A DNA stretch of 62,569 nt, taken from assembly GCA_035709005.1 (NCBI GenBank), contig DASTFB010000061.1, forward strand, positions 1 through 62,569, written 5' to 3'. The DNA comes from Candidatus Methylomirabilota bacterium (GTDB taxonomy: Bacteria > Methylomirabilota > Methylomirabilia > Rokubacteriales > CSP1-6). Below the pieces are notes generated by a model. It worked only from the letters and a program-made list of their open reading frames with translations. It was not told the DNA's origin and made no database searches. The translations under genes were made by a program, and so were the position numbers. How positions within the stretch are numbered: the stretch's first letter is position 1; every line of letters begins with the position of its first letter. This document shows positions 1-62,569 of this stretch, one piece after another.

Positions 1-1
1 G

Positions 2-1177
2 ATCCGGATCGGCGGCCAGCTCACCAAGGCGCTCTACCAGTACACGCTCCAGAGCCCGGACCTCACCGAGCTCTACCAGTGGGCCCCGCGCCTCCAGGAG
101 CGCATCCGCGCGCTCCCGATGCTGACCGACGTCAACTCGGATCTGCAGATCACGAGCCCCCAGGTGGTCGTCAACATCGACCGCGACCGGGCGTCGTCGC
201 TGGGCGTGACGGCCGACCAGATCGAGGACGCGCTCTACAGCGCCTACGGCTCGCGCCAGGTCTCGACCATCTACACGCCGTCCAACCAGTACTGGGTCAT
301 TTTAGAATTGGAGCCGCAGTACCAGCGGGATCCCACGGCCCTGGAGCGGCTCTACGTGCGCTCGAGCAGTGGGCGCCTGATCCCGCTGGGCGCGGTGGCC
401 ACGCTGACGCCCGGGCTGGGACCGCTCACGGTGCAGCACCTGGGCCAGCTGCCCGCGGTCACCATCTCGTTCAACACCAGGCCGGGCGTGTCCTTGAGCG
501 ATGCCGTGGCCCAGGTGCAGGCGGTCCAGCGGGAGCTGGGGGTGCCCGCGACGCTGAGCACCACCTTCCAGGGCACGGCCCAGGCCTTCCAGGACTCGCT
601 GCGCGGGCAAGGGATGCTCCTGCTCATCACCGTCCTCGTCATCTACCTGGTGCTGGGCGTGCTCTACGAGAGCTTCATTCACCCCCTCACCATCCTCTCG
701 GGCCTGCCCTCGGCCGGCGCCGGAGCGCTGCTCACGCTGATGTTGTTCGGGGCCGAGCTGAACGTCTACGGATTCGTCGGGATGATCATGCTCGTCGGCA
801 TCGTGAAGAAGAACGCCATCATGATGATCGACTTCGCGCTGGAGGCCGAGCGGGCGGGGGCCGCACCGGCCCAGGCGATCTATCAGGGCTGCCTGCTGCG
901 CTTCCGGCCGATCATGATGACGACCATGGCGGCGCTGCTCGGGGCCTTGCCCATCGCGCTCGGCATCGGGGCCGGCGCCGACGCCCGGCGCCCGCTGGGC
1001 CTGGCCGTGGTCGGCGGCCTGCTCGTCTCCCAGCTGCTCACCCTCTACATCACGCCCGTCCTCTACCTCTACATGGAGTCGGTCCAGAAGCACCTGGCCG
1101 CGCACCCCGTCTCGCGCATCTTCTTCTGGCGCCGGGCGCGGTACGGCCCGCAGCCGAGCCCCGCCGTCCAGTCCTGA
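2..1177 (+). CDS. RND efflux pump inner-membrane subunit (HAE1/AcrB type), 3' part only
   Basis: This is the C-terminal 391 codons of a resistance-nodulation-division drug/proton antiporter of the inner membrane; the full protein is usually about 1,050 residues and its start lies left of the window. The visible part runs from the second porter half (RIRALPMLTDVNSDLQ and following, which match AcrB-like pumps) through transmembrane helices 7-12. The helix containing GIVKKNAIMMIDFA is the HAE1 signature. The proton-relay aspartates of helix 4 are outside the window. Known relatives export hydrophobic compounds in a tripartite complex with an adaptor and an outer-membrane channel, neither of which follows here. 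The downstream gene begins 24 bases later but looks unrelated. Family assignment is secure; the substrate is unknown. Confidence 0.95.
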   Translation: MRIGGQLTKALYQYTLQSPDLTELYQWAPRLQERIRALPMLTDVNSDLQITSPQVVVNIDRDRASSLGVTADQIEDALYSAYGSRQVSTIYTPSNQYWVILELEPQYQRDPTALERLYVRSSSGRLIPLGAVATLTPGLGPLTVQHLGQLPAVTISFNTRPGVSLSDAVAQVQAVQRELGVPATLSTTFQGTAQAFQDSLRGQGMLLLITVLVIYLVLGVLYESFIHPLTILSGLPSAGAGALLTLMLFGAELNVYGFVGMIMLVGIVKKNAIMMIDFALEAERAGAAPAQAIYQGCLLRFRPIMMTTMAALLGALPIALGIGAGADARRPLGLAVVGGLLVSQLLTLYITPVLYLYMESVQKHLAAHPVSRIFFWRRARYGPQPSPAVQS

Positions 1178-1200
1178 GTCCGCCCCGGATCGGCGCTATC

Positions 1201-1575
1201 ATGGGCGCCGTGCTCGAGGGGCTCGCGGAGCTGGTCAATGGCAACGAGGCCCTGGTGCGTCGCGGCCGCTACCTGACCACGACGTTCCTGGTCGAGACGG
1301 GCGACACGGCGTGGCTGGTCACGGTGATCGAGGGGCGGATCGCCCGCCTCGAGCGGGGGCCCTTTCTCATGCGGCAGTGGCGCTTCGCGGTGCGCGCTTC
1401 CGCCGAGGCCTGGCGGCGGTTCTGGGAATCGGTGCCCGCGCCGGGCTATCACGATCTCTTCGCCATGGCCAAGCTGGGCCAGGCCCGGATCGAGGGCGAT
1501 CTCCAGCCGCTGATGGCGAACCTGCGCTACGTCAAAGAGGTGCTGGCGGCACCGCGGAAGCACGGGCGTGGCTGA
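1201..1575 (+). CDS. Small SCP2-like (sterol-carrier fold) protein
   Basis: A 124-residue soluble protein with no signal peptide. The order of an N-terminal beta-rich stretch (TTTFLVETGDTAWLVTVIEGRI), a tryptophan-rich helix (SAEAWRRFWESVPAPGYHD) and a C-terminal segment ending in QARIEGDLQPLMANLRY resembles SCP2 sterol-transfer domains, which bind hydrophobic ligands. The start is the ATG at 1201, just after the pump gene ends. Its 3' end overlaps the GTG start of the alpha/beta hydrolase by 8 bases, so the two are probably translated together and may act on the same lipophilic substrate. The fold is inferred from sequence pattern alone. Confidence 0.6.
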   Translation: MGAVLEGLAELVNGNEALVRRGRYLTTTFLVETGDTAWLVTVIEGRIARLERGPFLMRQWRFAVRASAEAWRRFWESVPAPGYHDLFAMAKLGQARIEGDLQPLMANLRYVKEVLAAPRKHGRG

Positions 1576-2425
1576 CCCCGGGCTGGAGCCCATCGTGGGA
1601 CGGTATCTGCGCCTCACGCTGCAATCGCGGCCGCACCGGCTCTACTTCGAGGAGGCCGGACAGGGCATCCCGCTGGTGTGTCTGCACACCGCTGGCTCCG
1701 ACGGGCGCCAGTTCCGCCATCTGATGACCGACGAGGCGATCACCCGGCACTTCCGCGTGCTGGCGTTCGACATGCCCCGGCACGGCAAGTCGCTGCCGCC
1801 CGTCGGCTGGCAGGACGACGAGTACCGGCTCACCGCCGCGGGGTACGTCGAGATGATCCGCAGCTTCTGCCAGGCGCTGAGCCTGGAACGGCCCGTCGTC
1901 CTCGGTTGCTCGATCGGGGGCAAGATCGTGCTCCACCTGGCGCGCGATCACGCCCCCGAGTTCCGGGCGCTGATCGGCCTCGAGGCGGCCGATTATCAGG
2001 CCCCGTGGTACGACGACACCGGGTGGCTCCACCGGCCCGATGTCCACGGCGGCGAGGTGAGCGCCGCGCTCATGTCCGGGCTCATCGCTCCCCAGAGCCC
2101 CAGCGAGGCGCGCTGGGAAACCCTGTGGGGGTACATGCAGGGCGGCTCCGGCGTGTTCAAGGGCGACCTGTACTTCTACCGGGTCGACTCCGATCTGCGC
2201 GGCCAGCTCGGCGGTGTCGACACGGCGCGCTGCCCCCTCTACCTCCTCACCGGAGAGTACGATTTCTCGTGCACGCCGGACGACACCGCGCGCACGGCCG
2301 CACAGATCCCGGGCGTCAAGCTGACGGTCATGGAGGGGCTGGGCCACTTTCCGATGAGCGAGAATCCCGACCGGTTCCGGCGGTATATTCTACCGGTCCT
2401 GGACGAGATCCGGGCGCTGAAGTAA
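1568..2425 (+). CDS. Alpha/beta hydrolase
   Basis: A 285-residue cytoplasmic hydrolase starting with GTG at 1568. The nucleophile elbow GCSIGG supplies the serine, the acid is probably the aspartate in LLTGEYDFSCTP, and the base is the histidine in GLGHFPMSENP; the oxyanion-hole region is CLHTAGSDGRQF. This is the arrangement of small esterases and C-C bond hydrolases. It overlaps the SCP2-like gene by 8 bases and is followed 15 bases later by a short-chain dehydrogenase, suggesting a small catabolic operon for a hydrophobic ester, lactone or diketone. The substrate cannot be read from the sequence. Confidence 0.9.
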   Translation: MADPGLEPIVGRYLRLTLQSRPHRLYFEEAGQGIPLVCLHTAGSDGRQFRHLMTDEAITRHFRVLAFDMPRHGKSLPPVGWQDDEYRLTAAGYVEMIRSFCQALSLERPVVLGCSIGGKIVLHLARDHAPEFRALIGLEAADYQAPWYDDTGWLHRPDVHGGEVSAALMSGLIAPQSPSEARWETLWGYMQGGSGVFKGDLYFYRVDSDLRGQLGGVDTARCPLYLLTGEYDFSCTPDDTARTAAQIPGVKLTVMEGLGHFPMSENPDRFRRYILPVLDEIRALK

Positions 2426-2440
2426 CTCGAGGAGGCTTCC

Positions 2441-3190
2441 ATGCGGCTCAAGGACAAAGTCGTCATCATCACCGGCGGCGCCCAGGGGATCGGCCGGGCC
2501 TATTGCCTGGGCGCGGCGACGGAGGGAGCACGCGTCGTGGTGGCCGACATCGCCGACCCCACGTCCACCGTCAAGGACATCGAGGCCCTAGGCGCCCAGG
2601 CGCTGGGCGTCGTCTGCGACGTCTCCCGCGAGGGGGACACGCAGCGCCTGGCCACCGAGACCCTGGCCCGGTTCGGCCGCATCGACGTCCTGGTGAACAA
2701 CGCCGCCGTCTACGGCACGCTCAAGCGCCGACCGTTCATGGAGATCCCGGTGGAGGAGTGGGACCGGGTGATGGCGGTCAACCTCCGCGGGTTGTTCCTC
2801 GCCTCGCGGGCCGTGTTCCCGACCATGAAGGCTCAGGGCAAGGGCAAGATCATCAACATCGCGTCGTCCACGTTCTTCAAGGGCGTGCCGCACTACATCC
2901 ACTACACGACCTCCAAGGGCGGCGTGGTGGGGTTCACGCGGTCCCTGGCCCGGGAGCTCGGCGAGTTCGGCATCCGGGTCAACGCCATCTCGCCCGGGTT
3001 CACCCTGAGCGGCGAGAACGAGAAGAACATCTCCGAGGAGCGCAAGCAGGAGAACATCCGCATGCGGATGCTCAAGCGCGCCGAGGTCCCCGAGGACATC
3101 GTGGGCACGCTGATCTTCCTGGCCTCGGATGACAGCGACTTCATCACCGGGCAGACCATCCTCGTGGACGGCGGCGGCGGCGTGCACTGA
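2441..3190 (+). CDS. Short-chain dehydrogenase/reductase (SDR, classical)
   Basis: A 249-residue NAD(P)-dependent oxidoreductase. It has the Rossmann glycine motif TGGAQGIG at residues 11-18, the structural NNAA motif in the middle, the catalytic serine of NIASS, and a Y-x3-K pair (YTTSK). It ends with the usual SDR tail ITGQTILVDGGGG. The ATG at 2441 is preceded by GGAGG. An aspartate follows beta-strand 2 (VVVADIAD), which in this family usually favours NAD over NADP. Lying directly behind the hydrolase, it may oxidise an alcohol released by that enzyme. Confidence 0.93.
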   Translation: MRLKDKVVIITGGAQGIGRAYCLGAATEGARVVVADIADPTSTVKDIEALGAQALGVVCDVSREGDTQRLATETLARFGRIDVLVNNAAVYGTLKRRPFMEIPVEEWDRVMAVNLRGLFLASRAVFPTMKAQGKGKIINIASSTFFKGVPHYIHYTTSKGGVVGFTRSLARELGEFGIRVNAISPGFTLSGENEKNISEERKQENIRMRMLKRAEVPEDIVGTLIFLASDDSDFITGQTILVDGGGGVH

Positions 3191-3193
3191 GCC

Positions 3194-5542
3194 CTAGCGG
3201 GCCTCCCGGAGCGCGCGCCAGACCCGCTCTGGCGTCACCGGCATGTCGAGGTGGCGGACGCCGAACGGGGCCAGCGCGTCGTTGACTGCGTTGAGCAGGG
3301 CCGGCAGCGCGCCCACCGTGCCGGCCTCCCCCACACCCTTGGCTCCCAGCGGGTTGATCTTCGTGGGGACCTCGTACGAGTCCACGTCGAAGGCGGGGAC
3401 GTCGTCGGCCCGCGGCATGGCGTAGTCCATGAACGAGCCGGCCAGGAGTTGCGCCGTCTCCCGGTCGTAGGCGAGGACCTCGAACAGGCCTTGACCCAGG
3501 CCCTGGACCACGCCACCGTGGATCTGGCCCTTGACCAGCATGGGGTTGATCATGGTGCCGACGTCGTCGACCACGGTGTGGCGCACGATGCTCACGACGC
3601 CCGTTTCGGGGTCGATCTCGACCTCGCACACCTGGCAGCCGTTGGGGAAGGTCACGGCGGGCGCCGCGAAGGCCGCCGTCTCGCTGAACCCGGTCTCCAT
3701 TCCGGCCGGCATCTGGCGCGGTTGATAGGCGGTCCTGGCTACGGCGGCGAGGGCCACGCCCTTGTCGGTGCCGGCCACGAGGAAGCGGCCGTCGCGGAAC
3801 ACGACGTCCTCGGTGGCGGCCTCCAGCAGGTGGGCGGCGATCCGACGGCCCCGCTCGATGATCTTCTCGGTCGCCCGCACCACCGCGGAGCCGCCCACCG
3901 TGAGGGCGCCCGAGCCGCCGTTGCCGCGTCCAGCGCCGAGCAGATCGCTGTCGCCCCAGAGGACCTGGATGCGCTCGGGCGGCACGCCCAGCCGGTCGGC
4001 CACGATCTGGGCGAAGGCGGTCTCGTTGCCCTGGCCCATCGACGTCGAGCCGGTGTAGAGCGTGACCGACCCGTCGGCATTGACGCACACCCGGGCCGTG
4101 TCGGGGTTGGGGCCGCTGTAGGGACCGCCGGCGACCTCGATGGGGTTGGCGATGCCGAGCCCGCGCAGCTTGCCGCGCTGCCGCGCCTCGGCGCGGCGCG
4201 TCTCGAAGCCGGCCTGATCGGCGAGCGACAGGGCCATGCCCATGCCGCGCGCGAAATCCCCGCAGTCGTAGGTGAACACCAGGCCGGTCCTGAAGGGCAT
4301 GGCGGTGGAGGGGATCAGGTTGCGGCGGCGTAGCTCGAGCGGGTCGATCTTCAGCTCGCCGGCCGCCACGTCGATCACGCGCTCGATCGCGTAGGTGGCC
4401 TCGGGCCGGCCGGCACCACGATAGGGGCCCGTGGGCGTCGTGTTCGTGAAGACGCCGGTGGTCTGCACGTGGATGGCCGGCGTGGTGTACACGCCGGCCA
4501 GCCCCCCCACGTTGTTCGTGCCCGGCCCCGCGCTGCGCTGGGTGAGGTAGGCGCCGACGTTGAGGGCGATGCCCACGCGCAGGCCCAGGAACTTGCCGTT
4601 GGCGTCCAGGGCCAGCTCCGCCGTCGACACGTTGTCGCGCCCGGCCTCGTCGCTGACGAACCCCTCGCGGCGATGCGACGCCCACTTCACCGGCCGACCC
4701 AGCCGGCGCGCCGCCCACAGCACCAGCACCATCTCGGGATAGACGCCGTTGCGCATCCCGAAGCTGCCGCCCACCTCGGCCGTCACGACGCGCATCTGGC
4801 TGTGCGGGACCTTCAGGATGTCGGCGAGCAGCCCCCGCACGATGTGCGGGCCCTGGATGCCCGTGTACAGGGTGTAGCGCCCGGCGCGCCGGTCCCACTC
4901 GCCGGTGGCGGCGCGCGGCTCCAGCGGGGCTGCGGCCACACGGGTGACGACGAAGTCGAGCCGCGTCACGTGGGCCGCACCCTCGAAGACGCGGGCCACG
5001 GCCTCGCGCGAGCCGGCTTCCCACACGAAGGCGACGTTGTCCGACGCCTCGTCCCAGACCGCGGGCGCCCCCGGCCGCAGCGCGTCCGCCGCGTCGGCGA
5101 CGGCCGGGCGCGCCGCGTAGTCGACGGCGACCAGCTCGGCGGCGTCGATCGCCTGCTCGCGGGTCTCGGCCACGACCAGCGCGACCGGGTCACCCACGTG
5201 CCGGGCCCGCCGGTGGGCCAGCGCCGCGCGGGGCGTGGGGAAGGCCGGGGAGCCGTCGCGCCGCTTGCGCAGGCGGTCGGTCGGCAGCGTGCCGACGCCG
5301 TCGGCCACGAGGTCGGCGCCGATGAAGACGGCCACGACGCCGGGGGCCGCCCGGGCCGCCGCCGTGTCGATGCCCCGGATGTCGGCGTGGGCGTGCGGGG
5401 AGCGCACGACGACGGCGTGGGCCTGGCGGGGCAGGCTCCAGTCTTCGGAATATCGTCCCAGCCCCTGCACCAGGCGGGGGTCTTCCAGGCGCATCACCGA
5501 CTGCCCGATGGCGAACTTCTCGGCCTTGACCGGCTCACTCAC
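3194..5542 (-). CDS. Molybdenum hydroxylase large subunit (xanthine dehydrogenase / CO dehydrogenase-like)
   Basis: A 782-residue molybdopterin-cytosine-dinucleotide-binding subunit of the xanthine oxidase family. Seen: an N-terminal domain beginning with FAIGQSVMRLEDPRLVQG, cofactor motifs PYRGAGRPEATYAIERV and GSTSMGQGNETAFAQI, and the C-terminal GVGEAGTVGALPALLNAVND with the catalytic-type glutamate. The AYRCSFR loop of true aerobic CO dehydrogenase is absent, so the substrate is more likely an aldehyde or N-heterocycle. These enzymes normally need 2Fe-2S and FAD subunits; none is adjacent, making this an orphan. The start is GTG at 5542 with GGGGAGG upstream. It converges with the SDR gene, leaving a 3-base gap. 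Confidence 0.93.
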   Translation of the reverse strand: MSEPVKAEKFAIGQSVMRLEDPRLVQGLGRYSEDWSLPRQAHAVVVRSPHAHADIRGIDTAAARAAPGVVAVFIGADLVADGVGTLPTDRLRKRRDGSPAFPTPRAALAHRRARHVGDPVALVVAETREQAIDAAELVAVDYAARPAVADAADALRPGAPAVWDEASDNVAFVWEAGSREAVARVFEGAAHVTRLDFVVTRVAAAPLEPRAATGEWDRRAGRYTLYTGIQGPHIVRGLLADILKVPHSQMRVVTAEVGGSFGMRNGVYPEMVLVLWAARRLGRPVKWASHRREGFVSDEAGRDNVSTAELALDANGKFLGLRVGIALNVGAYLTQRSAGPGTNNVGGLAGVYTTPAIHVQTTGVFTNTTPTGPYRGAGRPEATYAIERVIDVAAGELKIDPLELRRRNLIPSTAMPFRTGLVFTYDCGDFARGMGMALSLADQAGFETRRAEARQRGKLRGLGIANPIEVAGGPYSGPNPDTARVCVNADGSVTLYTGSTSMGQGNETAFAQIVADRLGVPPERIQVLWGDSDLLGAGRGNGGSGALTVGGSAVVRATEKIIERGRRIAAHLLEAATEDVVFRDGRFLVAGTDKGVALAAVARTAYQPRQMPAGMETGFSETAAFAAPAVTFPNGCQVCEVEIDPETGVVSIVRHTVVDDVGTMINPMLVKGQIHGGVVQGLGQGLFEVLAYDRETAQLLAGSFMDYAMPRADDVPAFDVDSYEVPTKINPLGAKGVGEAGTVGALPALLNAVNDALAPFGVRHLDMPVTPERVWRALREAR

Positions 5543-5634
5543 TGCGCGATTCCTCCCCGATGATGGTCCTTGCCCTGCGGGGTGGTCTGATGTATCCCCT
5601 CGGCTGCGAGAGGATACTACGAGGGAGGAGCGCC

Positions 5635-6555
5635 ATGAGCCGGCAATCCGCCATCGATCCCGAGCGCGTCGTCATCACCGAGCCGGTGCCGGGCTCGACC
5701 ATCCCCGTGCAGCTCATGTACGTGCCCACGCTGGATGGCCTCTATACGCCCATCGGCCTGCGGCGCCCGCCCGGCGACGGCCGTGCGCCGATCGTGCTGC
5801 TGGCCTCCGGCAACGGCGGCGGCGGAATGCCGTGGGTGCGGGAGGCCGTGCGCAACCGTGGCTACATCATGGACCGGCTGCTGGACGCGGGGTACGCGGT
5901 CGCCTGGCTGCGCTACCGCGCCGAGGTCGAGCTCGGCTACAACAAGGGCGGCCGTCTGGTGGAGGACATCCGCCAGGGACGCCAGCTGCTCAACCGCTCG
6001 CCGCTGGAATACGAGGACGAGATCGACGTCATCACGTTCGTCAAGACGCTGCCCTTCGTGGACCCGGACCGCGTGGGGCTGGCCGGCGTGAGCCACGGTG
6101 GCGAGATGATCTTCAAGATCGCCAGCGAGTACCCTGGCGTCGCCGCCGGCGTGGCCTGCGAGCCGGCCAACCACGAGTTCCTCGACCTCACCCCCGACGC
6201 CACCGCGCACGTCAAGCCCCAGACCCAGATGCGTGATATCGAGGAGATGCAGATGCGCGAGGTGCAGAAGGTGCGAGCGCGCATCAACGAGCGGGTAGCC
6301 CGCGAGCGCATCCGCGGCATCCGCACCCCCATCCTGGTTCTGGGTCGCGACACGGATCACCTGCAGGGGATCTTCCGCGTGAGCTACGACCTCCTGCGGG
6401 AGGAGGGCAAGACCGCCGAGTGGGCCTCCTACGACCACCCCCTGCACGGCTACCTCTTCCCGTTCCGCGGCGCCGACGGCGCCTACGCTGTCGATCGCGC
6501 GCAGGAGGCGGCGATCGATCTCGCCATCGACTTTTTCAGACGCCAGATGAAGTGA
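5635..6555 (+). CDS. Alpha/beta hydrolase, dienelactone-hydrolase-like
   Basis: A 306-residue hydrolase. An upstream in-frame ATG at 5560 exists, but the ATG at 5635 sits behind GGGAGGAG with ideal spacing and is preferred. The nucleophile elbow is GVSHGG (serine), the oxyanion region is LLASGNGGGG, and the likely base is the histidine in HPLHGYLFPF. The fold order fits dienelactone-hydrolase or prolyl-oligopeptidase-like esterases. There is no signal peptide, so it is cytoplasmic. It is divergent from the molybdenum hydroxylase gene with a 92-base gap that must hold both promoters; I could not pick a convincing one there. The substrate is unknown. Confidence 0.88.
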   Translation: MSRQSAIDPERVVITEPVPGSTIPVQLMYVPTLDGLYTPIGLRRPPGDGRAPIVLLASGNGGGGMPWVREAVRNRGYIMDRLLDAGYAVAWLRYRAEVELGYNKGGRLVEDIRQGRQLLNRSPLEYEDEIDVITFVKTLPFVDPDRVGLAGVSHGGEMIFKIASEYPGVAAGVACEPANHEFLDLTPDATAHVKPQTQMRDIEEMQMREVQKVRARINERVARERIRGIRTPILVLGRDTDHLQGIFRVSYDLLREEGKTAEWASYDHPLHGYLFPFRGADGAYAVDRAQEAAIDLAIDFFRRQMK

Positions 6556-6574
6556 CGGACGGCAGCGGCGCCCC

Positions 6575-7441
6575 TCAGGTGCCGATGCCGAACAGCGTCG
6601 TCATCCGCGTGGCGTCGAGCATCGCCGCCATCTCCTCGTCCGCGGGGCGTCGGGAGAAGCGACTGGCCGCGTCGAGGAAGGCCGGCAGCACGGTGAGGTC
6701 GCCCGCCGTGTTGAGGAAGACCCCCGGCACGCCGAGGGCCCAGTGCACCGCCCGATCGACGTCTGCGGGCTCCGTGAGGGGCTGGTACCAGGTGGTATGT
6801 GTCCGGTCGGCGGTGGCCCAGGGCCCGCGGGCGACGGCCTTGATCACCTGGACGGCGACGTTGCGCTCCCGGCACAACGCCAGCAGCTCCTCGAACTCCT
6901 TTCGGTAGCGCTCGTTCTGGGCCATCAGGAAGTTGTAGGGCAGCAGCACGGAGTCGAAGTCGAAGCGGGCGAGGCTCCGCTTGTGCATGGCCGCGATGTT
7001 CCAGCCGTGCCCCGTCACGCCGATGAACCGGACCAGTCCCTGCTGGCGGGCCTCGGTCAGCGCCTCCAGGGCGCCGCCCGCTCCCATGGCCTGGTCCCAG
7101 TCGTCGGGATGGCCCAGCGAGTGGAGCTGGATCAGGTCGACCCGGTCGACGCGTAGCCGCTCGAGCGAGCGGTGGAGATCGTCGCGAGCCCCCCGGGCCG
7201 TCCGGCTTCCCGTCTTGGTCGCCAGGAAGAAGTCCTTGCGGTGGCGGGCCATCCACGGCCCGATGCGCAGCTCGGAGTCTCCGTAGCGGGCCGCGGTGTC
7301 GATGTGGTTGACGCCGTAGCGGAGCAGGAGGTCCAGGGCGCGGTCGGCGTCGGCCTGGCTGGCCCTGGCCAGCGCCGCCCCGCCGAACAGCGCGGCGGTG
7401 CTCGAATGTCCGGTGCGTCCGAACGGTCGGCGCTCGATCAT
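6575..7441 (-). CDS. Aldo/keto reductase
   Basis: A 288-residue NADPH-dependent reductase with the TIM-barrel signature of the family: [15 protein letters not shown] carries the catalytic aspartate and tyrosine region, KTGS supplies the lysine, and DLIQLHSLG places the usual HxH-type position. It belongs to the bacterial group that reduces aldehydes or ketones. Its ATG at 7441 overlaps the TGA of the upstream Kelch gene (ATGA, 4 bases), so translation is coupled. It converges on the alpha/beta hydrolase with a 19-base gap. A second, more divergent aldo/keto reductase lies at 34479-35396. Confidence 0.92.
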
Positions 7442-8367
7442 GGCATCAACACCTCGTTGGCGCGTGAGGAGGATCCGCCCGGTGTCGGTCCCCCCGAGAT
7501 GACGAAGATGCGCCGGCCTACCACCGCCGCGCCCAGTCCGTGCCGCGCCGTCGGCATCGGCGCCCACGCGGTCCAGGCGTCGGTGGAGGGCTCGTAGGCC
7601 TCGACCTGATCGAACGTGCCGGCAGGCGCTTCTCCGCCGAAGACGAACACCTTGTCGGCCAGCGTCACGGCCGCGATCCCGCTGCGCGGGGTCGGCAGCG
7701 GGGCTCGTGCGCGCCAGCGATTCGTGCGGGGGTCGTACTCCTCGTTCACGGCCAGGTTCCGCGCGTAGCTGCCGTCGACGCGGCCGCCCACGACGTAGAG
7801 GCGACCGTCGACCACTGCGGCGGCGTGGTGATCCCTGGGCGTGGGCAGTGGGGCGAGCCCCGTCCAGCGATCGGCGGCCGGGTCGTAGACCTCGTGGGCG
7901 GCGGTGTTGCGACGCCCCGGCCCGGCACCGCCCACGGCGTGGATGCGGCCATCGAGGACCGCGACGGCGAGGGCCCCGCGCGCGGTCGGCAGGGGCGGGC
8001 CCGTTCGCCACTGGTCGGCACCGGGGTCGTAGATCAGGGTGCTGGCCACCGGCTGCCAGCTCTCGGTGTAGCCGCCGACGACGTACAGCCGGTCGCCGAG
8101 GACCACGGCCCCGGCGTGGTTGAGATTCGCGGGCGGCGCCGCCCGCTGTCGCCACCGGTCGGCCGCGGTGTCGTACTCCAGCAGCGCGCCGCTGCCGCCG
8201 AAGCCGCCCACCACGAAGATGCGACCGTTCAGCGCGGCGACGGCCACCTCGGTGCGCGCCTCCGGCATGGAGGCGGCCTGCACCCAGCGTCCTGGCGGTC
8301 CGCCGGCAGCGGCCCCGGCCACGGCTACGATGCCGACTGACGCGGCGGCGAGCCCTCCGAGCCTCAT
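7438..8367 (-). CDS. Exported Kelch-repeat protein (six-bladed propeller)
   Basis: A 309-residue protein. The start chosen is the ATG at 8367, preceded by AAAGGGAGGA; longer in-frame reading upstream is low-complexity and lacks a ribosome site. Residues 1-25 form a signal peptide ([20 protein letters not shown]). Six Kelch units follow, each opening with W and carrying R-x..-hhVVGG (for example [60 protein letters not shown]), enough to close one propeller. Kelch propellers bind proteins or sugars, and some relatives are sialate mutarotases. Coupling by ATGA to an aldo/keto reductase suggests a carbonyl or sugar-linked role, which is inference. Confidence 0.9.
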
Positions 8368-8417
8368 CGGTCCTCCCTTTCCAGCCGGATCGTACCGCCA
8401 CATGGCCTGGCCGGCTA

Positions 8418-8446
8418 TTGACAACATGCCGCAGCGGCCCCAGGAT
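8418..8446 (+). promoter_or_regulatory. Candidate sigma-70 promoter of the peptide ABC operon
   Basis: A perfect TTGACA at 8418-8423 is followed after exactly 17 bases by CAGGAT at 8441-8446 (three of six matches to TATAAT). It lies in the 112-base divergent gap between the Kelch gene and the binding-protein gene, about 33 bases ahead of the ATG at 8480. The ribosome site is the GAGGAG just before the start. Confidence 0.5.
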
Positions 8447-8479
8447 GGCCGGAACCTACGGGGTTCTGAGGAGACGACT

Positions 8480-10069
8480 ATGAGGAACGTGCCCGCTCGA
8501 GTGGCTCGCCTGGCCTCCCTGTCGCTGGTTGTCGTCCTGTTCGTCGCCCTGCTCGGTCCCGGTGTGGCCGGAGCGCAGCAGCTCGTCGTGGCAGGGGCGC
8601 CACCGATCCACGAGGTGACCATGCCCCACCTGGGCGCGCAGTCCTCGAAGCTGCTCACCCGGCCGGTCTACGAGCACCTGGTGGAGGTGGACCCCGTCAC
8701 CTGGGACTACAAGCGTCCGATGCTGGCCGAGCGCTGGCAGGTCTCTCCGGACGCCAAGACGTGGACCTTCTTCCTGCGCCGCGACGTCCCCTTCCACGGG
8801 GGTCACGGCGACTTCACGGCCGAGGACGTGAAGTTCTCGCTCGAGCTGCTCGCCGGCAAGGATTCGCTGGCCAGCACCACCGCCTTCTGGCGGAAGACGC
8901 TCGACCGGGTGGAGGTGGTCGATCCCCACACCGTCCGGCTGCACCTCAAAGCCTCCAACCCCGACCTGCTGTTCGAGCTGTCCAACGGCCGCGAGTCGCA
9001 GATGCTCTCCAAGAAGTACGTGACCTCGGTCGGGGTGGACAAGGCCAGCTCGAAGCCGGTGGGCACCGGCCCCTACGAGATGGTGGAGTGGCTCAAGGGC
9101 GAGCACATGAAGTTCCGGGCCGTCAACAAGCACTGGCGAGTGGTCCCGCAGTTCAAGGAGCTCGTCTACAAGTTCGTGCCCGAGGACGCCACCCGGGTGG
9201 CCGCCCTCCGTACCGGCGACGCGGACATCATCGAGCTGCCGCGGAGTCTCAAGAAGGAGGTCCAGGGGGCCGGCTTCGAGGCGCGGCGCTCGCTCTGGCC
9301 CGGTATCGTCGTGTTCGGCCTGATGGGCGGGCAGTACTCGAAGGAACGGCCGACCTTCAATCCCAAGGTTCCCTGGCTGGACAAGCGCGTGCGCGAGGCG
9401 ATGAACCTGGCCATCAATCGCCAGGCGATCGTCGAGCACCTGTTCCTGGGCGAGGCCAAGGTGAACATCGTGCCCATCGTCCCGCCGTGGGTGAAGGAGT
9501 TCAGCAATCCGGCCTGGAAGCCGTACCCGTACGACCCGGAGCGGGCCAAGAAACTGCTGGCCGAGGCCGGCTACCCCAACGGCTTCACCGCCGAGTGGCG
9601 GGCCTATCTCCTGAGCGGCGTCCCCGAGCTCGTGTCGGCCTCCGAAGCCATTCAGATCGACCTGGCCAAGGTCGGGATCAAGCTCGAGCTCAAGCTGGTC
9701 GAGTACGCCGCCGGCGTCCGCCCCGACGCCCGGGCCCGGAAGCTGACCGGCATCGGGCTCCTGCACCGCACGGGCATCCCGCCCATCCCCGGCAGCCAGA
9801 TGGCGATCTTCTTCTCCAAGGCCGGGATCCTGGGCGGCGTCGAGCTGCCGGAGATCGAGGACCTGTTCTCGCGGCTCGACAGGAGCGCCGATCCCGCGGA
9901 GCGCGCGAAGATGGTCCGGGCCATCGGCGACATCATCTACTCGGGCTACCACGCGGTCCCCCTCGTGGACCTCTATCCGCTCTTCGGGGTCAACCAGAAG
10001 AAGGTCGGGGACTGGAAGACGACGGGGTACTACGGCTTCACGCACCTTGAATACGCCCAGAAGAAGTAG
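8480..10069 (+). CDS. ABC transporter substrate-binding protein, peptide/nickel family
   Basis: A 529-residue periplasmic binding protein of the SBP_bac_5 (DppA/OppA) family. Residues 1-34 are a classical signal peptide ending AGAQQ. The body shows family landmarks: LAERWQVSPDAKTWTFFLRR, VPFHGG, FTAEDVKFSLE, the GTGPYEMVEW segment and the VREAMNLAINRQAIV helix. The ATG at 8480 has a GAGGAG ribosome site; an in-frame extension upstream has no such site. It heads a five-gene operon (binding protein, two permeases, two ATPases). Family members import di- or oligopeptides, nickel complexes or opine-like compounds; the ligand here cannot be decided. Confidence 0.95.
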   Translation: MRNVPARVARLASLSLVVVLFVALLGPGVAGAQQLVVAGAPPIHEVTMPHLGAQSSKLLTRPVYEHLVEVDPVTWDYKRPMLAERWQVSPDAKTWTFFLRRDVPFHGGHGDFTAEDVKFSLELLAGKDSLASTTAFWRKTLDRVEVVDPHTVRLHLKASNPDLLFELSNGRESQMLSKKYVTSVGVDKASSKPVGTGPYEMVEWLKGEHMKFRAVNKHWRVVPQFKELVYKFVPEDATRVAALRTGDADIIELPRSLKKEVQGAGFEARRSLWPGIVVFGLMGGQYSKERPTFNPKVPWLDKRVREAMNLAINRQAIVEHLFLGEAKVNIVPIVPPWVKEFSNPAWKPYPYDPERAKKLLAEAGYPNGFTAEWRAYLLSGVPELVSASEAIQIDLAKVGIKLELKLVEYAAGVRPDARARKLTGIGLLHRTGIPPIPGSQMAIFFSKAGILGGVELPEIEDLFSRLDRSADPAERAKMVRAIGDIIYSGYHAVPLVDLYPLFGVNQKKVGDWKTTGYYGFTHLEYAQKK

Positions 10070-10103
10070 CGACCGGCGGGCCGGCTGAACGCGGACCGGC
10101 ACG

Positions 10104-11024
10104 ATGCAGCGCTATCTGCTCCAGCGGCTGCTCCAGGGCGTGCTCACGATGTTCGTGATCTCCCTGATCGTGTTCCTGCTCGCTCGGCTGTCGGGAGATC
10201 CGCTGCACATCATGCTGCCCGAGGAGGCCACGGCCGAAGACTACGCGAGCGCCGCCAAGAAATGGGGGCTGGACCGGCCCTTGCCGACCCAGTACCTGGC
10301 CTTCGTCGGCAACGCGCTGCGCGGGGACCTGGGCCGGTCGATCCGGCTGAGGCAGCCGACCCTGGAACTGGTCCTCGAGCGTGTCCCGGCCACGCTGCAG
10401 CTGGCGGGGGCGGCGATCGCGGTGAGTCTGCTCATCGCCATTCCCGTCGGGGTGCTGTCGGCGATCCGGCGCGGTGGCCCCCTGGATTACATCGGCAAGG
10501 CGGTGGCGCTGACGGGGCAGTCCATGCCCAGCTTCTGGCTGGGCATCGTCCTGATCTGGGTCTTCGCCGTCATGCTGGGGTGGCTGCCCGCGTCCGGCCG
10601 CGGGGGCACCGAGCACTACATCCTGCCGGCCATCGCGCTGGGGTGGTACCAGGTGGCGGCGGTGATGCGGCTCGTCCGCTCGGCCATGCTAGACGTGATG
10701 GACAGTGAATACGTGAAGCTGGCCCGCATCAAGGGCGTCGCCGAACGCTGGGTCGTGTGGAAGCACTGCCTGCGGAACGCGGCCATCCCCCCGCTCACGT
10801 ATATCGGGTTCGTGGTGGCGGTGCTGCTCACGGGCTCGGTGGTCATCGAAACCGTGTTCTCGTGGCCGGGGATCGGCCTGCTGGCCATCGACGCCGTCCG
10901 CTACCGCGATTTTCCGCTCGTGCAGACGATCGTCCTCATCTATGCGGCCAAGTTCGTGATCATCAACCTGCTGGTCGACGTGCTCTACGTCTACGTCGAT
11001 CCCAGAATCCGCTTCCAGCGATAG
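10104..11024 (+). CDS. ABC transporter permease, DppB-like
   Basis: A 306-residue inner-membrane permease, with the typical N-terminal MQRYLLQRLLQGVLTMFVIS helix and a periplasmic loop carrying the LGLD-like motif WGLDRPLPTQYL. It also has the EAA-type coupling loop EYVKLARIKGVAERWVVWKH that contacts the ATPases, and six predicted helices. Length and order match DppB/OppB. It lies 34 bases after the binding protein and 5 bases before the DppC-like permease. Confidence 0.95.
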   Translation: MQRYLLQRLLQGVLTMFVISLIVFLLARLSGDPLHIMLPEEATAEDYASAAKKWGLDRPLPTQYLAFVGNALRGDLGRSIRLRQPTLELVLERVPATLQLAGAAIAVSLLIAIPVGVLSAIRRGGPLDYIGKAVALTGQSMPSFWLGIVLIWVFAVMLGWLPASGRGGTEHYILPAIALGWYQVAAVMRLVRSAMLDVMDSEYVKLARIKGVAERWVVWKHCLRNAAIPPLTYIGFVVAVLLTGSVVIETVFSWPGIGLLAIDAVRYRDFPLVQTIVLIYAAKFVIINLLVDVLYVYVDPRIRFQR

Positions 11025-11029
11025 GGCCG

Positions 11030-11920
11030 ATGGCGATCGCGACGGCTCGGGTCGAGGAGAGCGCACCGGGAACGGCGGAGGGCAAGGCCAGGCGCCACAC
11101 GTCGGTCATCGTGTTCGTGGCGGTCCTCCTGGTCATCCTGGTCATTCCGGCGGTGCTGGCGCCGTGGCTGTCGCCCCACGACCCCCTGGAAGGGCGCCTG
11201 GCCCAGAAGCTCAAGCCCCCCGCCTGGCTGGCCGGTGGCACCTGGGAGTTCCCGCTGGGCACCGACCCGCTGGGACGGGACATCCTGAGCCGGCTCATCT
11301 GGGGCGCCCGGGTCTCGCTCTCGGTGTCGCTGGTGGCCATCGTCATCGGCGGTCTGGTGGGCACGGTGCTGGGACTGGTCGCCGGCTACTTCGGCGGCTG
11401 GACCGACACGCTGATCATGCGCGTGGTCGACGTGGCCTTCTCGCTTCCCACGATCCTGCTGGCCCTGGTTCTGGCCGTGGTGGTGGGGCCGAGTTTTCAG
11501 ACCGTCATCGTCATCGTCGCGCTCCTGCTGTGGGCGCGCTACGCCCGGCAGGTCCGCGGCGAGGTCCTGTCCGTACGGGAGCGCGACTTCGTGGCCCAGG
11601 CCCGGATCGCCGGGTGCTCGCATCTGCGCATCATCTTCGGTCACATCCTGCCCAACGTCAGCAACACCCTGATCGTGCTCGCCACGTTGCAGGTCGGCTA
11701 CGTGATCCTGCTCGAGGGCACGCTCTCCTTCCTGGGCGTCGGCATTCCGCCCCCGTCGCCGGCGTGGGGGCTCATGGTGGCCACCGGCCGGGGACTGATC
11801 GTCTCCGCGTGGTGGGTGTCGTTCTTTCCCGGGTTGGCCATCCTCGTGACGGTGCTCGTGCTGAACCTGCTGGGGGACTGGCTGAGGGACCGTCTCGATC
11901 CGAGACTCCGGCAGGTCTGA
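11030..11920 (+). CDS. ABC transporter permease, DppC-like
   Basis: A 296-residue inner-membrane permease. The ATG at 11030 follows the previous stop by 5 bases; a longer open frame upstream overlaps the DppB-like gene and is rejected. Residues 1-25 are a cytoplasmic tail, then a first helix (VIVFVAVLLVILVIPAVLAP) and the family marker FPLGTDPLGRDILSRLIWG, which is diagnostic of DppC/OppC. The EAA loop is ERDFVAQARIAGCSHLRIIF. It pairs with the preceding permease to form the heterodimeric channel. Confidence 0.95.
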   Translation: MAIATARVEESAPGTAEGKARRHTSVIVFVAVLLVILVIPAVLAPWLSPHDPLEGRLAQKLKPPAWLAGGTWEFPLGTDPLGRDILSRLIWGARVSLSVSLVAIVIGGLVGTVLGLVAGYFGGWTDTLIMRVVDVAFSLPTILLALVLAVVVGPSFQTVIVIVALLLWARYARQVRGEVLSVRERDFVAQARIAGCSHLRIIFGHILPNVSNTLIVLATLQVGYVILLEGTLSFLGVGIPPPSPAWGLMVATGRGLIVSAWWVSFFPGLAILVTVLVLNLLGDWLRDRLDPRLRQV

Positions 11921-11927
11921 CGCCCGC

Positions 11928-12917
11928 ATGAGCGTGCCGCTCCTCGAGGTGCGCGATCTGCGCACCTGGTTCTTCACGCGTTGGGGCGTGGTGAAGGCCG
12001 TGGACGGCGTGAGCTTCGCCGTTCACCAGGGCGAGACCCTGGGCATCGTCGGCGAGTCGGGGTGCGGCAAGAGCATGACCGCGCTTTCCGTCCTCCGTCT
12101 GGTCCCCCGGCCGGGGGGGCGCATCATGGGCGGCCAGGTGCTCCTCGAGGGCGACGACCTGCTGGCCAAGAGCGAGCGCGAGATGCGGCGCATCCGGGGC
12201 AGCCGCGTCTCGATGATCCTGCAGGATCCGATGAGCTCGCTGAACCCGGTCTTCACCATCGGCGATCAGGTGGCCGAGGCGCTGCGCATCCACCAGCGCC
12301 TGGACGGGTCGCGGCTCTGGGCCACCGCGCGGGACATGCTCCGCCGCGTGCGGATTCCCTCGCCGGAGCTCCGGCTGCGCGCCTACCCCCACCAGCTCTC
12401 GGGCGGGATGCGCCAGCGGGTGGTCGGGGCCATCGCGCTGTCCTGCCGGCCGCGGGTCCTCCTCGCCGACGAGCCCACGACGTCGCTGGACGTGACCATC
12501 CAGGCGCAGTACCTGCGCCTGCTCAAGGAGCTGCAGCAGGAGATGCGGCTGGCCCTCGTCTTCATCACCCACGATTTCGGGATCGTGGCGAAGATGTGCG
12601 ACCGGGTCGCGGTGATGTACGCCGGCCGTATCGTGGAGACGGGGGACGTGCGAGAGATCTTCAACCGGCCACGGCATCCGTACACGCAGGCCCTGCTCGC
12701 CTCGGTGCCTCCGCTCGAGTCGCGTGTCGAGCGCCTGGCCTCGATCGAGGGCCAGCCGCCGCCGCTGCACGCGCTGCCGCCGGGGTGTCCCTTCGTGCCT
12801 CGCTGCGCTCACGCCCGCACGGTGTGCCGCCAGGAGTATCCGCCCGTGGTGGCGGCCGGCCACGACGACGGACACCGCGCCGCCTGCTGGAAGGTGGCCG
12901 AGCGCTGGGATGGGTGA
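11928..12917 (+). CDS. ABC transporter ATP-binding protein, DppD-like
   Basis: A 329-residue cytoplasmic ATPase. Visible are Walker A ([10 protein letters not shown]), the Q-loop region ([13 protein letters not shown]), the signature LSGGMRQR, Walker B ([12 protein letters not shown]) and the switch histidine (FITHDFG). The C-terminal oligopeptide-transporter extension contains the cysteine cluster region [16 protein letters not shown], which binds an Fe-S cluster in some relatives. The ATG is 8 bases after the DppC-like stop, and the 3' end overlaps the next ATPase by 8 bases. Confidence 0.95.
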
Positions 12918-13878
12918 ACCCGTCCTGGCCGTGCGGGGCCTCGTCAAGCACTTCCCGGTCAAGCGCGGGGTGATGGTGAGCCGGGTCGTCGGGCAGGTCC
13001 GGGCGGTGGACGGCGTGAGCTTCACCGTGGGCCGCGGCGAGACGTTCGCCCTGGTCGGCGAGTCGGGGTGCGGCAAGACCACGACGGCGCGGGTGATCCT
13101 GAAACTGGAATCGCCGACCGAGGGCACGATCCACGTCCTCGGCCAGGACATCACGAGGCTGCAGGGCCGCGAGCTGCGCGCCCATCGGGCCACGATCCAG
13201 GCGGTCTTCCAGGACCCGTGGAGCAGCCTCAATCCCCGCAAGCGGGTGCGCGCCATCGTCGGCGAGCCACTGATCGTCAACCGCGCGCTGCCTCGAACCC
13301 AGGTGGCCGCCCGCGTCGCCGAGCTGCTCGATCAGGTCGGGCTGTCGCCCCAGAGCGGCGACCTCTACCCTCACGAGTTCAGCGGCGGCCAGCGCCAGCG
13401 CATCGCCATCGCGCGAGCCCTGGCCCTCAACCCCGCCCTCGTCGTGCTCGACGAGCCGGTGTCGGCCCTCGACGTCTCCATCCGCGCGCAGATCATGAAT
13501 CTGCTGCGCGACCTGCAGCAGCGGCTGGGGCTGGCCTACCTGCTCATCGCCCACGACCTGGCCACCGTCCGCTACATGGCCACCACCGTGGGCGTGATGT
13601 ACCTGGGGCGTCTGGTCGAAGAGGCCGAGGCCGAGGAGCTGTTCACGCGCCCCAGCCATCCCTACACCCGGGCCCTGCTATCGGCGGCGCTGCCGTCCCA
13701 TCCGGACGTCAAGCGGGAGGAGGTGATCCTGGCCGGCGAGGTCCCGAGCCCGCTTCAGGTTCCCCCGGGCTGCCGGTTCCACACCCGCTGCCCGTCGGTG
13801 TTACCCCAGTGCAACGAGGTCGATCCGGAGGTCCGCGAGCTCGTCCCCGGCCACCGTGTCGCCTGCCACCTGTACTGA
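12910..13878 (+). CDS. ABC transporter ATP-binding protein, DppF-like
   Basis: A 322-residue ATPase starting at the ATG at 12910, inside the end of the DppD-like gene. Walker A is GESGCGKTTT, the Q-loop VFQDPWSSLNPR, the signature FSGGQRQR, Walker B LVVLDEPVSALD, and the switch histidine is in LIAHDLAT. The C-terminal extension again has paired cysteines (CRFHTRCPSVLPQCN). With the DppD-like protein it makes the heterodimeric motor of the importer. The operon ends here; the next bases hold gene remnants on the other strand. Confidence 0.95.
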   Translation: MGEPVLAVRGLVKHFPVKRGVMVSRVVGQVRAVDGVSFTVGRGETFALVGESGCGKTTTARVILKLESPTEGTIHVLGQDITRLQGRELRAHRATIQAVFQDPWSSLNPRKRVRAIVGEPLIVNRALPRTQVAARVAELLDQVGLSPQSGDLYPHEFSGGQRQRIAIARALALNPALVVLDEPVSALDVSIRAQIMNLLRDLQQRLGLAYLLIAHDLATVRYMATTVGVMYLGRLVEEAEAEELFTRPSHPYTRALLSAALPSHPDVKREEVILAGEVPSPLQVPPGCRFHTRCPSVLPQCNEVDPEVRELVPGHRVACHLY

Positions 13879-13882
13879 AGCG

Positions 13883-14083
13883 TCAGCCGTCGGCGATGTC
13901 GATCAGGAGCGCGGCGTGGTCGCTGAGCGCGTCGCGGCGCCAGCGGCCCGTGCCACCCCAGACGTAATCCACGGTCTTCAGTCGCCCGAGCAGGGTGGCA
14001 TTGACGAACGCCTGGTCGATCCGGAAGCCGTTGCGCCCGTTCGGCGAGTACCACGTGTAGGCGCGCGCCTCGCCGCGATGTTC
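13883..14083 (-). pseudogene. C-terminal remnant of an endonuclease/exonuclease/phosphatase (EEP) family gene
   Basis: Read on the minus strand, this frame encodes about 65 residues ending in a TGA at 13885-13883. It contains AYTWYSPNGRNGFRID followed by SDHAALLIDI, the last catalytic block (aspartate-histidine) of EEP nucleases and phosphatases. Everything upstream of this block (normally about 200 residues with the N and E metal ligands) is missing. It therefore cannot be active and looks like a decayed gene end. It is distinct in sequence from the intact exonuclease III gene at 29254-30150. Confidence 0.65.
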
Positions 14084-14188
14084 AGCGTGGTGTCGAGCAA
14101 CAGCGTCTGGGGAGCGCCGCTGGCCGGCGGGTGGAGCTGGAAGATCTCCCCCGTGCAGAAGCCGCCGTACACGTATGCGCTCGGGAGA
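14078..14188 (-). pseudogene. Fragment of a PQQ-dependent sugar dehydrogenase-like gene
   Basis: In a different minus-strand frame directly upstream of the EEP remnant, about 35 codons read AYVYGGFCTGEIFQL then TLLLDTTLNIA. This matches the late blades of soluble PQQ glucose/sorbosone dehydrogenase-like propellers (YVYGDFC...LLDT.L.I). No start and no stop of its own are present; at 14078-14085 the match ends and the EEP match begins in another frame. The two remnants together fill the 317 bases between the DppF-like gene and the SnoaL-like gene. Confidence 0.45.
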
Positions 14189-14195
14189 ACGCGCC

Positions 14196-14651
14196 TCAGG
14201 CCGGCGGCAGCTCGAGCCGCCGGCCGTCGAGCTCGACCACGGCGCCGAGCTGGCGGATGCGCTCGAGCTGATCGTAGTAGACGGTCTCCTCGACCATCCG
14301 GCCGTCGCGCACGCAGATCAGCGCGCACAGGTGCTGGGTGACCCGCCGCCCGGTGGGTGGCAGGCCCAGGAACGGTCCCAGGTGCGTCGCCGTGGCGACG
14401 TTCTCGCAGATGACCCACTCGCCCATGGCGACGAGCCGCTCGATCTCGATCGTCACGTCGGGGAAGGCCTTCCACCAGAGATCGTAGTACCGGGCCACCG
14501 CAGCCTTGCCGCGCAGGGTCACGCCCGCGGCCACGACGCGGTAGATCACGTCGTCGGCCAGCGTGGCCAGCGTGCGCTCGTGGTCGTGCGCGCTTTCCGC
14601 GGCGAAGTGCTCGCGGGCCAGCCGGACGTTGGCGTCTTCCGTGAGAGTCAC
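14196..14651 (-). CDS. SnoaL/NTF2-like fold protein
   Basis: A 151-residue single-domain protein starting with GTG at 14651. The opening helix (NVRLAREHFAAESAHDHERTL), the LADDVIYRVVAAG strand, the RGKAAVARYYDLWWKAFPDV block and GRMVEETVYYDQLERIRQLG are the landmarks of SnoaL-like polyketide-cyclase or ester-cyclase relatives. Members of this fold serve as cyclases, isomerases, hydratases or simply ligand-binding proteins; the reaction cannot be assigned. It sits 16 bases downstream of the amidohydrolase stop on the same strand, so the two are probably one transcript. Confidence 0.85.
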   Translation of the reverse strand: MTLTEDANVRLAREHFAAESAHDHERTLATLADDVIYRVVAAGVTLRGKAAVARYYDLWWKAFPDVTIEIERLVAMGEWVICENVATATHLGPFLGLPPTGRRVTQHLCALICVRDGRMVEETVYYDQLERIRQLGAVVELDGRRLELPPA

Positions 14652-14667
14652 GCTCGTCTCGGCCCGG

Positions 14668-15867
14668 CTAGGAGGCCGTGGCTGCCGCGCGACTGCGGAA
14701 GCGCCGGTAGCAGTGCACGGCGTTGTCCCAGAGCAGCTTGCGCCGGGCCGTCTCGGGGATCGAGGTCCAGCCCAGCACCGCGTCCACCGACTTGGGGAAC
14801 CAGCTCTCCGAGTGCGGATAGTCGGTGGCGAACATGAGCGTGTCCTCGCCCAGCGCCTCGATGGCCTGGCGCAGCGACAGCTCCCCCTCGTGGAGCTGGA
14901 TGCTCTGGTAGTACTGCGGCCCCCGGATGTACTCGCTGGGCTTGCGCTTGAGCGGGGGCAGCGCGTGCTGGCACATCTCGGCGTGCTCGTCCAGCCGGGC
15001 GGCCCAGAAGGCCAGCCAGCCGTGCCCGCATTCGAGCGACGTCAGGCGCAGCTCCGGGTAACGGTCCAGCACGCCGGCGCCGATCAGCGCCGCCATGTTG
15101 CGCTGGGCGTTCCACACGTGGCCGGCCGCGCGCTGCAGGAAGACGTTGTCCCAGGTGTCCCACATCCCCGGCGGGTAGGGGATCGTCATCGTGAACGAAT
15201 GGATGACGATGGTCAGGTCGTGCTCCTGGGCGGCCGCCCAGATGGGCTCCCAGTCGGGGTCGTCCAGCGACATCTCGGGCGGGCAGATGGGAAAAACGCC
15301 GACCGGCCAGGGCTCCCGGCCGCAGCGCCGAATCTCCGCGACCGAGGCCGCGACGTCGCGGCCCGAGACCAGGATGACGCTGGTCAGCCGGTCGGGATAC
15401 GGCGCGCAGTAGTCCTTGAGGAAGCGGTGATAGGCCTGGTACATGGCCAGCTCGAGCCCCACGTCGTCGAGGCCGCAGAACGCCGGCAGCCCGCCCGAGG
15501 GCAGGATCATGTTGGCGTCGACGCCCTCGATGTCCAGGTCCTTCACCCGGGCGTGAGGATCGAAGTTGACGCGGTCGCTCGGGAAGGGCGGGCCCTGCCA
15601 GCGCACGTCCCAGGGCGTGCCGCCGTCCTTCAGCCCCCGCGTCACCGCGGGGGCGGGCGGAACGCGCTCGCGCGAGCCCAGACGGCGATCGAGCTCGGGA
15701 CGCTTGCCCACGCGATAGCGGGACTTGCCGCCGCGACCGGGCAGGTGCCGGACCAGAGGCTCCTTGAGCTTGGCCCGATCGGTGGCCGCGAGGTATTCCT
15801 CGATCGGCTCGGTGGGCTCGATGATGTGGGTGTCCGCGTCGAAGATCCGATAGCCCGCGCGTGCCAT
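14668..15867 (-). CDS. Amidohydrolase family 2 protein (ACMSD-like TIM barrel)
   Basis: A 399-residue cytoplasmic metal-dependent hydrolase or decarboxylase. The N-terminal metal motif is D-x-H within FDADTHIIEP, a histidine follows in IVIHSFTM, another in SLECGHGWLAFW, and the catalytic-type aspartate in MFATDYPHSESW. This is the order in ACMSD, gamma-resorcylate decarboxylase and related decarboxylases, which act on aromatic or carboxylated rings. The ATG at 15867 has AGGAG upstream. It is divergent from the ThDP enzyme gene and leads into the SnoaL-like gene. Confidence 0.9.
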   Translation of the reverse strand: MARAGYRIFDADTHIIEPTEPIEEYLAATDRAKLKEPLVRHLPGRGGKSRYRVGKRPELDRRLGSRERVPPAPAVTRGLKDGGTPWDVRWQGPPFPSDRVNFDPHARVKDLDIEGVDANMILPSGGLPAFCGLDDVGLELAMYQAYHRFLKDYCAPYPDRLTSVILVSGRDVAASVAEIRRCGREPWPVGVFPICPPEMSLDDPDWEPIWAAAQEHDLTIVIHSFTMTIPYPPGMWDTWDNVFLQRAAGHVWNAQRNMAALIGAGVLDRYPELRLTSLECGHGWLAFWAARLDEHAEMCQHALPPLKRKPSEYIRGPQYYQSIQLHEGELSLRQAIEALGEDTLMFATDYPHSESWFPKSVDAVLGWTSIPETARRKLLWDNAVHCYRRFRSRAAATAS

Positions 15868-15890
15868 AGGCGGTTCTCCTCGGGGGACGG

Positions 15891-15919
15891 TTGACGCCTG
15901 TGACCCGAGAACTTAGCAT
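15891..15919 (+). promoter_or_regulatory. Candidate promoter giving a very short leader to the ThDP enzyme gene
   Basis: TTGACG at 15891-15896, a 17-base spacer and TAGCAT at 15914-15919 lie directly before the ATG at 15931. A transcript starting about seven bases after the -10 would carry a leader of only some five bases, too short for a ribosome-binding site, and none is visible. Confidence 0.55.
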
Positions 15920-15930
15920 GAACCCTCACC

Positions 15931-17721
15931 ATGAGCGACCCGGTCGCGTCCCGCCCCGTCATCGTCCACGAGACCCCGTCCCCGATGGCCGCGTCGCCGG
16001 CGGTATGGGGCAGCGACGCCATCGCCGCTTGCCTGCGCACGCTCGACATCCCGTACCTGGCGCTGAACCCCGGGGCCAGCTACCGCGGGCTGCACGACAG
16101 CCTGGTGAACTACCTGGGGAACAGCCGACCGCAAATGCTGCTGGCCATCCACGAAGAGGCCGCCGTCACCATGGCCCACGGCTACGCCAAGGTGGCCGAG
16201 CGCATGATGGGGGCCGTCGTGCATTCCAACGTGGGGCTCATGCACGCGACGATGGCCATCTTCAACGCCTGGTGCGATCGGCAGCCCGTGCTGATCCTGG
16301 GCGCCACCGGCCCCTGGGACGCCGCCCGGCGCCGCCCGTGGATCGACTGGATCCACACCGCGGCCGACCAGGGGGCGCTGGTCCGCGACTACACCAAGTG
16401 GGACAACCAGCCGGCCTCGGTGCCGGCGGCCTGCGAAGCGCTCATGCGCGCCGCGCAGCTCGCCAACACGCCGCCTCGTGGGCCGGTCTACGTCAACCTC
16501 GACGCCGGGCTGCAGGAGACGAGGATCGACGCGCTGCCGCCGATGCCGGAAGCGTCTCGCCATCGAGCTCCGGAAAGCCCGCGGCCGGCCCCCGAGCTGG
16601 TGACCGAGGCGGCGCGGCTGCTGTCGGCGGCCCGGCGGCCCGTCATCCTGGTCGGGCGCAGCCGGCGCAGTGAGCTGGCCTGGAAGGCGCGGGTGACGCT
16701 GGCCGAGGCGCTGAACGCGTCCGTCATCACGGACCTCAAGCTGGCGGCGGCCTTTCCGACCGACCACCCGCTGCACGTCGCGCCGCCGGGATCGTTCCCG
16801 CACACCCGGGCCCAGGCGGCCCTCCGCGAGGCCGACGTGGTCCTCTCGCTCGACTGGACGGATCTGGCCGGGACTCTGAAAACCGCGTTCGGCGGCGAGC
16901 GGGTGTCGGCGAAGGTGGTCAACGTCTCCCTCGACGCCCACGCCCACCGCGGCTGGAGCATGGACCACCAGGGCCTTCCCGTCGCCGACGTCTATCTGCT
17001 GTGCGAGCCCGATGCGGCCTTGCCGGCCCTGATCGACGCCGTGTCGCCGCGCCGGGTGGAGCGCCCGTCGGGGCCATCATACGAGGAAGCCCGGCCGATC
17101 GACGACGAGGCGCTCTCGTTGCAGGCGCTGGCCGGCGTCTTCAACGAGGCGGCCCGGGGAATCTCGGTGAGCCTCACGCGGGTGCCGCTCGGCTGGCACG
17201 GATCCTATCGCCACTTCCGTCATCCCCTCGATTACATCGGCGCCGACGGGGGCGCCGGTGTGGGCTCGGGGCCGGGCATCACCGTGGGGGCGGCGCTCGC
17301 CCTCAAAGGCTCGGGACGGGTGCCGGTAGCGCTCATGGGCGACGGCGACTTCCTCATGAGCGTGACGGCGCTGTGGACGGCGACCCACTACCAGATCCCC
17401 TGTCTCATCGTCGTATGTAACAACCGAGCCTTCTACAACGACGAGCTCCACCAGGAGCGCGTGGCCCGGGAACGCGGCCGGCCCGTGGAGAACAAGTGGA
17501 TCGGCCAGCGCCTGGCCGATCCCGACATCGACCTGGCCGCCATCGCCCGCGCCCAGGGCGCCGAGGGCATCGGGCCAGTTACGCGTCCGGCCGAGGCCGG
17601 CAAGGCGATCGCTCAGGGGCTGGCGATGGTCCAGCAGGGCGCCGTCTGCGTGATCGACGCGCGCGTGTTACCCGGCTACGGCACCGACATGAGCGGCACT
17701 CCGAGCCCGCGCCGGCGCTGA
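15931..17721 (+). CDS. Thiamine diphosphate-dependent enzyme, acetolactate synthase/benzoylformate decarboxylase-like
   Basis: A 596-residue three-domain ThDP enzyme. The N-terminal pyrimidine-binding domain has the activating glutamate in AIHEEAAVTMAHGYAKV; a central domain spans roughly residues 210-350; the C-terminal domain has the ThDP/Mg motif MGDGDFLMS ... VVCNNRAFYN. Relatives include acetolactate synthases, oxalyl-CoA and benzoylformate decarboxylases and other 2-keto-acid lyases. There is no small regulatory subunit nearby, which argues against branched-chain amino-acid synthesis and for a catabolic carboligase or decarboxylase. The M28 peptidase follows after 28 bases. Confidence 0.9.
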   Translation: MSDPVASRPVIVHETPSPMAASPAVWGSDAIAACLRTLDIPYLALNPGASYRGLHDSLVNYLGNSRPQMLLAIHEEAAVTMAHGYAKVAERMMGAVVHSNVGLMHATMAIFNAWCDRQPVLILGATGPWDAARRRPWIDWIHTAADQGALVRDYTKWDNQPASVPAACEALMRAAQLANTPPRGPVYVNLDAGLQETRIDALPPMPEASRHRAPESPRPAPELVTEAARLLSAARRPVILVGRSRRSELAWKARVTLAEALNASVITDLKLAAAFPTDHPLHVAPPGSFPHTRAQAALREADVVLSLDWTDLAGTLKTAFGGERVSAKVVNVSLDAHAHRGWSMDHQGLPVADVYLLCEPDAALPALIDAVSPRRVERPSGPSYEEARPIDDEALSLQALAGVFNEAARGISVSLTRVPLGWHGSYRHFRHPLDYIGADGGAGVGSGPGITVGAALALKGSGRVPVALMGDGDFLMSVTALWTATHYQIPCLIVVCNNRAFYNDELHQERVARERGRPVENKWIGQRLADPDIDLAAIARAQGAEGIGPVTRPAEAGKAIAQGLAMVQQGAVCVIDARVLPGYGTDMSGTPSPRRR

Positions 17722-17749
17722 GGCAGCTCCCACGTCCCGTCGTCTGTCC

Positions 17750-19525
17750 GTGGCGCTCGTGGCGCTCGCCGCGGGCCTTGCGCACGCCGCCGCCGTCGTA
17801 CCGCCTGCCGAGTGGCTCATCGACCAGGTCCGTGTCCTCTCGGCGCCGGACATGGATGGCCGCGCGGCGGGGACGGCCGGCGCCGACCGGGCCGCCCGCC
17901 ACATCGCCCGGGTCTTCCAGGAGGCCGGGCTGCGCCCGGGCGGAGAGGCCGGCAGCTTCCTGCAGCCGTTCGAGGTGCCGACGGGCACCCGACTGGGCGC
18001 CAGCAACGCGCTGACGCTGCTCGATCCCCAGCCCCGGACCCTGGCGGTGCGGCGCGACTTCGTGCCGCTGGCCGTTTCCACCGACGGCGACGTGACGGGA
18101 GAGGTGGTGTTCGTCGGCTACGGGATCACCGCACCCGATCTGCAGTACGACGACTACGCCGGTGTCGATGTACGCGGCAAGATCGTCATGGCCATGACGA
18201 AGGAGCCGCGCGCCCGCGATCCCGCCAGCCCGTTTCGCCGGCCGGACGCCTATCACTACTCCGAAGGCCGGCACAAGATCATCAACGCACGCGAGCACGG
18301 CGCCCGGGCCATCCTCCTGGTGAATCACCCCGCCGGCGATCGGGACACGTTGCCGGCGCTTCGCGGCGTCAGCCAGCCGTGGGGTATCCTGGCCGCCGCG
18401 ATCACCCGTCCGGTCGCCGAGGCCATGCTGGCGCGGGCCGGTCCCGGTCTGGCCGAGCGTGCCACGGCCATCGATCAGGCGCTGGGGGCACGATCGGCCG
18501 CGCTCGCCGGGACCACGCTGAGACTGCAGATCGACCTCGAGCGCGATCACGCCGCCACGGCCAACGTGATCGGCGTCCTGCCGGGGACGGATCCGGCGCT
18601 TCGCCGGGAGTCGATCGTGCTGGGGGCCCATTACGATCATCTCGGCCGCGGTGGCGAGGGGTCCCTGGCGCCCGATCAGGTCGGCGCGGTGCATCCGGGC
18701 GCCGACGACAACGCTTCGGGCGCCGCCGTGGTCATGGGTCTGGCCCGCGCCTTCGCCGCGACCGGTGGCGTGCCGCGGACGCTGGTCTTCATCGCCTTCT
18801 CGGGCGAGGAGATGGGCCTTCTCGGCTCCAGTCATTACGCGAACCATCGGGCCGGAGCCCACGGCCGGATCGTCTTGATGGTGAACCTCGACATGGTGGG
18901 CTGGCTACGCGAAGGCAAGCTCTACGTGGGTGGCGTCGACAGCGGGACCGGCCTGCGCCGCATCGTGACCGATGCCGCGCAGGGGCTGGGCGTGACGCTC
19001 GAGCTACGCGGCGATCCCTTCGCGCCCTCGGACCACGTGGCCTTCTACGGGGCGGGCACGCCGGTGCTCTTTTTCTTCACCGGCGCCCACGGCGACTACC
19101 ATCGCCCGACCGACACCTGGGACAAGCTGAACCCGAAGGGAATGGCGACAGTCGGCGAGCTGGTCGCGCGCGTCATCGCGACGATCGCCGCGCAGCCCAA
19201 CGGGCCGGCGTACGTGAAGGTGGCCGCGCCGGGGACGGGCAGCCGCGGTGGCGGGTACGGACCGTTCTTCGGCGTGGTCCCGGACTTCGGTGCGGCCGAG
19301 CGCCCCGGCGTGAAAATCACCAGCGTGCGCCCCGGCAGCCCGGCCGAGAAGGCCGGCGTGCGGGCGGGCGACATCATCGTGCGGTTCGCCGGCGTCGAGG
19401 TGCGGACCCTGGACGACCTGACGTTCGCCCTGCGCAGCCGGCGGGCGGGCGATCAAGTCGACGTGGTCGTCGTCCGTGACGGACGCGAGGCGCAGATGTC
19501 CGCGGTGCTGGAGGAGCGCCGCTAG
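17750..19525 (+). CDS. Exported M28-family zinc aminopeptidase with C-terminal PDZ domain
   Basis: A 591-residue peptidase. The first standard start is GTG at 17750, giving a short signal peptide (MALVALAAGLAHAAA); an unusual CTG six bases upstream would add two residues after two arginines. A PA (protease-associated) region occupies roughly residues 95-230. The catalytic domain has H294-x-D296 (AHYDHLG), the GADDNASG loop at about 317-324, the E353-E354 pair (SGEEMG), NLDMVG and a zinc histidine in GDYHRPTDTWD. A PDZ domain follows (about 500-585: VRPGSPAEKAGVRAGDIIVRF). Such proteins digest peptides in the periplasm or outside the cell; the PDZ probably binds C-terminal ends of substrates. 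Confidence 0.93.
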   Translation: MALVALAAGLAHAAAVVPPAEWLIDQVRVLSAPDMDGRAAGTAGADRAARHIARVFQEAGLRPGGEAGSFLQPFEVPTGTRLGASNALTLLDPQPRTLAVRRDFVPLAVSTDGDVTGEVVFVGYGITAPDLQYDDYAGVDVRGKIVMAMTKEPRARDPASPFRRPDAYHYSEGRHKIINAREHGARAILLVNHPAGDRDTLPALRGVSQPWGILAAAITRPVAEAMLARAGPGLAERATAIDQALGARSAALAGTTLRLQIDLERDHAATANVIGVLPGTDPALRRESIVLGAHYDHLGRGGEGSLAPDQVGAVHPGADDNASGAAVVMGLARAFAATGGVPRTLVFIAFSGEEMGLLGSSHYANHRAGAHGRIVLMVNLDMVGWLREGKLYVGGVDSGTGLRRIVTDAAQGLGVTLELRGDPFAPSDHVAFYGAGTPVLFFFTGAHGDYHRPTDTWDKLNPKGMATVGELVARVIATIAAQPNGPAYVKVAAPGTGSRGGGYGPFFGVVPDFGAAERPGVKITSVRPGSPAEKAGVRAGDIIVRFAGVEVRTLDDLTFALRSRRAGDQVDVVVVRDGREAQMSAVLEERR

Positions 19526-20493
19526 TCAGCTTTCCCCGAGGTCGGGGGACTCCACGAGAGCGCGTGGATGCAGCACATCGATCCCCAGCGGACATCAAGA
19601 CGCTCGCCGAGCCAGCCGGGGCAGGAGCTCCGTGGGTGAATGCTGAGGCCTCGTGCGCTGCGCCGGCCCGCAGAGTATGCGCAGGATCCGAGGGTACGGG
19701 AGCCGACGGGTCGCCTGAACTGCAACGTGCCATCGGGCTGTCGGTCAACTTGAAAGCCCTCCTCGTGCACTGCCCGGTGATGCCGCCGACAGAGCAAGGT
19801 GAGGTTCGAGAGCGTGGTCGGGCCACCGTGCGCCCAGTGACGGATGTGGTGGCCCTGGCCGAAACGCACGCTGCAGCCGGGAAAGCGGCAGCCGCGGTCG
19901 CGGTGCTGCGGGCGGGATCGTCCGCGTTCGGGCGCCGACTTCCAGCAGGCGGCCGTCCTGGTCGTGGCGCATCACCACCCTGGTGGCACCGCACGCCAGG
20001 CGCTGGGACGTTTCCGCGGAAACGCGTGTCCCCTCCTCGAGGACGGACTGGCCGGGCGCGTTCTGATCCGCCAGGACCTCAGCGTCGACGTGGATCACCA
20101 CCTGGTAGCGCTCTCCCGGGGCCCCGGGATCGAGCCCGTGGTGCAAAGCCGTCTCGGCCCGCAGCGCCAGGGCGTCGGCCTGCTGCTGGGCCAGCGTGGA
20201 CGTGTCCGGGTAAAAGGAGGATGCTCCCGCCGGAACGTCGGCCGAGCTGGGGTCCGTCTCGGCGGGATACTGCTGCTCCATGGCGCGCGCTTTCCGATAC
20301 AGCGTCTCCCGGGCCGCCGTCAGCGCCTGCGCCGACCTCGGGCTCCAGCCGCGTCGAATTCCCGGATCAGATCCAGGAGGCGTGCCGTCGCGGCGTCCAG
20401 GTGGGCCGCCAGCTCGGCGATCTCGTCGCCCAGCCGGTCGAGCTCCGCGATGCGATCGTGGGTGGGAAGCACAGCTGGCGAATGCGTGTGCAT
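19522..20493 (-). pseudogene. Decayed DUF222-type HNH endonuclease
   Basis: Three minus-strand blocks in different frames belong to one gene. The N-terminal block starts at ATG 20493 (GGAGGA upstream) with LDRLGDEIAELAAHLDAA and runs to about 20325. The middle block (about 20320-19910) contains ADALALRAETALHHGLDPG and ERYQVVIHVDAEVLADQ. The HNH block (about 19907-19700) has RDRGCRFPGC and GQGHHIRHWAHGG followed by LCRRHHRAVHEEG, the metal-binding HNH core. The central DUF222 region of roughly 130 codons is missing between the first two blocks. A short deletion shifts frame after TRTIPPA, and a further indel affects the tail. HNH residues survive but the reading frame does not. Its 3' end overlaps the convergent peptidase gene by 4 bases. 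Confidence 0.8.
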
Positions 20494-20499
20494 GGCGAG

Positions 20500-20518
20500 T
20501 CCTCCATCTGCTGGAGGA
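20500..20518 (-). promoter_or_regulatory. Hairpin that would sequester the HNH gene's ribosome site
   Basis: On the minus strand TCCTCCA and TGGAGGA form a perfect 7-bp stem around a 5-base loop (20518-20512 with 20506-20500). The second arm is the GGAGGA Shine-Dalgarno sequence six bases ahead of the ATG at 20493. Closed, the stem would block translation. Confidence 0.4.
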
Positions 20519-20718
20519 ACTCTACACCGTGGTTTTCGGCTCGAGCCGGAGCGCGCAGGATGAACGATCGTGCGACGGGGAATGATTTTTGATGCTTCCA
20601 CGCCCGAACGTGAGGCGTTGCGTCTTTGCCGGCCGCTAGGCCAGCATTTGTTCAGCGCTAGCGACGGCGCTCATCGCTCCTGGGCTAAGCGTGTCGAGCC
20701 CAAAAATCAATACGCGAA
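20519..20718. other. Non-coding gap of about 200 bases
   Basis: This stretch between the lipoprotein stop and the HNH leader is visibly richer in A and T than its surroundings (for example GAATGATTTTTGATGC near 20580). I see no open frame with family features, no T-rich terminator and no convincing promoter. It presumably holds the terminator of the minus-strand operon and the old HNH promoter. Confidence 0.5.
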
Positions 20719-21336
20719 TCACCGCGCGGGATGCGGCACGATGGCGGGCGCCTCCTCGGCCAGCGCGTGCCCGTAGCCCTGGCAGGTCAACCGCGGGTTG
20801 GTCGGGCTGAACAGGCCAGCCGGATTCTCCTTCCAGAGCCAGACGTGCAGGTCGTAGTGCTGCAAGGCTCTTGGCATGAGCGGCTCGTGGCCCTCCATCG
20901 GCCCGTCGAAGGGTTGGCCGAAGATCATCGGCCGTTCCTTGACGCCGGTGGCGAGCGGAACGAACCACTCGGCCCCGACGAGCCGGAGCGTCGTGCCGTC
21001 CGGTTCGTAGAGCAGGATCGGCGGACGCAGCGGGTCAGGTACGGGGGCGACGAGCGCGGGGTTCAGAAAATGGATGCCCATCCCGCCCACTGGATACGGG
21101 ACCTGGCCCGCTCCTCCGGCTCGGGGGTAGTGAACACAGCCGACCGTGGAGAAATACCCGTCGCGGACGGCGACGTAGGGATCGCGGTATTTGTCGAGCG
21201 CCCTGCGGACCCTCTCCAGCTCCGCAGAAACGGCGGGGCGCTCCTCCCCGCGGACCGTCGACTGGGACACCGTGCCGCATCCGGCCCCTATCAGAAGAAC
21301 GAGACCGAGCACCGAGCAGCCGGACAGCATCCTCAT
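20719..21336 (-). CDS. Predicted lipoprotein of unknown function
   Basis: A 205-residue protein starting ATG at 21336 (a second ATG two codons on is possible). Residues 1-20 form a lipoprotein signal peptide with lipobox LIGAGC, so it is anchored in the outer or inner membrane facing the periplasm. The body has conserved-looking tryptophan/tyrosine-rich segments: YRDPYVAVRDGYFSTVGC, GGMGIHFLNPAL, ILLYEPDGTTLRLVGAEWFVP and YDLHVWLWKENPAGLFSPTN. I recognise this as a recurring hypothetical family in soil bacteria but cannot give it a function. It is 17 bases after the carboxyltransferase stop, the last intact gene of that operon. Confidence 0.75.
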   Translation of the reverse strand: MRMLSGCSVLGLVLLIGAGCGTVSQSTVRGEERPAVSAELERVRRALDKYRDPYVAVRDGYFSTVGCVHYPRAGGAGQVPYPVGGMGIHFLNPALVAPVPDPLRPPILLYEPDGTTLRLVGAEWFVPLATGVKERPMIFGQPFDGPMEGHEPLMPRALQHYDLHVWLWKENPAGLFSPTNPRLTCQGYGHALAEEAPAIVPHPAR

Positions 21337-21353
21337 CCCTCTTTCTCCTTCTC

Positions 21354-22901
21354 TCACGGCCGCATGCCGTGTGACCACGGCCCCGGTTCGCGCAGGGGCG
21401 CGGCCAGGGTCGCGAACTCGCAGAGGAGCGGCCGCGTGTCCCGCGGGTCGATGATCTCCTCGATCCAGAACGTCTCCGCCGAGCGGAAGGGCGAGCGCAG
21501 CTTGGTCAGGCGCTCCTCGATCTCGGCGAGCTTCTGCTTGGGATCGGGCGCGGCGTCCAGCTCCGCGCGGTAGGCGGCCTCGATGCCGCCCTCCAGCGGC
21601 AGCGAGCCCCAGCGGCCCGACGGCCACGCGTAGCGCATGCAGTAGCGGCCGCCGTTGCGGTGGGCGGCCCCGGCCACACCGAACACGTTGCGGATGATCA
21701 CGGCGCACCAGGGGACGGTGGTCTGCCAGATCGCCGACATCGCACGCACGCCTTGCTTGATGGTGCCGGTCCGTTCGGCCTGGGAGCCGATGAGGAACCC
21801 CGGGCAGTCCACGAGGTGGACGACGGGCAGGTGGAACGTCTGGGCCAGATCCACGAAGCGTTCGACCTTCTGGCAGGTGTCGGCGGTCCAGGCGCCGCCG
21901 TAGAACATCGGGTCGCTGGCCATCAGCGCGACCGGCCAGCCGTCGAGCCGGGCCAGCCCCGTGATCATGGAGCGTCCGTAGAGGGGCGCGATCTCGAAGA
22001 ACGATCCCTGGTCGACGAGGGCCTCGACGATCGGCCGCATCCGGTAGACCTTGCGCGGATCGCGCGGAACGGCGTCGGCAAGCCCGGGCTCGCGCCGCTG
22101 GCGGTCGTCGGTCTCGGGTCCGCGCGGCGGCAGCGCGTAGATCGAGGAGGGCAGATAGGAGAGGAAGCGCCGCGTGCGGGCGAAGGCCTCGTCCTCGCTG
22201 TCGACGGCGTCGTCCACGGCGCCGGCCTTGAGCTGCAGCTCCCAGCCACCCAGCTCCTGTTGGGAGAGCTTCTCGCCGGTCCGCTCCACCACCGGCGGGC
22301 CGGCCACGAACAGGGCCGATCGTTCTTTGACCATCACCGAGTAGTGGGCGGCGGCGAGGTGGGCCGCGCCCAACCCCGCGACCGAGCCCAGGCCGAGCGC
22401 GACCCGGGGAATCACCGCCATGTTCGCGACGACCTGCTCCCAGCCGGCCACCGCCGGCACGTTGGCGCGTCCGGTGGTCTCGATCGTCTTCACCGAGCCG
22501 CCCCCGCCCGAGCCCTCCACGAGTCTCACCAGGGGCAGCCGCAGGTCGTGGGCCATCCGCTCGCACTGGTGGTGCTTCTCCTTGATCGTCGCGTCGGCGG
22601 AGCCACCGCGCACGGTGAAGTCGTCGCCACCGACCACGACCGGCCGGGTGTCGATGCGGCCCCGGCCGAAGACGAAGTTCGAGGGCGTGAGATCCACCAG
22701 GTCGTTGCGCTCGTCGTAGGTCGCGCGCCCGGCGATCTTGCCGATCTCGTGGAAGCTGCCCGGATCCACGAGCCGGGCGATCCGCTCCCGGATGGTGAGC
22801 CGCCCCGCCGCATGCTGGCGCGCCACCCGCTCGGGGCCGCCGAGCCGCTCGGCCAGCGCCTCGCGCCGCTTGAGCTCCTCGAGCTCGGGATCCCAGGTCA
22901 T
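21354..22901 (-). CDS. Acyl-CoA carboxylase carboxyltransferase (beta) subunit
   Basis: A 515-residue carboxyltransferase of the propionyl/methylcrotonyl-CoA carboxylase family, which transfers CO2 from biotin to an acyl-CoA. Family order is complete: RERIARLVDPGSFHEIG, the first oxyanion region EGSGGGGSVKT, GLGSVAGLGAAHLAAAHY, the second half starting with VYRMRPIVEALVDQGSF, CQKVERFVDLAQTFHLPVVHLVDCPGF and a C-terminal WIEEIIDPRDTRPLL. No biotin carboxylase or biotin carrier gene is in the window, so partners must be elsewhere. Its ATG overlaps the stop of a 27-codon stub (ATGA), and UbiD lies upstream in the same operon. Confidence 0.93.
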   Translation of the reverse strand: MTWDPELEELKRREALAERLGGPERVARQHAAGRLTIRERIARLVDPGSFHEIGKIAGRATYDERNDLVDLTPSNFVFGRGRIDTRPVVVGGDDFTVRGGSADATIKEKHHQCERMAHDLRLPLVRLVEGSGGGGSVKTIETTGRANVPAVAGWEQVVANMAVIPRVALGLGSVAGLGAAHLAAAHYSVMVKERSALFVAGPPVVERTGEKLSQQELGGWELQLKAGAVDDAVDSEDEAFARTRRFLSYLPSSIYALPPRGPETDDRQRREPGLADAVPRDPRKVYRMRPIVEALVDQGSFFEIAPLYGRSMITGLARLDGWPVALMASDPMFYGGAWTADTCQKVERFVDLAQTFHLPVVHLVDCPGFLIGSQAERTGTIKQGVRAMSAIWQTTVPWCAVIIRNVFGVAGAAHRNGGRYCMRYAWPSGRWGSLPLEGGIEAAYRAELDAAPDPKQKLAEIEERLTKLRSPFRSAETFWIEEIIDPRDTRPLLCEFATLAAPLREPGPWSHGMRP

Positions 22902-22981
22902 CGCGCCGGGTCGCGGGCCAGCCAGCCGAGGGCCTCGTCGAGCGTCCGCGCCCGGCTGAAGTCGAAGGGCGCGGGCTTCAC
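22898..22981 (-). pseudogene. 27-codon stub matching the N-terminus of a molybdenum-hydroxylase FAD subunit
   Basis: A GTG at 22981 opens a frame reading VKPAPFDFSRARTLDEALG then WLARDPAR and a TGA. This is the characteristic opening of CoxM/FAD-binding subunits of xanthine-dehydrogenase-type enzymes (KPAPFDYxRPxSLDEALxLL), which are normally about 290 residues. The TGA overlaps the ATG of the carboxyltransferase (ATGA), so the stub could now act as a coupled leader for that gene. Whether it is still translated is unknown. Confidence 0.55.
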
Positions 22982-23002
22982 GCTGGCGCCAGGGTCACCC
23001 GC

Positions 23003-24412
23003 TCACTCGAAGCCGTAGTCGCTCCACTGAGCGTCCACGCGGTCGAGATCCGCCCTGGGCGGAATCGAGCGCGCCGGGAACTTGTGCTTGCGCGTCGCGT
23101 CGATGCCGACCTTCGAGGACAGGAGGTCCTGGTGCTCGAAGAGGACGTCGGCCTCGGCGACGGACGGATCGAGGCCGGTGGCCGCGGTGTCGCGGACGAC
23201 GTAGACGTCGCGCGCCGGCTGCACATGCCAGGACATGGCCCACAGGAGCTGGAAATAGTCGCGGACGTCGATGTCCTCGTCGACGACCACGACGATCTTG
23301 GACAGCGACGGCTCGTAGCTCCAGGCCGCCCACATGGCGCGCTGGGGCAACGCCGGGTGGTCCCGACGCAGCGAGATGCCCAGGAAGGCCGCGCCCCCGC
23401 CCGCCTCCAGGAGGTGCACGTCACGCACGGGCAGCTTGAGGTCGCGGGTCATGAACTTGAACAGGGCCACGTCGCGGCCCGTGCCCCGGATGCAGCTCGA
23501 CTCGCTGGGCGGCATCTGGCTGAAGAAGGCCTGATAGATCGGATCGGCCCGGTGCGTGATGCCGGTGACCTCCATCACGTAGCTGGGGCCACCGGCGCCC
23601 ATGTAGCCCGTGTACTCGCCGAACGGCCCTTCGGGCTCGCGCACGCCGGGCGGGATGCTGCCCTCGATGACGATCTCGGCGTGCGCCGGCACCTCCAGAT
23701 CGTTGGTCTCGCAGCGGACCACCTCCAGCGGCGCGCCTCGCAGGGCCCCGGCAACGCCGAACTCGTCGCCCCGGATCCGGGCCACGGAGGTGAGCGGCAC
23801 CGGTGGGTCGCAGCCGATCACGACGGCGCAGGGCGTGGCCAGCCCCTTGTCCTCGTTCTTCTTGATGTGCGCGTACATGTCGCGCCAGGTGTTGGTGAGG
23901 TAGAGCCCGAACTTGCGGGGACCTTTGAGCATCATCCGATAGGTGCCCATGTTGCGCTCGCCCGTCTCCGGGTCCCGCGAGACCACGCAGGGCGCGGTGA
24001 CGTAGGGCGCCGGGTCCTGGCCGCGGGTCCAGATGCAGAGGGGCAATCGGGTGGCGTCGGCCCGATCGCCGAGGAGGATCGTCTCCTTGACCGGCCCCGT
24101 CGTCACGCCGACGGGCGGGATCGGATGGCTCTGGGCCTGGGCCCACTTGTCGGCGATCTTGTCGACCGTCGTCTCCAGGGCCAGCGCGTAGATCTCCGGC
24201 GAGGCGCCCAGGACCCCGGCCACCAGCGGCATCGCGTGCCCCTTGATGCGCTCGAACATGACGGCCGGCCGGCGATCGCGGGGGATCCGCTGGAAGACCC
24301 GGCGCAGCACGGCGGCGACCTCCCAGTCGGGCTCGACTTCCTTCTTGACGTGATGCAGCTTGCCTCGCGTCTCCAGGGCGTGCAGGTACTCGCGCAGGTC
24401 GCGGTAGGCCAT
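23003..24412 (-). CDS. UbiD-family decarboxylase (prenylated-FMN dependent)
   Basis: A 469-residue enzyme. The start is ATG 24412 (MAYRDLREYLHALETRGKL) with AAAGGAG upstream; longer in-frame reading has no support. UbiD-like proteins use prenylated FMN to decarboxylate or carboxylate aromatic and alpha,beta-unsaturated acids. Seen: RDPETGERNMGTYRMM (cofactor/metal region), GCDPPVPLTS, and the catalytic glutamate block EGPFGEYTGYMG. The C-terminal half has DVHLLEAGGG and VVVVDEDIDVRD. No ubiX-type flavin prenyltransferase is adjacent. Its place between an LLM oxidoreductase/MFS pair and a carboxyltransferase points to catabolism of an aromatic or unsaturated acid. Confidence 0.93.
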   Translation of the reverse strand: MAYRDLREYLHALETRGKLHHVKKEVEPDWEVAAVLRRVFQRIPRDRRPAVMFERIKGHAMPLVAGVLGASPEIYALALETTVDKIADKWAQAQSHPIPPVGVTTGPVKETILLGDRADATRLPLCIWTRGQDPAPYVTAPCVVSRDPETGERNMGTYRMMLKGPRKFGLYLTNTWRDMYAHIKKNEDKGLATPCAVVIGCDPPVPLTSVARIRGDEFGVAGALRGAPLEVVRCETNDLEVPAHAEIVIEGSIPPGVREPEGPFGEYTGYMGAGGPSYVMEVTGITHRADPIYQAFFSQMPPSESSCIRGTGRDVALFKFMTRDLKLPVRDVHLLEAGGGAAFLGISLRRDHPALPQRAMWAAWSYEPSLSKIVVVVDEDIDVRDYFQLLWAMSWHVQPARDVYVVRDTAATGLDPSVAEADVLFEHQDLLSSKVGIDATRKHKFPARSIPPRADLDRVDAQWSDYGFE

Positions 24413-24458
24413 CAGCAGGCTCCTTTGCGCAAGAGGGTGCGCGGCTGGCTTCCACAAA

Positions 24459-25703
24459 TCAAGCCGAAAATACGGGCCGCCGGGCCAGGGCGAAGAAGAC
24501 GGATCCCAGGGCCGCCATCGCCGCCAGCGCGCTGAAGCCGGGGACATAGCTGCCGGTGAGATCGGCGAGCACGCCGGCCACGAGCGGCCCGGCCATCATG
24601 CCGATCATCACGATCATCGAAGACACGCCCGTGATCGTCCCGAACGAGAGGCTGCCGAAGTAGTCGGCGCGGAGCGCCGACATCAGCGGGCCCCGGAGCC
24701 CCCAGGCGATCCCGTGCAGCACGGCGAACACCAGCACCATCCAGAACGCCGTGGCCAGGGCGAGGACCACCAACCCGACGGCGTGCCCGAGCATGCAGCC
24801 GGCTGCGATCCGACGTTTGCTGAAGCGGTCGCCGAGCCAGCCGCCACCGATCTGGCTGATCGCCTGCGTGACCGTCATGAGCGCCACCACCGCGCTGGCC
24901 TGCTGGAGCGAGTAGCCCAGCCGCTCGGTGACGTGGACGACCATGTGGACGAGCACCGCCGAGACGACCAGCAGCGCCGCGCCGTGGCCGATGGCCAGGA
25001 ACCAGAACGCCCGGGTCGCCATGGCCTGGCGCGCGGTGAAGTTGCGCTCGGCCCGGAGAGGCGGCGCCGGCGCGGCGGAGTCGGCCCCCGGCGCGCGCAG
25101 CGGGTCGCCGTCGGGCAGCCAGCCGTAGGGCTCCGGTCGGTGGTGCACGAGCTGGGCTAGCGGCAGGCCGACGACCAGCACCAGGACGCCGGAGGCGAAG
25201 GCGGTCCACCGCCAGCCGATGTTTTCCAGGGCCAGGACCACGAGCGGAGTGAGCAGGCCGCCGATCGCCATCCCGCTGGCGCTGAGGCTCAGGGCCAGCG
25301 CGCGGTGCCGCCGGAACCACGCGACGATGGCGACGCCGATCGGCAAGAAGCCGCCCAGGCTGGAGCCGAGGGCGATCATGAAGAACGTGACGAAGAACGC
25401 GACCGGGCCGTTGATCTGGCTGAAGAGCATGAAGCCGAGGGCAAAGATGACCACGCCGACGCGGATGAGGACGCGCGGGCCGAAGCGGTCGGTGAGCCAG
25501 CCCTGGATCGGACCCAGGATGCCGCTCTCGGCCCGGGCCATCGAGAAGCCGGCCGACAGCATCGTCTTGCTCCAGCCGAACTCTTCGCGCAGGAGGACCA
25601 CGTAGGCGCCATAGGCGTGAAACATCAGGGCCCCGATCAGGAACTCGAGGACGAAGCCGGCGGCGACGATCCACCACCCGTAGAACACCCTGCCCCTGGG
25701 CAC
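24459..25703 (-). CDS. Major facilitator superfamily transporter
   Basis: A 414-residue, 12-helix inner-membrane transporter starting GTG at 25703, four bases after the LLM oxidoreductase stop. It has the MFS loop 2-3 motif region (GWLTDRFGPRVLIRVG) and an equivalent in the second half (GGWLGDRFSKRRIAAG), with a long central loop rich in proline and arginine around residues 190-220. Sequence character (FYGWWIVAAGFVLEFL near the start) fits the monocarboxylate/oxalate-formate-type branch. It probably takes up the acid handled by the downstream UbiD protein. Confidence 0.92.
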   Translation of the reverse strand: MPRGRVFYGWWIVAAGFVLEFLIGALMFHAYGAYVVLLREEFGWSKTMLSAGFSMARAESGILGPIQGWLTDRFGPRVLIRVGVVIFALGFMLFSQINGPVAFFVTFFMIALGSSLGGFLPIGVAIVAWFRRHRALALSLSASGMAIGGLLTPLVVLALENIGWRWTAFASGVLVLVVGLPLAQLVHHRPEPYGWLPDGDPLRAPGADSAAPAPPLRAERNFTARQAMATRAFWFLAIGHGAALLVVSAVLVHMVVHVTERLGYSLQQASAVVALMTVTQAISQIGGGWLGDRFSKRRIAAGCMLGHAVGLVVLALATAFWMVLVFAVLHGIAWGLRGPLMSALRADYFGSLSFGTITGVSSMIVMIGMMAGPLVAGVLADLTGSYVPGFSALAAMAALGSVFFALARRPVFSA

Positions 25704-25707
25704 CGGG

Positions 25708-26748
25708 TCAGCGCTTGTGGATGACGGCCCGGGCGAACAGCTCGAGCGAGCGACAGACCTGGGCGTGCGAGAGATCGCCGAAGCTGCACACGAGCAGCAG
25801 CGTATCGACCCCGATGGCCTCCAGCTCTTTGACCTTCGCCGCCACCTGCGCGGGCGAGCCGATGATCATGCCGCCGATGGCGTCGAGCTCGTCGTAGGTC
25901 TGGCCGCCCCAGACCCGGCCCGTCAACTCCTTGAAGCGCGCGTCCGAGTACGTGGTGGGCAGCGGCGGCGAGGCCAGGGACGACAGGTACCAGAATCCCT
26001 GCAGGGCCAGCGCGCCGTCGGCGCGCGCCGCTTCCGGCGTGTCGGCGACATACGTCTCCCGGCACAGCAGCAGGCGCGGGCGATAGGGCCCGCTCCCGGA
26101 AGGCTCCGTTCGGGCCGCCACCGCCTCCCGATATTCCCGGACACAGCGCGCCACCACCGCGCTCGGCGTGAAGTGCATCGCCACCGGCCAGCCCCGCGCG
26201 CCCACGCGGGCCACCGTGGCGGGCCGACTCGCCACCATGTGCAGGGGGGGGTGGGGGCGCTGGAGCACCCGGGGCCGCAGGCTGAGCTCCGGGAAGCGCC
26301 AGTACCGGCCGTCGTAGGAGGCGGTGTCCTGGGTCCACACCTTCACCAGAACCTCGATGGCCTCCTCGGTCATCGCCGTGGCCTCGTCGAAGTTCAGCCC
26401 GAGCTTGACGAACTCCCCCGGCCGGACGCCCTTGCCGATGCCGAAGTCGAAGCGCCCGCCGGCCATGTTGTCCAGCATCGCCGCCTCGGCGGCCAGGCGG
26501 AGCGGATGATGAAAGGGCAGGGCGTTCACGTAGTTGCCGAAGCGCATGCGCCGCGTGCGCTGCAGCGCGGCCGCGATCATGAGATTCGGGCTCGGCAGCA
26601 TCGAGTAGTCGGTGAAGTGATGCTCGGCGAACCAGCACTCGCCGAATCCCAGCGTCTCGGCCAGGGCGATCTGCTCCAGCATCTCCGCGTAGGCCTGCTC
26701 GTGGGGGGCGCCGCGACCCTGACAGTAGTAGAAGAGCCCGAAGTCCAC
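25708..26748 (-). CDS. LLM-class flavin-dependent oxidoreductase (luciferase-like)
   Basis: A 346-residue TIM-barrel F420- or FMN-dependent oxidoreductase/monooxygenase. The start is taken as GTG 26748 (VDFGLFYYCQGRGAPH), the usual opening of the family; an upstream GTG at 26799 lies ahead of the -10 element and is unlikely. Landmarks: LGFGECWFAEHHF, MRFGNYVNALPFHHPLRLAAEAAMLD, GRFDFGIGKG and the C-terminal GSPAQVAAKVKELEAIGVDTLLL. It is the first gene of the minus-strand operon with MFS, UbiD and carboxyltransferase, and may perform the initial oxygenation of the imported compound. Confidence 0.92.
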   Translation of the reverse strand: MDFGLFYYCQGRGAPHEQAYAEMLEQIALAETLGFGECWFAEHHFTDYSMLPSPNLMIAAALQRTRRMRFGNYVNALPFHHPLRLAAEAAMLDNMAGGRFDFGIGKGVRPGEFVKLGLNFDEATAMTEEAIEVLVKVWTQDTASYDGRYWRFPELSLRPRVLQRPHPPLHMVASRPATVARVGARGWPVAMHFTPSAVVARCVREYREAVAARTEPSGSGPYRPRLLLCRETYVADTPEAARADGALALQGFWYLSSLASPPLPTTYSDARFKELTGRVWGGQTYDELDAIGGMIIGSPAQVAAKVKELEAIGVDTLLLVCSFGDLSHAQVCRSLELFARAVIHKR

Positions 26749-26754
26749 GGCAGG

Positions 26755-26760
26755 AGTATA
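26755..26760 (-). promoter_or_regulatory. -10 element placed for a leaderless LLM oxidoreductase mRNA
   Basis: TATACT (minus strand, 26760-26755) matches TATAAT in five of six positions and is followed after six bases by the GTG start at 26748. No ribosome-binding site lies between. A good -35 hexamer at the expected distance is not visible. Confidence 0.45.
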
Positions 26761-26784
26761 ACGTGGCGACCGCCGGGCGCCGCC

Positions 26785-26813
26785 TTGACGGAGGTTCACG
26801 GCTGCCCTAGAGT
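26785..26813 (+). promoter_or_regulatory. Promoter of the nitrile hydratase-like pair, near-leaderless
   Basis: TTGACG at 26785-26790, a 17-base spacer and TAGAGT at 26808-26813, then nine bases to the ATG at 26823. A transcript would begin within about four bases of the start codon; no Shine-Dalgarno sequence is present. Confidence 0.55.
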
Positions 26814-26822
26814 CGGCGCGTC

Positions 26823-27827
26823 ATGGCTGATCACGACGACCACGCGCATCCTCACGACACCACCAGCCACATGCACGATCCGGCCGCCCACGTCCGGGCC
26901 GTCGAGGAAGACCTCGAGTACTATCGGACGAAGCGCCTGGAGCCGCGCATCTTCTTCCTCATCCGTCGCGGGTACCTGTCGCTGTACGACGTCGTCCAGG
27001 CCGGGCGAGCCCTGGAGCCCCCGGCCCTCGACGCCTCGGGCCACCTGGAATCACGCATCCGCCGGCTGGAAGATGCGCTCGACCGCTACGTGCGGGGAAC
27101 GGCGCTGGTGTCCTCCGACCTCGTCCGAGCCGACGCCGTCATCGAGGACATCCGCAAGGAGCGAGGCGACTACGACGACGACTTCCGGATGACGAAGCGC
27201 TCACACGAGGGCAGCCTGGAAGAGCGCGTGGCCCGGCTCGAGCACCATCTGGCCGAGGACCTCGGCTTGCTCGAGGCCTTCACCCGCGCGCTCGTCCAGC
27301 GAACGCTGCTCGATGAGAGCGACGTGGACAAGCACGGGGAAGCCTCGAGCCCGGCGGGCCTGTGGGCGGGAGCGCGGATCGTGGCCCGGGCCTGGGTCGA
27401 CCCCGAGTTCAAGGCCCGGCTCATGACCAGGGGACGGGAGGCGGTACGCGAGCTGCAGATCCCGCCGGGCCGGCTGGGCAAGCTCGGCGTGGTCGAGAAC
27501 ACGGCGTCGGTGCACAACGTCGTCGTGTGCACGCTCTGTTCGTGCTATCCGCACGATCTGCTGGGGGACACGCCCTGGTGGTACAAGCACGACAGCTACA
27601 AGAAGCGGATCGTCGCGGATCCCCGGGCCACCCTCCGGGACATGTTCCAGCTCGAGCTGCCGTCCCGGATGGAGATCCAGGTCCACGACAGCACCTCCGA
27701 CGTGCGGTACATGGTGCTGCCGCGGCGGCCGGCCGGCACGGAAGGGATGAGCGAGGCGGAGCTGGCCCGCCTGGTGACGCGGGATAGCCTGATCGGCGCC
27801 GGCGAGTGTCTGCAGCCCGGGCGATGA
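26823..27827 (+). CDS. Nitrile hydratase/thiocyanate hydrolase: beta-N-like domain fused to metal-binding alpha (gamma) domain
   Basis: A 334-residue protein. Residues 1-23 are histidine- and aspartate-rich (ADHDDHAHPHDTTSHMHD), as in thiocyanate hydrolase gamma. Residues about 28-115 (YYRTKRLEPRIFFLIRRGY, SRIRRLEDALDRYVRG) look like the helical N-terminal domain of nitrile hydratase beta. Residues about 135-334 are the alpha/gamma domain with the metal centre VVVCTLCSCYP: C236, C239 and C241 are the ligands, two of which are oxidised to sulfinate/sulfenate in known enzymes, and the Thr-containing CTLCSC form is the cobalt type. WYKHDSYKKRIVADPRATL and ALVTRDSLIG-like ends also match. Known enzymes hydrate nitriles to amides or hydrolyse thiocyanate to carbonyl sulfide and ammonia. 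The substrate here is open; the fusion order is unusual. Confidence 0.82.
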   Translation: MADHDDHAHPHDTTSHMHDPAAHVRAVEEDLEYYRTKRLEPRIFFLIRRGYLSLYDVVQAGRALEPPALDASGHLESRIRRLEDALDRYVRGTALVSSDLVRADAVIEDIRKERGDYDDDFRMTKRSHEGSLEERVARLEHHLAEDLGLLEAFTRALVQRTLLDESDVDKHGEASSPAGLWAGARIVARAWVDPEFKARLMTRGREAVRELQIPPGRLGKLGVVENTASVHNVVVCTLCSCYPHDLLGDTPWWYKHDSYKKRIVADPRATLRDMFQLELPSRMEIQVHDSTSDVRYMVLPRRPAGTEGMSEAELARLVTRDSLIGAGECLQPGR

Positions 27828-28096
27828 CGGAGTCGGCGCCGTCCCGGTTCAAGACGGGCGACGCGGTCCGCGTCCGCCTGCAGACGTTGCACGGCAACCC
27901 CCGGACGCCGTCCTATGCGCGGGGCAAGGTGGGGATCGTGGTCACCGTCCACGGCTGTATGCCGAACCCGCTGGACCATCGCGGCGTCTACCCGCCGCTG
28001 TACACGATCGTGTTTCCGATCAGCGACGTCTTTCCCGGCCGCGGGGAGGGCGCGCTGCACGCCGACATCCACGAGGATTGGCTGGAGCCGGCGTGA
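27824..28096 (+). CDS. Nitrile hydratase beta C-terminal (SH3-like) / thiocyanate hydrolase alpha-like subunit
   Basis: A 90-residue protein whose ATG at 27824 overlaps the previous TGA (ATGA). It is essentially one SH3-like barrel: FKTGDAVRVRLQTLHGNPRTPSYARGK and VGIVVTVHG match the beta C-terminal domain, including the R-x-P-x-Y-x-RG-K-x-G block whose arginine contacts the cysteine-sulfinate centre in known structures. With the preceding fusion it supplies all three domains of the enzyme from two genes. The usual beta-N/beta-C order in one chain, and a separate cobalt activator protein, are absent. Its stop meets the convergent MFS stop with no gap. Confidence 0.85.
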   Translation: MTESAPSRFKTGDAVRVRLQTLHGNPRTPSYARGKVGIVVTVHGCMPNPLDHRGVYPPLYTIVFPISDVFPGRGEGALHADIHEDWLEPA

Positions 28097-29257
28097 TCAG
28101 CGCCCTCGCGCTCGCACGCTGCCGAGCCGGAAGAGCGCCCAGCCGCCGGTGAGGGCGGCCAGCCCGCCCCCGAACGACGCCGTGTAGGAGCCCGTCAGGT
28201 CGTGGACGAATCCGGCCACGGCCGGTCCCAGCCCCGCGCCGCTGCGCCAGCCCATACCGAGGATGCTCATGATCGTCGCCAGAGCGGCCAGCCCGAACAC
28301 ATCGGGGACGACTTTCACGAAGGTGTTGTCCGTGCCCGACGCCCCGACGCCGAAGGCCAGCAGGATGACAGGCAGGGCCCAGCCGGGTGGCTGCGCCACC
28401 AGGGCGATCAGGGCCGCCCCCTGGACGAGCACGCAGACCCGCATCGTGGGGCCGGCGCCGAGCCGGTCGGCGGCCGCCCCGGCCAGCAGCCGGCCCATAG
28501 CGGCCCCCACCCCGAACGCCGTGAGGACCAGCGAGGCCCGCTCCAGCGGCCACCCGCGATCCCGGGCGAAGGGAACGCTGTGCACAGCGACCATCATGAA
28601 GACGAGGCCCAGGAGCGCCCAGGAGCCCACGAGGTACCAGAGGCGACGATCGCCCAGGGCCTCGCTGGCGCCGGCCGCGGCGGGCCGGGGCGCGCTCGGC
28701 GCCGTGGGGTAGCGGACACACAGGCTTCCCGGGATCCCGATCCCGGCGATCAGCAGGGCGAACGCGAGGTAGGCGAAGCGCCAGCCTCCCACGCCGATCA
28801 GCAGCGCGGCGAGCGGTCCGCCCGCCAGCCAGCCCAGGTTGAAGCCGCTGAGCACGATGGCCAGCGCCAGGCCGCGCCGCTCCTGGAACCAGCGCGAGAC
28901 CGTGGCTGCGGCCAGCACGTAGATCGACGACGCCCCCAGACCGACGAGCACACCGTAGGAGAGGTAGAAGTGCCACAGCCGCTCGATCGCCGCGCTCAGC
29001 GCGAAGCCTATGGCGCCGGTCGCCACGGTGAGCACGAGCACACCGCGGGGGCCGTAGCGGTCGGCGCGCCAGCCGACGGGGAAGGCCGCCAGGCCCCCCA
29101 CGATCAGGCTGATCGTCAGCGCCACCGAGACGCCGCCCCGACTCCAGCCGAAGGCGTCCGACAGCTCCGGCAGGAAGACGCCGAAGGCGGTGAGCGAGGT
29201 GGAGACGGATGCGGTCACGGCGAACAGCGCCGCGACCACCGCCCACCGTGATGTCAC
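28097..29257 (-). CDS. Major facilitator superfamily transporter
   Basis: A 386-residue, 12-helix permease starting GTG 29257 (VTSRWAVVAALFAVTAS). That start overlaps the exonuclease stop by four bases (GTGA), so the two are coupled. Loop motifs GWRADRYGPRGVLVL and AGAAADRLGAGPTMRV occupy the two equivalent halves. Much longer upstream reading in this frame is an artefact of high GC across the exonuclease gene. It belongs to the same broad MFS branch as the transporter at 24459-25703 but the two are not close copies. Substrate unknown; it converges directly on the nitrile hydratase pair. Confidence 0.9.
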   Translation of the reverse strand: MTSRWAVVAALFAVTASVSTSLTAFGVFLPELSDAFGWSRGGVSVALTISLIVGGLAAFPVGWRADRYGPRGVLVLTVATGAIGFALSAAIERLWHFYLSYGVLVGLGASSIYVLAAATVSRWFQERRGLALAIVLSGFNLGWLAGGPLAALLIGVGGWRFAYLAFALLIAGIGIPGSLCVRYPTAPSAPRPAAAGASEALGDRRLWYLVGSWALLGLVFMMVAVHSVPFARDRGWPLERASLVLTAFGVGAAMGRLLAGAAADRLGAGPTMRVCVLVQGAALIALVAQPPGWALPVILLAFGVGASGTDNTFVKVVPDVFGLAALATIMSILGMGWRSGAGLGPAVAGFVHDLTGSYTASFGGGLAALTGGWALFRLGSVRARGR

Positions 29258-30150
29258 GATCGCGGTTGTTCCCGCCCGGGCCCGCCGCGGCTGGCGATCC
29301 GCGCTTCGGCCGCCGTCCAGCCGGCGTCGAAGGGCACGCCCGGCACGTCGAGGTCGATCACGAGCGGCGCATGGTCGGAGGGCAGCGGTTTGCCCTTGCG
29401 GGCTTCGCGATCGATCTCGGCCCAGAGCGTGCGCTTGGCGACCGGCTCGCTGACGAGCAGGTGGTCGATGCGCATGCCGAAGTTCTTGTGGAAGTTCCCG
29501 GCCCGATAGTCCCACCATGAGTAGCGCCCGGGCTCGGGATGGTGCAGGCGGTACACATCGATCAGCCCCCAGTGCACGAGGCGGGCGAAGGCCGAGCGCT
29601 CGGGCTCGGAGACGTGGGTGCCCCCGTGACAGGCGCGGGGATCCCACACGTCGGCATCGGTGGGGGCCACGTTGAAATCGCCGCCCAGCACCAGCGGCTC
29701 CCGGGGGTCGCAGGCTTCGGCGAGCCAGCGGGCCAGGCGCTCGTACCAGGACAGCTTCGCCTGGTAGAAAGGCGAGCCGACACTGCGCCCGTTCGGCGCG
29801 TAGAGGCTGACCACGCGCACGCCGCCGCACACCGCCGACAGCATTCGCGCTTCGGCCAGCGGCTCGTCGTCGGCGACGTCGGGCGTGGCCGGAGGTCGCA
29901 GCGGCTCGCCGAAGTTGGTCACCACCTGGGCCACCCCCACGCGGCTGGCCACCGCCACGCCGTTCCAGCGGCCCTCGCCGTGGTGGCAGAGCTCATAGCC
30001 GACGTCCCGGAACGTCGCGGTCGGCGTGTCGCCGTCAGCCAGCTTCGTCTCCTGCATCAGGAGCACATCGGGCCTGGCCCGCTCCAGCCACCAGGTGACC
30101 TTCTCCAGGCGCGCCCGCAGGGAGTTCACGTTCCAGGTGGCGATGCGCAT
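29254..30150 (-). CDS. xth: Exodeoxyribonuclease III (AP endonuclease, EEP family)
   Basis: A 298-residue DNA repair nuclease that cleaves at abasic sites and degrades 3' ends. The start is ATG 30150 (MRIATWNVNSLRARLEK). All EEP blocks are present: N in ATWNVNS, the metal glutamate in LLMQETKL, LYAPNG, GDFNVAPTDADVWDP, SWWDYRAGNFHKNFGMRIDH and the catalytic PSDHAPLVIDL. It is about 30 residues longer than E. coli XthA because of a charged C-terminal tail. It sits between a transglycosylase and an MFS gene with no evident functional link. Confidence 0.95.
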   Translation of the reverse strand: MRIATWNVNSLRARLEKVTWWLERARPDVLLMQETKLADGDTPTATFRDVGYELCHHGEGRWNGVAVASRVGVAQVVTNFGEPLRPPATPDVADDEPLAEARMLSAVCGGVRVVSLYAPNGRSVGSPFYQAKLSWYERLARWLAEACDPREPLVLGGDFNVAPTDADVWDPRACHGGTHVSEPERSAFARLVHWGLIDVYRLHHPEPGRYSWWDYRAGNFHKNFGMRIDHLLVSEPVAKRTLWAEIDREARKGKPLPSDHAPLVIDLDVPGVPFDAGWTAAEARIASRGGPGREQPRS

Positions 30151-30197
30151 GGCATCCGAGGGTACCATGTGCGGTTCATCGCCGACCGCCTGGCACC

Positions 30198-31433
30198 CTA
30201 CGAGTCGGGCCCGCCGCGACCGACCGGCTCGATGACGAGGACGTCTCCCGGGTAGATGTGGGGCCGACGGGCGGCGGGGTTGTCCGCTTTGATCGCGCTC
30301 ACCGACACGCCGAAGCGCCGGGCGATCGAAGCCAGGGTATCCCCGGCCCGCACGCGGTACCGGTGGCGCCAGCTGCTGCGCTCCCGCGCCGCCCGATTGC
30401 GCTCCGCCAGGTTGGCGAGAAATCGCGCGGGGCGGCCCTCCGGGATCCGCACCTGGTACTGGCCCGGGGGCAGCGTGTCCCTCATGATCGCCGGGTTCAA
30501 CGCGCGGATCTGGCGGTAATAGGAGCCGGCGGCCTCGGCCAGCTCGCGAACCGCCATACGCCGGGGGACGTGGATCTTCACGAGCTCGGCGGCGTGCGGA
30601 GAATAACGCGCCTCCGGGGGAACCTCGAAGCCATACCGGCCGGGGTGTTCCAGGATCAGCTTGGCCGCCAGCACCCGGAAGAAATAGGCCTCGGTTTCGG
30701 GGGACAGGGCCACGTGGTAGTACTCGCCGACACCCTGACGCTTCAAGGCGGCCGCGACCCGGTCACCGCCCGTGTTGTAGCCGGCGAGCGCCAGCGGCCA
30801 GTCCCCGAACTGCTGGTGCAGCTCGCGGAGATACCGGATGGCGGCGGCGGTGGATCGTTCCGGGTCCCGGCGGTCGTCCCAGCTCGCCGTGACCCGCAGG
30901 CCGAAGAGCCTGGCGGTGCTGGCGATGAACTGCCAGATCCCCGACGCTCGCGCGTGGGAGTAGGCGCGCGGACGCAAGGCGCTCTCGATCACGGCCACGT
31001 ATTTGAGATCGTCCGGCAGCCCGGCCTTGCGCAGCTCCTGCTCGATGTAGGGAAAGTAGCGCGCGCTGCGCTTCAGCCACAGGATCACCTGGGCGGGGTC
31101 CCCGAGGGCCACGTAGAACTCCCGCTCGAGACGCTCGACGACGTCGGGACGGTCCAGTGGCACCTGGTGGTCGGCGAACGTGACGCTGTCGGGCACGCGG
31201 TAGGTGTGCAGCGCGGCCCGCCGGCTGGACACGATCTCCTTGAGACCGGCGACCTCGTCCCGCAGGTGTTCGATCTGTACGCCCAGCGCCTCGACCTGGG
31301 CCTCGAGCTCGGCCATGCGGTCCGTCTCGGCGCCGGTGGACTCGGCCTCGGCATCATCGTGCGGCTCGGCGGCCATCGCCGCCGGGGGAACGCCGAGAAC
31401 GAGGGCCAGGATCAGCAGCAGGGCCGCCATCAC
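30198..31433 (-). CDS. MltD-like membrane-bound lytic murein transglycosylase with LysM
   Basis: A 411-residue exported protein; start GTG 31433 or the ATG next to it. Residues 1-22 form a signal peptide. A coiled coil follows (EAQVEALGVQIEHLRDEVA, about 40-65), then an SLT domain (about 115-260) with the catalytic glutamate in VAVIESALRPRAYSHARASG, the WQFI block and LALAGYNTGG. A LysM module at the C-terminus (YRVRAGDTLASIARRFGVS, about 357-403) binds peptidoglycan. Such enzymes cleave glycan strands to form 1,6-anhydro ends during wall remodelling. Confidence 0.93.
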   Translation of the reverse strand: MMAALLLILALVLGVPPAAMAAEPHDDAEAESTGAETDRMAELEAQVEALGVQIEHLRDEVAGLKEIVSSRRAALHTYRVPDSVTFADHQVPLDRPDVVERLEREFYVALGDPAQVILWLKRSARYFPYIEQELRKAGLPDDLKYVAVIESALRPRAYSHARASGIWQFIASTARLFGLRVTASWDDRRDPERSTAAAIRYLRELHQQFGDWPLALAGYNTGGDRVAAALKRQGVGEYYHVALSPETEAYFFRVLAAKLILEHPGRYGFEVPPEARYSPHAAELVKIHVPRRMAVRELAEAAGSYYRQIRALNPAIMRDTLPPGQYQVRIPEGRPARFLANLAERNRAARERSSWRHRYRVRAGDTLASIARRFGVSVSAIKADNPAARRPHIYPGDVLVIEPVGRGGPDS

Positions 31434-31490
31434 TGACCTTCTATGCTAGGTGCTGGTTCCGGGCTCTCGGAAGGAAAAAGCCGGACGACC

Positions 31491-33515
31491 TCAGCCCGGG
31501 CTGACCTCGACCTCCGCTTCGAACGCGGCCTGCCCGGCGGCGAAGGGGAAGATCTCGACCGCGTGGTCGGGGATGAGCGCCGCCCCCGACGTCAGGCGAT
31601 TCAGGCCCTCCCAGCCATCGCGCATCCACACGGTTCCGCTCGGGATCTTCGGCGTGACCCGAGCCTGGGCCTCGAACTGGCCGCGCTCGTTGTGGATGCG
31701 GATCGGCGCCCCGTCGGCGATGCCCCGGGCAGCCGCGTCAGCCGGGGCGATCCACAGCACCGGTCCGGGATCCGCGGCGGCCAGGGTGGGCAGGGCCCGC
31801 CCGTGATCGTAGAAGCCGTGGAAGTGGGTCAGCGTCCGGCCCTGCCTGAAGACCAGCCGCCCAGGTGCCGCCGGCAGATCCTCGTGGACGGGCAGGGGCG
31901 GCAGGTCGAGGCCGCGGGCCCGCTCGGAATAGAACTCGACCTTGCCCGACGGCGTGTCGAAGCGGTGGTCCGCGTACGCGACGTGCGAGATCCGCAGCGC
32001 CTGAATGCCGTCCCGGGAGGTGAGCGACTTCACCGTCGCGTGCCCGGTCGACGGGTGGGCGAGCAGCGCGTCGAGCGCGCCTTCCGCGCTGGCCCAGGGA
32101 AAGAACTCCTCTACGCCGAGCCGGCTGGCCAGCTCGCGCAGGACCCGGACGGCCGAGCGCGCCTCGCCGGCGGGCGGCAGCGCCTGCGGCATCAGGTAGA
32201 GGTGGGTGTTCGTGCTCTTGCAGCCCAGCTCCTCGAGCCAGCTCGTGCCCGGCAAGATCACGTCGGCGAAGCGGCGGGCCGTGTCGTTCATGAACAGGTC
32301 GTGGCTCACCACCAGCTCGGTCCGGGCCAGGCCCTGGGCCAACCGCTCGGCGTCGGCGAACGACGACAGCATGTTGGTGCCGAACAGGAGCAGCACGCGC
32401 ACCCGGCGCTCGAGGAGCGATTCCGTGATGCGCGGCATCTGGCTGGGGATGTAGTCGCCCGGCGGCCGGCGGTCCGCGGCCGCGATGTCGGCCAGATCCT
32501 GACCCGAGGTGGACGCGCCGTGACGCGGACCCAGCCCGCCGCCGGGGATGCCCAGGTTGCCGGTGAGCCCGGGCAGACAGCCGATGGCCCGGGCCGAGCG
32601 CCAGCCGTTGGCGCCCTTGTGCATGGAGCTGCCGCCGACGAGGATCATAGCCGGTCGCGTGCGCGCGTAACGGCGGGCCAGCGCGGTGATCCGCTCGGCG
32701 GCGAGGCCGGTGATCCCGGACGCCCAGGCCGGCGAGCAGGCGCGCACGTGCTCGCGCAGCTCGGCGAACCCCACGGTGTGCTGGTCGACGAACTGCCGAT
32801 CCCACAGCCCCTCGTCGATGATCACGTGCATCATGGCCAGGGCCAGGGCGGCGTCGGTCCCGGGCCGGATCAGCAGCACGTCGTCGGCCTGGGCGGCGGT
32901 CTCCGTCTCGCGGATGTCGATGCTGACGACCCGGGCGCCGCGCCGGCGGGCGGCCATCAGGTGGCGCCCGGTGTTCGGCTGGGACGCGAGGTTCGCGCCC
33001 CACAACAGCACGAGGTTCGCGTGCGCGCCCAGGTCCTCCTTCGTGTTCACGCGCACCACACCGGTGAGGCCCAGGCCGAACCCGCCCAGGCCCCAGCAGA
33101 TGATGGCGGGGCTCCACCACTGGCAGCCCCACAGGTTGGCGAAGCGGCGTAGCAGCTGGGACTGCAAGCGCGTGCCGTAGTTGTTGGCGAGCAGCCCGTG
33201 ACCGGACCACAGGCCCACGGACTCACGTCCGGCCTGGCGCATCGCCGTGACGATGCGCTCCAGCGCCTCGTCCCAGCTCGCGCGCCGCCAGGCGTCGTCA
33301 TCGCGGCGATCCCGGATGAGTGGATGAAGCAGGCGCCGGGGGTTGTCGGCGAGCTCGCGGGTGGCCTGGCCCCGCACGCAGAGAAAGCCCTGGCTGTCGG
33401 GGTTCGCGGGGTCCCCGCTGACTCCGACCACGCGGCCGTTGTCCAGCGTGACCAGCATGCCGCACAGCGTGGGGTGGCAGTTCATCGGGCACATGGTCCG
33501 CACGGTGTGGGGCAC
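31491..33515 (-). CDS. Molybdopterin (bis-MGD) oxidoreductase with one 4Fe-4S cluster
   Basis: A 674-residue catalytic subunit of the DMSO-reductase/formate-dehydrogenase superfamily. The N-terminal cluster cysteines are C9, C13, C18 and C46 (TMCPMNCHPTLCGM ... GFLCVRG). GLWSGHGLLANNYG and the IICWGLGG cysteine, possibly the Mo ligand, follow. The nucleotide-binding region LWGANLASQPNTG and the C-terminal cap (GAPIRIHNERGQFEAQARV) are complete. No Tat signal is visible and no Fe-S or membrane partner is adjacent, so electrons must go to an unlinked carrier. The closest broad groups are assimilatory nitrate-reductase- and thiosulfate/polysulfide-reductase-like proteins; the reaction is undecided. 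Confidence 0.9.
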   Translation of the reverse strand: MPHTVRTMCPMNCHPTLCGMLVTLDNGRVVGVSGDPANPDSQGFLCVRGQATRELADNPRRLLHPLIRDRRDDDAWRRASWDEALERIVTAMRQAGRESVGLWSGHGLLANNYGTRLQSQLLRRFANLWGCQWWSPAIICWGLGGFGLGLTGVVRVNTKEDLGAHANLVLLWGANLASQPNTGRHLMAARRRGARVVSIDIRETETAAQADDVLLIRPGTDAALALAMMHVIIDEGLWDRQFVDQHTVGFAELREHVRACSPAWASGITGLAAERITALARRYARTRPAMILVGGSSMHKGANGWRSARAIGCLPGLTGNLGIPGGGLGPRHGASTSGQDLADIAAADRRPPGDYIPSQMPRITESLLERRVRVLLLFGTNMLSSFADAERLAQGLARTELVVSHDLFMNDTARRFADVILPGTSWLEELGCKSTNTHLYLMPQALPPAGEARSAVRVLRELASRLGVEEFFPWASAEGALDALLAHPSTGHATVKSLTSRDGIQALRISHVAYADHRFDTPSGKVEFYSERARGLDLPPLPVHEDLPAAPGRLVFRQGRTLTHFHGFYDHGRALPTLAAADPGPVLWIAPADAAARGIADGAPIRIHNERGQFEAQARVTPKIPSGTVWMRDGWEGLNRLTSGAALIPDHAVEIFPFAAGQAAFEAEVEVSPG

Positions 33516-33521
33516 GGCGTC

Positions 33522-33550
33522 AGTCTAAGCCGCCCACCGCCGCCTGTCGA
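33522..33550 (-). promoter_or_regulatory. Promoter giving a leaderless mRNA for the molybdopterin oxidoreductase
   Basis: On the minus strand TCGACA (33550-33545), a 17-base spacer and TAGACT (33527-33522) are followed after six bases by the GTG start at 33515, the expected +1. No ribosome-binding site is possible. Confidence 0.55.
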
Positions 33551-33590
33551 GAACACCGTGGTTTACACTCTGTCCAGGAGGGCCGGAACC

Positions 33591-33869
33591 ATGACCACCG
33601 CGCGTTCGCACGATGCCCTGACCAGGGCCGTGCAGCTCCTGGCCGAAGGCGCCTGGCAGCCGGCGCACGAGATCGTCCAGAACGAGCGAGGTGCGCTGGC
33701 GGCCTGGCTTCACGGCATCGTGCACACGCTGGAGGGCGACCTCGACAACGCACAGTACTGGTACCGACGCGCTGATCGCCGCTTCCCCGGCCCCGACGCC
33801 GTCCAGGCCGAGCTCGCGGCGGCCCGCGCGCTACTGGACCAGCCCGAGGAGATTCAAGATGAGCGATGA
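33591..33869 (+). CDS. Small helical (TPR-like) conserved protein
   Basis: A 92-residue protein with an AGGAGG ribosome site before ATG 33591. It is almost entirely helical: LTRAVQLLAEGAWQPAHEIVQ, ALAAWLHGIVHTLEGDLDNAQYWYRRA and a C-terminal QAELAAARALLDQ. The paired-helix pattern with W-x-P-A-H and D-x-x-N-A-x-Y-W-Y-R-R-A recurs in a small conserved family of unknown role. Its 3' end overlaps the dioxygenase start by 11 bases, so the two are co-translated. Confidence 0.8.
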   Translation: MTTARSHDALTRAVQLLAEGAWQPAHEIVQNERGALAAWLHGIVHTLEGDLDNAQYWYRRADRRFPGPDAVQAELAAARALLDQPEEIQDER

Positions 33870-34482
33870 GGCGAGCCAGACTCGTCGGCAATTTCTGAGA
33901 TCTGCGACCGTCCTGCCGGCGGCGTTCGCGGTGGGCGCGTCCGTGGACGTGCAGGCCCAGGCCCCCGGGGCTCCGCCCACGCCGGCCTGCGGCGAGGGCG
34001 ACGCGCACACTCCCGCCCAGACGGCCGGGCCCTACTTCAAACCGAACTCCCCGCGGCGGACCTCGCTGGTCGAGCCGGGCACGTCGGGGACGCGGATCGT
34101 CATCGCGGGGACCGTCCGGACGACGGACTGCACACCGGTCCCGCGCGCGCTCGTGGACTTCTGGCAGGCCGACGACCGCGGGCACTACGACAACGCCGGG
34201 GATCGTCTGCGCGGGCACCAGTTCACCGATGGCGAGGGCCGGTACCGGCTCGAGACGATCGTGCCGGGCCACTATCCGGGTCGCACCCGCCACATCCACG
34301 TGAAGGTCCAGGCCCCGAGCCGGCCCGTCCTGACGACCCAGCTCTATTTTCCGGGCGACCCCGCCAATGAACGCGACGGGCTCTTCCGGCCCGAGCTCGT
34401 GCTGAACGTGCGCGAGGGTCGGACCGGCAGGGCGGCGAGCTTCGACTTCGTCCTGCCCGTGAGCAGCGCCCGGCGCGCGTGA
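33859..34482 (+). CDS. Tat-exported intradiol ring-cleavage dioxygenase-like protein
   Basis: A 207-residue protein. The N-terminus has a twin-arginine signal (TRRQFLRSATVLPAAFAVG), so it folds before export. The mature part is the intradiol dioxygenase barrel: PYFKPNSP, VDFWQADDRGHYDN with one iron tyrosine, and VPGHYPGRTRHIHVKV with the second tyrosine and the two iron histidines. Cytoplasmic members cleave catechol or protocatechuate between the hydroxyls with Fe(III). Exported ones are less studied and may act on extracellular aromatics or have lost ring cleavage. All four metal ligands appear present. It overlaps both its neighbours (11 and 4 bases). Confidence 0.88.
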   Translation: MSDEASQTRRQFLRSATVLPAAFAVGASVDVQAQAPGAPPTPACGEGDAHTPAQTAGPYFKPNSPRRTSLVEPGTSGTRIVIAGTVRTTDCTPVPRALVDFWQADDRGHYDNAGDRLRGHQFTDGEGRYRLETIVPGHYPGRTRHIHVKVQAPSRPVLTTQLYFPGDPANERDGLFRPELVLNVREGRTGRAASFDFVLPVSSARRA

Positions 34483-35396
34483 GCTCGATGTCGTCGCCGA
34501 TGGAGCGGCGGCGCCTGGGGAAGACGGACATCGAGGCCAGCATCCTCGGCTTCGGCGGCTCCGAGATCGGTTACCAGCGGGTGAGCGCACGCGCCGTGGC
34601 CCGCCTGCTGGGCAGCGCCCTGGACGCCGGCCTGAATATCGTCGACACCGCCGAGTGCTACGAGAACAGCGAGGTCCTCATCGGGCAGGCGATCGCTGGC
34701 CGCCGCCGGGAGGTGTACCTCCTCAGCAAATGCGGGCATCCCGACGGCTGGGGGCGGGAAGACTGGCGCCCGGCCTCGTTGCTGGCCAGCATCGAGCGGA
34801 GCCTCCGCCGGCTCCGCACCGAGTACCTCGACCTGATCCAGCTCCACAGTTGCTCGCGGGCCGAGCTGGAGCGCGGCGACGCCATCGCAGCGCTCGAGCG
34901 GGCCCGGGATCGAGGCTGGGCCCGGTACATCGGCTACAGCGGCGACGGCCAGGCTGCCCGCTACGCGGTGGAGTGCGGCCGCTTCGACACGCTGCAGACG
35001 TCGCTGAGCATCGCCGACCAGGAGGCCGTGGAGCTGACCCTGCCCCTGGCGCGGGCGCGCGGGATGGGCGTGATCGCCAAACGGCCGCTGGCCAACGTGG
35101 CCTGGACCTACGCGCGGAAGCCCGCCGAGCCGTACTACCAGACGTACTGGTCGCGGCTGCGCGTGCTCGACTATCCGTTCCTGCGCGGCCCGGCCGAGAG
35201 CGCCGTGGCGACCGCATTGCGGTTCACGCTCAGCGTGCCGGGCGTGCACGCGGTCATCGTCGGCACGGCCAGGCCGGAGCGGTGGGAGCAGAACGCGGCG
35301 TTGCTTCGCGGGGGTCTGCTGCCGGCGGCCGACGTGGAGCGGATCCGGACGCGCTGGGCCCAGGTCGCCGACGCCTCCTGGGTGGGGCAGGTCTGA
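34479..35396 (+). CDS. Aldo/keto reductase
   Basis: A 305-residue NADPH-type reductase. The GTG at 34479 overlaps the dioxygenase stop (GTGA); ATG codons at 34488 and 34500 are alternatives, the last lying just before the conserved RRLGKTDIEASILGFGGSE. The catalytic residues fall in LNIVDTAECYENSE (Asp, Tyr), LLSKCGHP (Lys) and DLIQLHS (His). Translational coupling to the dioxygenase-like gene suggests they serve one process, although the dioxygenase is exported and this protein is cytoplasmic. A terminator-like hairpin follows directly. Confidence 0.92.
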   Translation: MSSMSSPMERRRLGKTDIEASILGFGGSEIGYQRVSARAVARLLGSALDAGLNIVDTAECYENSEVLIGQAIAGRRREVYLLSKCGHPDGWGREDWRPASLLASIERSLRRLRTEYLDLIQLHSCSRAELERGDAIAALERARDRGWARYIGYSGDGQAARYAVECGRFDTLQTSLSIADQEAVELTLPLARARGMGVIAKRPLANVAWTYARKPAEPYYQTYWSRLRVLDYPFLRGPAESAVATALRFTLSVPGVHAVIVGTARPERWEQNAALLRGGLLPAADVERIRTRWAQVADASWVGQV

Positions 35397-35399
35397 GCG

Positions 35400-35421
35400 G
35401 TTTGGGCTTCCCGGCCCAAAC
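35400..35421 (+). terminator. Hairpin after the aldo/keto reductase gene
   Basis: GTTTGGGC (35400-35407) and GCCCAAAC (35414-35421) form a perfect 8-bp stem around TTCCCG, four bases after the stop codon. There is no long T tract (CGTTCTG follows), so it may be a weak or Rho-assisted terminator separating this operon from the iron-type ABC operon. Confidence 0.6.
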
Positions 35422-35515
35422 GTTCTGTGCGAGCATTGGGACCCCCGGGCCGGTCGGCCCGTGGAGCGCTGTACCAGCGCCGATCGGCGGCTGATCGAGT
35501 GAAAGGAGAAGATCG

Positions 35516-36631
35516 ATGCGGCATCGCGCGGATATCTTTGCGTTGTTCACCGCGGCCGCGCTGGCCGGGGTGGTGGTCGCCGCGGCAACTCCGGCCTCGG
35601 CGGCCGAGCTGACTCCCCAGGAAGAGAAGCTGGTCGCCGCGGCCAAGCAGGAGGGGGCCGTCACCTTCCTGAACCCCCTGTTCAGTGACGAGACGGGTAC
35701 GCGGCTGGGCGCCGCCTTCATCAAACGCTACGGCCTGGGCAGCGACTTCAAGTTCAACAACCTGCGCAAGGGGACCGGCGCCACCGTGGCCCAGGTGCGT
35801 CAGGAGATCCAGGCCGGCCGGTTCACCGTGGACGTGCACATGGTGAGCGCGCCCGGGTTCTTCGACGAGGCCAACAAGCGCGGGGCCTTCGAGAAGCTGG
35901 ACAGCGGGTACTGGAAGGACCACATCGAGCTCGTCGAGAAGGCCGGGCAGTACTCGAACTATCCCTACGTGGTCGTGCCGCTGGCCTACACGTTCCAGCC
36001 GGTGTGGAACAGCTCCTGCCCCGGGATGGCGGACATCAAGGTGACGTCCTACGCCGACACCGTCCAGCCGGCCCTGAAGGGCAAGACCATCTCGCCCGAC
36101 ATCACCAAGAGCTTCACCTACACGAACACGGCGATCTCGCTCATGGAGTCGGGCATCGACATGAACGCCTACTGGGACAAGCTCAAGGCGACCGATCCCA
36201 TCGTGGAGTTCCGTTCCGAGCCCAAGATGCAGATGGTCATCTCCTGCGAGCGGGCGTTCGACATGTGGAACCTCTCGGGGCGCGTCTACCAGAACGTCCT
36301 CAAGAAGCCCGAGCTGGCCAAGGTCCTCCGCATCGGCCACTTCAAGGAAGGCCAGGTCATGCTCGGCAACCAGATCGCCGTCTTGAAGGGCGCGCCGCAT
36401 CCCAATGCGGGGAAGCTGCTGGTCGAGTTCCTCCTGAGCAAGGAGGGGGCCGACATCTTCGTCGAGACCGAGGGCATCTACACCTTCCGCAAGGGCTACA
36501 CCCCCCCGGACGCGGCCAAGCCGTACCTCCTGGATCTCAGCCAGCACAAGCTGCTCGGGCTGAAGGACTGGGTGGGCGCCCAGGCCAAGTTCAAGGCCGT
36601 GCGGGGCGAGTGGATCAAGCGGTTCAAATAG
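35516..36631 (+). CDS. Iron(III)-type ABC transporter substrate-binding protein
   Basis: A 371-residue periplasmic protein with a GAAAGGAGAAG ribosome site and a signal peptide at residues 1-31 ending ASAAE. Landmarks of the FbpA/PotD-like family: AAKQEGAVTFLNPLF, AGRFTVDVHMVSAPGFFDEANKRGAFEKL, and a C-terminal AILKGAPHPNAGKLLVEFLLSKEG followed by YTFRKGY. Members bind Fe3+, thiamine, polyamines, phosphonates or organic anions; I cannot choose among them. It heads an operon with a fused permease and two ATPases. Confidence 0.9.
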   Translation: MRHRADIFALFTAAALAGVVVAAATPASAAELTPQEEKLVAAAKQEGAVTFLNPLFSDETGTRLGAAFIKRYGLGSDFKFNNLRKGTGATVAQVRQEIQAGRFTVDVHMVSAPGFFDEANKRGAFEKLDSGYWKDHIELVEKAGQYSNYPYVVVPLAYTFQPVWNSSCPGMADIKVTSYADTVQPALKGKTISPDITKSFTYTNTAISLMESGIDMNAYWDKLKATDPIVEFRSEPKMQMVISCERAFDMWNLSGRVYQNVLKKPELAKVLRIGHFKEGQVMLGNQIAVLKGAPHPNAGKLLVEFLLSKEGADIFVETEGIYTFRKGYTPPDAAKPYLLDLSQHKLLGLKDWVGAQAKFKAVRGEWIKRFK

Positions 36632-36639
36632 GAACGGCC

Positions 36640-36663
36640 GGGACCCGGCGGCGGCCGGGTCCC
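36640..36663 (+). promoter_or_regulatory. Intercistronic hairpin between binding protein and permease
   Basis: GGGACCCGGC (36640-36649) and GCCGGGTCCC (36654-36663) form a perfect 10-bp stem with loop GGCG, nine bases after the stop codon and eleven before the permease ATG. No T tract follows. Such hairpins after binding-protein genes often stabilise the upstream mRNA and lower permease expression. Confidence 0.6.
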
Positions 36664-36673
36664 CTGCTCCCTC

Positions 36674-38437
36674 ATGCGGACTGAAGCCGCCCTCGAGACC
36701 TTCGACGGCGCGCCGGTAGCGAGCCGCTGGCGCAGCCTGGCCCGGAGCCTGGTGACCCAGGAATCGGTCATCACGCTGGTGGCCAGTGTCGTCGTGGCCG
36801 CGGCCGTCCTCCTGCCTCTGGCCACGCTGATCGTGAGCAGCTTCCAGGTCCTGGACCACCTGGGGTTCGACACTCGCTGGGGGCTGGAGAACTACCGAAC
36901 GCTCATCAGTGACCGGATCATCCGCAAGGCGTTCGTCAACACGCTGCTCATCAGTACTGGCTCCATGCTCCTGGCCACCGTGCTGGGGGTGTCCCTGGCC
37001 TGGATCAACGCGCGGACGAACTGCCCGGGGCGGGAGAAGCTCGAGCCGTTCAATCTGATCCCTTTCTTCCTGAGCCCCTTTGTGGGCGCCATCGCCTGGC
37101 ACAACCTGGCCGCGCCGAGGACGGGGCTGCTCAACGCCTGGGCCCGCCAGCTCTTCGGTATCGAGGGACATCTCCTCAACGTCGACAACATCTACGGCGT
37201 GATCTGGGTGACGGGGATCTTCTTCACTCCGCTGGTCTACCTCTTCGTGGTCGGCTCCCTCCGCCGGATGGACCCGTCGCTCGAGGACAGCGCGCGCACG
37301 ACGGGTGCCGGGCTGGTGCGCACCACCCTGACGGTGACCCTGCCCCTGGTGGCGCCCGGGATCCTCTCGGGGGCCATCATCGTCTTCGTCACGAGCGCCG
37401 GAGAGTTCGGGGTGCCCTTCAAGCTGGGCTCGCCCTACGGCTGGGAAACCCTCACCACCCAGATCTTCTCCAAGGCCGTGGGCGACGACGCCAACCACTA
37501 TCTGGGCGCCACCATGAGCATGGCCCTGGGGGTCATCACGGCCTTCTTCGTCTGGATCCAGCAGCGCGTCATCGCGCCCCGCTCGTTCACCACGGTGACG
37601 GGCAAGGGCTTCCGGCCCAACTTCATCGACCTGGGCCGCTGGAAGTGGGTGGCCCTGGGCTTCAACCTGGCTTTCATCCTCGTCGCCGTGCTGCTGCCCC
37701 TCTTCTGCCTGCTGGTGGTGAGCCTGCACCCGGTGTGGGAGGGCGAAATCATCGCGCGCGACCTGACCGTCTGGAACTACCAGAAGGTCCTCTTCTTCTG
37801 GCGGCCCGACGCCATCCGGTCGGCGACCAACGGGATCCTCAACAGCTTCATCCTGGCCTTTGCCGGCGCCACGATCGCCATGGTGCTCTCGCTCGTGGTG
37901 AGCTACATGATCCACCGGACCCGGGGCTTCGGGGCCAGGCTGCTCGACTTTCTCTGCGTCGTTCCCATCGGCTTCCCGGGCATCGTGCTGGCCATGGGGG
38001 TGCTGGTGACGTACATCCAGACGCCGATCTACGCCACCCTGTGGATTTTGCTCCTGGGCTACATCACCCGCTTCTTCCCCTACGGCCAGCGCAACGTCTC
38101 GTCCGTCATGCTGGCCATCTCGGAGGAGCTGGACCAGAGCTCGCGGATGTCGGGGGCCTCGTGGCTGACGACGCTGCGGCGGGTGACGATCCCCCTGCTC
38201 AAGCCCGGAATCTTCGCGGGCTGGGTGCTGCTCTTCATCATCTTCCTGCGCGAGCTGTCGATCTCGATCATCCTGTACACCGCGGGAACGGAGACCCTGT
38301 CGGTCGGGGTCTACTACCTGGCCAATTTCGAGAACGAGCCGCTGACGTCGGCGCTCTCCATTGCCCAGACCGCGGTGCTTCTGCTCTGCATCGTCGTCTT
38401 CCGGCGCGTGGCGGGGCGGGAGGCGCTGACCGCCTGA
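36674..38437 (+). CDS. Iron(III)-type ABC transporter permease, two permease units fused
   Basis: A 587-residue inner-membrane protein made of two permease domains in tandem, as in FbpB/ThiP-like proteins. Each half has its own coupling loop: MDPSLEDSARTTGAGLVRTT in the first and EELDQSSRMSGASWLTTLRR in the second. About twelve helices are predicted, with a linker near residues 300-320 (RWKWVALGFNLAFI starts the second half). Because both halves are fused, a single gene suffices for the channel. The start is ATG 36674, 42 bases after the binding protein and behind the intercistronic hairpin. Confidence 0.93.
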   Translation: MRTEAALETFDGAPVASRWRSLARSLVTQESVITLVASVVVAAAVLLPLATLIVSSFQVLDHLGFDTRWGLENYRTLISDRIIRKAFVNTLLISTGSMLLATVLGVSLAWINARTNCPGREKLEPFNLIPFFLSPFVGAIAWHNLAAPRTGLLNAWARQLFGIEGHLLNVDNIYGVIWVTGIFFTPLVYLFVVGSLRRMDPSLEDSARTTGAGLVRTTLTVTLPLVAPGILSGAIIVFVTSAGEFGVPFKLGSPYGWETLTTQIFSKAVGDDANHYLGATMSMALGVITAFFVWIQQRVIAPRSFTTVTGKGFRPNFIDLGRWKWVALGFNLAFILVAVLLPLFCLLVVSLHPVWEGEIIARDLTVWNYQKVLFFWRPDAIRSATNGILNSFILAFAGATIAMVLSLVVSYMIHRTRGFGARLLDFLCVVPIGFPGIVLAMGVLVTYIQTPIYATLWILLLGYITRFFPYGQRNVSSVMLAISEELDQSSRMSGASWLTTLRRVTIPLLKPGIFAGWVLLFIIFLRELSISIILYTAGTETLSVGVYYLANFENEPLTSALSIAQTAVLLLCIVVFRRVAGREALTA

Positions 38438-38457
38438 ACGGGACGGCCGCCCCCCAC

Positions 38458-39567
38458 GTGGAGGCCCCACGCGCCGAGGCCCGGTATCTCGAGGTAGAGG
38501 GCCTCGTCAAGTCGTTCGGCAGCGATCGGGCGGTGGACGGCGTGTCGTTCTCGATTCCCCGGGGGAGGTTCCTCACCTTGCTGGGGCCCTCGGGCTGCGG
38601 CAAGACCACCACCCTCATGAGCATCGCCGGGCTTCATCGTCTGGACGCCGGCGAGATCCGGGTGGGCGGGGTTCCCTACACCTCGGTGGCCGGGCGCGTG
38701 TTCGTGGCGCCCGAGAAGCGCGACATCGGCATGGTGTTCCAGAGCTACGCCATCTGGCCCCACATGACGGTGGCCCAGAACGTGGCCTACCCCCTGGAGA
38801 TCCGCAAAGTGGACCGGGCCGAGATCGAGGACCGGGTGGCCGAGGTCCTGCGTCTGGTGGGGCTCGGGGCCATGGCCGGAAAGCTCGCCACCCAGCTCTC
38901 GGGAGGCCAGCAGCAACGCGCGGCGCTGGCCCGGGCGATCGTCTTTCATCCCAAGCTCCTGCTGTTCGACGAGCCGCTGAGCAACCTGGACCTCAAATTG
39001 CGTGAGCAGATGCGGGTCGAGCTGAAGCGGATCCAGCGCGAGGTGGGCATCACGTCGGTCTACGTGACCCACGACCAGGCCGAGGCCCTGGTGATGAGCG
39101 ACGAGATCATCGTCATGAGCAAGGGCCGGATTCAGCAGAAGGGCGGTCCCCACGACATCTACGCCCGCCCCACCAACCGGTACGTCAGCAACTTCATCGG
39201 GGCGGCCAATCTCCTGCCCGGCCGGATCGTGCGCGTCACCGGGCCAGGACGGGGCGAGATCGAGGTCGGGCAGGGCGCCGAGCGCGTGCAGCTGCCCTGC
39301 CGGTTGGGCGAGGGCCTCGCCGAGGGCGACGCCGCCGTGCTCTCGGTGCGGCCCGAGAACGTGGAGGCCTCGCGCGACAACGGGGGGCAGCCCCGGCTGG
39401 AAGGCGAGGTGCTGCAAACCATCTTCCTGGGTAACTGCCTCGATTGCCGCGTGCGCTGGGGCGAGTTCGAGTGGAAGGTGCTGGCCCACCCGCGGGACCG
39501 CCTGCAGCCCGGCGAGCGCGTCTCTCTCCGCCTGGACCCCGAGCACTCGCTGGCGGTCCGGCCATGA
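38458..39567 (+). CDS. ABC transporter ATP-binding protein (first of two)
   Basis: A 369-residue ATPase of the iron/polyamine type. The GTG at 38458 is the first start after the permease stop; no strong ribosome site is seen, so coupling to the permease is likely. Walker A GPSGCGKTTT, Q-loop MVFQSYAIWPHMTV, signature LSGGQQQR, Walker B LLLFDEPLSNLD and switch H in YVTHDQAE are intact. A TOBE regulatory domain fills the last 120 residues (LSVRPENVEASRD, FLGNCLDCRVRWGEFEWKV). It is about as similar to the next gene as paralogues usually are. Confidence 0.93.
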   Translation: MEAPRAEARYLEVEGLVKSFGSDRAVDGVSFSIPRGRFLTLLGPSGCGKTTTLMSIAGLHRLDAGEIRVGGVPYTSVAGRVFVAPEKRDIGMVFQSYAIWPHMTVAQNVAYPLEIRKVDRAEIEDRVAEVLRLVGLGAMAGKLATQLSGGQQQRAALARAIVFHPKLLLFDEPLSNLDLKLREQMRVELKRIQREVGITSVYVTHDQAEALVMSDEIIVMSKGRIQQKGGPHDIYARPTNRYVSNFIGAANLLPGRIVRVTGPGRGEIEVGQGAERVQLPCRLGEGLAEGDAAVLSVRPENVEASRDNGGQPRLEGEVLQTIFLGNCLDCRVRWGEFEWKVLAHPRDRLQPGERVSLRLDPEHSLAVRP

Positions 39568-40676
39568 CGCGGCCCCCGGAAGCTTTCGTCGACGTGGACC
39601 ATCTCACCAAGCGCTTCGGCTCCGAGGTGGCCGTGCATGACGTGAGCCTCGCGGTGGGCCGGGGCGAGTTCGTGACCTTGCTCGGCCCGTCCGGCTGTGG
39701 GAAGACGACGACGCTGCGGTGCATCGCAGGTCTGGAGCGTCCCGATGCCGGCGAGGTCCGCATCGACGGCGTGGTCGTGGCCTCGGGCGAGCGAGGGATC
39801 TTCCTCAATCCCGAGGACCGCAATATCGGCATGGTGTTCCAGAGCTACGCCGTCTGGCCTCACATGACCGTCTTCGACAACGTGGCCTACGGCCTCCGCA
39901 TCCGGCGCGCCGGGCGGGCCGAGATCAAGTCGCGGACTACGAAGGCGCTGGAACTGGTGGGCCTGGCTCACCTGGCCGACCGTTACGCCATGAAGCTCTC
40001 CGGAGGCCAGCGCCAGCGCGTGGCGCTGGCCCGGGCCATCGTCTACAACCCCAAGGTCGTCCTGTTCGACGAGCCCCTCAGCAACCTGGACGCCAAGCTC
40101 CGCGAGCAGATGCGGGTCGAGCTGGTCCGTCTCCAGCACGACGTCGGCATCACGTCCGTCTACGTGACCCACGATCAGACCGAAGCCCTCGTCATGAGCG
40201 ACCGGGTCATCGTGATGGACCGGGGAGTCATCCAGCAGGTGGGAGACCCCCAGACCATCTATGCGCGGCCGGCCAATGCCTTCGTGGCGAACTTCATCGG
40301 GGTGGCCAACCTCCTGGAAGGAACCCTGCTCGGCCGCCACGGCGAGCTCTGCGAGCTGGAAATCCCCCTGGGTGAGGGGCGGCTACCGCTCCGGCTCCGG
40401 GCCGCTGGAGGCGAGGGGGCGGCGCGCGGCCAGCGCATCATCCTGAGCCTGCGCCCCGAGGACATCTCGCTCCACCTGGCCCGCCCGGACGCATGCCCGA
40501 ACGTGATCGAGGGCCAGGTCATCGACACCGTCTACCTGGGGAACTTTCTCGACTGCCAGGTCCGGGTGGGAACCCACGAGGTCGGGGTGCAGATCGCTCA
40601 CTACGAGCAGCTCGTCCCCGATCAGAAGGTGTTTCTGACGTTCCAGCCTGACCACGGGCTCTGTCTGACCGAGTAG
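39564..40676 (+). CDS. ABC transporter ATP-binding protein (second of two)
   Basis: A 370-residue ATPase whose ATG at 39564 overlaps the previous stop (ATGA). It has Walker A GPSGCGKTTT, MVFQSYAVWPHMTV, signature LSGGQRQR, Walker B VVLFDEPLSNLD, YVTHDQTE and a C-terminal TOBE domain (LSLRPEDISLHLARP, YLGNFLDCQVRVGTHEV). Two adjacent ATPases behind one fused permease imply a heterodimeric motor, or a recent duplication with division of labour. Similarity through the TOBE domain (FLGNxLDC in both) supports duplication. Confidence 0.93.
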   Translation: MTRPPEAFVDVDHLTKRFGSEVAVHDVSLAVGRGEFVTLLGPSGCGKTTTLRCIAGLERPDAGEVRIDGVVVASGERGIFLNPEDRNIGMVFQSYAVWPHMTVFDNVAYGLRIRRAGRAEIKSRTTKALELVGLAHLADRYAMKLSGGQRQRVALARAIVYNPKVVLFDEPLSNLDAKLREQMRVELVRLQHDVGITSVYVTHDQTEALVMSDRVIVMDRGVIQQVGDPQTIYARPANAFVANFIGVANLLEGTLLGRHGELCELEIPLGEGRLPLRLRAAGGEGAARGQRIILSLRPEDISLHLARPDACPNVIEGQVIDTVYLGNFLDCQVRVGTHEVGVQIAHYEQLVPDQKVFLTFQPDHGLCLTE

Positions 40677-40695
40677 GTGACGGCGGCCGGCGCGC

Positions 40696-41118
40696 TCAGC
40701 GCGCGCCGTCCAGCGCCACTTCGGTGACCCGGAACAGGCCGGCCTCTTCCTTCAGCATTACCGTGGCCGGCCCCCGCATCTCCTTGTCGCCGACGCGTAC
40801 GGCCAGCTCACTCACCGTGACGCCCTTCACCTCGGCGCCGTTGCGGATGGTGGCGAGGCCGCGGAACGGGAACTGGAGCATCACCTCCGCCTTGCGTGAG
40901 GCTGGCTCCAGGGTAAAGACCTGCTCGCCCAGCTTCACGGGCACGGCGTCGGCCGCGACGCCGCTCAGCTCCTCCCACTGTCCGTGTCCCCAGGCCAGCA
41001 GGAACGCCTGGGCGGCCGCGATGTGGGCCGGCGGCCCCGTCGATTCGTCGGCCCGCCCGGCGACCGGTGTCAGGCTCATCGCGGCGAACGCCAGCACGAT
41101 TCCCCAGCGAACGTTCAT
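40696..41118 (-). CDS. Small exported protein of unknown function
   Basis: A 140-residue protein starting ATG 41118 with GGGGGTG upstream; in-frame reading further upstream crosses the promoter region and is rejected. Residues 1-23 are a signal peptide (MNVRWGIVLAFAAMSLTPVA). The mature part begins with a helix containing AAAQAFLLAWGHGQWEELSG and continues with beta-strands, an arrangement like small NTF2/DUF4864-type periplasmic proteins, but I do not assign a family. It is divergent from the OmpA-like lipoprotein and converges with the ABC operon over a 19-base gap containing GCGCGC-rich palindrome sequence. Confidence 0.75.
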   Translation of the reverse strand: MNVRWGIVLAFAAMSLTPVAGRADESTGPPAHIAAAQAFLLAWGHGQWEELSGVAADAVPVKLGEQVFTLEPASRKAEVMLQFPFRGLATIRNGAEVKGVTVSELAVRVGDKEMRGPATVMLKEEAGLFRVTEVALDGAR

Positions 41119-41260
41119 GGCAGCACCCCCCTGGGACCAGGCACCGCAAGCGCGATACCAGAGGCCGGCGGCCGGCCAAGTCGCCGACTTTCCGCCGCTT
41201 CTCGGCGAACGGCGGCCCGTCCGTGCCAGGTTGACGTGACAACTCTGCGTGGTGTCAGCG

Positions 41261-41293
41261 GCGTGACTGCTGCGTGACTGCCGCGTGACTGCT
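41261..41293. repeat. Three tandem 11-bp repeats in a divergent promoter region
   Basis: GCGTGACTGCT, GCGTGACTGCC and GCGTGACTGCT follow one another without gaps at 41261-41271, 41272-41282 and 41283-41293. The period equals about one helical turn, so all copies face the same side of DNA. The array lies between the divergent genes at 40696-41118 (-) and 41403-42326 (+) and looks like an operator for a cooperatively binding regulator. Confidence 0.6.
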
Positions 41294-41402
41294 GCGAACA
41301 AATGTCGGTTCCCGGCGGCACGCCTCGTAGACTTCTTGAAGAGACTTGGCCTAACCACGTGCGTTCGGGGATTCAGCAATGGCTACGGAGGAGGTGCCAA
41401 CG

Positions 41403-42326
41403 ATGTTGAGAGTGTTTGCGGTGGGGGTGGTGGCGATCGGGCTGCTCGCCGGGTGCGTCTCGCAATCGAAGTATCAGACGCTGGAGACGCAAGCCGCGGC
41501 GGAAAAGATGAGTCTGGAACAGGAGATCGCGTCGCTCCGGTCCCAGCAGCAGGAGCTGGAAGGACAGAAGAAGTCGCTGGAGCGACAGCTGTCCTCCCTG
41601 CGCGACGAGCTGGGTCGGCGCGAGAGCGAGCTGTCGTCCGTCAATCAACAGCTCGCCTCGCTCAGTCATGAGAGCACGGCCCAGCGGAGTGAGCTCGAGG
41701 CGCAGCGGCAGTCGCTGCAGAATCAGATCGCCTCGCTGAACGACCGGCTGTCGAGCACCGAGCAGCGCGCCAGCGAGCTGGCGGCGCAGAAGGAAGATCT
41801 GGCCAATCAGAAGGCGCAGCTGGCCGCGCAGAAAGACGAAGAGATCCGCCGGTTGCGCGGGACGTACGACACCCTGGTGAAGGATCTGGAGAGCGAGATC
41901 GCCAAGGGTGAGATCAAGGTCAAGCAGATCCGGGACCGGCTCTCGGTCCAGCTGGTGGAGAAGATCCTGTTCGACTCCGGCAAAACCGACATCAAGCCCC
42001 AGGGCAAAGCCGTGCTGGACAAGGTCGGCACCGTCCTGCGCACCGTCACCGACAAGCAGATCCGCATCGAGGGCTACACGGACTCCGTGCCCATCAGCGC
42101 CGCGCTCAGGAGCAAGTACCCCACGAACTGGGAGTTGTCGACGCGGCGGGCGACGACGGTCCTGCGCTACCTGCAGGACAACACCGGCGTCGACGGGAAG
42201 TACCTCTCCGCCGTCGGCTATGGCGAGCACCGGCCCGTGGCCGCCAACGACACGGAGCAGGGACGGGCTGAGAATCGCCGAATCGAGATCGTGTTGACGC
42301 CGCTCGACGCCGGCGAGATGCAGTAG
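41403..42326 (+). CDS. OmpA-family lipoprotein with coiled-coil stalk
   Basis: A 307-residue protein. The ATG at 41403 is chosen because GGAGGAGGT lies just upstream; an earlier ATG at 41379 has none. The signal peptide ends in lipobox LLAGC (C17). Residues about 25-165 are a long glutamine/serine/leucine coiled coil (EIASLRSQQQELEGQKKSLE and onward). The C-terminal OmpA domain (about 185-300) begins VQLVEKILFDSGKTDIKPQG and contains EGYTDSVPIS, NWELSTRRATTVLRYL and GRAENRRIEIVL, the residues that bind diaminopimelate in peptidoglycan. It tethers the outer membrane to the wall across the periplasm, like Pal or MotB-type stalk proteins. Confidence 0.92.
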   Translation: MLRVFAVGVVAIGLLAGCVSQSKYQTLETQAAAEKMSLEQEIASLRSQQQELEGQKKSLERQLSSLRDELGRRESELSSVNQQLASLSHESTAQRSELEAQRQSLQNQIASLNDRLSSTEQRASELAAQKEDLANQKAQLAAQKDEEIRRLRGTYDTLVKDLESEIAKGEIKVKQIRDRLSVQLVEKILFDSGKTDIKPQGKAVLDKVGTVLRTVTDKQIRIEGYTDSVPISAALRSKYPTNWELSTRRATTVLRYLQDNTGVDGKYLSAVGYGEHRPVAANDTEQGRAENRRIEIVLTPLDAGEMQ

Positions 42327-42334
42327 GTCCCGAG

Positions 42335-42364
42335 CCGGAGGGGGGCCGCGATGCCCCCCTCCGG
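42335..42364. terminator. Bidirectional hairpin between convergent genes
   Basis: CCGGAGGGGGG (42335-42345) pairs perfectly with CCCCCCTCCGG (42354-42364) over 11 bp with an 8-base loop, eight bases after the OmpA-like stop and eight before the end of the convergent gene. No T tract on either strand; placement and strength make a terminator role likely. Confidence 0.7.
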
Positions 42365-42371
42365 CCCTCCC

Positions 42372-42881
42372 TCAGCGGGGGGGCGGTGGCGGCGGAGGTG
42401 GTTGAGCGCCGGGCGGCGGCGGACGACGAGAAGACTTCGCGGAGCGCATCACTCCCGGGATCTGGTTGCCCTTGGCGTACATGCACTGTTGATAGGCGAT
42501 GTCGTACCGCCGCTGCGCTTCGCCCGCGTATCCGTAGCCCGCGCTGGCCCCCGCGGCCGTTCCTGTGAGCAGCCCCGTGCCGGCACCGATCGCGGCGCCG
42601 GTGCCCGGACTTCCTGCGGCCGCGCCGATCACGGCTCCGGCCGCGGTGCCGATGGCGGTGCCGATGGCCGCGCCGGCCACCGTGCTCTCGGTCGCGGCTT
42701 GACCTGGTTGCCGACCGGCCGCACTGAAGGCCCACTGGCGGCACGCCGCATCGTCGGCCTGGAACACCTCGAACGGCTTGCCGTTGCCCGGAAGCACCAG
42801 CACGCTGGGGCCCGTCGGCAGCGTCGCGCAGGCGCTGAGAGAAACTGCAGCGGCCAGTGAGAGCAGCACCGGCTGGCGCAT
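42372..42881 (-). CDS. Glycine-zipper lipoprotein with polyproline tail
   Basis: A 169-residue protein starting ATG 42881. The signal peptide ends in lipobox SLSAC (C18). The centre (about 65-125) is a glycine-zipper membrane segment of small residues, with repeated G/A-x3-G spacing (AGAAIGTAIGTAAGAVIGA, then GTGAAIGAGTGLLTG), as in YMGG/SlyB-like envelope proteins. A YDIAYQQCMYAKGNQIPG block is typical of the family, and the tail is a run of prolines. It follows the tyrosine-rich exported protein by 2 bases on the same strand and is likely part of an outer-membrane structure. Confidence 0.85.
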   Translation of the reverse strand: MRQPVLLSLAAAVSLSACATLPTGPSVLVLPGNGKPFEVFQADDAACRQWAFSAAGRQPGQAATESTVAGAAIGTAIGTAAGAVIGAAAGSPGTGAAIGAGTGLLTGTAAGASAGYGYAGEAQRRYDIAYQQCMYAKGNQIPGVMRSAKSSRRPPPPGAQPPPPPPPPR

Positions 42882-42883
42882 GC

Positions 42884-43288
42884 CTACTCCGGCCTGGCTC
42901 CTTCGGCCGGGGGCACGACCTTCATCCAGCCGCCCGGGCACTGTTGCACGTACGGGTAGTACGCCTGAGCGCCCTCGCAGTAATACCAGTAATACGGCTC
43001 CGCCGGGGCTTCCTGCTGGATGTAGACCGGTGGAGACTGCTGGATCACCACCGGCGCCGCGTAGGCCGGGTAGGGATAGTAGTAGCCGGGCCAGCCCCAC
43101 CACCAGGCCGGTCCCAATCCGACACCGAAGCCCAGGAAGACCTTGCTGTGGACGTGCCGGTGCGTGTGGCCTCTGAAGCCGCCGTCGACCCTGCTCCTGA
43201 AGGCGAAACCCTTCTGGGCGTCGGCGGGCAGCGGCGCAAAGAGCAGGAGCGTAGCCGTGGCCAGGACGAGACACATGAGCTTCTTCAC
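42884..43288 (-). CDS. Tyrosine/tryptophan-rich exported protein
   Basis: A 134-residue protein starting GTG 43288, with a signal peptide (residues 1-25, KKLMCLVLATATLLLFAPLP then ADA). The mature chain is aromatic-rich: a histidine patch (GHTHRHVHS), PAWWWGWPGYYYPYPAYA, and a C-terminal YYWYYCEGAQAYYPYVQQCPGGWMKV. The last block, with its paired cysteines, recurs in many small bacterial envelope proteins (often annotated only as hypothetical). It precedes the glycine-zipper lipoprotein by 2 bases, and the two may be exported together. Confidence 0.82.
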   Translation of the reverse strand: MKKLMCLVLATATLLLFAPLPADAQKGFAFRSRVDGGFRGHTHRHVHSKVFLGFGVGLGPAWWWGWPGYYYPYPAYAAPVVIQQSPPVYIQQEAPAEPYYWYYCEGAQAYYPYVQQCPGGWMKVVPPAEGARPE

Positions 43289-43320
43289 GTCGGCGACCTC
43301 CCAGTTCAATAGACGGCGCC

Positions 43321-43344
43321 GGCCGGGCAGGTATTTACCCGGCC
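43321..43344 (-). terminator. Hairpin after the isoquinoline oxidoreductase-type operon
   Basis: GGCCGGG (43321-43327) and CCCGGCC (43338-43344) form a 7-bp stem with a 10-base loop immediately after the TGA of the large subunit on the minus strand. It would stop or slow transcription before the aromatic-rich protein gene. Confidence 0.55.
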
Positions 43345-45495
43345 TCATGCGCGTCTGAGCTGCTCTTTGTCGATCGGCAGGCGGCGGATCCGCTTTCGGG
43401 TGGCGGCGAAGATGGCGTTGCACACGGCCGGCGCCACGGTGGGCACGCCGGGCTCTCCCAACCCCCCCGGGGCCTCGCCGGAGTCCAGGATGTGCACCTC
43501 CACCTTCGGCATCTCGTCGATCCTCAGCAGAGGGTACGCGTGGAAGTTCGTCTGCTGCACGCGGCCCTTGTCGAACGTGATCTGCCCGTACAGCGCGGCC
43601 GTCAGCGCGTAGACCGCGCCGCCTTCCATCTGGGCCCGGACCTGCTCGGGGTTGACGGCCAGCCCCGCATCGATGCCGCACACGACGCGGTGCACGCGGA
43701 CCGTTCCATCGGCGGCCACCGACACTTCCGCGACGCTCGCCGCGTAGCTGCCGTACGAGAACACGACCGCGATGCCGCGTCCCTGCCCGGCCGGCAGCGG
43801 GCCGCCCCAGTTCGCCCGGGCCGCCACCAGCTCGAGGATCGCCTTGTGCCGCGGCGATCTGCCCAGGAGCGCGCGCCGGTACTCGAAGGGATCGCGGCCC
43901 GCCAGGTGGGCCAGCTCGTCGATGAAGCTCTCCACGATGAACCCGTTCTGCGAGGAACCGACCGAGCGCCAGAAGCCGACGGGAATACCGAAGTCTTTGT
44001 GGATCCATTCGATCCGGAGATTGGGAACCTCGTACGGCAGATCCCGCATGGCGGCCAGCGCGGTGGGGTCGACCGTGCCGGCCTTGCCGCGGCCCTTCTG
44101 GATGAGGATGCCCGGCCCGACGATGCGCGTGAGCCAGGCCGACGGCGTGCCGTTGGCGTCCAGGGCGGCGCGGAAGACGTTGTAGGTGGCGGGCCGATAG
44201 AAGCCGTTCGTGAGGTCGTCCTCGCGCGTCCACATCACCTTGACCGGCGTCTTGACCGCCCTGGCCACCTCGACGGCGTCGACGACGAAATCGACCTCGC
44301 CGCGACGGCCGAAGCCGCCGCCCAGGAGCGTGGTGTGCACGGTGACCTTGTCTGGCGGTAGCCCGGTGAGGCGCGCGGCCGTGGCCTGGGTGGCGCCCGG
44401 GTTCTGCGTGGGCACCCAGACCACACAGCTCTCGGCGGTGACCTGGGCCGTGGCGTTCATGGGCTCCATGCACGCGTGCTCGAGATAGGGCACCTGGTAG
44501 ACCGCCTCATGCACGCGGCCGCCCGCGCCCAGCACGGCCGGGGCGTCGCCGTCGTTGCGGGCCACCTGGCCCGGCTGCTTGCTCAGACGCTCGTACTCGG
44601 CGTCGATCAGGGGTGTGGATACCTGCGCCAGCGGCCCTTCGTCCCATTCGACTTTCAGCGCCCGGCGCCCCTGGAGCGCCGGCCAGAAGCCGTCGGCCAC
44701 CACGGCCACGCCGCTGCTGACCTGGACGACGTGCTTGACCCCTCTCACGGCGCGCGCCGCTGTGGCGTCGAAGCTCTTGACCTTGCCACCCCGGACGGGA
44801 CAGCGCTCGATCGACGCCACGAGCATCCCCGGGAGCTGTACGTCCATGCCGTACTTCGCGCGCCCCGTGATCTTGTCGGGCGTGTCGCGCCGCCGGACCG
44901 TCTTGCCGATGTAGCGGAACTGGTCGGGCGTCTTGAGCCTGGGGTTCTGGGGCACGGGGAGCTGCTGGGCCTTGTCCACGAGCTGCCCGTAACGGAGCCG
45001 GCGCCCGGACGGCCGGTGGATGACGGTGTCGGGCTCGGTCTCCACGCCCTCCACGGGGACGCCCCACTCGTTGGCCGCGGCCTGCTTGAGCATCTCGCGG
45101 GCGGCCGCCGCGGCCTTGCGCCACATCGCGATGTGGTCCCGCACGCCTCGGCTGCCCCCGTAGGACTGGGTGCCGGTGACGGGGTTCTTGTAGAGGGGGA
45201 CGTTGGCCGGCGCTTGCTCGACCTTGACGTTGCCGAGCTCGGTGTCCAGCTCGTCGGCGATGATCATCGGCGTGGTGGTCAGCGAGCCCTGACCCATCTC
45301 GGGCACGGAGTTGACGATGGTGACCATGCCGTCACGGTCGATGCGCAACCACTGGTTGGGGGCGAACACGCCGGACGACTGCGCCAGCCCCCGGGGGACT
45401 CGCCCGCCCAGCGGAACGCCGATCGTCAGCCCCGCGCCGACGGCGAGGCCGCCCTTGAGGAGTGTGCGCCGCGTCAGCGCCGCCGAGGTCTTCAC
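43345..45495 (-). CDS. Isoquinoline 1-oxidoreductase-type molybdenum hydroxylase large subunit, Tat-exported
   Basis: A 716-residue subunit starting GTG 45495, which overlaps the small-subunit stop (GTGA). The N-terminus carries a twin-arginine signal ([16 protein letters not shown]), so the complex is moved to the periplasm. Landmarks: [20 protein letters not shown], the split molybdopterin-binding halves with [47 protein letters not shown], and the C-terminal [18 protein letters not shown] carrying the catalytic-type glutamate. Two-subunit IorAB-like enzymes hydroxylate N-heterocycles or oxidise aldehydes and pass electrons to a cytochrome c; no such cytochrome is next to it. Confidence 0.93.
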
Positions 45496-45959
45496 GACCG
45501 GCCCCCTCTCTGCAGCGCCGCCGCCCGGTGGATGGCGGCGCGGATCCTCTGGTACGTGCCGCAGCGGCAGAGGTTGCCGGCCATGGCCGCGTCGATGTCG
45601 GCATCGGTGGGGGAGGGCTTGGACGCCAGGAGCGCCGCCGCCGACATGAGCTGTCCCGACTGGCAGAAGCCGCACTGGGGCACGTCGACCTCGATCCAGG
45701 CCTGCTGCACGGGGTGCAGGCCCGTGGCCGAGAGCCCCTCGATGGTGGTCACCCGGCGATCGACGGCGGCCGACACCGGGGTGACGCAGGCGCGGACGGG
45801 CGCGCCGTCCACGTGGACCGTACAGGCCCCACAGAGCGCCATGCCGCAGGCGTACTTGGTGCCGGTGAGACCGAGCGTGTCGCGGATGACCCACAACAGC
45901 GGTGTGTCCGGTGAGACGTCCACCTGCTGCTTCCGCCCGTTGATGGTCAACGAGATCAT
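45492..45959 (-). CDS. 2Fe-2S small subunit of molybdenum hydroxylase (IorA-like)
   Basis: A 155-residue protein with two [2Fe-2S] clusters. The plant-type N-terminal cluster is in [20 protein letters not shown], and the C-terminal one is in [10 protein letters not shown] ... [11 protein letters not shown]. It transfers electrons from the molybdenum site of the adjacent large subunit. It has no signal of its own, so it would be co-exported with its Tat-signal partner. The gene is first in the operon, with a candidate promoter just upstream. Confidence 0.95.
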
Positions 45960-45992
45960 GACGACCTCCCGAAGCCGGTTCCGGTGGGCCTC

Positions 45993-46021
45993 AGATCACA
46001 CCCGGCGCGCTCCGCTGTCAA
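45993..46021 (-). promoter_or_regulatory. Candidate promoter of the IorAB-like operon
   Basis: On the minus strand a perfect TTGACA (46021-46016) is followed after 17 bases by TGATCT (45998-45993), a weak -10. It lies 34 bases before the ATG at 45959. Confidence 0.35.
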
Positions 46022-46120
46022 CCGCTTCCTCGTGCTAGACTCCCGCCACCGCGGGGGGCCGGGGAGGGCCTCCCGCACGCGGAAATCCGAACCGCCCCGG
46101 CACCAACGAAGAGAGGGGAC

Positions 46121-47638
46121 ATGAACCTGCTCGATCCCGAGGAGCTCAAGCAGCTACGACCAGCCGAGACCCATTCGTATGCGGGACCGATCCCGACGCA
46201 GAGCGTGTCCAGCGACGAGTTCATGCCGCGGCCCCAGTCCCCGGCCCAGCGCGAGGTCGAAGCTCGCGTGAAGGCGCTGGGCGATGGGCTGGCCGCCAAG
46301 CAAGGCATCACCCGCCGCCGCTTCTTCCAGACTGCGTCGGGCATGGCCGCGGCCTTCCTGGCCATGAACGAGGTCTACGGCGTCCTGTACGACGTGAGCC
46401 GGGCCGAGGCCCAGACGCCGGAGATGGCCGAGGAGCGGGCCCAGGCCCTGTCCAAGCAGTTCGTCATGGACTGCCACACGCACTTCCTCCGCGACGACAC
46501 CCGCATCATGGTCTTCGTCGGCCTGCGCGAAACCGTAGGCAAGGCCGGCTGGAACCCCGCGCTCGCCGGCAACCCGCAGACGATCGAAGACCTCAAGTTC
46601 GCCAACTACTTCAAGGAGATCTTCCTTGACAGCGACACGAAGGTCGGGCTGATCTCGGGCTCGCCGTCGGACATCCCCCAGGACTGGTTCCTCACCAACG
46701 AGATGAAGGCCGCGGCCCGCGCCAAGGTCAACAAGGAAGCCGGCTCGCGACGGATGCTGAGCCACGCCATCTTCACTCCGGGCCAGCCCGGCTGGCTGGA
46801 GTCGATCGATCGGGTGATCGCCGAGCTCAAGCCCGACTCGTTCAAGGGGTATACCGTCGGTGACAACGTCCACAAGGCGAGCAGTCGCTACCCCTGGCGC
46901 ATGGACGACGAGAAGGTCACGTACAGGGCCTACGAGAAGTTCCAGAAAGCGGGTCTCGTCAACGTCTGTGTTCACAAGGGCCTGCTCCCGCCGGCGCTGC
47001 AGAAGAAGTTTCCGAACCTGGTCGCCTACTCCGACGTGCGCGACGTGGGCAAGGCGGCCAAGGACTGGCCGAAGCTCAACTTCATCATCTACCACTCCGC
47101 CTACGCCTACACCGGGGGCCCGGCGAGGATCGAGGATGCCTGGGCGCAGTTCGAGAAGACGGGCCGGATCGACTGGGTGACGGACCTGGCGGAGATCCCC
47201 GCCAAGTACGGGGTGACCAACGTGTACGGCGATCTCGGGCAGCTCTTCGCGCTCAGCACGATGGCCGATCCCCGGGTGTGCGCGGCGATGCTGGGCCAGC
47301 TCATCAAGGGGCTGGGCGCCGACCACGTGGTGTGGGGCACCGACGCGGTGTGGACCGGCTCGCCCCAGTGGCAGATCGAGGCCCTGCGGCGGCTGGAGAT
47401 CCCGGAGGACATGCAGAAGAAGTACGGCTTCAAGCCGCTGGGGCCGGCCGACGGACCGATCAAGAACGCCATCCTCGGCGAGAACAACGCCCGCCTGTAC
47501 AGCTACGACAGACGCGCCGTCGCTGCCCTGGCGACCGATCGCGTGGCGGTCGCCAAGGCGCGCTACGAGGAGCTCGGCCCGTCCCGCAGCAACCTCCGCT
47601 ACGGCTACGTCCTCAAGCCCAGCGGCCTGATGGCCTGA
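46121..47638 (+). CDS. Tat-exported amidohydrolase family 2 protein
   Basis: A 505-residue protein with GAAGAGAGGGG upstream of ATG 46121. It has an unusual 60-residue cytoplasmic-like prefix before a twin-arginine signal (ITRRRFFQTASGMAAAFLAM, about 66-85). The mature domain is a TIM-barrel amidohydrolase: VMDCHTHFLRDDTR provides the H-x-H metal pair, NVCVHKGLLPPAL a histidine, NFIIYHSAYAYTGG another, and VVWGTDAVWTGSPQW the aspartate. Relatives include ACMSD-type decarboxylases and hydrolases. It is separated from the ECF sigma gene by 137 bases with a candidate promoter, so it is probably a neighbour rather than a member of the Sox-like operon. Confidence 0.88.
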   Translation: MNLLDPEELKQLRPAETHSYAGPIPTQSVSSDEFMPRPQSPAQREVEARVKALGDGLAAKQGITRRRFFQTASGMAAAFLAMNEVYGVLYDVSRAEAQTPEMAEERAQALSKQFVMDCHTHFLRDDTRIMVFVGLRETVGKAGWNPALAGNPQTIEDLKFANYFKEIFLDSDTKVGLISGSPSDIPQDWFLTNEMKAAARAKVNKEAGSRRMLSHAIFTPGQPGWLESIDRVIAELKPDSFKGYTVGDNVHKASSRYPWRMDDEKVTYRAYEKFQKAGLVNVCVHKGLLPPALQKKFPNLVAYSDVRDVGKAAKDWPKLNFIIYHSAYAYTGGPARIEDAWAQFEKTGRIDWVTDLAEIPAKYGVTNVYGDLGQLFALSTMADPRVCAAMLGQLIKGLGADHVVWGTDAVWTGSPQWQIEALRRLEIPEDMQKKYGFKPLGPADGPIKNAILGENNARLYSYDRRAVAALATDRVAVAKARYEELGPSRSNLRYGYVLKPSGLMA

Positions 47639-47714
47639 TCCACGTGGGAGCGGGCGGGTTCGGCGAGGGCCGGGCCCGCCCCCCCCCGGCTCATTGCCCC
47701 GGCCTCCGGAGCTC

Positions 47715-47741
47715 GGGAATAACGCGTTCGGCCGTACGTAG
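47715..47741 (+). promoter_or_regulatory. Candidate ECF-type autoregulatory promoter
   Basis: GGGAATAAC at 47715-47723 resembles the GGAA..AAC -35 element of many ECF sigma factors. It is followed about 14-15 bases later by CGTAG at 47737-47741, a CGT-type -10. It lies about 35 bases before the sigma-factor ATG at 47776. Autoregulation is typical for ECF sigma genes but is inference here. Confidence 0.4.
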
Positions 47742-47775
47742 ATATCGATGCGGGGGGTATGCACAGGGGCACCGC

Positions 47776-48366
47776 ATGGAACAACCGGTCGCGTTCCAGG
47801 ATCTGGCTCTGAGCCAGCTCAGCTCACTCTATGGGTACGCGCGATTGCTGAGCCGGAACGACGCGGACGCCGAGGATCTGCTGCAAGAATCGCTCCTGAA
47901 GGCCCTCCGGGCGTTTCCCTCCTTCAAGCCCCATCTGAGCTTCAAGGTCTGGATGTTCAGGATCATCAAGAACGCCCAGATCGATCGCGTGCGTCGGCTC
48001 CGGGCCCGTCCTCTGGAGGCGCCCAACGGCGCTGAGAGCCAGGCGGGCGATCCCGCGCGGGACGTGCTGCTGTACCCGGTCCCGTTGAACCCGGAGGAGA
48101 TCCTGCTCCGCCGGGTCGCCGTCGAGGAGGTCCGGGACGCGATCCGCCGCCTGCCCCTCGTGCTCCGGGAGGTCGTCGAGCTGCGCGAGATCGAAGGGTT
48201 GTCCTACGAGCAGATCGCGGGGGTGATCGGCAAGCCGGTGGGCACGGTGATGTCGCGACTATTCCGCGGGCGTAACCTCGTCCGGTCGGCGATCCAGGCG
48301 TCGGCTCGGGTCCAGGATCCCGCGCCGGCGGTCTCCGCGGGCTTGCGGAAGAGCTATGGCCTGTAA
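47776..48366 (+). CDS. ECF-type RNA polymerase sigma factor
   Basis: A 196-residue sigma factor. Region 2 spans roughly residues 10-85 (LYGYARLLSRNDADAEDLLQE, FKVWMFRIIKNAQIDRVRR), and region 4 spans 125-180 (LPLVLREVVELREIEGLSYE, QIAGVIGKPVGTVMSRLFRG). There is no region 1 or 3, as in group IV factors. ATG 47776 has AGGGG upstream. The anti-sigma gene overlaps its end by 11 bases, the usual arrangement for a cognate pair. Being first in the co-directional block, it probably controls the Sox-like/oxidase genes that follow. Confidence 0.95.
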   Translation: MEQPVAFQDLALSQLSSLYGYARLLSRNDADAEDLLQESLLKALRAFPSFKPHLSFKVWMFRIIKNAQIDRVRRLRARPLEAPNGAESQAGDPARDVLLYPVPLNPEEILLRRVAVEEVRDAIRRLPLVLREVVELREIEGLSYEQIAGVIGKPVGTVMSRLFRGRNLVRSAIQASARVQDPAPAVSAGLRKSYGL

Positions 48367-49186
48367 GCTCGTCCGCGCCCGGCTCTTCGAGTACATGGAT
48401 GGCGAGCTTCCCGCCGAGCCCCGGGCGCAACTGGAGGCGCATGTCACGGCATGTGCCGACTGCCGGCGCCTGCTGGACCTGGAGCGGAGCTTCGCCGAGC
48501 ACTACGGCCAGCGCCTGCGACCCGACCCCGCCCCCGATCGGCTGCGCGCCCGCGTCACCGAGATGCTCGGCGCCGTGCCCGCGGTCCGGCCCCGGCGGTG
48601 GGGACGACGCCTGGCGCTCGGCTACACGCTGGTCGCCGCGGGCGCCGTGGCCACGCTCGGCCTGGGCGCCCTGCTCGCCGGCGGTGGCCCCCGCTTCTGG
48701 CGGCTCGAGTCGGCGCCGCTCGGGCGCCTGGCCGCCGCCTCCGTCGAACAGCACCAGAAGCTGGCTCGCGGCATCCTGCCCCATGACATCACGCAGGTCA
48801 CCCCCAAGGCCGCCGAGCAGTGGTTCAAGTCGAGGCTGAACTTCAACGTCAACCTGCCCGAGCTCACCCGGGAGGACCTCGACCTGGTCGGCGGGCGGAT
48901 CGCGCATCTGCGCGACCTCGAAGTGGCGGCCCTGCACTTCAAGATGGACGGCCGGGACATCTCGCTGTTCGTCATCCCGTTCGAGAAGTATCTGGACCTC
49001 GGCATCGACGCGACGCCGAAGTTCAAGATGGTCACGCACCAGGGCTACGACGTCATCGTGTGGGCCTCCCACGGCATGGCCTATTCCCTGGTCTCGGAGA
49101 TCGGCGGCCGCTCGTGCCTCGTCTGCCACTCCCGCGACGAGCCGCTCGGGCTGCCGGCCGACGCGCGCGCTCACGATCGGCTATGA
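48356..49186 (+). CDS. Zinc-finger anti-sigma factor with periplasmic CxxCH domain
   Basis: A 276-residue membrane protein. The cytoplasmic N-terminus is a ZAS domain with C3, H29, C33 and C36 (HVTACADC), the sigma-binding zinc module. A transmembrane helix covers about 83-103 (LALGYTLVAAGAVATLGLGA). The periplasmic part of about 170 residues has a beta-rich segment (ALHFKMDGRDISLFVIPFEKY) and ends with GGRSCLVCHSRDEP. C254-x2-C257-H258 is a perfect c-type heme attachment motif. If heme is bound, this would be a redox- or sulfur-sensing anti-sigma factor. Seen: ZAS, helix and motif; heme sensing is inference. Confidence 0.9.
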   Translation: MACKLVRARLFEYMDGELPAEPRAQLEAHVTACADCRRLLDLERSFAEHYGQRLRPDPAPDRLRARVTEMLGAVPAVRPRRWGRRLALGYTLVAAGAVATLGLGALLAGGGPRFWRLESAPLGRLAAASVEQHQKLARGILPHDITQVTPKAAEQWFKSRLNFNVNLPELTREDLDLVGGRIAHLRDLEVAALHFKMDGRDISLFVIPFEKYLDLGIDATPKFKMVTHQGYDVIVWASHGMAYSLVSEIGGRSCLVCHSRDEPLGLPADARAHDRL

Positions 49187-49230
49187 GTCGCCCGGCTGCT
49201 GGCGGCCGGGTCGAAGAAGGAGAGTGCTTC

Positions 49231-49959
49231 ATGCCTCGGCGCTTCGGATTCGGCCTCGTCGTCGGCCTGCTCGGCAGCCTGCTGCTGCCCGGCCCGCCGG
49301 CGGCGGGCTATCAGGCGATCTCGGTCACGAACGGTGGGAGCATCCAGGGGAAGGTCGTGTTCACCGGGTCGCCGCCGTCACCCCGGAAGGTCATTCCCAC
49401 CAAGGACAAGGAAGTGTGCGGCGGCATCCGCGACGAGCCGCGCATCCTGCTGAGCCCGGACAACGGGGTGGAAGGCAGCTTCGTCTATCTCAAGAAGGTC
49501 GAGAGGGGCAAGGCCTGGGACAAGCCGGCCAAGCCCCCGGTGATCGACAACAAGCAGTGCCACTTCGTGCCCCGCGTCCAGGTGATCCCGGTGGGCGCGC
49601 TGGCCATCCACAACTCGGACCCCGTGCTCCACAACACCCACGGCTTCTTCGGCAAGGTGACGGCCTTCAACGTCGCGCTGCCGATCCAGGGCCAGACCGT
49701 CAAGCGCCCCATCAAGAAGTCCGGCCTCATGCGGGTCGAGTGTGACGCCCACGGGTGGATGCTGGCGTGGATCTACGTCGCCGATCACCCCTACTACGTC
49801 GTCACGGGTAAGGACGGCTCCTTCACGCTCAAGGACGTGCCGCCGGGACAGTACACCCTGGTGGCCTGGCAGGAGTACACAGAGGAGGTGGAAGCCCCCG
49901 TCACCGTCAAGGCCAAGGAGACCGCGACCGTCACCATCGATCTGGCCAAGACGAAGTAG
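49231..49959 (+). CDS. Exported cupredoxin-like / carboxypeptidase-regulatory-like protein
   Basis: A 242-residue periplasmic protein with AAGGAGAG upstream of ATG 49231 and a signal peptide (residues 1-26). SIQGKVVFTGSPP opens a beta-sandwich, and the middle contains a possible type-I copper site: H127 in IHNSDPVLHNTHG and C171-x2-H174-x2-M177 in VECDAHGWM. The C-terminal GSFTLKDVPPGQYTLVAWQE is a carboxypeptidase-regulatory-like fold. Similar proteins are labelled methylamine utilisation or plastocyanin-like. In this operon it may be a copper electron carrier between the Sox-like proteins and the cbb3 oxidase; that role is inferred. Confidence 0.85.
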   Translation: MPRRFGFGLVVGLLGSLLLPGPPAAGYQAISVTNGGSIQGKVVFTGSPPSPRKVIPTKDKEVCGGIRDEPRILLSPDNGVEGSFVYLKKVERGKAWDKPAKPPVIDNKQCHFVPRVQVIPVGALAIHNSDPVLHNTHGFFGKVTAFNVALPIQGQTVKRPIKKSGLMRVECDAHGWMLAWIYVADHPYYVVTGKDGSFTLKDVPPGQYTLVAWQEYTEEVEAPVTVKAKETATVTIDLAKTK

Positions 49960-49976
49960 CCGAGAAAGGAGTGGCC

Positions 49977-51119
49977 ATGGAGCCACGGGAGGTAGACCTC
50001 GACCCCCGGCAAGTCGCCATGGAGATCGACACGGGCCAGCGCCCGGACCGGTCCCTGACGATCACGCGCCGATTGTTCGTCAACAGGGCCATCCTCGCCG
50101 GCACCGCGGCCGGGGCGGCCTCGCTCGGGTGGTTCCCCGTCATCAACACCCTGGACCTGGCCTTCGGGCAACAGGCCGCCTTCAAGTTCGCCTGGCTTTC
50201 CGACACCCACCTCTATCCCAAGAACGTCAACACGCGGTTCGTGGAGAAGACCGTCCGCGCGGTGCGGGAGATCAAGGCCATGAACCCGCCGGCGGACTTT
50301 CTGATCTTCGGCGGGGACCTGGCCCAGCTCGGGGACCCGGTGGAGATCGATCTCGGGGCCGACATCCTCAAGGAGCTCACCATCCGGAAGCACTTCATCC
50401 CCGGCGAGCACGACTGGTACCTGGACATGGGGGCCAAGTGGGAGAAGATGTTCGGCAAGACCCCCTGGACGTTCGACCACAAGGGCGTGCGGTTCATCGG
50501 CCTCAACACCGTCGGCTTCGCCCCCGACTACTGGTCGGCCAAGAAGATGTCGCCCAAGGAGCGGATGGGGCACATGGCGACACTGGATGGAAGCGTGGCC
50601 GGCCCCTGGGCCGGCGTGGGTGACGCCCAGATGAAGTGGCTCCAGCAGACGGTGTCGGGCTGGGCCAAGGACCGGCCGCTGGTGATCTTCACCCACACGC
50701 CGCTCTACGAGTACTACCCGCCCTGGAACTTCTGGACCCGCGACTGGCGCGAGGTCAACGAGATCCTCAAGCCGTTCGGCAACGTGACCAACATCCACGG
50801 GCACACCCATCAGGTGCTCTACAACGAGGTCGGCAAGCTGCGCTCGATCGGGATGCTGGCGACGTCCTGGCCGTGGCCTTACGCCCCCCAGGGCGTCCCC
50901 CCACTGACCAAGCCCATGATCCGCGCCGATCCCGGCGATCACTTCGACGGCGTCGGCTACTCCAAGCACTCGGTCAGCGCCGCCGGCCGGGTCGAGAACG
51001 AGTACGTGATGTGGGGCCGCAAGGAGATCTTCGCCGAGTCGATGGTCGATTCCGGCACCGCGGACAACGTCAACCAGATCCTGCACCCGCGGATCGCCGA
51101 TCGGATCTGGCCCTATTAG
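49977..51119 (+). CDS. Tat-type metallophosphoesterase, possible SoxB-like partner
   Basis: A 380-residue protein. ATG 49977 fits AAAGGAG spacing better than the GTG six bases earlier. A signal-like segment follows a short prefix (ITRRLFVNRAILAGTAAGAA, about 31-50, twin-arginine). The calcineurin-like metal motifs are D76-x-H78 (LSDTHLY), GGD114, G-E144-H145-D146 in place of the usual GNHD, THTP and HGHTH. SoxB, the thiol-hydrolase of thiosulfate oxidation, is also a di-metal phosphoesterase-fold protein, but of a longer 5'-nucleotidase type. Adjacency to cytochrome c and SoxYZ suggests an analogous role. The N-to-E change in the metal loop is notable. Confidence 0.85.
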   Translation: MEPREVDLDPRQVAMEIDTGQRPDRSLTITRRLFVNRAILAGTAAGAASLGWFPVINTLDLAFGQQAAFKFAWLSDTHLYPKNVNTRFVEKTVRAVREIKAMNPPADFLIFGGDLAQLGDPVEIDLGADILKELTIRKHFIPGEHDWYLDMGAKWEKMFGKTPWTFDHKGVRFIGLNTVGFAPDYWSAKKMSPKERMGHMATLDGSVAGPWAGVGDAQMKWLQQTVSGWAKDRPLVIFTHTPLYEYYPPWNFWTRDWREVNEILKPFGNVTNIHGHTHQVLYNEVGKLRSIGMLATSWPWPYAPQGVPPLTKPMIRADPGDHFDGVGYSKHSVSAAGRVENEYVMWGRKEIFAESMVDSGTADNVNQILHPRIADRIWPY

Positions 51120-51139
51120 GGCCGGAAAGGAAGAGACCC

Positions 51140-51607
51140 ATGAAGCGCAAGCTGGTGCTGGCGGTGCTGGGCGCGGGACTGCTGGGCCTGCTGGGGGCGG
51201 AGGTCGGTTATCTCTGGGCCCCTCTGCCGGCGCTGGCCCACAAGGCGAAGCACACGCCGGAACAACTCGCCGCATTCGAGGAGGTTTTGATGGAGCAGGT
51301 CCGGGTCGGCGACCTGTTGTTCCACGGGGACGCCGACACCGAGAAGAAAATGCGAGTGGAGCTCTCCAAGACGGGCATGGCCTGCGCCATGTGCCATCCC
51401 TTCGCCTCCGACAACCATCCTCACGAGTTTCCGAAGTTCCAGGAGCAGATGAACGAGTTCGCCACGCTGCGGGACATGATCAACTGGTGCATCGAGAAGC
51501 CCAACGAGGGCGTGAAGATCGATCCCAACGGGCCGGCCATGAAGGCGCTGGAGGCCTACATCTACTGGTCCAATCGCGGCTCCAAGCTGGACACGGGCCG
51601 GCACTGA
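51140..51607 (+). CDS. Monoheme cytochrome c
   Basis: A 155-residue exported cytochrome. Residues 1-34 are a signal peptide or anchor (KRKLVLAVLGAGLLGLLGAE). One heme motif, C82-A-M-C85-H86, is followed by a region without an obvious second motif. The tail NWCIEKPNEGVKIDPNGPAMKALEAYIYW resembles the C-terminal helix region of SoxA/TsdA-like cytochromes, where a cysteine or methionine is an axial ligand. It lies between the metallophosphoesterase and SoxYZ, spaced by about 20-30 bases on each side, and probably accepts electrons from the carrier-bound sulfur. Confidence 0.85.
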   Translation: MKRKLVLAVLGAGLLGLLGAEVGYLWAPLPALAHKAKHTPEQLAAFEEVLMEQVRVGDLLFHGDADTEKKMRVELSKTGMACAMCHPFASDNHPHEFPKFQEQMNEFATLRDMINWCIEKPNEGVKIDPNGPAMKALEAYIYWSNRGSKLDTGRH

Positions 51608-51638
51608 GGAGGTTGGCGCGACGACCGGTGGCCGGACG

Positions 51639-52460
51639 ATGACCTGGCGGGGGGGCTCGCGCCGAGGCTTCCTGGCTCTGGCGGCGGGGGCCGTCGGGCT
51701 CCTCGGCGCGGGCCCTCCTCGCCGTCACCTGGGTCCCCTGGACGACCCGGACGAGGGCTCGCCGCTGGAGCGGCTGCACCGGCCCCGGGTCGAGTTGCCC
51801 GTCGTGGCCAGCGATGGCGCCAAGGTCCCCATCGTGATCGAGATGGCCCATCCCATGGAGCCCGGCCATCACATCACGACGATTCACGTCACCAATGAAC
51901 GAGATCCCGTTCCTTCCAAGGGAGTCTTCCACCTGTCCCCCGGGAACGGGCGGGTCCATCTCTCGTTCCAGTGCCGCATGCACGTGGGACGCTCGGAGGC
52001 CGTGGTCACGGCGCAGTGCACGCGCGACGGCGAGTGGTCGGCCCGGCGCTCGATCACCGTCCCCGATGGGGCCGGTGGCTGCGCCGCCCCGGCGCCGAAG
52101 CGCCTGGCGGCGGAGGAGGTCGGCGCGCCGGTCATCCGGGTGCCCGACCTGCTCAAGCGCCCGGACCTTCCCCGGGGCGCGGTGGTGCCGGTGCAGCTCC
52201 TCATGCGCCATCCCAGCCGCACCGGTTTGGCCTGGCGGGACGGTCGGTGGGTGCAGGTGACCGAGCCGTTCTACGTGCGGACGATCGAGGTGCACTATGG
52301 TGAGGAGCCCCTGAGCCGGTTCGAATTGACCTCGGCCCTCAGCGACAACCCCTTCATCGGGTTCCGGGTGCGGACCCGGCACCGCGGGCCGCTCCGCGTC
52401 GTCGTGACGAACAACCGCGGCCAGCGCTTCGAGACCACCCGCGAGCTGCCGCTGGCCTGA
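51639..52460 (+). CDS. SoxY-SoxZ fusion, sulfur carrier protein
   Basis: A 273-residue protein with an RR-containing export signal (RRGFLALAAGAVGLLGAG). Residues about 55-145 are SoxY-like (IVIEMAHPMEPGHHITTIHV, GRSEAVVTAQC), ending in GAGGC148AA, the equivalent of the GGCGG swinging arm whose cysteine carries the sulfur intermediate. Residues about 165-273 are SoxZ-like (VVPVQLLMRHPSRTG, VTEPFYVRTIEVHYG, LSDNPFIGFRVR). In canonical Sox these are two proteins. Here the carrier cysteine sits in the linker between them, which limits how far the arm can reach. Fused SoxYZ-like carriers are also known beside quinoprotein dehydrogenases. Confidence 0.88.
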   Translation: MTWRGGSRRGFLALAAGAVGLLGAGPPRRHLGPLDDPDEGSPLERLHRPRVELPVVASDGAKVPIVIEMAHPMEPGHHITTIHVTNERDPVPSKGVFHLSPGNGRVHLSFQCRMHVGRSEAVVTAQCTRDGEWSARRSITVPDGAGGCAAPAPKRLAAEEVGAPVIRVPDLLKRPDLPRGAVVPVQLLMRHPSRTGLAWRDGRWVQVTEPFYVRTIEVHYGEEPLSRFELTSALSDNPFIGFRVRTRHRGPLRVVVTNNRGQRFETTRELPLA

Positions 52461-52500
52461 TCCGGGCCCGCGCGGTCCGGAATCCACGGAGACACGCCGA

Positions 52501-53916
52501 ATGGCGCAGGATGTGAGGACCCGCAACGACGAGCTGATCGACCCCCGGCTCATCCGGAACTGGCTCCTCTGGGGCTTCTTCTGGCTGATGTTCGCGCCCA
52601 CCATCGGCGTGATCGTCTCCACGAAGTTCAACTACCCCGCCTTCCTGGGCGAGCAGTCCTGGCTCACCTTCGGCCGGCTCCGCCCCGTGCACGTCAACGG
52701 CGTCATCTGGGGCGCCTTCTCCACGCTGTTCATCGGGCTCACCTACTACGTGACTCCCCGACTGGCCGGAGTGCCGATGTGGAAGGAGCGCTGGGGCTAC
52801 CCGCTCCTCTGGGTCTGGAACCTGAACCTGGCCGCCACCTTCCTGGCCTTCTCGCTGCTGGGCGCCAATCGCGGCTGGGAAGCGGGGGAGATTCCGCTCC
52901 CCAACCTCGTCGTGCTCGTGGGCCTGGTGTGGGCGCTGACCCTGCAGCACCTCATGACCATCGCCCGGCGCCTGCAGCGCCCGCTGTACGTGAGCCTGTG
53001 GTATCTGATCGGTGCCCTGGTCTGGACGAGTATCAATCTCGTGCTCCTGGTCGTGGGGCCGTACTGGACCGCCTCCGGGATCAACAACGCCGCCCTGCAC
53101 GGGCTCTTCATCCACTACGTCGTCGGCCTCTGGATCACGCCGGCCGGCTACGTACTGATCTACTACTTCCTGCCCGCTTCCATCCGGGCGCCCATCTACA
53201 GCCACAAGCTGTCTCTCATCGGCTTCTGGTCCCTGGCCTTCTTCTACCCCTTCGTGGGCATCCACCACTATCTCTTCAGCCCGATCGCCGACTGGGCCGA
53301 GAGCATCGCCATCGTGGCTTCGATGATGCTGATCATCCCGGTGTGGACTGTGCTCCAGAACTTCTTCGGGACCATGATCGGGCACTGGCAAGGGTTCTCG
53401 CGCAACCTGCCCGCCAAGTTCCTGATGATGGGAGCCATCATGTACCTCATCGGCTGCTTCCAGGGATCGACCGAGGCTCTCCGCTGGATCCAGCGCCCCA
53501 CCCACTTCACCGACTTCGTGATCTCCCATTCCCACCTCACCGTCTTCGGGACGTTCGTGGTCTGGGCCATGGCCGGCGCCATCTACGTGTGGCCCCGGCT
53601 GTGGGGCCGCGAGCTGTGGAGCTTCCGGCTCGGGAACTGGAGCTTCTGGTTGATCACCCTGGGTATTTCCACCATGGGGCTGGTCCTCTCCTCCCAGGGG
53701 CTTCAGCAGGGCTACATGCTGATCGGGGGCGCCGAGTGGGTCGACACCCTCGTCACGATGAAGCCCTTCTGGCTCATCCGGACCTTCGCGGGGATCTCCA
53801 TGGATCTCGGCATGTCACTCCTGGTCTACAACTTCATGCGCACCGCGCTGGCTGGCGCACCCCTGCCCAGCCTGCGGACGGGACACCAGCCGGCCGAGCG
53901 GCTGGCCCGGGCGTAG
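52501..53916 (+). CDS. ccoN: cbb3-type cytochrome c oxidase subunit I
   Basis: A 471-residue, roughly 12-helix catalytic subunit of a high-affinity heme-copper oxidase. Visible histidine blocks include LRPVHVNGVIWGAFSTL, TLQHLMTIARR, HGLFIHYVVGLWITPAG, VGIHHYLFSPIADW and DFVISHSHLTVFGTF, which hold the two b hemes and CuB. The active-site tyrosine region YYFLP fits the cbb3 placement. It reduces O2 with electrons from the c-type subunits. It follows the SoxYZ fusion by 40 bases and is separated from the next subunit by only 3. Confidence 0.94.
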   Translation: MAQDVRTRNDELIDPRLIRNWLLWGFFWLMFAPTIGVIVSTKFNYPAFLGEQSWLTFGRLRPVHVNGVIWGAFSTLFIGLTYYVTPRLAGVPMWKERWGYPLLWVWNLNLAATFLAFSLLGANRGWEAGEIPLPNLVVLVGLVWALTLQHLMTIARRLQRPLYVSLWYLIGALVWTSINLVLLVVGPYWTASGINNAALHGLFIHYVVGLWITPAGYVLIYYFLPASIRAPIYSHKLSLIGFWSLAFFYPFVGIHHYLFSPIADWAESIAIVASMMLIIPVWTVLQNFFGTMIGHWQGFSRNLPAKFLMMGAIMYLIGCFQGSTEALRWIQRPTHFTDFVISHSHLTVFGTFVVWAMAGAIYVWPRLWGRELWSFRLGNWSFWLITLGISTMGLVLSSQGLQQGYMLIGGAEWVDTLVTMKPFWLIRTFAGISMDLGMSLLVYNFMRTALAGAPLPSLRTGHQPAERLARA

Positions 53917-53919
53917 CCG

Positions 53920-55563
53920 ATGAAGACCTACGCCCTCGGTGCCGGATTCTTCTTCATCTCCCTGGCCATCTTCGTGCAGGGCATCCTGCCCATCGCCATC
54001 CCGGAGTCACGGGAGACGCGGGCCTCCCGTGCGGTCCGCAACGAGCTCGGCCAGGTCAAATGGGTGTGGTACGAAGCCACGCCCTACACGGCGCCGGAGC
54101 AGTTGGGCCGCGAGGTGTATCAGCGGGAAGGCTGCTGGTATTGCCACAGTCAGTACGTCCGCCCGGTCACCGGCGAGGAGTTCCGCTGGGGGCCGGTCTC
54201 GCAGGTCGGCGAATACGCCCACGACCGTCCGCACCTGCTGTCCACCCGGCGCATCGGGCCGGACCTCACGCGGGTGGGCCTGAAGCATGGCGATCAGTGG
54301 CACTACGCACACCACTGGGACCCGACCCTGGTCGTGCCCGACTCCATCATGCCGAGCTTCCGCTGGCTCTTCCGCTCGGCGCAGGTGCCCATCGTGGACA
54401 AGAACGGCGAGCCGGCCCTCGGCGAGTCGGCCTCGCTCAAGGCGCTGTTCAGCGGACGGACCGACAAGACGATCCAGCTCCACCCCAATCCCGAGGGGCT
54501 GGCCTTCGCCGAACAGACCGACGGCACCCCCGCGCTCGCCGTGACGAACCTTCCCGAGCCCTACAACCAGCTCGAGACCTGGAAGGGCAAGACCCTGACC
54601 GTCGTCGTGCCCACCGAGGAACTGCGGGGACTGGTGGCCTACATCCAGAAGCTGGGGATGAACCGGGGAACCTGGCGCGACGTCTTCGAGCCGCAGAACC
54701 TGTCGGCCAGCGTGATGTCCATCCCGCGCACGGAGGGGCTGGAGGCCCGGGGTCGCGAGATCTACGAGCGCCGCTGCGTGGGTTGTCACGGTCTCAAGGG
54801 GGATGGCAACGGGCCCGTCGCCACCTTTCTGAATCCCCGACCTCGCAACTTCACCCTCGGCTCGTTCAAGTTCCGCACGACGCCCTCGGGCTCGCTGCCG
54901 ACCGACGGCGACCTCTTCCGCACCGTCACCCAGGGCGTCCGGTTCACCGCGATGCCCACCTGGCACGAGATCTCCGAGAAGGACCGGATGGCGGTGCTGA
55001 CCTTCATCAAGACGTTTTCCGACCGCTGGAAGGAGGAGAAGCCCGAGCCTGCGATGCTGATCGGGGAACCGCCGCCGGCCACCCCGGAGCTGCTGGCCCG
55101 GGGCAAGGAGTGGTACGTCAAGGCCAAGTGCTTCCAGTGCCACGGCGATACCGGCAAGGGCGACGGCCCCTCGGCCGACGAGCTCGAGGATGACCTCGGG
55201 TTCAAGATTCTCCCGGCCGACTTCACCAAGGGCCAGTTCAAGGGCGGCGCCGATGTCCGGGACATCTTCCGCACGATGAGCACCGGGCTCGACGGCACGC
55301 CCATGCCGTCCTTCGCCGACGCGATCCCGAGCGAGGAAGACCGGTGGGCCATCAGCTACTACGTCCTGTCCTTTTCTGCGTTCAACGACCCGCTCACCGG
55401 TGAGCGGCTCAAGCTGCCGGCGGACATCCTCGAGAAGCTCAATACGCCAGACCGCGAGGCCTATGGCAGCTCGCGCCTGGCTCTGGACCCGGCCCGGCCG
55501 GCCCAGACCGATCCCAAAGTCCTCGTGCGCTTCCACAAGGGCATCCCGGGGGAAGGGAGGTAG
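53920..55563 (+). CDS. Tri-heme CcoO-like subunit fused to a di-heme cytochrome c domain
   Basis: A 547-residue protein anchored by one N-terminal helix (YALGAGFFFISLAIFVQGIL). The first 240 residues are CcoO-like: GREVYQREGCWYCHSQYVRP (heme at C72-C75-H76), with RIGPDLTRVG and IMPSFRWLF. A linker leads to two further class-I cytochrome domains with C286-V-G-C289-H290 and C404-F-Q-C407-H408, like CcoP or fused nitrite-reductase-type cytochromes. Normal cbb3 oxidases have separate CcoO (one heme) and CcoP (two hemes). The fusion gives all three hemes in one chain. It probably takes electrons from the upstream cytochrome or cupredoxin. Confidence 0.92.
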   Translation: MKTYALGAGFFFISLAIFVQGILPIAIPESRETRASRAVRNELGQVKWVWYEATPYTAPEQLGREVYQREGCWYCHSQYVRPVTGEEFRWGPVSQVGEYAHDRPHLLSTRRIGPDLTRVGLKHGDQWHYAHHWDPTLVVPDSIMPSFRWLFRSAQVPIVDKNGEPALGESASLKALFSGRTDKTIQLHPNPEGLAFAEQTDGTPALAVTNLPEPYNQLETWKGKTLTVVVPTEELRGLVAYIQKLGMNRGTWRDVFEPQNLSASVMSIPRTEGLEARGREIYERRCVGCHGLKGDGNGPVATFLNPRPRNFTLGSFKFRTTPSGSLPTDGDLFRTVTQGVRFTAMPTWHEISEKDRMAVLTFIKTFSDRWKEEKPEPAMLIGEPPPATPELLARGKEWYVKAKCFQCHGDTGKGDGPSADELEDDLGFKILPADFTKGQFKGGADVRDIFRTMSTGLDGTPMPSFADAIPSEEDRWAISYYVLSFSAFNDPLTGERLKLPADILEKLNTPDREAYGSSRLALDPARPAQTDPKVLVRFHKGIPGEGR

Positions 55564-55566
55564 GGC

Positions 55567-55743
55567 ATGGAGCAGCTCATCTATCTCGTGGTCGGTGAGT
55601 TCCTCGTCTCGATGCTGATGGGGCTAGCCGCCCTCTGCGCCTTCGTGTGGGCGCTGACCGCCGGCGCCTTGAGCAACGTCGAGCGAGTGAAGTACCAGGT
55701 GCTGCAGATCGAAGGGATCGAGCATGACGCCGACCGGCGATAG
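55567..55743 (+). CDS. Small single-helix membrane protein, CcoS-like
   Basis: A 58-residue protein with one long hydrophobic helix (LIYLVVGEFLVSMLMGLAAL and onward) and a charged tail (NVERVKYQVLQIEGIEHDAD). It starts three bases after the tri-heme gene and overlaps the next one by 20 bases. Position and shape suggest an assembly or accessory subunit of the cbb3 oxidase, like CcoS or CcoQ, though no diagnostic residue is seen. Confidence 0.65.
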   Translation: MEQLIYLVVGEFLVSMLMGLAALCAFVWALTAGALSNVERVKYQVLQIEGIEHDADRR

Positions 55744-55939
55744 TGCCGATCGCGAGCGAGTGATCGCCGAACACGCCACCGACCGGGGCCCCGTGGAGGA
55801 GTTCGCCCAGGGCGAGATCCGTAGCTATCACGGATTCGTGAACAAGTGGCTCCTGCTGGTCTACACCGCGCTCACGATCTGGAGCGTCTATTACCTGGTG
55901 AAGTTCTGGGGCGGCCTGGGGCCGGGGCTGGCCCGATGA
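55724..55939 (+). CDS. Small membrane protein, CcoP N-terminal-like anchor
   Basis: A 71-residue protein with a hydrophilic head (about 1-35) and one helix (KWLLLVYTALTIWSVYYLVK). The block RSYHGFVNKWLLLVYTALTIW resembles the membrane anchor of CcoP/FixP, which here has lost its heme domains, now fused to the CcoO-like protein. It probably helps dock the oxidase subunits. It overlaps the following 34-residue gene by ATGA. Confidence 0.65.
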   Translation: MTPTGDSADRERVIAEHATDRGPVEEFAQGEIRSYHGFVNKWLLLVYTALTIWSVYYLVKFWGGLGPGLAR

Positions 55940-56040
55940 GGGCCGTGTGGCTGCTCCTGGCGCTGGCCGTGATCAATCTGGCGATCCTCGTGAGCGACGC
56001 GCTGTTCAACGTCGTGGCGGTGATCTGGCAGGGGCCCTGA
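55936..56040 (+). CDS. 34-residue single-helix membrane protein
   Basis: ATG 55936 overlaps the previous TGA (ATGA). The product is nearly all one helix (RAVWLLLALAVINLAILVSD then ALFNVVAVIWQGP). No family is recognised. Tight coupling inside the oxidase cluster suggests a micro-subunit of the complex. Confidence 0.55.
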   Translation: MRAVWLLLALAVINLAILVSDALFNVVAVIWQGP

Positions 56041-56055
56041 ACGGAGACGACGACC

Positions 56056-56148
56056 ATGCCTCCGATCGAGATGCTGGCCTTCGGGATCTTTCTGGCGGGA
56101 ACGCTGATCTTCTTCGCGTGGGTCCTCCTGCTCACCGTCCGCAAGTGA
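56056..56148 (+). CDS. 30-residue single-helix membrane protein
   Basis: ATG 56056 opens a 31-codon frame ending TGA at 56148. The product is PPIEMLAFGIFLAGTLIFFA followed by WVLLLTVRK: one helix with a positive C-terminus. GGAGACGACGACC upstream is a weak ribosome site. It lies between the 34-residue gene and ctaG and is probably another micro-subunit; existence rests on position and helix pattern only. Confidence 0.5.
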   Translation: MPPIEMLAFGIFLAGTLIFFAWVLLLTVRK

Positions 56149-56263
56149 GGAGGCCGCGCCCATCGCGCACCCGACCGGATCCGTAACCGGCCCGGCGGCG
56201 GCCACGCCGCTGGGCCTTCCCGCGCCTGCTGCGGCGCTCGCCGGGGAGTGGCGGCCAGAGGTC

Positions 56264-57028
56264 GTGATCCCCCTGGCGCTCTGGCTGACGGTCTACACGC
56301 TCGGCTGGTGGCGGCTCCGGGCGCGCACGACCGCCCCGGCACCGGCCTGGCGGCTCGGCGCCGCCGTCATGGCCACGGGGGCGATCGCGATCGCCCTGCT
56401 GTCCCCGCTCGACCGCTGGGCCCACGAGCGTTTCTCGGCGCACATGGTCCAGCACCTCTTGCTGCTCAAGCTCGCGGCCCCCGCCGTGCTCCTCGCCAAC
56501 CCGCTGCCGATGGTTCTCTGGGGCCTTCCCCGAAGCGTGCGGCGGCGGCTCGGCGGGCAGCTCGGTCGCGGCCGGCCGTTGCGGAGGATGGCGCTGGCCC
56601 TCACGGCGATGCCGCTGGCGTGGGGGCTGTCCGCGCTGGCGCTCTGGGCCTGGCACGTGCCCGCGGCCTGGGAGGCGGCGCTCAGCGATCGGCTCGTGCA
56701 CGACCTCGAGCACCTGGTCTTCTTCGGTAGTGGTGTGCTCTTCTGGTGGCCGCTCCTCGAGGCGGCGCCGCGGCTGCGGGCGCCAGCCCATCCCGGCGCC
56801 CGGATGGCCTACCTGATCCTGGGTGCCTTTCAGGAGGCGACCCTGGGGCTGCTGTTGACGGTGAGTCCCCAGGCGCTCTACCCCACGTACGGGGGCGCCC
56901 TCGATGATCAATGGTGGGGCGGGGTTGTCATGTTCGGTGCCGGCGGCCTGATCGACATGACGGCGGTGCTCATCCTCCTATTCCGGGTGCTCGATCGCGG
57001 GGAGCCGCTGGCCGTGCGGGCCGTATAG
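56264..57028 (+). CDS. ctaG: CtaG-family cytochrome c oxidase assembly factor
   Basis: A protein of at least 254 residues with about seven helices, from the caa3-type CtaG family that delivers copper to the oxidase. Landmarks: ALLSPLDRWAHERFSAHMVQHLLLL with the copper-binding-type histidines, WHVPAAWEAALSDRLVHDLEH, FWWPLLEA and QALYPTYGG. The first standard start is GTG 56264, but the open frame continues upstream with a plausible N-terminus (AAALAGEWRPEVVIPL), and a GGAGG lies nine to ten bases before an in-frame ATC at 56162, so a non-standard start is possible. It fits the role of maturing the adjacent cbb3-type oxidase. Confidence 0.9.
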   Translation: MIPLALWLTVYTLGWWRLRARTTAPAPAWRLGAAVMATGAIAIALLSPLDRWAHERFSAHMVQHLLLLKLAAPAVLLANPLPMVLWGLPRSVRRRLGGQLGRGRPLRRMALALTAMPLAWGLSALALWAWHVPAAWEAALSDRLVHDLEHLVFFGSGVLFWWPLLEAAPRLRAPAHPGARMAYLILGAFQEATLGLLLTVSPQALYPTYGGALDDQWWGGVVMFGAGGLIDMTAVLILLFRVLDRGEPLAVRAV

Positions 57029-57030
57029 GC

Positions 57031-58080
57031 ATGGAACCCGGCTGGTCGCTGTACGTGTCCGCCCTGACGGTGGGCATCCTCTTCGGTTACGTCCTGCAGC
57101 GCGGCGGATTCTGCCTCACCCGTGCGCTGGCCAACCTCGTCCTGAGCGGTGACGCCACGATCCTCCGGGCCTGGATCCTCGCGCTCGTGGTGGCCATCAT
57201 CGGCGTTCAGGCGCTGGTGAGCCTTCACGTCGTCGACGTCCCGGTCCACTCCTTTCGCTGGCTGGCGAACATCCTCGGTGGTCTGCTCTTCGGCGTCGGC
57301 ATGATCCTGGCCGGCGGATGCGCCGGCAGTACATGGTACCGGGTCGGTGAGGGCGCGGTCGGCGCTGTTGTCGTGCTGCTCGGCTTCGCCATCGGCGCCA
57401 GCGTCGTCGGGATCGGGGCGCTGGCCCCGGTGCGGCGGATGCTCCAGGAGCCGACGCTCACGGTGGGCGACGCCCCGCCCACGCTTGCCAACGCGCTCGG
57501 CGTGTCCCCTTGGATCGTGATCGCCGGTTTGGCCCTCATGGCAGGGCCGTGGTTCCTGCGCGGTCGGGGCGGAGCTGCAGGGGGCAAGTGGCCCTGGGGG
57601 GTGACCGGCGGAGCCGTCGGGCTCCTGATCATCGCGGGATGGTGGGCCTCGAGCCTCGGCGACGGACCGCAGGGCATCACCTTCAGCGCCAACACGGGCC
57701 ATCTCCTGACGTACGTCATGGTCGGATTTCCCAACCGGATGACCTGGGGCATGCTGCTGCTCCCCGGGGTCGCCGTGGGTGCGTTCGCCGGCGCCTGGCT
57801 TGCCGGCGAGTTCCGCTGGAAGCTGCCTCCGGGATGGAGCCTGGTCAAGCTCTTCGGGGGCGGGCTGCTCATGGGTGGCGCGGCCCTGCTCGGCGATGGC
57901 TGCAACATCAGCCACGGCCTCACCAACTTGGCCACCCTCGCGGTGAGCAGTCTGGTGAGCTTCGCCTGCATGGGTCTGGGGGGCTGGGCGACGCTGTGGG
58001 CCCTCTACCTGCGTGCGGGCGCCAGCGAGCGCGTCAGAGCTGCGAGCGGAGCGGCGCCGTCAGGCATCCCAGCACCTTGA
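57031..58080 (+). CDS. YeeE/YedE-family sulfur-compound transporter
   Basis: A 349-residue, roughly nine-helix membrane protein. The three conserved cysteines of the family are present with matching spacing: C28 (RGGFCLTRA), C97 (LAGGCAGSTW) and C291 (LGDGCNISHGLTN). Family member TsuA imports thiosulfate through relay contacts with such cysteines. It begins two bases after ctaG and ends the Sox-like/oxidase block. Its presence strongly supports sulfur chemistry for the whole cluster, either as thiosulfate importer or as exporter of a sulfur product. Confidence 0.92.
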   Translation: MEPGWSLYVSALTVGILFGYVLQRGGFCLTRALANLVLSGDATILRAWILALVVAIIGVQALVSLHVVDVPVHSFRWLANILGGLLFGVGMILAGGCAGSTWYRVGEGAVGAVVVLLGFAIGASVVGIGALAPVRRMLQEPTLTVGDAPPTLANALGVSPWIVIAGLALMAGPWFLRGRGGAAGGKWPWGVTGGAVGLLIIAGWWASSLGDGPQGITFSANTGHLLTYVMVGFPNRMTWGMLLLPGVAVGAFAGAWLAGEFRWKLPPGWSLVKLFGGGLLMGGAALLGDGCNISHGLTNLATLAVSSLVSFACMGLGGWATLWALYLRAGASERVRAASGAAPSGIPAP

Positions 58081-58140
58081 GCCAGACACTGCGCTGGCAC
58101 AGCGAGTCCGACACCGCGCGGACGAGGCCGGTGTCATGAG

Positions 58141-59934
58141 TTGCTGCATCCTAGCCCAGACGATAGAATCGCCGTCACCTCCAGGGAGCGTATCCTGTCA
58201 CGCGCCGCGGATGTTAGGACGACTTCGTCGAGCGGGCTACCCGCCACGCGAGGCTTTTTCCGCGTCGAGCACGTAGTGATGACCGTGGCGGTCCTCTCGC
58301 TCCTGGTGCTCGTCGTCCTGCCCCTGGCCTCCATGGTCTGGGGCAGCCTCACCGAGGCCGGCCGGCCGACACTGGCGCACTTCCGGGAGGCGCTGGGGAG
58401 CCGACTGTACGTGCAGGCGCTCCGCAATTCCCTCGTGCTCGGGCTGTGGACGGCCGTGCTGAGCGTCGTCGTCGGGGTTCCGCTGGCCTGGGCGGTGAGC
58501 CGGACCGATGCGCCGGCCAAACGGTTCGTGCATCTGACGGCCGTGATCTCGTACGTCACGCCGCCGTACCTGACGGCCATCGCCTTCGTCAACCTCTTCA
58601 GCCCCAACGCCGGCCTGATCAACCGGTTCGTCCGCGACGTGCTGGGGCTGCCCGGCCTGACCTTCAACGTGTTCTCGATGGCCGGCCTGGTCCTCGTCAC
58701 CGCGCTGCACACCTTTCCCTTCGTGTACCTGCTCGCCGCCAGCGCGCTCGAGTCGGTGGACGCGTCGATGGAGGAATCGGCCCAGATCCTGGGGGCGGGG
58801 CGCTGGCGCATCGCCGCCGCGGTCACCTTGCCGCTCGTCGCGCCGGCCGTGCTGTCGGGGGCGCTGATCGCCTTCGTGAACGCCATCGCGCTGTTCGGCT
58901 CGCAGGCCATCATCGGCCTGCCCGGCCGGGTCTTCACGCTGCCCACCCGGATCTACGCCCTGTTCGACTACCCGCCCCAGTACGGGCTGGCCTCGGCGAT
59001 CTCGTTGATCTTCGTCGTCATCACCGTGCTCGCGCTCTACCTGCAGCGGCGCTACCTGGCCCGGCGCTCCTACGTGACCGTGGGCGGGAAGGGCAGCCGT
59101 CCCCAGCTCGTCCGGCTGGGGGCGGCCCGCTGGGCCATCTTCGCGTTCTGCGTGGCCGTGTTCGTGGTGGCGGTGCTGGCGCCGTACCTCACGCTGCTGG
59201 CCGTGTCGGTGAGCCAGTCCTGGGGCCTGGGGTTCTGGCAGCACCTCACGCTCCAGCACTATCGCTTCGTCCTGCTCGAGTACGACGTCACCCGGCGGGC
59301 CATATGGAACAGCCTGCTCCTGGCCTCCGCGGCGGCCACGCTGACCGTTCTGCTGGGCAGCCTGATCGGGTGGATCGATCTCCGCACGGGGTTCCGCGGC
59401 CGCAAGCTGCTCGACTACGCCTCGCTCATCCCGCTGGGACTGCCGGGGATCGTCGTCGCGGTGGCCCTGATCCAGTTCTGGCTTCGCATGCCGCTGCCCA
59501 TCTACGGCACCCTGCTCATCATCCTGCTCGCCTACACCGGGCGGTACGTGCCGCTCGGCGTGCGCTCGGCCAACGCCGCCTTCCGCCAGATCGATCCGTC
59601 GCTGGAGGAGACGGCGCGGGTCACCGGGGCCGGGTGGCTGCGGACGTTCCGCAGCGTCACGCTGCCGCTGGCCCGTCCCGGCCTCTTCGCCGGCTGGCTG
59701 CTCGTCTTCGTCCCGGCCATCCAGGAGCTGTCCGCCTCCATCCTGCTCTTCAGCTCGGAGTCCATCACCCTGGCCGTCGCCGTCTACAATCTCTACGAGA
59801 CGGGAGCGCTGGAACCGGTGGCCGCGCTGGCGATCGTCACCATGGTGATCATCACCGCGGCGATCGCGCTGGCCAGTCGGCTGGGCCGCGTCGGCGGCGC
59901 CGCGCCCGTGGAGCGCGTCCCGGTGACCCCGTGA
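58141..59934 (+). CDS. Iron(III)-type ABC transporter permease, two permease units fused
   Basis: A protein of up to 597 residues; the frame opens with TTG at 58141, and GTG 58276 or ATG 58279, just before the first helix (VAVLSLLVLVVLPLASMVWG), are alternatives. Two permease domains lie in tandem, with coupling loops VDASMEESAQILGAGRWRIA and IDPSLEETARVTGAGWLRTF. It matches the architecture of the permease at 36674-38437. No binding-protein gene is next to it: the upstream neighbour is the sulfur transporter. With the ATPase downstream it forms an importer that must borrow its binding protein. Confidence 0.9.
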   Translation: MLHPSPDDRIAVTSRERILSRAADVRTTSSSGLPATRGFFRVEHVVMTVAVLSLLVLVVLPLASMVWGSLTEAGRPTLAHFREALGSRLYVQALRNSLVLGLWTAVLSVVVGVPLAWAVSRTDAPAKRFVHLTAVISYVTPPYLTAIAFVNLFSPNAGLINRFVRDVLGLPGLTFNVFSMAGLVLVTALHTFPFVYLLAASALESVDASMEESAQILGAGRWRIAAAVTLPLVAPAVLSGALIAFVNAIALFGSQAIIGLPGRVFTLPTRIYALFDYPPQYGLASAISLIFVVITVLALYLQRRYLARRSYVTVGGKGSRPQLVRLGAARWAIFAFCVAVFVVAVLAPYLTLLAVSVSQSWGLGFWQHLTLQHYRFVLLEYDVTRRAIWNSLLLASAAATLTVLLGSLIGWIDLRTGFRGRKLLDYASLIPLGLPGIVVAVALIQFWLRMPLPIYGTLLIILLAYTGRYVPLGVRSANAAFRQIDPSLEETARVTGAGWLRTFRSVTLPLARPGLFAGWLLVFVPAIQELSASILLFSSESITLAVAVYNLYETGALEPVAALAIVTMVIITAAIALASRLGRVGGAAPVERVPVTP

Positions 59935-59976
59935 GCCAGCGAGCTGGGGTCGAGTCAGTTCGGAGCCGGTGGGGGG

Positions 59977-60010
59977 TGTCGGGGAGGAGCGGCGGCCGCT
60001 TCCCCCGACA
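59977..60010 (+). promoter_or_regulatory. Two-tier hairpin between permease and ATPase genes
   Basis: TGTCGGGG (59977-59984) pairs with CCCCGACA (60003-60010). Inside it AGCGG (59988-59992) pairs with CCGCT (59996-60000) around CGG. The structure ends 15 bases before the ATG at 60026; the sequence TTAACGATAACAATT between them is the most A/T-rich stretch nearby and contains no Shine-Dalgarno. Confidence 0.55.
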
Positions 60011-60025
60011 TTAACGATAACAATT

Positions 60026-61114
60026 ATGGCCGGAATCCAGGTCGAGCGGGTGACCAAGCGGTTCGGGGCGGTGATCGCCGTCCGCGATCTGAGCCTCGAG
60101 ATCCGGGATCGCGCGTTCGTGACCCTGCTGGGTCCGAGCGGCTGCGGCAAGACCACGCTGCTCAGGCTCATCGCCGGCTTCACGGCGCCCGACGAGGGCG
60201 TGATTCGCGCCGGCGGGGTCACCCTGTCGACGCCCACGTCGGTCGTGCCGCCCGAGCGGCGGGGCATGGGGATGGTGTTCCAGAACTACGCCGTCTGGCC
60301 CCACCGGACGGTCCACGACAACGTCGCCTTCGGCTTGGTCGTCCGCAAAGTCGCCCGCCGGGACATCCAGCAGCGAGTGGCCAGGATCCTCGAGCTCGTC
60401 AACCTCTCCGGTCTCGAGCGCCGCTACCCCAGCGAGCTCAGCGGCGGGCAGCAGCAGCGCGTGGCCTTGGCCCGAAGCCTGGTGGTGGAGCCCGGTATCC
60501 TGCTGCTCGACGAGCCGCTGTCGAACCTGGACGCCAAGCTGCGCGAGCGGATGCGTTGGGAGCTGAAGGACCTGCAGCGCCGGACGGGGATCACCTTCAT
60601 CTATGTCACCCACGATCAGTCGGAAGCCATGGCGCTGTCCGACCGCATCGCGGTGATGCACCAGGGGGTGATCATGCAGTACGGTCCGCCGCGCGAGGTC
60701 TACTCGCGACCGGCCAACCGGACGGTCGCCGACTTCATGGGCCTCGTGAACCTGGTGGCCGGCCTGGTGGTCCGATCGGCCGGCGAGGACAGCCTGGTCA
60801 CCATCGGCGGCAACCATCCCGTCGGCCTGGCCCTGCCCGAGGGCCTGGCCGAAGGCCAGACGGTTCAGGTCGCCATCCGCCCGGAAAGCCTGCACGTGAC
60901 GGCGCTGACGCCCGGGGCCGTGACGGAGGGCCCGGGGGCGGTTCCCGGGAAAGTCGCCGATGTTACCTTTCTCGGCAATGTCCTCGACTGTCACGTGACT
61001 CTGGACGACGGATCGCGGGTCCGGGTTCAGCTCGATCCGACCCAGACGCTGGAGGTCGGCCAGCGGGTGGGAGTACGCTTCGATCGCCGGGCGGCGAGCG
61101 TGTTCACCGCCTGA
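60026..61114 (+). CDS. ABC transporter ATP-binding protein
   Basis: A 362-residue ATPase starting ATG 60026. Walker A GPSGCGKTTL, Q-loop MVFQNYAVWPHRTV, signature LSGGQQQR, Walker B LLLDEPLSNLD and switch H in YVTHDQSE are intact, followed by a TOBE domain (VAIRPESLHVTAL, TFLGNVLDCHVTLDD). It is paralogous to the two ATPases at 38458-40676 and serves the fused permease upstream. It is preceded by a strong hairpin, so its expression may differ from that of the permease. Confidence 0.93.
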   Translation: MAGIQVERVTKRFGAVIAVRDLSLEIRDRAFVTLLGPSGCGKTTLLRLIAGFTAPDEGVIRAGGVTLSTPTSVVPPERRGMGMVFQNYAVWPHRTVHDNVAFGLVVRKVARRDIQQRVARILELVNLSGLERRYPSELSGGQQQRVALARSLVVEPGILLLDEPLSNLDAKLRERMRWELKDLQRRTGITFIYVTHDQSEAMALSDRIAVMHQGVIMQYGPPREVYSRPANRTVADFMGLVNLVAGLVVRSAGEDSLVTIGGNHPVGLALPEGLAEGQTVQVAIRPESLHVTALTPGAVTEGPGAVPGKVADVTFLGNVLDCHVTLDDGSRVRVQLDPTQTLEVGQRVGVRFDRRAASVFTA

Positions 61115-61167
61115 TCGGCCGGCTACTGGCAGGTGTCTTGCTCGGCACGAATGGAAGGAGGGGTTCT

Positions 61168-61569
61168 ATGGCGACCAGCATGCTACGTGATGAGCCGGTA
61201 GAGGCTCTGTCCACTCGCGAGCTGATCGGGGAGATCATGGGCAAGGGGACCCTCCTGCTCAGGAAGGAAGCGGAGCTGGCCAAGGCCGAGATCAGGGCCG
61301 ATCTGAAGTCGCATCTGGCGATGGCCAAGGGCCTGGCCGTGGCGGCGCTCTTTGGTCTCCTGGGGTTGAACGCCCTGGTCGTGGCCCTCGTGTTCGGGTT
61401 GACGGCCTGGATGCCGGGCTGGCTGGCGGCGCTCATCGTCGCCGGGGTCCTGCTGGTCCTCGCCGCCCTGATCGGGTACATCGGCTGGAGACGACGGGTG
61501 ATCCCACTGACGGTGACCCGCAAAACGCTGAAAGAGGACGTGCAATGGGCGAAACAACAACTGGCCTGA
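61168..61569 (+). CDS. Holin-X-type (phage holin 3_6 family) membrane protein
   Basis: A 133-residue protein with GGAAGGAGGGG before ATG 61168. An amphipathic helix rich in K/E/A (LLLRKEAELAKAEIRADLKS) precedes two transmembrane helices (AVAALFGLLGLNALVVALVF and WLAALIVAGVLLVLAALIGY), the layout of the Phage_holin_3_6 family. Despite the name these are chromosomal envelope proteins of unknown role found in many soil bacteria, and no phage genes are nearby. Its end overlaps the next gene by 25 bases. Confidence 0.85.
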   Translation: MATSMLRDEPVEALSTRELIGEIMGKGTLLLRKEAELAKAEIRADLKSHLAMAKGLAVAALFGLLGLNALVVALVFGLTAWMPGWLAALIVAGVLLVLAALIGYIGWRRRVIPLTVTRKTLKEDVQWAKQQLA

Positions 61570-62111
61570 GGAGCGCGCAGATCACGACGGACGGCGTGGG
61601 GCGACAAGCCGACACGCCGCGGGGGGCGGTCCGGCTGCTGGAAGGCCAGATCACCGGCCTGCGCGACGAGCTCGGCGAGCTCGTGGCCGAGCTGGACCGG
61701 CGCCGCCACGAAGCCCTCGACGTGAAGCTGCAGGTGCGCCGTCACAAGCGTGAGATCGCGCTGACGGGCGCCCTGCTGGCCGGGATGGCCGTCGGCTTTC
61801 TGTGGGTGAGCGTGCGGCAAAACCGGCGACGGCGGCGCTTCGGTGCCCAGGTCGGGCGCTTGGGTGCCCAGGTCGGGAGTTTCCAGCAGGCGATGAGCCG
61901 GATGATCGAGCGCCCCGACCGGGTGGCGGTCGAGCCCACGGTCACCAGCAAGGTGCTGGGGGCGGTGGCCAGCGCGGCGGCCGCGACGGTGATCCGGAAG
62001 GTGCTGGCCCGGGCTCTGGAGGAAGTGATGGAGCGTCGGCGGCTGGCCGCCACCGACACCTGGAGCGCGGGTCGCTCCCCGTCCCGGCCGGGCATCCCGC
62101 CGGCCGCCTGA
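61545..62111 (+). CDS. Membrane-associated protein with coiled coil, DUF3618-like
   Basis: A 188-residue protein. A coiled coil (about 28-62, LLEGQITGLRDELGELVAEL) leads to one transmembrane helix (IALTGALLAGMAVGFLWVSV) and an arginine-rich patch (RQNRRRRRFG), then a second helical part with VLGAVASAAAATVIRKVLAR. This arrangement is typical of DUF3618-like partners encoded next to holin-X-type proteins. The 25-base overlap with that gene makes co-translation likely. Function unknown. Confidence 0.75.
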   Translation: MGETTTGLRSAQITTDGVGRQADTPRGAVRLLEGQITGLRDELGELVAELDRRRHEALDVKLQVRRHKREIALTGALLAGMAVGFLWVSVRQNRRRRRFGAQVGRLGAQVGSFQQAMSRMIERPDRVAVEPTVTSKVLGAVASAAAATVIRKVLARALEEVMERRRLAATDTWSAGRSPSRPGIPPAA

Positions 62112-62149
62112 CGGCGCGACGGATCGGTCGGGATCGAGGGCGGCCTGGC

Positions 62150-62569
62150 TCAGCCGTGGCGGTGCCCGGTCAGGTAGTGGGCCCGCAGCAGGTCGGCGCC
62201 GAAGTTGTTGCGCGGGTCGTGCCACACCGAGTGGATGTGATTGGCGTCGTTCTGCGTATTGTCGTACTCGACCAGCACCGTGGGCCCGTGCAGCCGATAG
62301 TAGTGGGGACGCGCCGGGTCGATGGGGCCGGCCCAGGCGAAGCGGATCCGCTCGAGGCCGGCGTCGTGCATCGCGCGCAGCTCATGCTCGGCGATGTCGG
62401 CGCGCATGTTGCGCGCGTACGTCTCGACCAACCGTAGCGCCAGGGCCCGCTGCTCGGACGTCATGTCGCCCAGTCCGATGCCGGCCGGCTCCTTGAGACG
62501 CTCGAGCCGTCCCGGGCCGCTCACGACGTCACCGAGCGAGCTCGTCGCGATCACCAGTCGGGGCTGGTG
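62150..62569 (-). CDS. DUF3500 protein, C-terminal part only
   Basis: The stop is at 62150 and the gene runs off the right edge, leaving about 140 residues. The C-terminal blocks SEQRALALRLVETYARNMR, GPIDPARPHYYRLHGPT and VEYDNTQNDANHIHSVWHDP with a following FGADLLRAHY are the diagnostic end of DUF3500. Members are secreted or periplasmic proteins of about 330-400 residues of unknown function, often near cytochromes or carbohydrate genes. No start can be given. Confidence 0.88.
   Translation of the reverse strand, partial: HQPRLVIATSSLGDVVSGPGRLERLKEPAGIGLGDMTSEQRALALRLVETYARNMRADIAEHELRAMHDAGLERIRFAWAGPIDPARPHYYRLHGPTVLVEYDNTQNDANHIHSVWHDPRNNFGADLLRAHYLTGHRHG

Follow-up and report, generated by a model that had tools for sequence, protein, structure and literature searches.

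We describe a block of 14 genes from a Candidatus Methylomirabilota bacterium that probably, though by no means certainly, encodes a variant module for periplasmic sulfur oxidation that is coupled to a dedicated cbb3-type terminal oxidase. The block lies in a window of 62,569 nucleotides, which is the whole stretch of DNA that was analyzed (positions 1-62,569 of contig DASTFB010000061.1, assembly GCA_035709005.1). Gene content, conserved order, metal and heme ligands, the carrier cysteine, the unique promoter and the absence of SoxB from the bin were read from the sequence; we infer the substrate, the order of steps, a SoxB-like role of the metallophosphoesterase (MPE), the electron route and the signal sensed by the anti-sigma factor.

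Organization of the block and its predicted ECF switch

The plus strand carries all genes from position 47776 to 58080, where neighbors overlap slightly or are separated by no more than 115 bp; the gene list of the sequence-only reading was recovered in full. One ECF-type promoter lies ahead of them, and a search of the plus strand for internal sigma-70-type promoters within the operon found none. Pfam models scored above their gathering cut-offs for the ECF sigma factor, the zf-HC2 anti-sigma factor, Metallophos, SoxY and SoxZ, COX1/CcoN, FixO with two cytochrome c domains, Caa3_CtaG and Sulf_transp. We propose that the block is one operon predicted to be controlled by its own autoregulated ECF sigma factor.

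The sigma factor (47776..48366; 196 aa) contains Sigma70_r2 and r4_2 domains above cut-off. It is followed by a membrane anti-sigma factor (48356..49186) with a zf-HC2 domain, a predicted transmembrane (TM) segment and an RseB/MucB-like periplasmic domain, for which the fold match to RseB is weak. The promoter, GGAATAA-N14-CGTA, was predicted by motif search at the operon start (47716..47740). The general form GGAATAA-N13-15-CGTA occurs a single time in the 4.59 Mb genome, upstream of the sigma gene, had 0 matches in shuffled windows, and is present in one copy per cluster in ten relatives. This uniqueness, in the genome and in each relative's cluster, supports a dedicated autoregulated switch, in line with the ECF switch of the sequence-only reading, and the sigma regulon here appears to be this single operon. 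The pair resembles known ECF sigma/zf-HC2 anti-sigma pairs with RseB-like sensing in its sigma regions 2 and 4, its membrane anti-sigma factor and its autoregulated GGAAT-type promoter. Unlike the usual pairs, the anti-sigma factor ends in an invariant CxxCH, possibly a heme c site or a redox pair, which is present in 21/21 alignment rows and in all 15 of A5. Sigma orthologues occupy the same position in Methylomirabilota/Rokubacteria; both regulatory genes are lineage-specific and lie outside the module core.

Periplasmic proteins and their relation to Sox

The first core gene (49231..49959) encodes a predicted periplasmic type-1 copper protein, amicyanin-like, with a C-terminal CarboxypepD_reg domain. 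Pfam detects only the latter and no cupredoxin domain; the assignment comes from the AlphaFold model (pLDDT 91), which matched amicyanin in a Foldseek search of the PDB (E 8e-6), and from the copper ligands H134/C171/H174/M177, found in 93/93 homologues. The next gene (49971..51119) encodes a calcineurin-type MPE (PF00149) with an Arg-Arg (Tat-like) signal and the motif GEHD in place of GNHD. Its residues D78, H80, D116, E146, H147, D148, H242, H276, H278 and H280 are invariant across 92-96 homologues. By sequence it belongs to a CpdA-like branch and has no match to the SoxB model. (The term MPE in PMC6620896 belongs to an unrelated arsenic cluster.)

The third protein (51140..51607) is a single-heme cytochrome c of the SoxA/TsdA family, matching PF21342 with 35.9 bits (cut-off 27) and SoxA in PDB 1h31 with E 2.5e-5. 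The CxxCH motif and the axial Cys117 were both present in 93/93 homologues. In SoxA and TsdA, an arginine four residues before the axial cysteine has a catalytic role; this position is Met113 here and methionine in 91/93 homologues. The protein scores 29.4 bits against the SoxA equivalog TIGR04484, for which the cut-off is 110. It aligns without gaps, at a weak score (E 0.09), to residues 74-127 of the TsdA heme-1 domain, and it has the axial cysteine of TsdA with one CxxCH, not two heme domains. The earlier statement that the set lacks SoxA is thus inexact, since a SoxA/TsdA-family domain is present.

The fourth gene (51639..52460) encodes a SoxY-SoxZ fusion (PF13501 and PF08770 above cut-off) with a Tat-like signal and a GGCGG-type arm whose GGC carrier cysteine is C148. 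This cysteine is conserved in 28/28 aligned homologues and in 50/52 rows of a second alignment; the carrier cysteine of the SoxYZ in the sequence-only reading is thereby intact.

The host genome contains no complete canonical sox operon elsewhere. There is a second, ordinary soxYZ pair, alone near a contig end, but no TIGR04486 (SoxB) match, in agreement with the claim that true SoxB is lacking, and no SoxA/TsdA-family domain besides that of the window. The genome also encodes several other heme-copper oxidases. With canonical Sox (SoxXA, SoxYZ, SoxB, SoxCD) the module shares a GGC-arm SoxYZ, a SoxA-family cytochrome, a metallophosphoesterase-superfamily hydrolase and a periplasmic location. 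It differs in that SoxY and SoxZ are fused and optional, the SoxA-like protein has one heme and no arginine before the axial cysteine, the hydrolase is not SoxB, and the module includes its own cupredoxin and oxidase, while SoxX, SoxC and SoxD are absent from the cluster genes.

The terminal oxidase and accessory proteins

The presence of a cbb3-type oxidase within the module was borne out. The CcoN-like catalytic subunit (52501..53916; PF00115) matches PDB 3mk7_A with E 4e-45. Aligned to 3mk7, its heme and CuB ligands (low-spin and high-spin heme and CuB histidines) and active-site tyrosine (H64, H205, Y249, H255, H256, H343, H345) are invariant. We considered NO reduction instead of O2 reduction; because the active-site tyrosine is conserved, an O2 reductase is preferred. 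The equivalent of Glu323 (P. stutzeri numbering) is Gln321 in 69/69 sequences. The adjoining gene (53920..55563), previously taken for a tri-heme cytochrome of unknown type, was resolved by Pfam and PDB matches as CcoO (FixO) that continues at its C-terminus into a diheme cytochrome (two cytochrome c domains) with a CcoP-like role: the CcoO part matches 3mk7_B and the diheme part matches 6h5l_B (Kustc0458; E 9e-65). The oxidase does not lack CcoO/CcoP parts; these are present but fused and split differently.

Four microproteins follow, two of which have weak FixS or FixP_N matches. The 58-aa protein (55567..55743) is CcoS/FixS-like (PF03597, E 4e-4, below the gathering cut-off) and conserved in other phyla. 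The 71-aa protein (55724..55939) resembles the N-terminal membrane anchor of CcoP (FixP) (PF14715, E 0.012) and is also conserved, its Phyllobacterium homologue matching PF14715 at E 0.0019. The remaining two are single-TM proteins of 34 aa (55936..56040; homologues at 48-82% identity) and 30 aa (56056..56148; homologues at 46-80% identity, up to Betaproteobacteria). The protein-level relatives in other phyla indicate that the microproteins are real. The oxidase thus shares with cbb3-type (C-family) systems (ccoNOQP with ccoGHIS) the CcoN ligands and tyrosine, CcoO, and CcoS-like and CcoP-anchor-like small proteins, as well as CcoI and SCO nearby in rhizobia. Unlike ccoNOQP, CcoO is fused to the Kustc0458-like domain, the CcoP anchor is split off, Glu323 is replaced, and the module has no CcoQ or CcoP gene.

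The last two genes are lineage-specific and outside the module core. One encodes a Caa3_CtaG copper-insertion factor (56264..57028; PF09678, 171 bits), whose first ATG/GTG/TTG start is at 56264, and the other a sulfur transporter of the YeeE/YedE type (TsuA/SoxT-like) that has three conserved-type cysteines (57031..58080; PF04143, 221 bits). The latter shares the Sulf_transp fold and cysteine pattern of TsuA/SoxT transporters (PMC11582611) but scores under the equivalog cut-offs (158 bits against 400 for TsuA), and it belongs to the module in the window and its close relatives only. A cytoplasmic Dsr partner for sulfur imported by YeeE was rejected, as no DsrA above cut-off was found in the host genome.

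Conservation of the module and its possible function

The search for relatives found 264. In 80 independently fetched genome loci from about seven phyla, the core order is cupredoxin, MPE and SoxA-like cytochrome, usually then CcoN and CcoO-diheme. The SoxA-like gene follows MPE in 76/76 loci where the sequence allows, the cupredoxin precedes MPE in 79/80, and CcoN is present in 59/63 loci over 15 kb. Ligands are invariant across homologues of the cupredoxin, MPE, SoxA-like cytochrome, CcoN and CcoOP. Order is conserved in unrelated phyla, which the sequence-only reading had named as support for a defined system, and synteny is not limited to this contig. That unrelated genes clustered by chance has nothing in its favor except that the contig comes from a MAG; since carriers include named isolates and plasmids, e.g., S. 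meliloti pSymA, we regard this as practically ruled out by the synteny.

SoxYZ is linked to the core in several ways. Methylomirabilota, Tectomicrobia and Binatota/Myxococcota have a fused SoxYZ within the module; the fused gene can be placed after the SoxA-like gene and before CcoN. In rhizobia, separate soxY and soxZ, a cytochrome c and flavocytochrome c sulfide dehydrogenase (FCSD) adjoin the module; these two arrangements provide two independent links to sulfur. At another locus (L132) soxYZ is immediately 3' of the SoxA-like gene, and in SAR324 (L128) it is downstream with SCO/cytochrome. In the MPE tree, the differently arranged SoxYZ types fall in separate clades. SoxYZ is lineage-specific rather than core and is not the center of the system: most Gamma/Betaproteobacteria have the module without it, and Nitrospirota members lack it genome-wide. 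Among 30 cluster genomes without adjacent SoxYZ, 25 encode SoxY elsewhere, compared with 131/397 Pseudomonadota; five genomes with the cluster, from Nitrospirota, Thermodesulfobacteriota and further MAGs, have no SoxY that could be detected.

In the favored sulfur-oxidation reading, the Cys-ligated heme of the SoxA/TsdA-type cytochrome would oxidatively join a reduced sulfur compound (thiosulfate, a persulfide or sulfide-derived sulfur) to the SoxYZ cysteine arm or, where SoxYZ is not encoded, to a second thiosulfate. The Tat-exported MPE would next hydrolyze the terminal sulfone or oxidized group, the role of SoxB in Sox. Electrons would pass from the amicyanin-like protein to the diheme domain on CcoO, with O2 reduced by CcoN, and YeeE may import leftover sulfane sulfur in this organism. 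More tentatively, this may be a SoxB-independent sulfur-oxidizing respiratory system in which a calcineurin-type hydrolase of another branch replaces SoxB, the amicyanin-like protein replaces the cytochrome donor, CcoO-diheme feeds a dedicated C-family oxidase, and the Methylomirabilota switch uses an anti-sigma factor with a periplasmic heme-c or redox motif. A precedent is Erythrobacter flavus 21-3, in which a thiosulfate pathway of TsdA and SoxB without SoxYZ is experimentally known (PMC7608252). Both systems have a SoxA/TsdA-type cytochrome and a metallophosphoesterase-superfamily hydrolase with SoxYZ dispensable; the E. flavus pathway has a true diheme TsdA and a true SoxB, and the available portion of that account describes no cupredoxin or dedicated oxidase. 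Points for the sulfur reading are the conserved core order, invariant ligands, SoxYZ arm cysteine, differently linked sulfur genes and unique ECF promoter, together with a host lacking SoxB and having a single SoxA/TsdA domain, the SoxY enrichment and the E. flavus precedent. Points against it are the five genomes without SoxY, Met113 for arginine, the SoxA score of 29 against 110, the CpdA-like MPE, and the host's second soxYZ, other heme-copper oxidases and missing DsrA.

It is also conceivable, with lower probability, that the core is a private oxidase for an unrelated donor, together with the maturation and electron-donor proteins that serve it, the sulfur genes being neighbors of convenience; the cupredoxin, SCO, CtaG and Cu-ATPase would then provide copper, and MPE and the SoxA-like cytochrome would be assembly or protective factors. 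This would fit the rhizobial neighbors (SCO, CcoI-type Cu-ATPase, DsbD_2/TauE, hemA, groEL), the core in genomes without SoxY, the cytochrome P460 that adjoins one Nitrospirota locus, and the closeness of the diheme domain to anammox Kustc0458, partner of a HAO-like enzyme. However, Methylomirabilis and two further loci (L102, L117) keep cupredoxin-MPE-SoxA-like-SoxYZ with no adjoining cbb3 genes, which indicates that the core is more than oxidase assembly; SoxYZ joined the module in differing arrangements in separate clades, and the catalytic-type MPE ligands and axial-Cys heme suggest enzymes. An unlikely explanation, which overlaps with the favored reading and differs from it in the role of SoxYZ, is a tetrathionate-forming or sulfide-detoxifying system with the SoxA-like protein as a minimal thiosulfate dehydrogenase, MPE hydrolyzing polythionates and SoxYZ optional. 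The gapless TsdA alignment, the optional SoxYZ across the MPE tree, the E. flavus pathway and the rhizobial FCSD are in line with it, whereas the single heme domain, the methionine before the axial cysteine and the weak alignment score are not.

We consider it rather improbable that the fused SoxYZ relays thiols or persulfides in protein maturation or sulfur signaling instead of serving energy-yielding sulfur oxidation, like the quinoprotein-dehydrogenase-associated SoxYZ-like carriers. These are described by its best NCBIfam model, TIGR04557, and adjoin SoxH-like hydrolases and PQQ alcohol dehydrogenases (PMC12997753); YeeE/SoxT can likewise have a signaling role (PMC11582611). The fused architecture is common to both, but the protein here scores 112 bits, under the curated cut-off of 140, and lies inside a cytochrome/oxidase operon. 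Neither the genes of this operon nor the annotated rhizobial neighborhoods include a PQQ dehydrogenase, and in the rhizobial version FCSD, a sulfide-oxidizing enzyme, accompanies SoxY and SoxZ of the true type.

Searches on the module or its parts in the accessible open-access literature turned up no description of the module, a coverage that makes this weak evidence of absence, and the conserved gene set is apparently undescribed. If the sulfur-oxidation reading holds, it would represent an overlooked route by which reduced sulfur is oxidized straight to oxygen in hundreds of genomes. Among these are rhizobia that fix nitrogen (S. meliloti pSymA), Rokubacteria from soil and, with the four-gene part, Methylomirabilis. 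Surveys keyed on the SoxB marker would miss it, since SoxB is under its cut-off in 33/50 cluster genomes tested. The unique promoter motif makes the regulon directly testable, and the module would provide a test case, amenable to cultivation, of the extent to which Sox chemistry can be pared down and of the periplasmic job of a metallophosphoesterase outside the SoxB family.

Gene block and conserved order

The plus strand between positions 47776 and 58080 carries 14 genes with intergenic gaps of at most 115 bp, as the sequence-only reading had described. The Pfam matches, all over gathering cut-offs, are an ECF sigma factor, a zf-HC2 anti-sigma factor, CarboxypepD_reg, Metallophos, a SoxA/TsdA cytochrome, SoxY plus SoxZ, COX1 (CcoN), FixO with two cytochrome c domains, Caa3_CtaG and Sulf_transp. 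Four microproteins of 58, 71, 34 and 30 aa, located between the oxidase genes and CtaG, are genes rather than noise: all have protein-level relatives in other lineages, and the 58-aa and 71-aa products weakly match FixS and FixP_N, respectively, as they do in a Phyllobacterium plasmid. Adjoining the operon, and not conserved with it, are a molybdenum hydroxylase-like large subunit with a [2Fe-2S] partner (43345-45959, minus strand) and an amidohydrolase (Amidohydro_2; 46121-47638, plus strand). The region is flanked by two sets resembling iron-type ABC transporters (permease and ATPase, judged by eye; 36674-40676 and 58141-61114).

The earlier reading had called for a search for conserved synteny. 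We used a profile of the metallophosphoesterase (49971-51119) as a probe against GTDB contigs, which gave 264 related places, from which 80 loci were kept. The gene order recurs in unrelated lineages, with a cupredoxin upstream in 79 of the 80 loci, a SoxA-like cytochrome gene downstream in all 76 with enough sequence, and CcoN in 59 of the 63 longer than 15 kb. Among the carriers are Methylomirabilota/Rokubacteria, Tectomicrobia, MAGs labelled Binatota/Myxococcota, Thermodesulfobacteriota, Nitrospirota, SAR324 and the Alpha-, Beta- and Gammaproteobacteria. Two plasmids, pSymA of S. meliloti and one from Phyllobacterium, have the module, and the phosphoesterase marker is present in the S. meliloti strains SM11 and Rm41. 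Since the SoxA-like gene was found in only 3 of 397 sampled Pseudomonadota genomes, one being the sample's centre, the module is uncommon, yet its range across lineages is wide. Methylomirabilis (locus L080, and G045, a closed genome of 2,752,854 bp from the same class, which we take to be Methylomirabilis) keeps the cupredoxin, phosphoesterase, SoxA-like and SoxYZ genes without the oxidase, and in G045 a CCP/MauG diheme protein comes next. At Methylomirabilis locus L045, such a diheme protein (9905-10927) lies behind the four core genes, and about 3 kb beyond it, on the opposite strand, there is a paralogous cupredoxin (13890-14615; 35% identity). In a Nitrospirota MAG named for a Mn-oxidising enrichment, a cytochrome P460 gene lies directly 3' of the SoxA-like gene (L131, 11585-12271), and no SoxY was found in that genome.

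Redox components

The cupredoxin domain was missed by Pfam. Its AlphaFold2 model (pLDDT 91) gave amicyanin as the top Foldseek match (E 8e-6), the ligands H134, C171, H174 and M177 are present in 93/93 homologues, and the C-x2-H-x2-M spacing is also that of amicyanin, which bears out the initial cupredoxin-like call. The protein at 51140-51607, previously labelled only as a monoheme cytochrome c, is more precisely a SoxA/TsdA-family protein consisting of one domain (PF21342; match to the SoxA structure 1h31, E 2.5e-5). The CxxCH motif and an axial cysteine are present in all 93 homologues. However, where SoxA and TsdA carry an Arg in their catalytic heme domains, four residues ahead of this cysteine, 91 of the 93 proteins have Met; SoxA-type catalysis is therefore not assured.

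CcoN (52501-53916) keeps all heme and CuB ligands and the active-site tyrosine. In place of the conserved Glu323 of C-family oxidases, its group has an invariant Gln (69/69; Gln321 here). The supposed tri-heme cytochrome at 53920-55563 proved to be CcoO, matching PDB 3mk7_B, fused to a diheme domain (residues 275-485). The closest PDB match of the latter was 6h5l_B (E 9e-65), and no CcoP chain was among the matches in that search. We take 6h5l_B to be the anammox protein Kustc0458, a partner of an HAO-like enzyme in anammox bacteria. In some Rokubacteria, a second, diverged CcoN-CcoOP-CcoS-FixP_N set lies directly upstream of the sigma gene (L078, 3900-7400; L036, 6900-10600; L037, 15200-18700).

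Predicted ECF control

A predicted promoter, GGAATAA-N14-CGTA (47716-47740), lies 35 bp ahead of the start of the sigma gene (47776-48366). The pattern GGAATAA-N13-15-CGTA has a single match in the 4.59 Mb genome, with none for the reversed control and none in shuffled windows. Each of eleven distinct clusters in which the sigma gene is co-directional, this one included, has it once, with no further match in the searched loci; where the sigma/anti-sigma genes are divergent, GGAATAA with [CT]GT[AC] at a similar distance precedes the cupredoxin gene instead. We read the motif and the sigma/anti-sigma pair as a private autoregulated ECF switch. The anti-sigma factor (48356-49186) has a C-terminal CxxCH (residues 254-258) that is present in every homologue examined across phyla (21/21 rows), and its periplasmic domain is weakly similar to RseB (model pLDDT 75). 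Through this periplasmic CxxCH, the protein might control the sigma factor as a redox sensor based on heme c or thiols, and one may speculate that the switch senses redox state or heme.

Sulfur link and proposed function

In Methylomirabilota, Tectomicrobia and Binatota/Myxococcota, the SoxA-like gene and CcoN have a SoxYZ fusion (51639-52460 here) between them. In rhizobia, soxY-soxZ, a cytochrome c and a flavocytochrome c sulfide dehydrogenase adjoin the module instead; one alphaproteobacterium has soxYZ directly 3' of the SoxA-like gene, and one SAR324 genome has it downstream with SCO and a cytochrome. Groups with different SoxYZ arrangements fall apart in the phosphoesterase tree. Among the 30 genomes whose module has no SoxYZ nearby, 25 encode SoxY elsewhere, versus 131 of 397 Pseudomonadota (Fisher p 7e-8, counting genomes as independent and ignoring kinship). 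The strongest argument for reading SoxYZ as an option rather than the centre of the module comes from the five SoxY-free cluster genomes. Only 17 of the 50 genomes with the cluster have a SoxB match over the cut-off.

In the host genome, a whole-bin search found no SoxB and no DsrA over the cut-off; at a completeness of 95% and a contamination of 3.6%, these absences are likely but not certain. The only SoxA/TsdA-family domain is that of the window. The genome also encodes several other heme-copper oxidases and, close to the end of a contig, an additional soxYZ pair of the ordinary kind (separate soxY and soxZ at L033 1015-1831, G000:C114, adjoining a DUF222/HNH gene).

The most likely function of the module is sulfur loading, hydrolysis and electron flow to oxygen. 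The SoxA-like cytochrome would load sulfur, the phosphoesterase would hydrolyse the loaded species, and electrons would pass through the cupredoxin and the CcoO-diheme protein to CcoN and O2; we infer the substrate, the sequence of steps and the path taken by the electrons. Among experimentally tested pathways, the TsdA-SoxB route of Erythrobacter flavus (PMC7608252) comes closest. Alternatively, the module could serve oxidase maturation or another electron donor. The SoxA/TsdA-family cytochrome and the phosphoesterase could also constitute a minimal thiosulfate dehydrogenase/polythionate hydrolase, or the system could be a thiol relay resembling quinoprotein-associated SoxYZ carriers (PMC12997753).

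Every family-assigned protein of the module falls in a known superfamily, and several members resemble families whose cut-offs they do not reach. No description of this combination of parts was found in the searched open-access literature. On the favoured reading, the module would unite sulfur oxidation of the Sox type with a cbb3-type oxidase.
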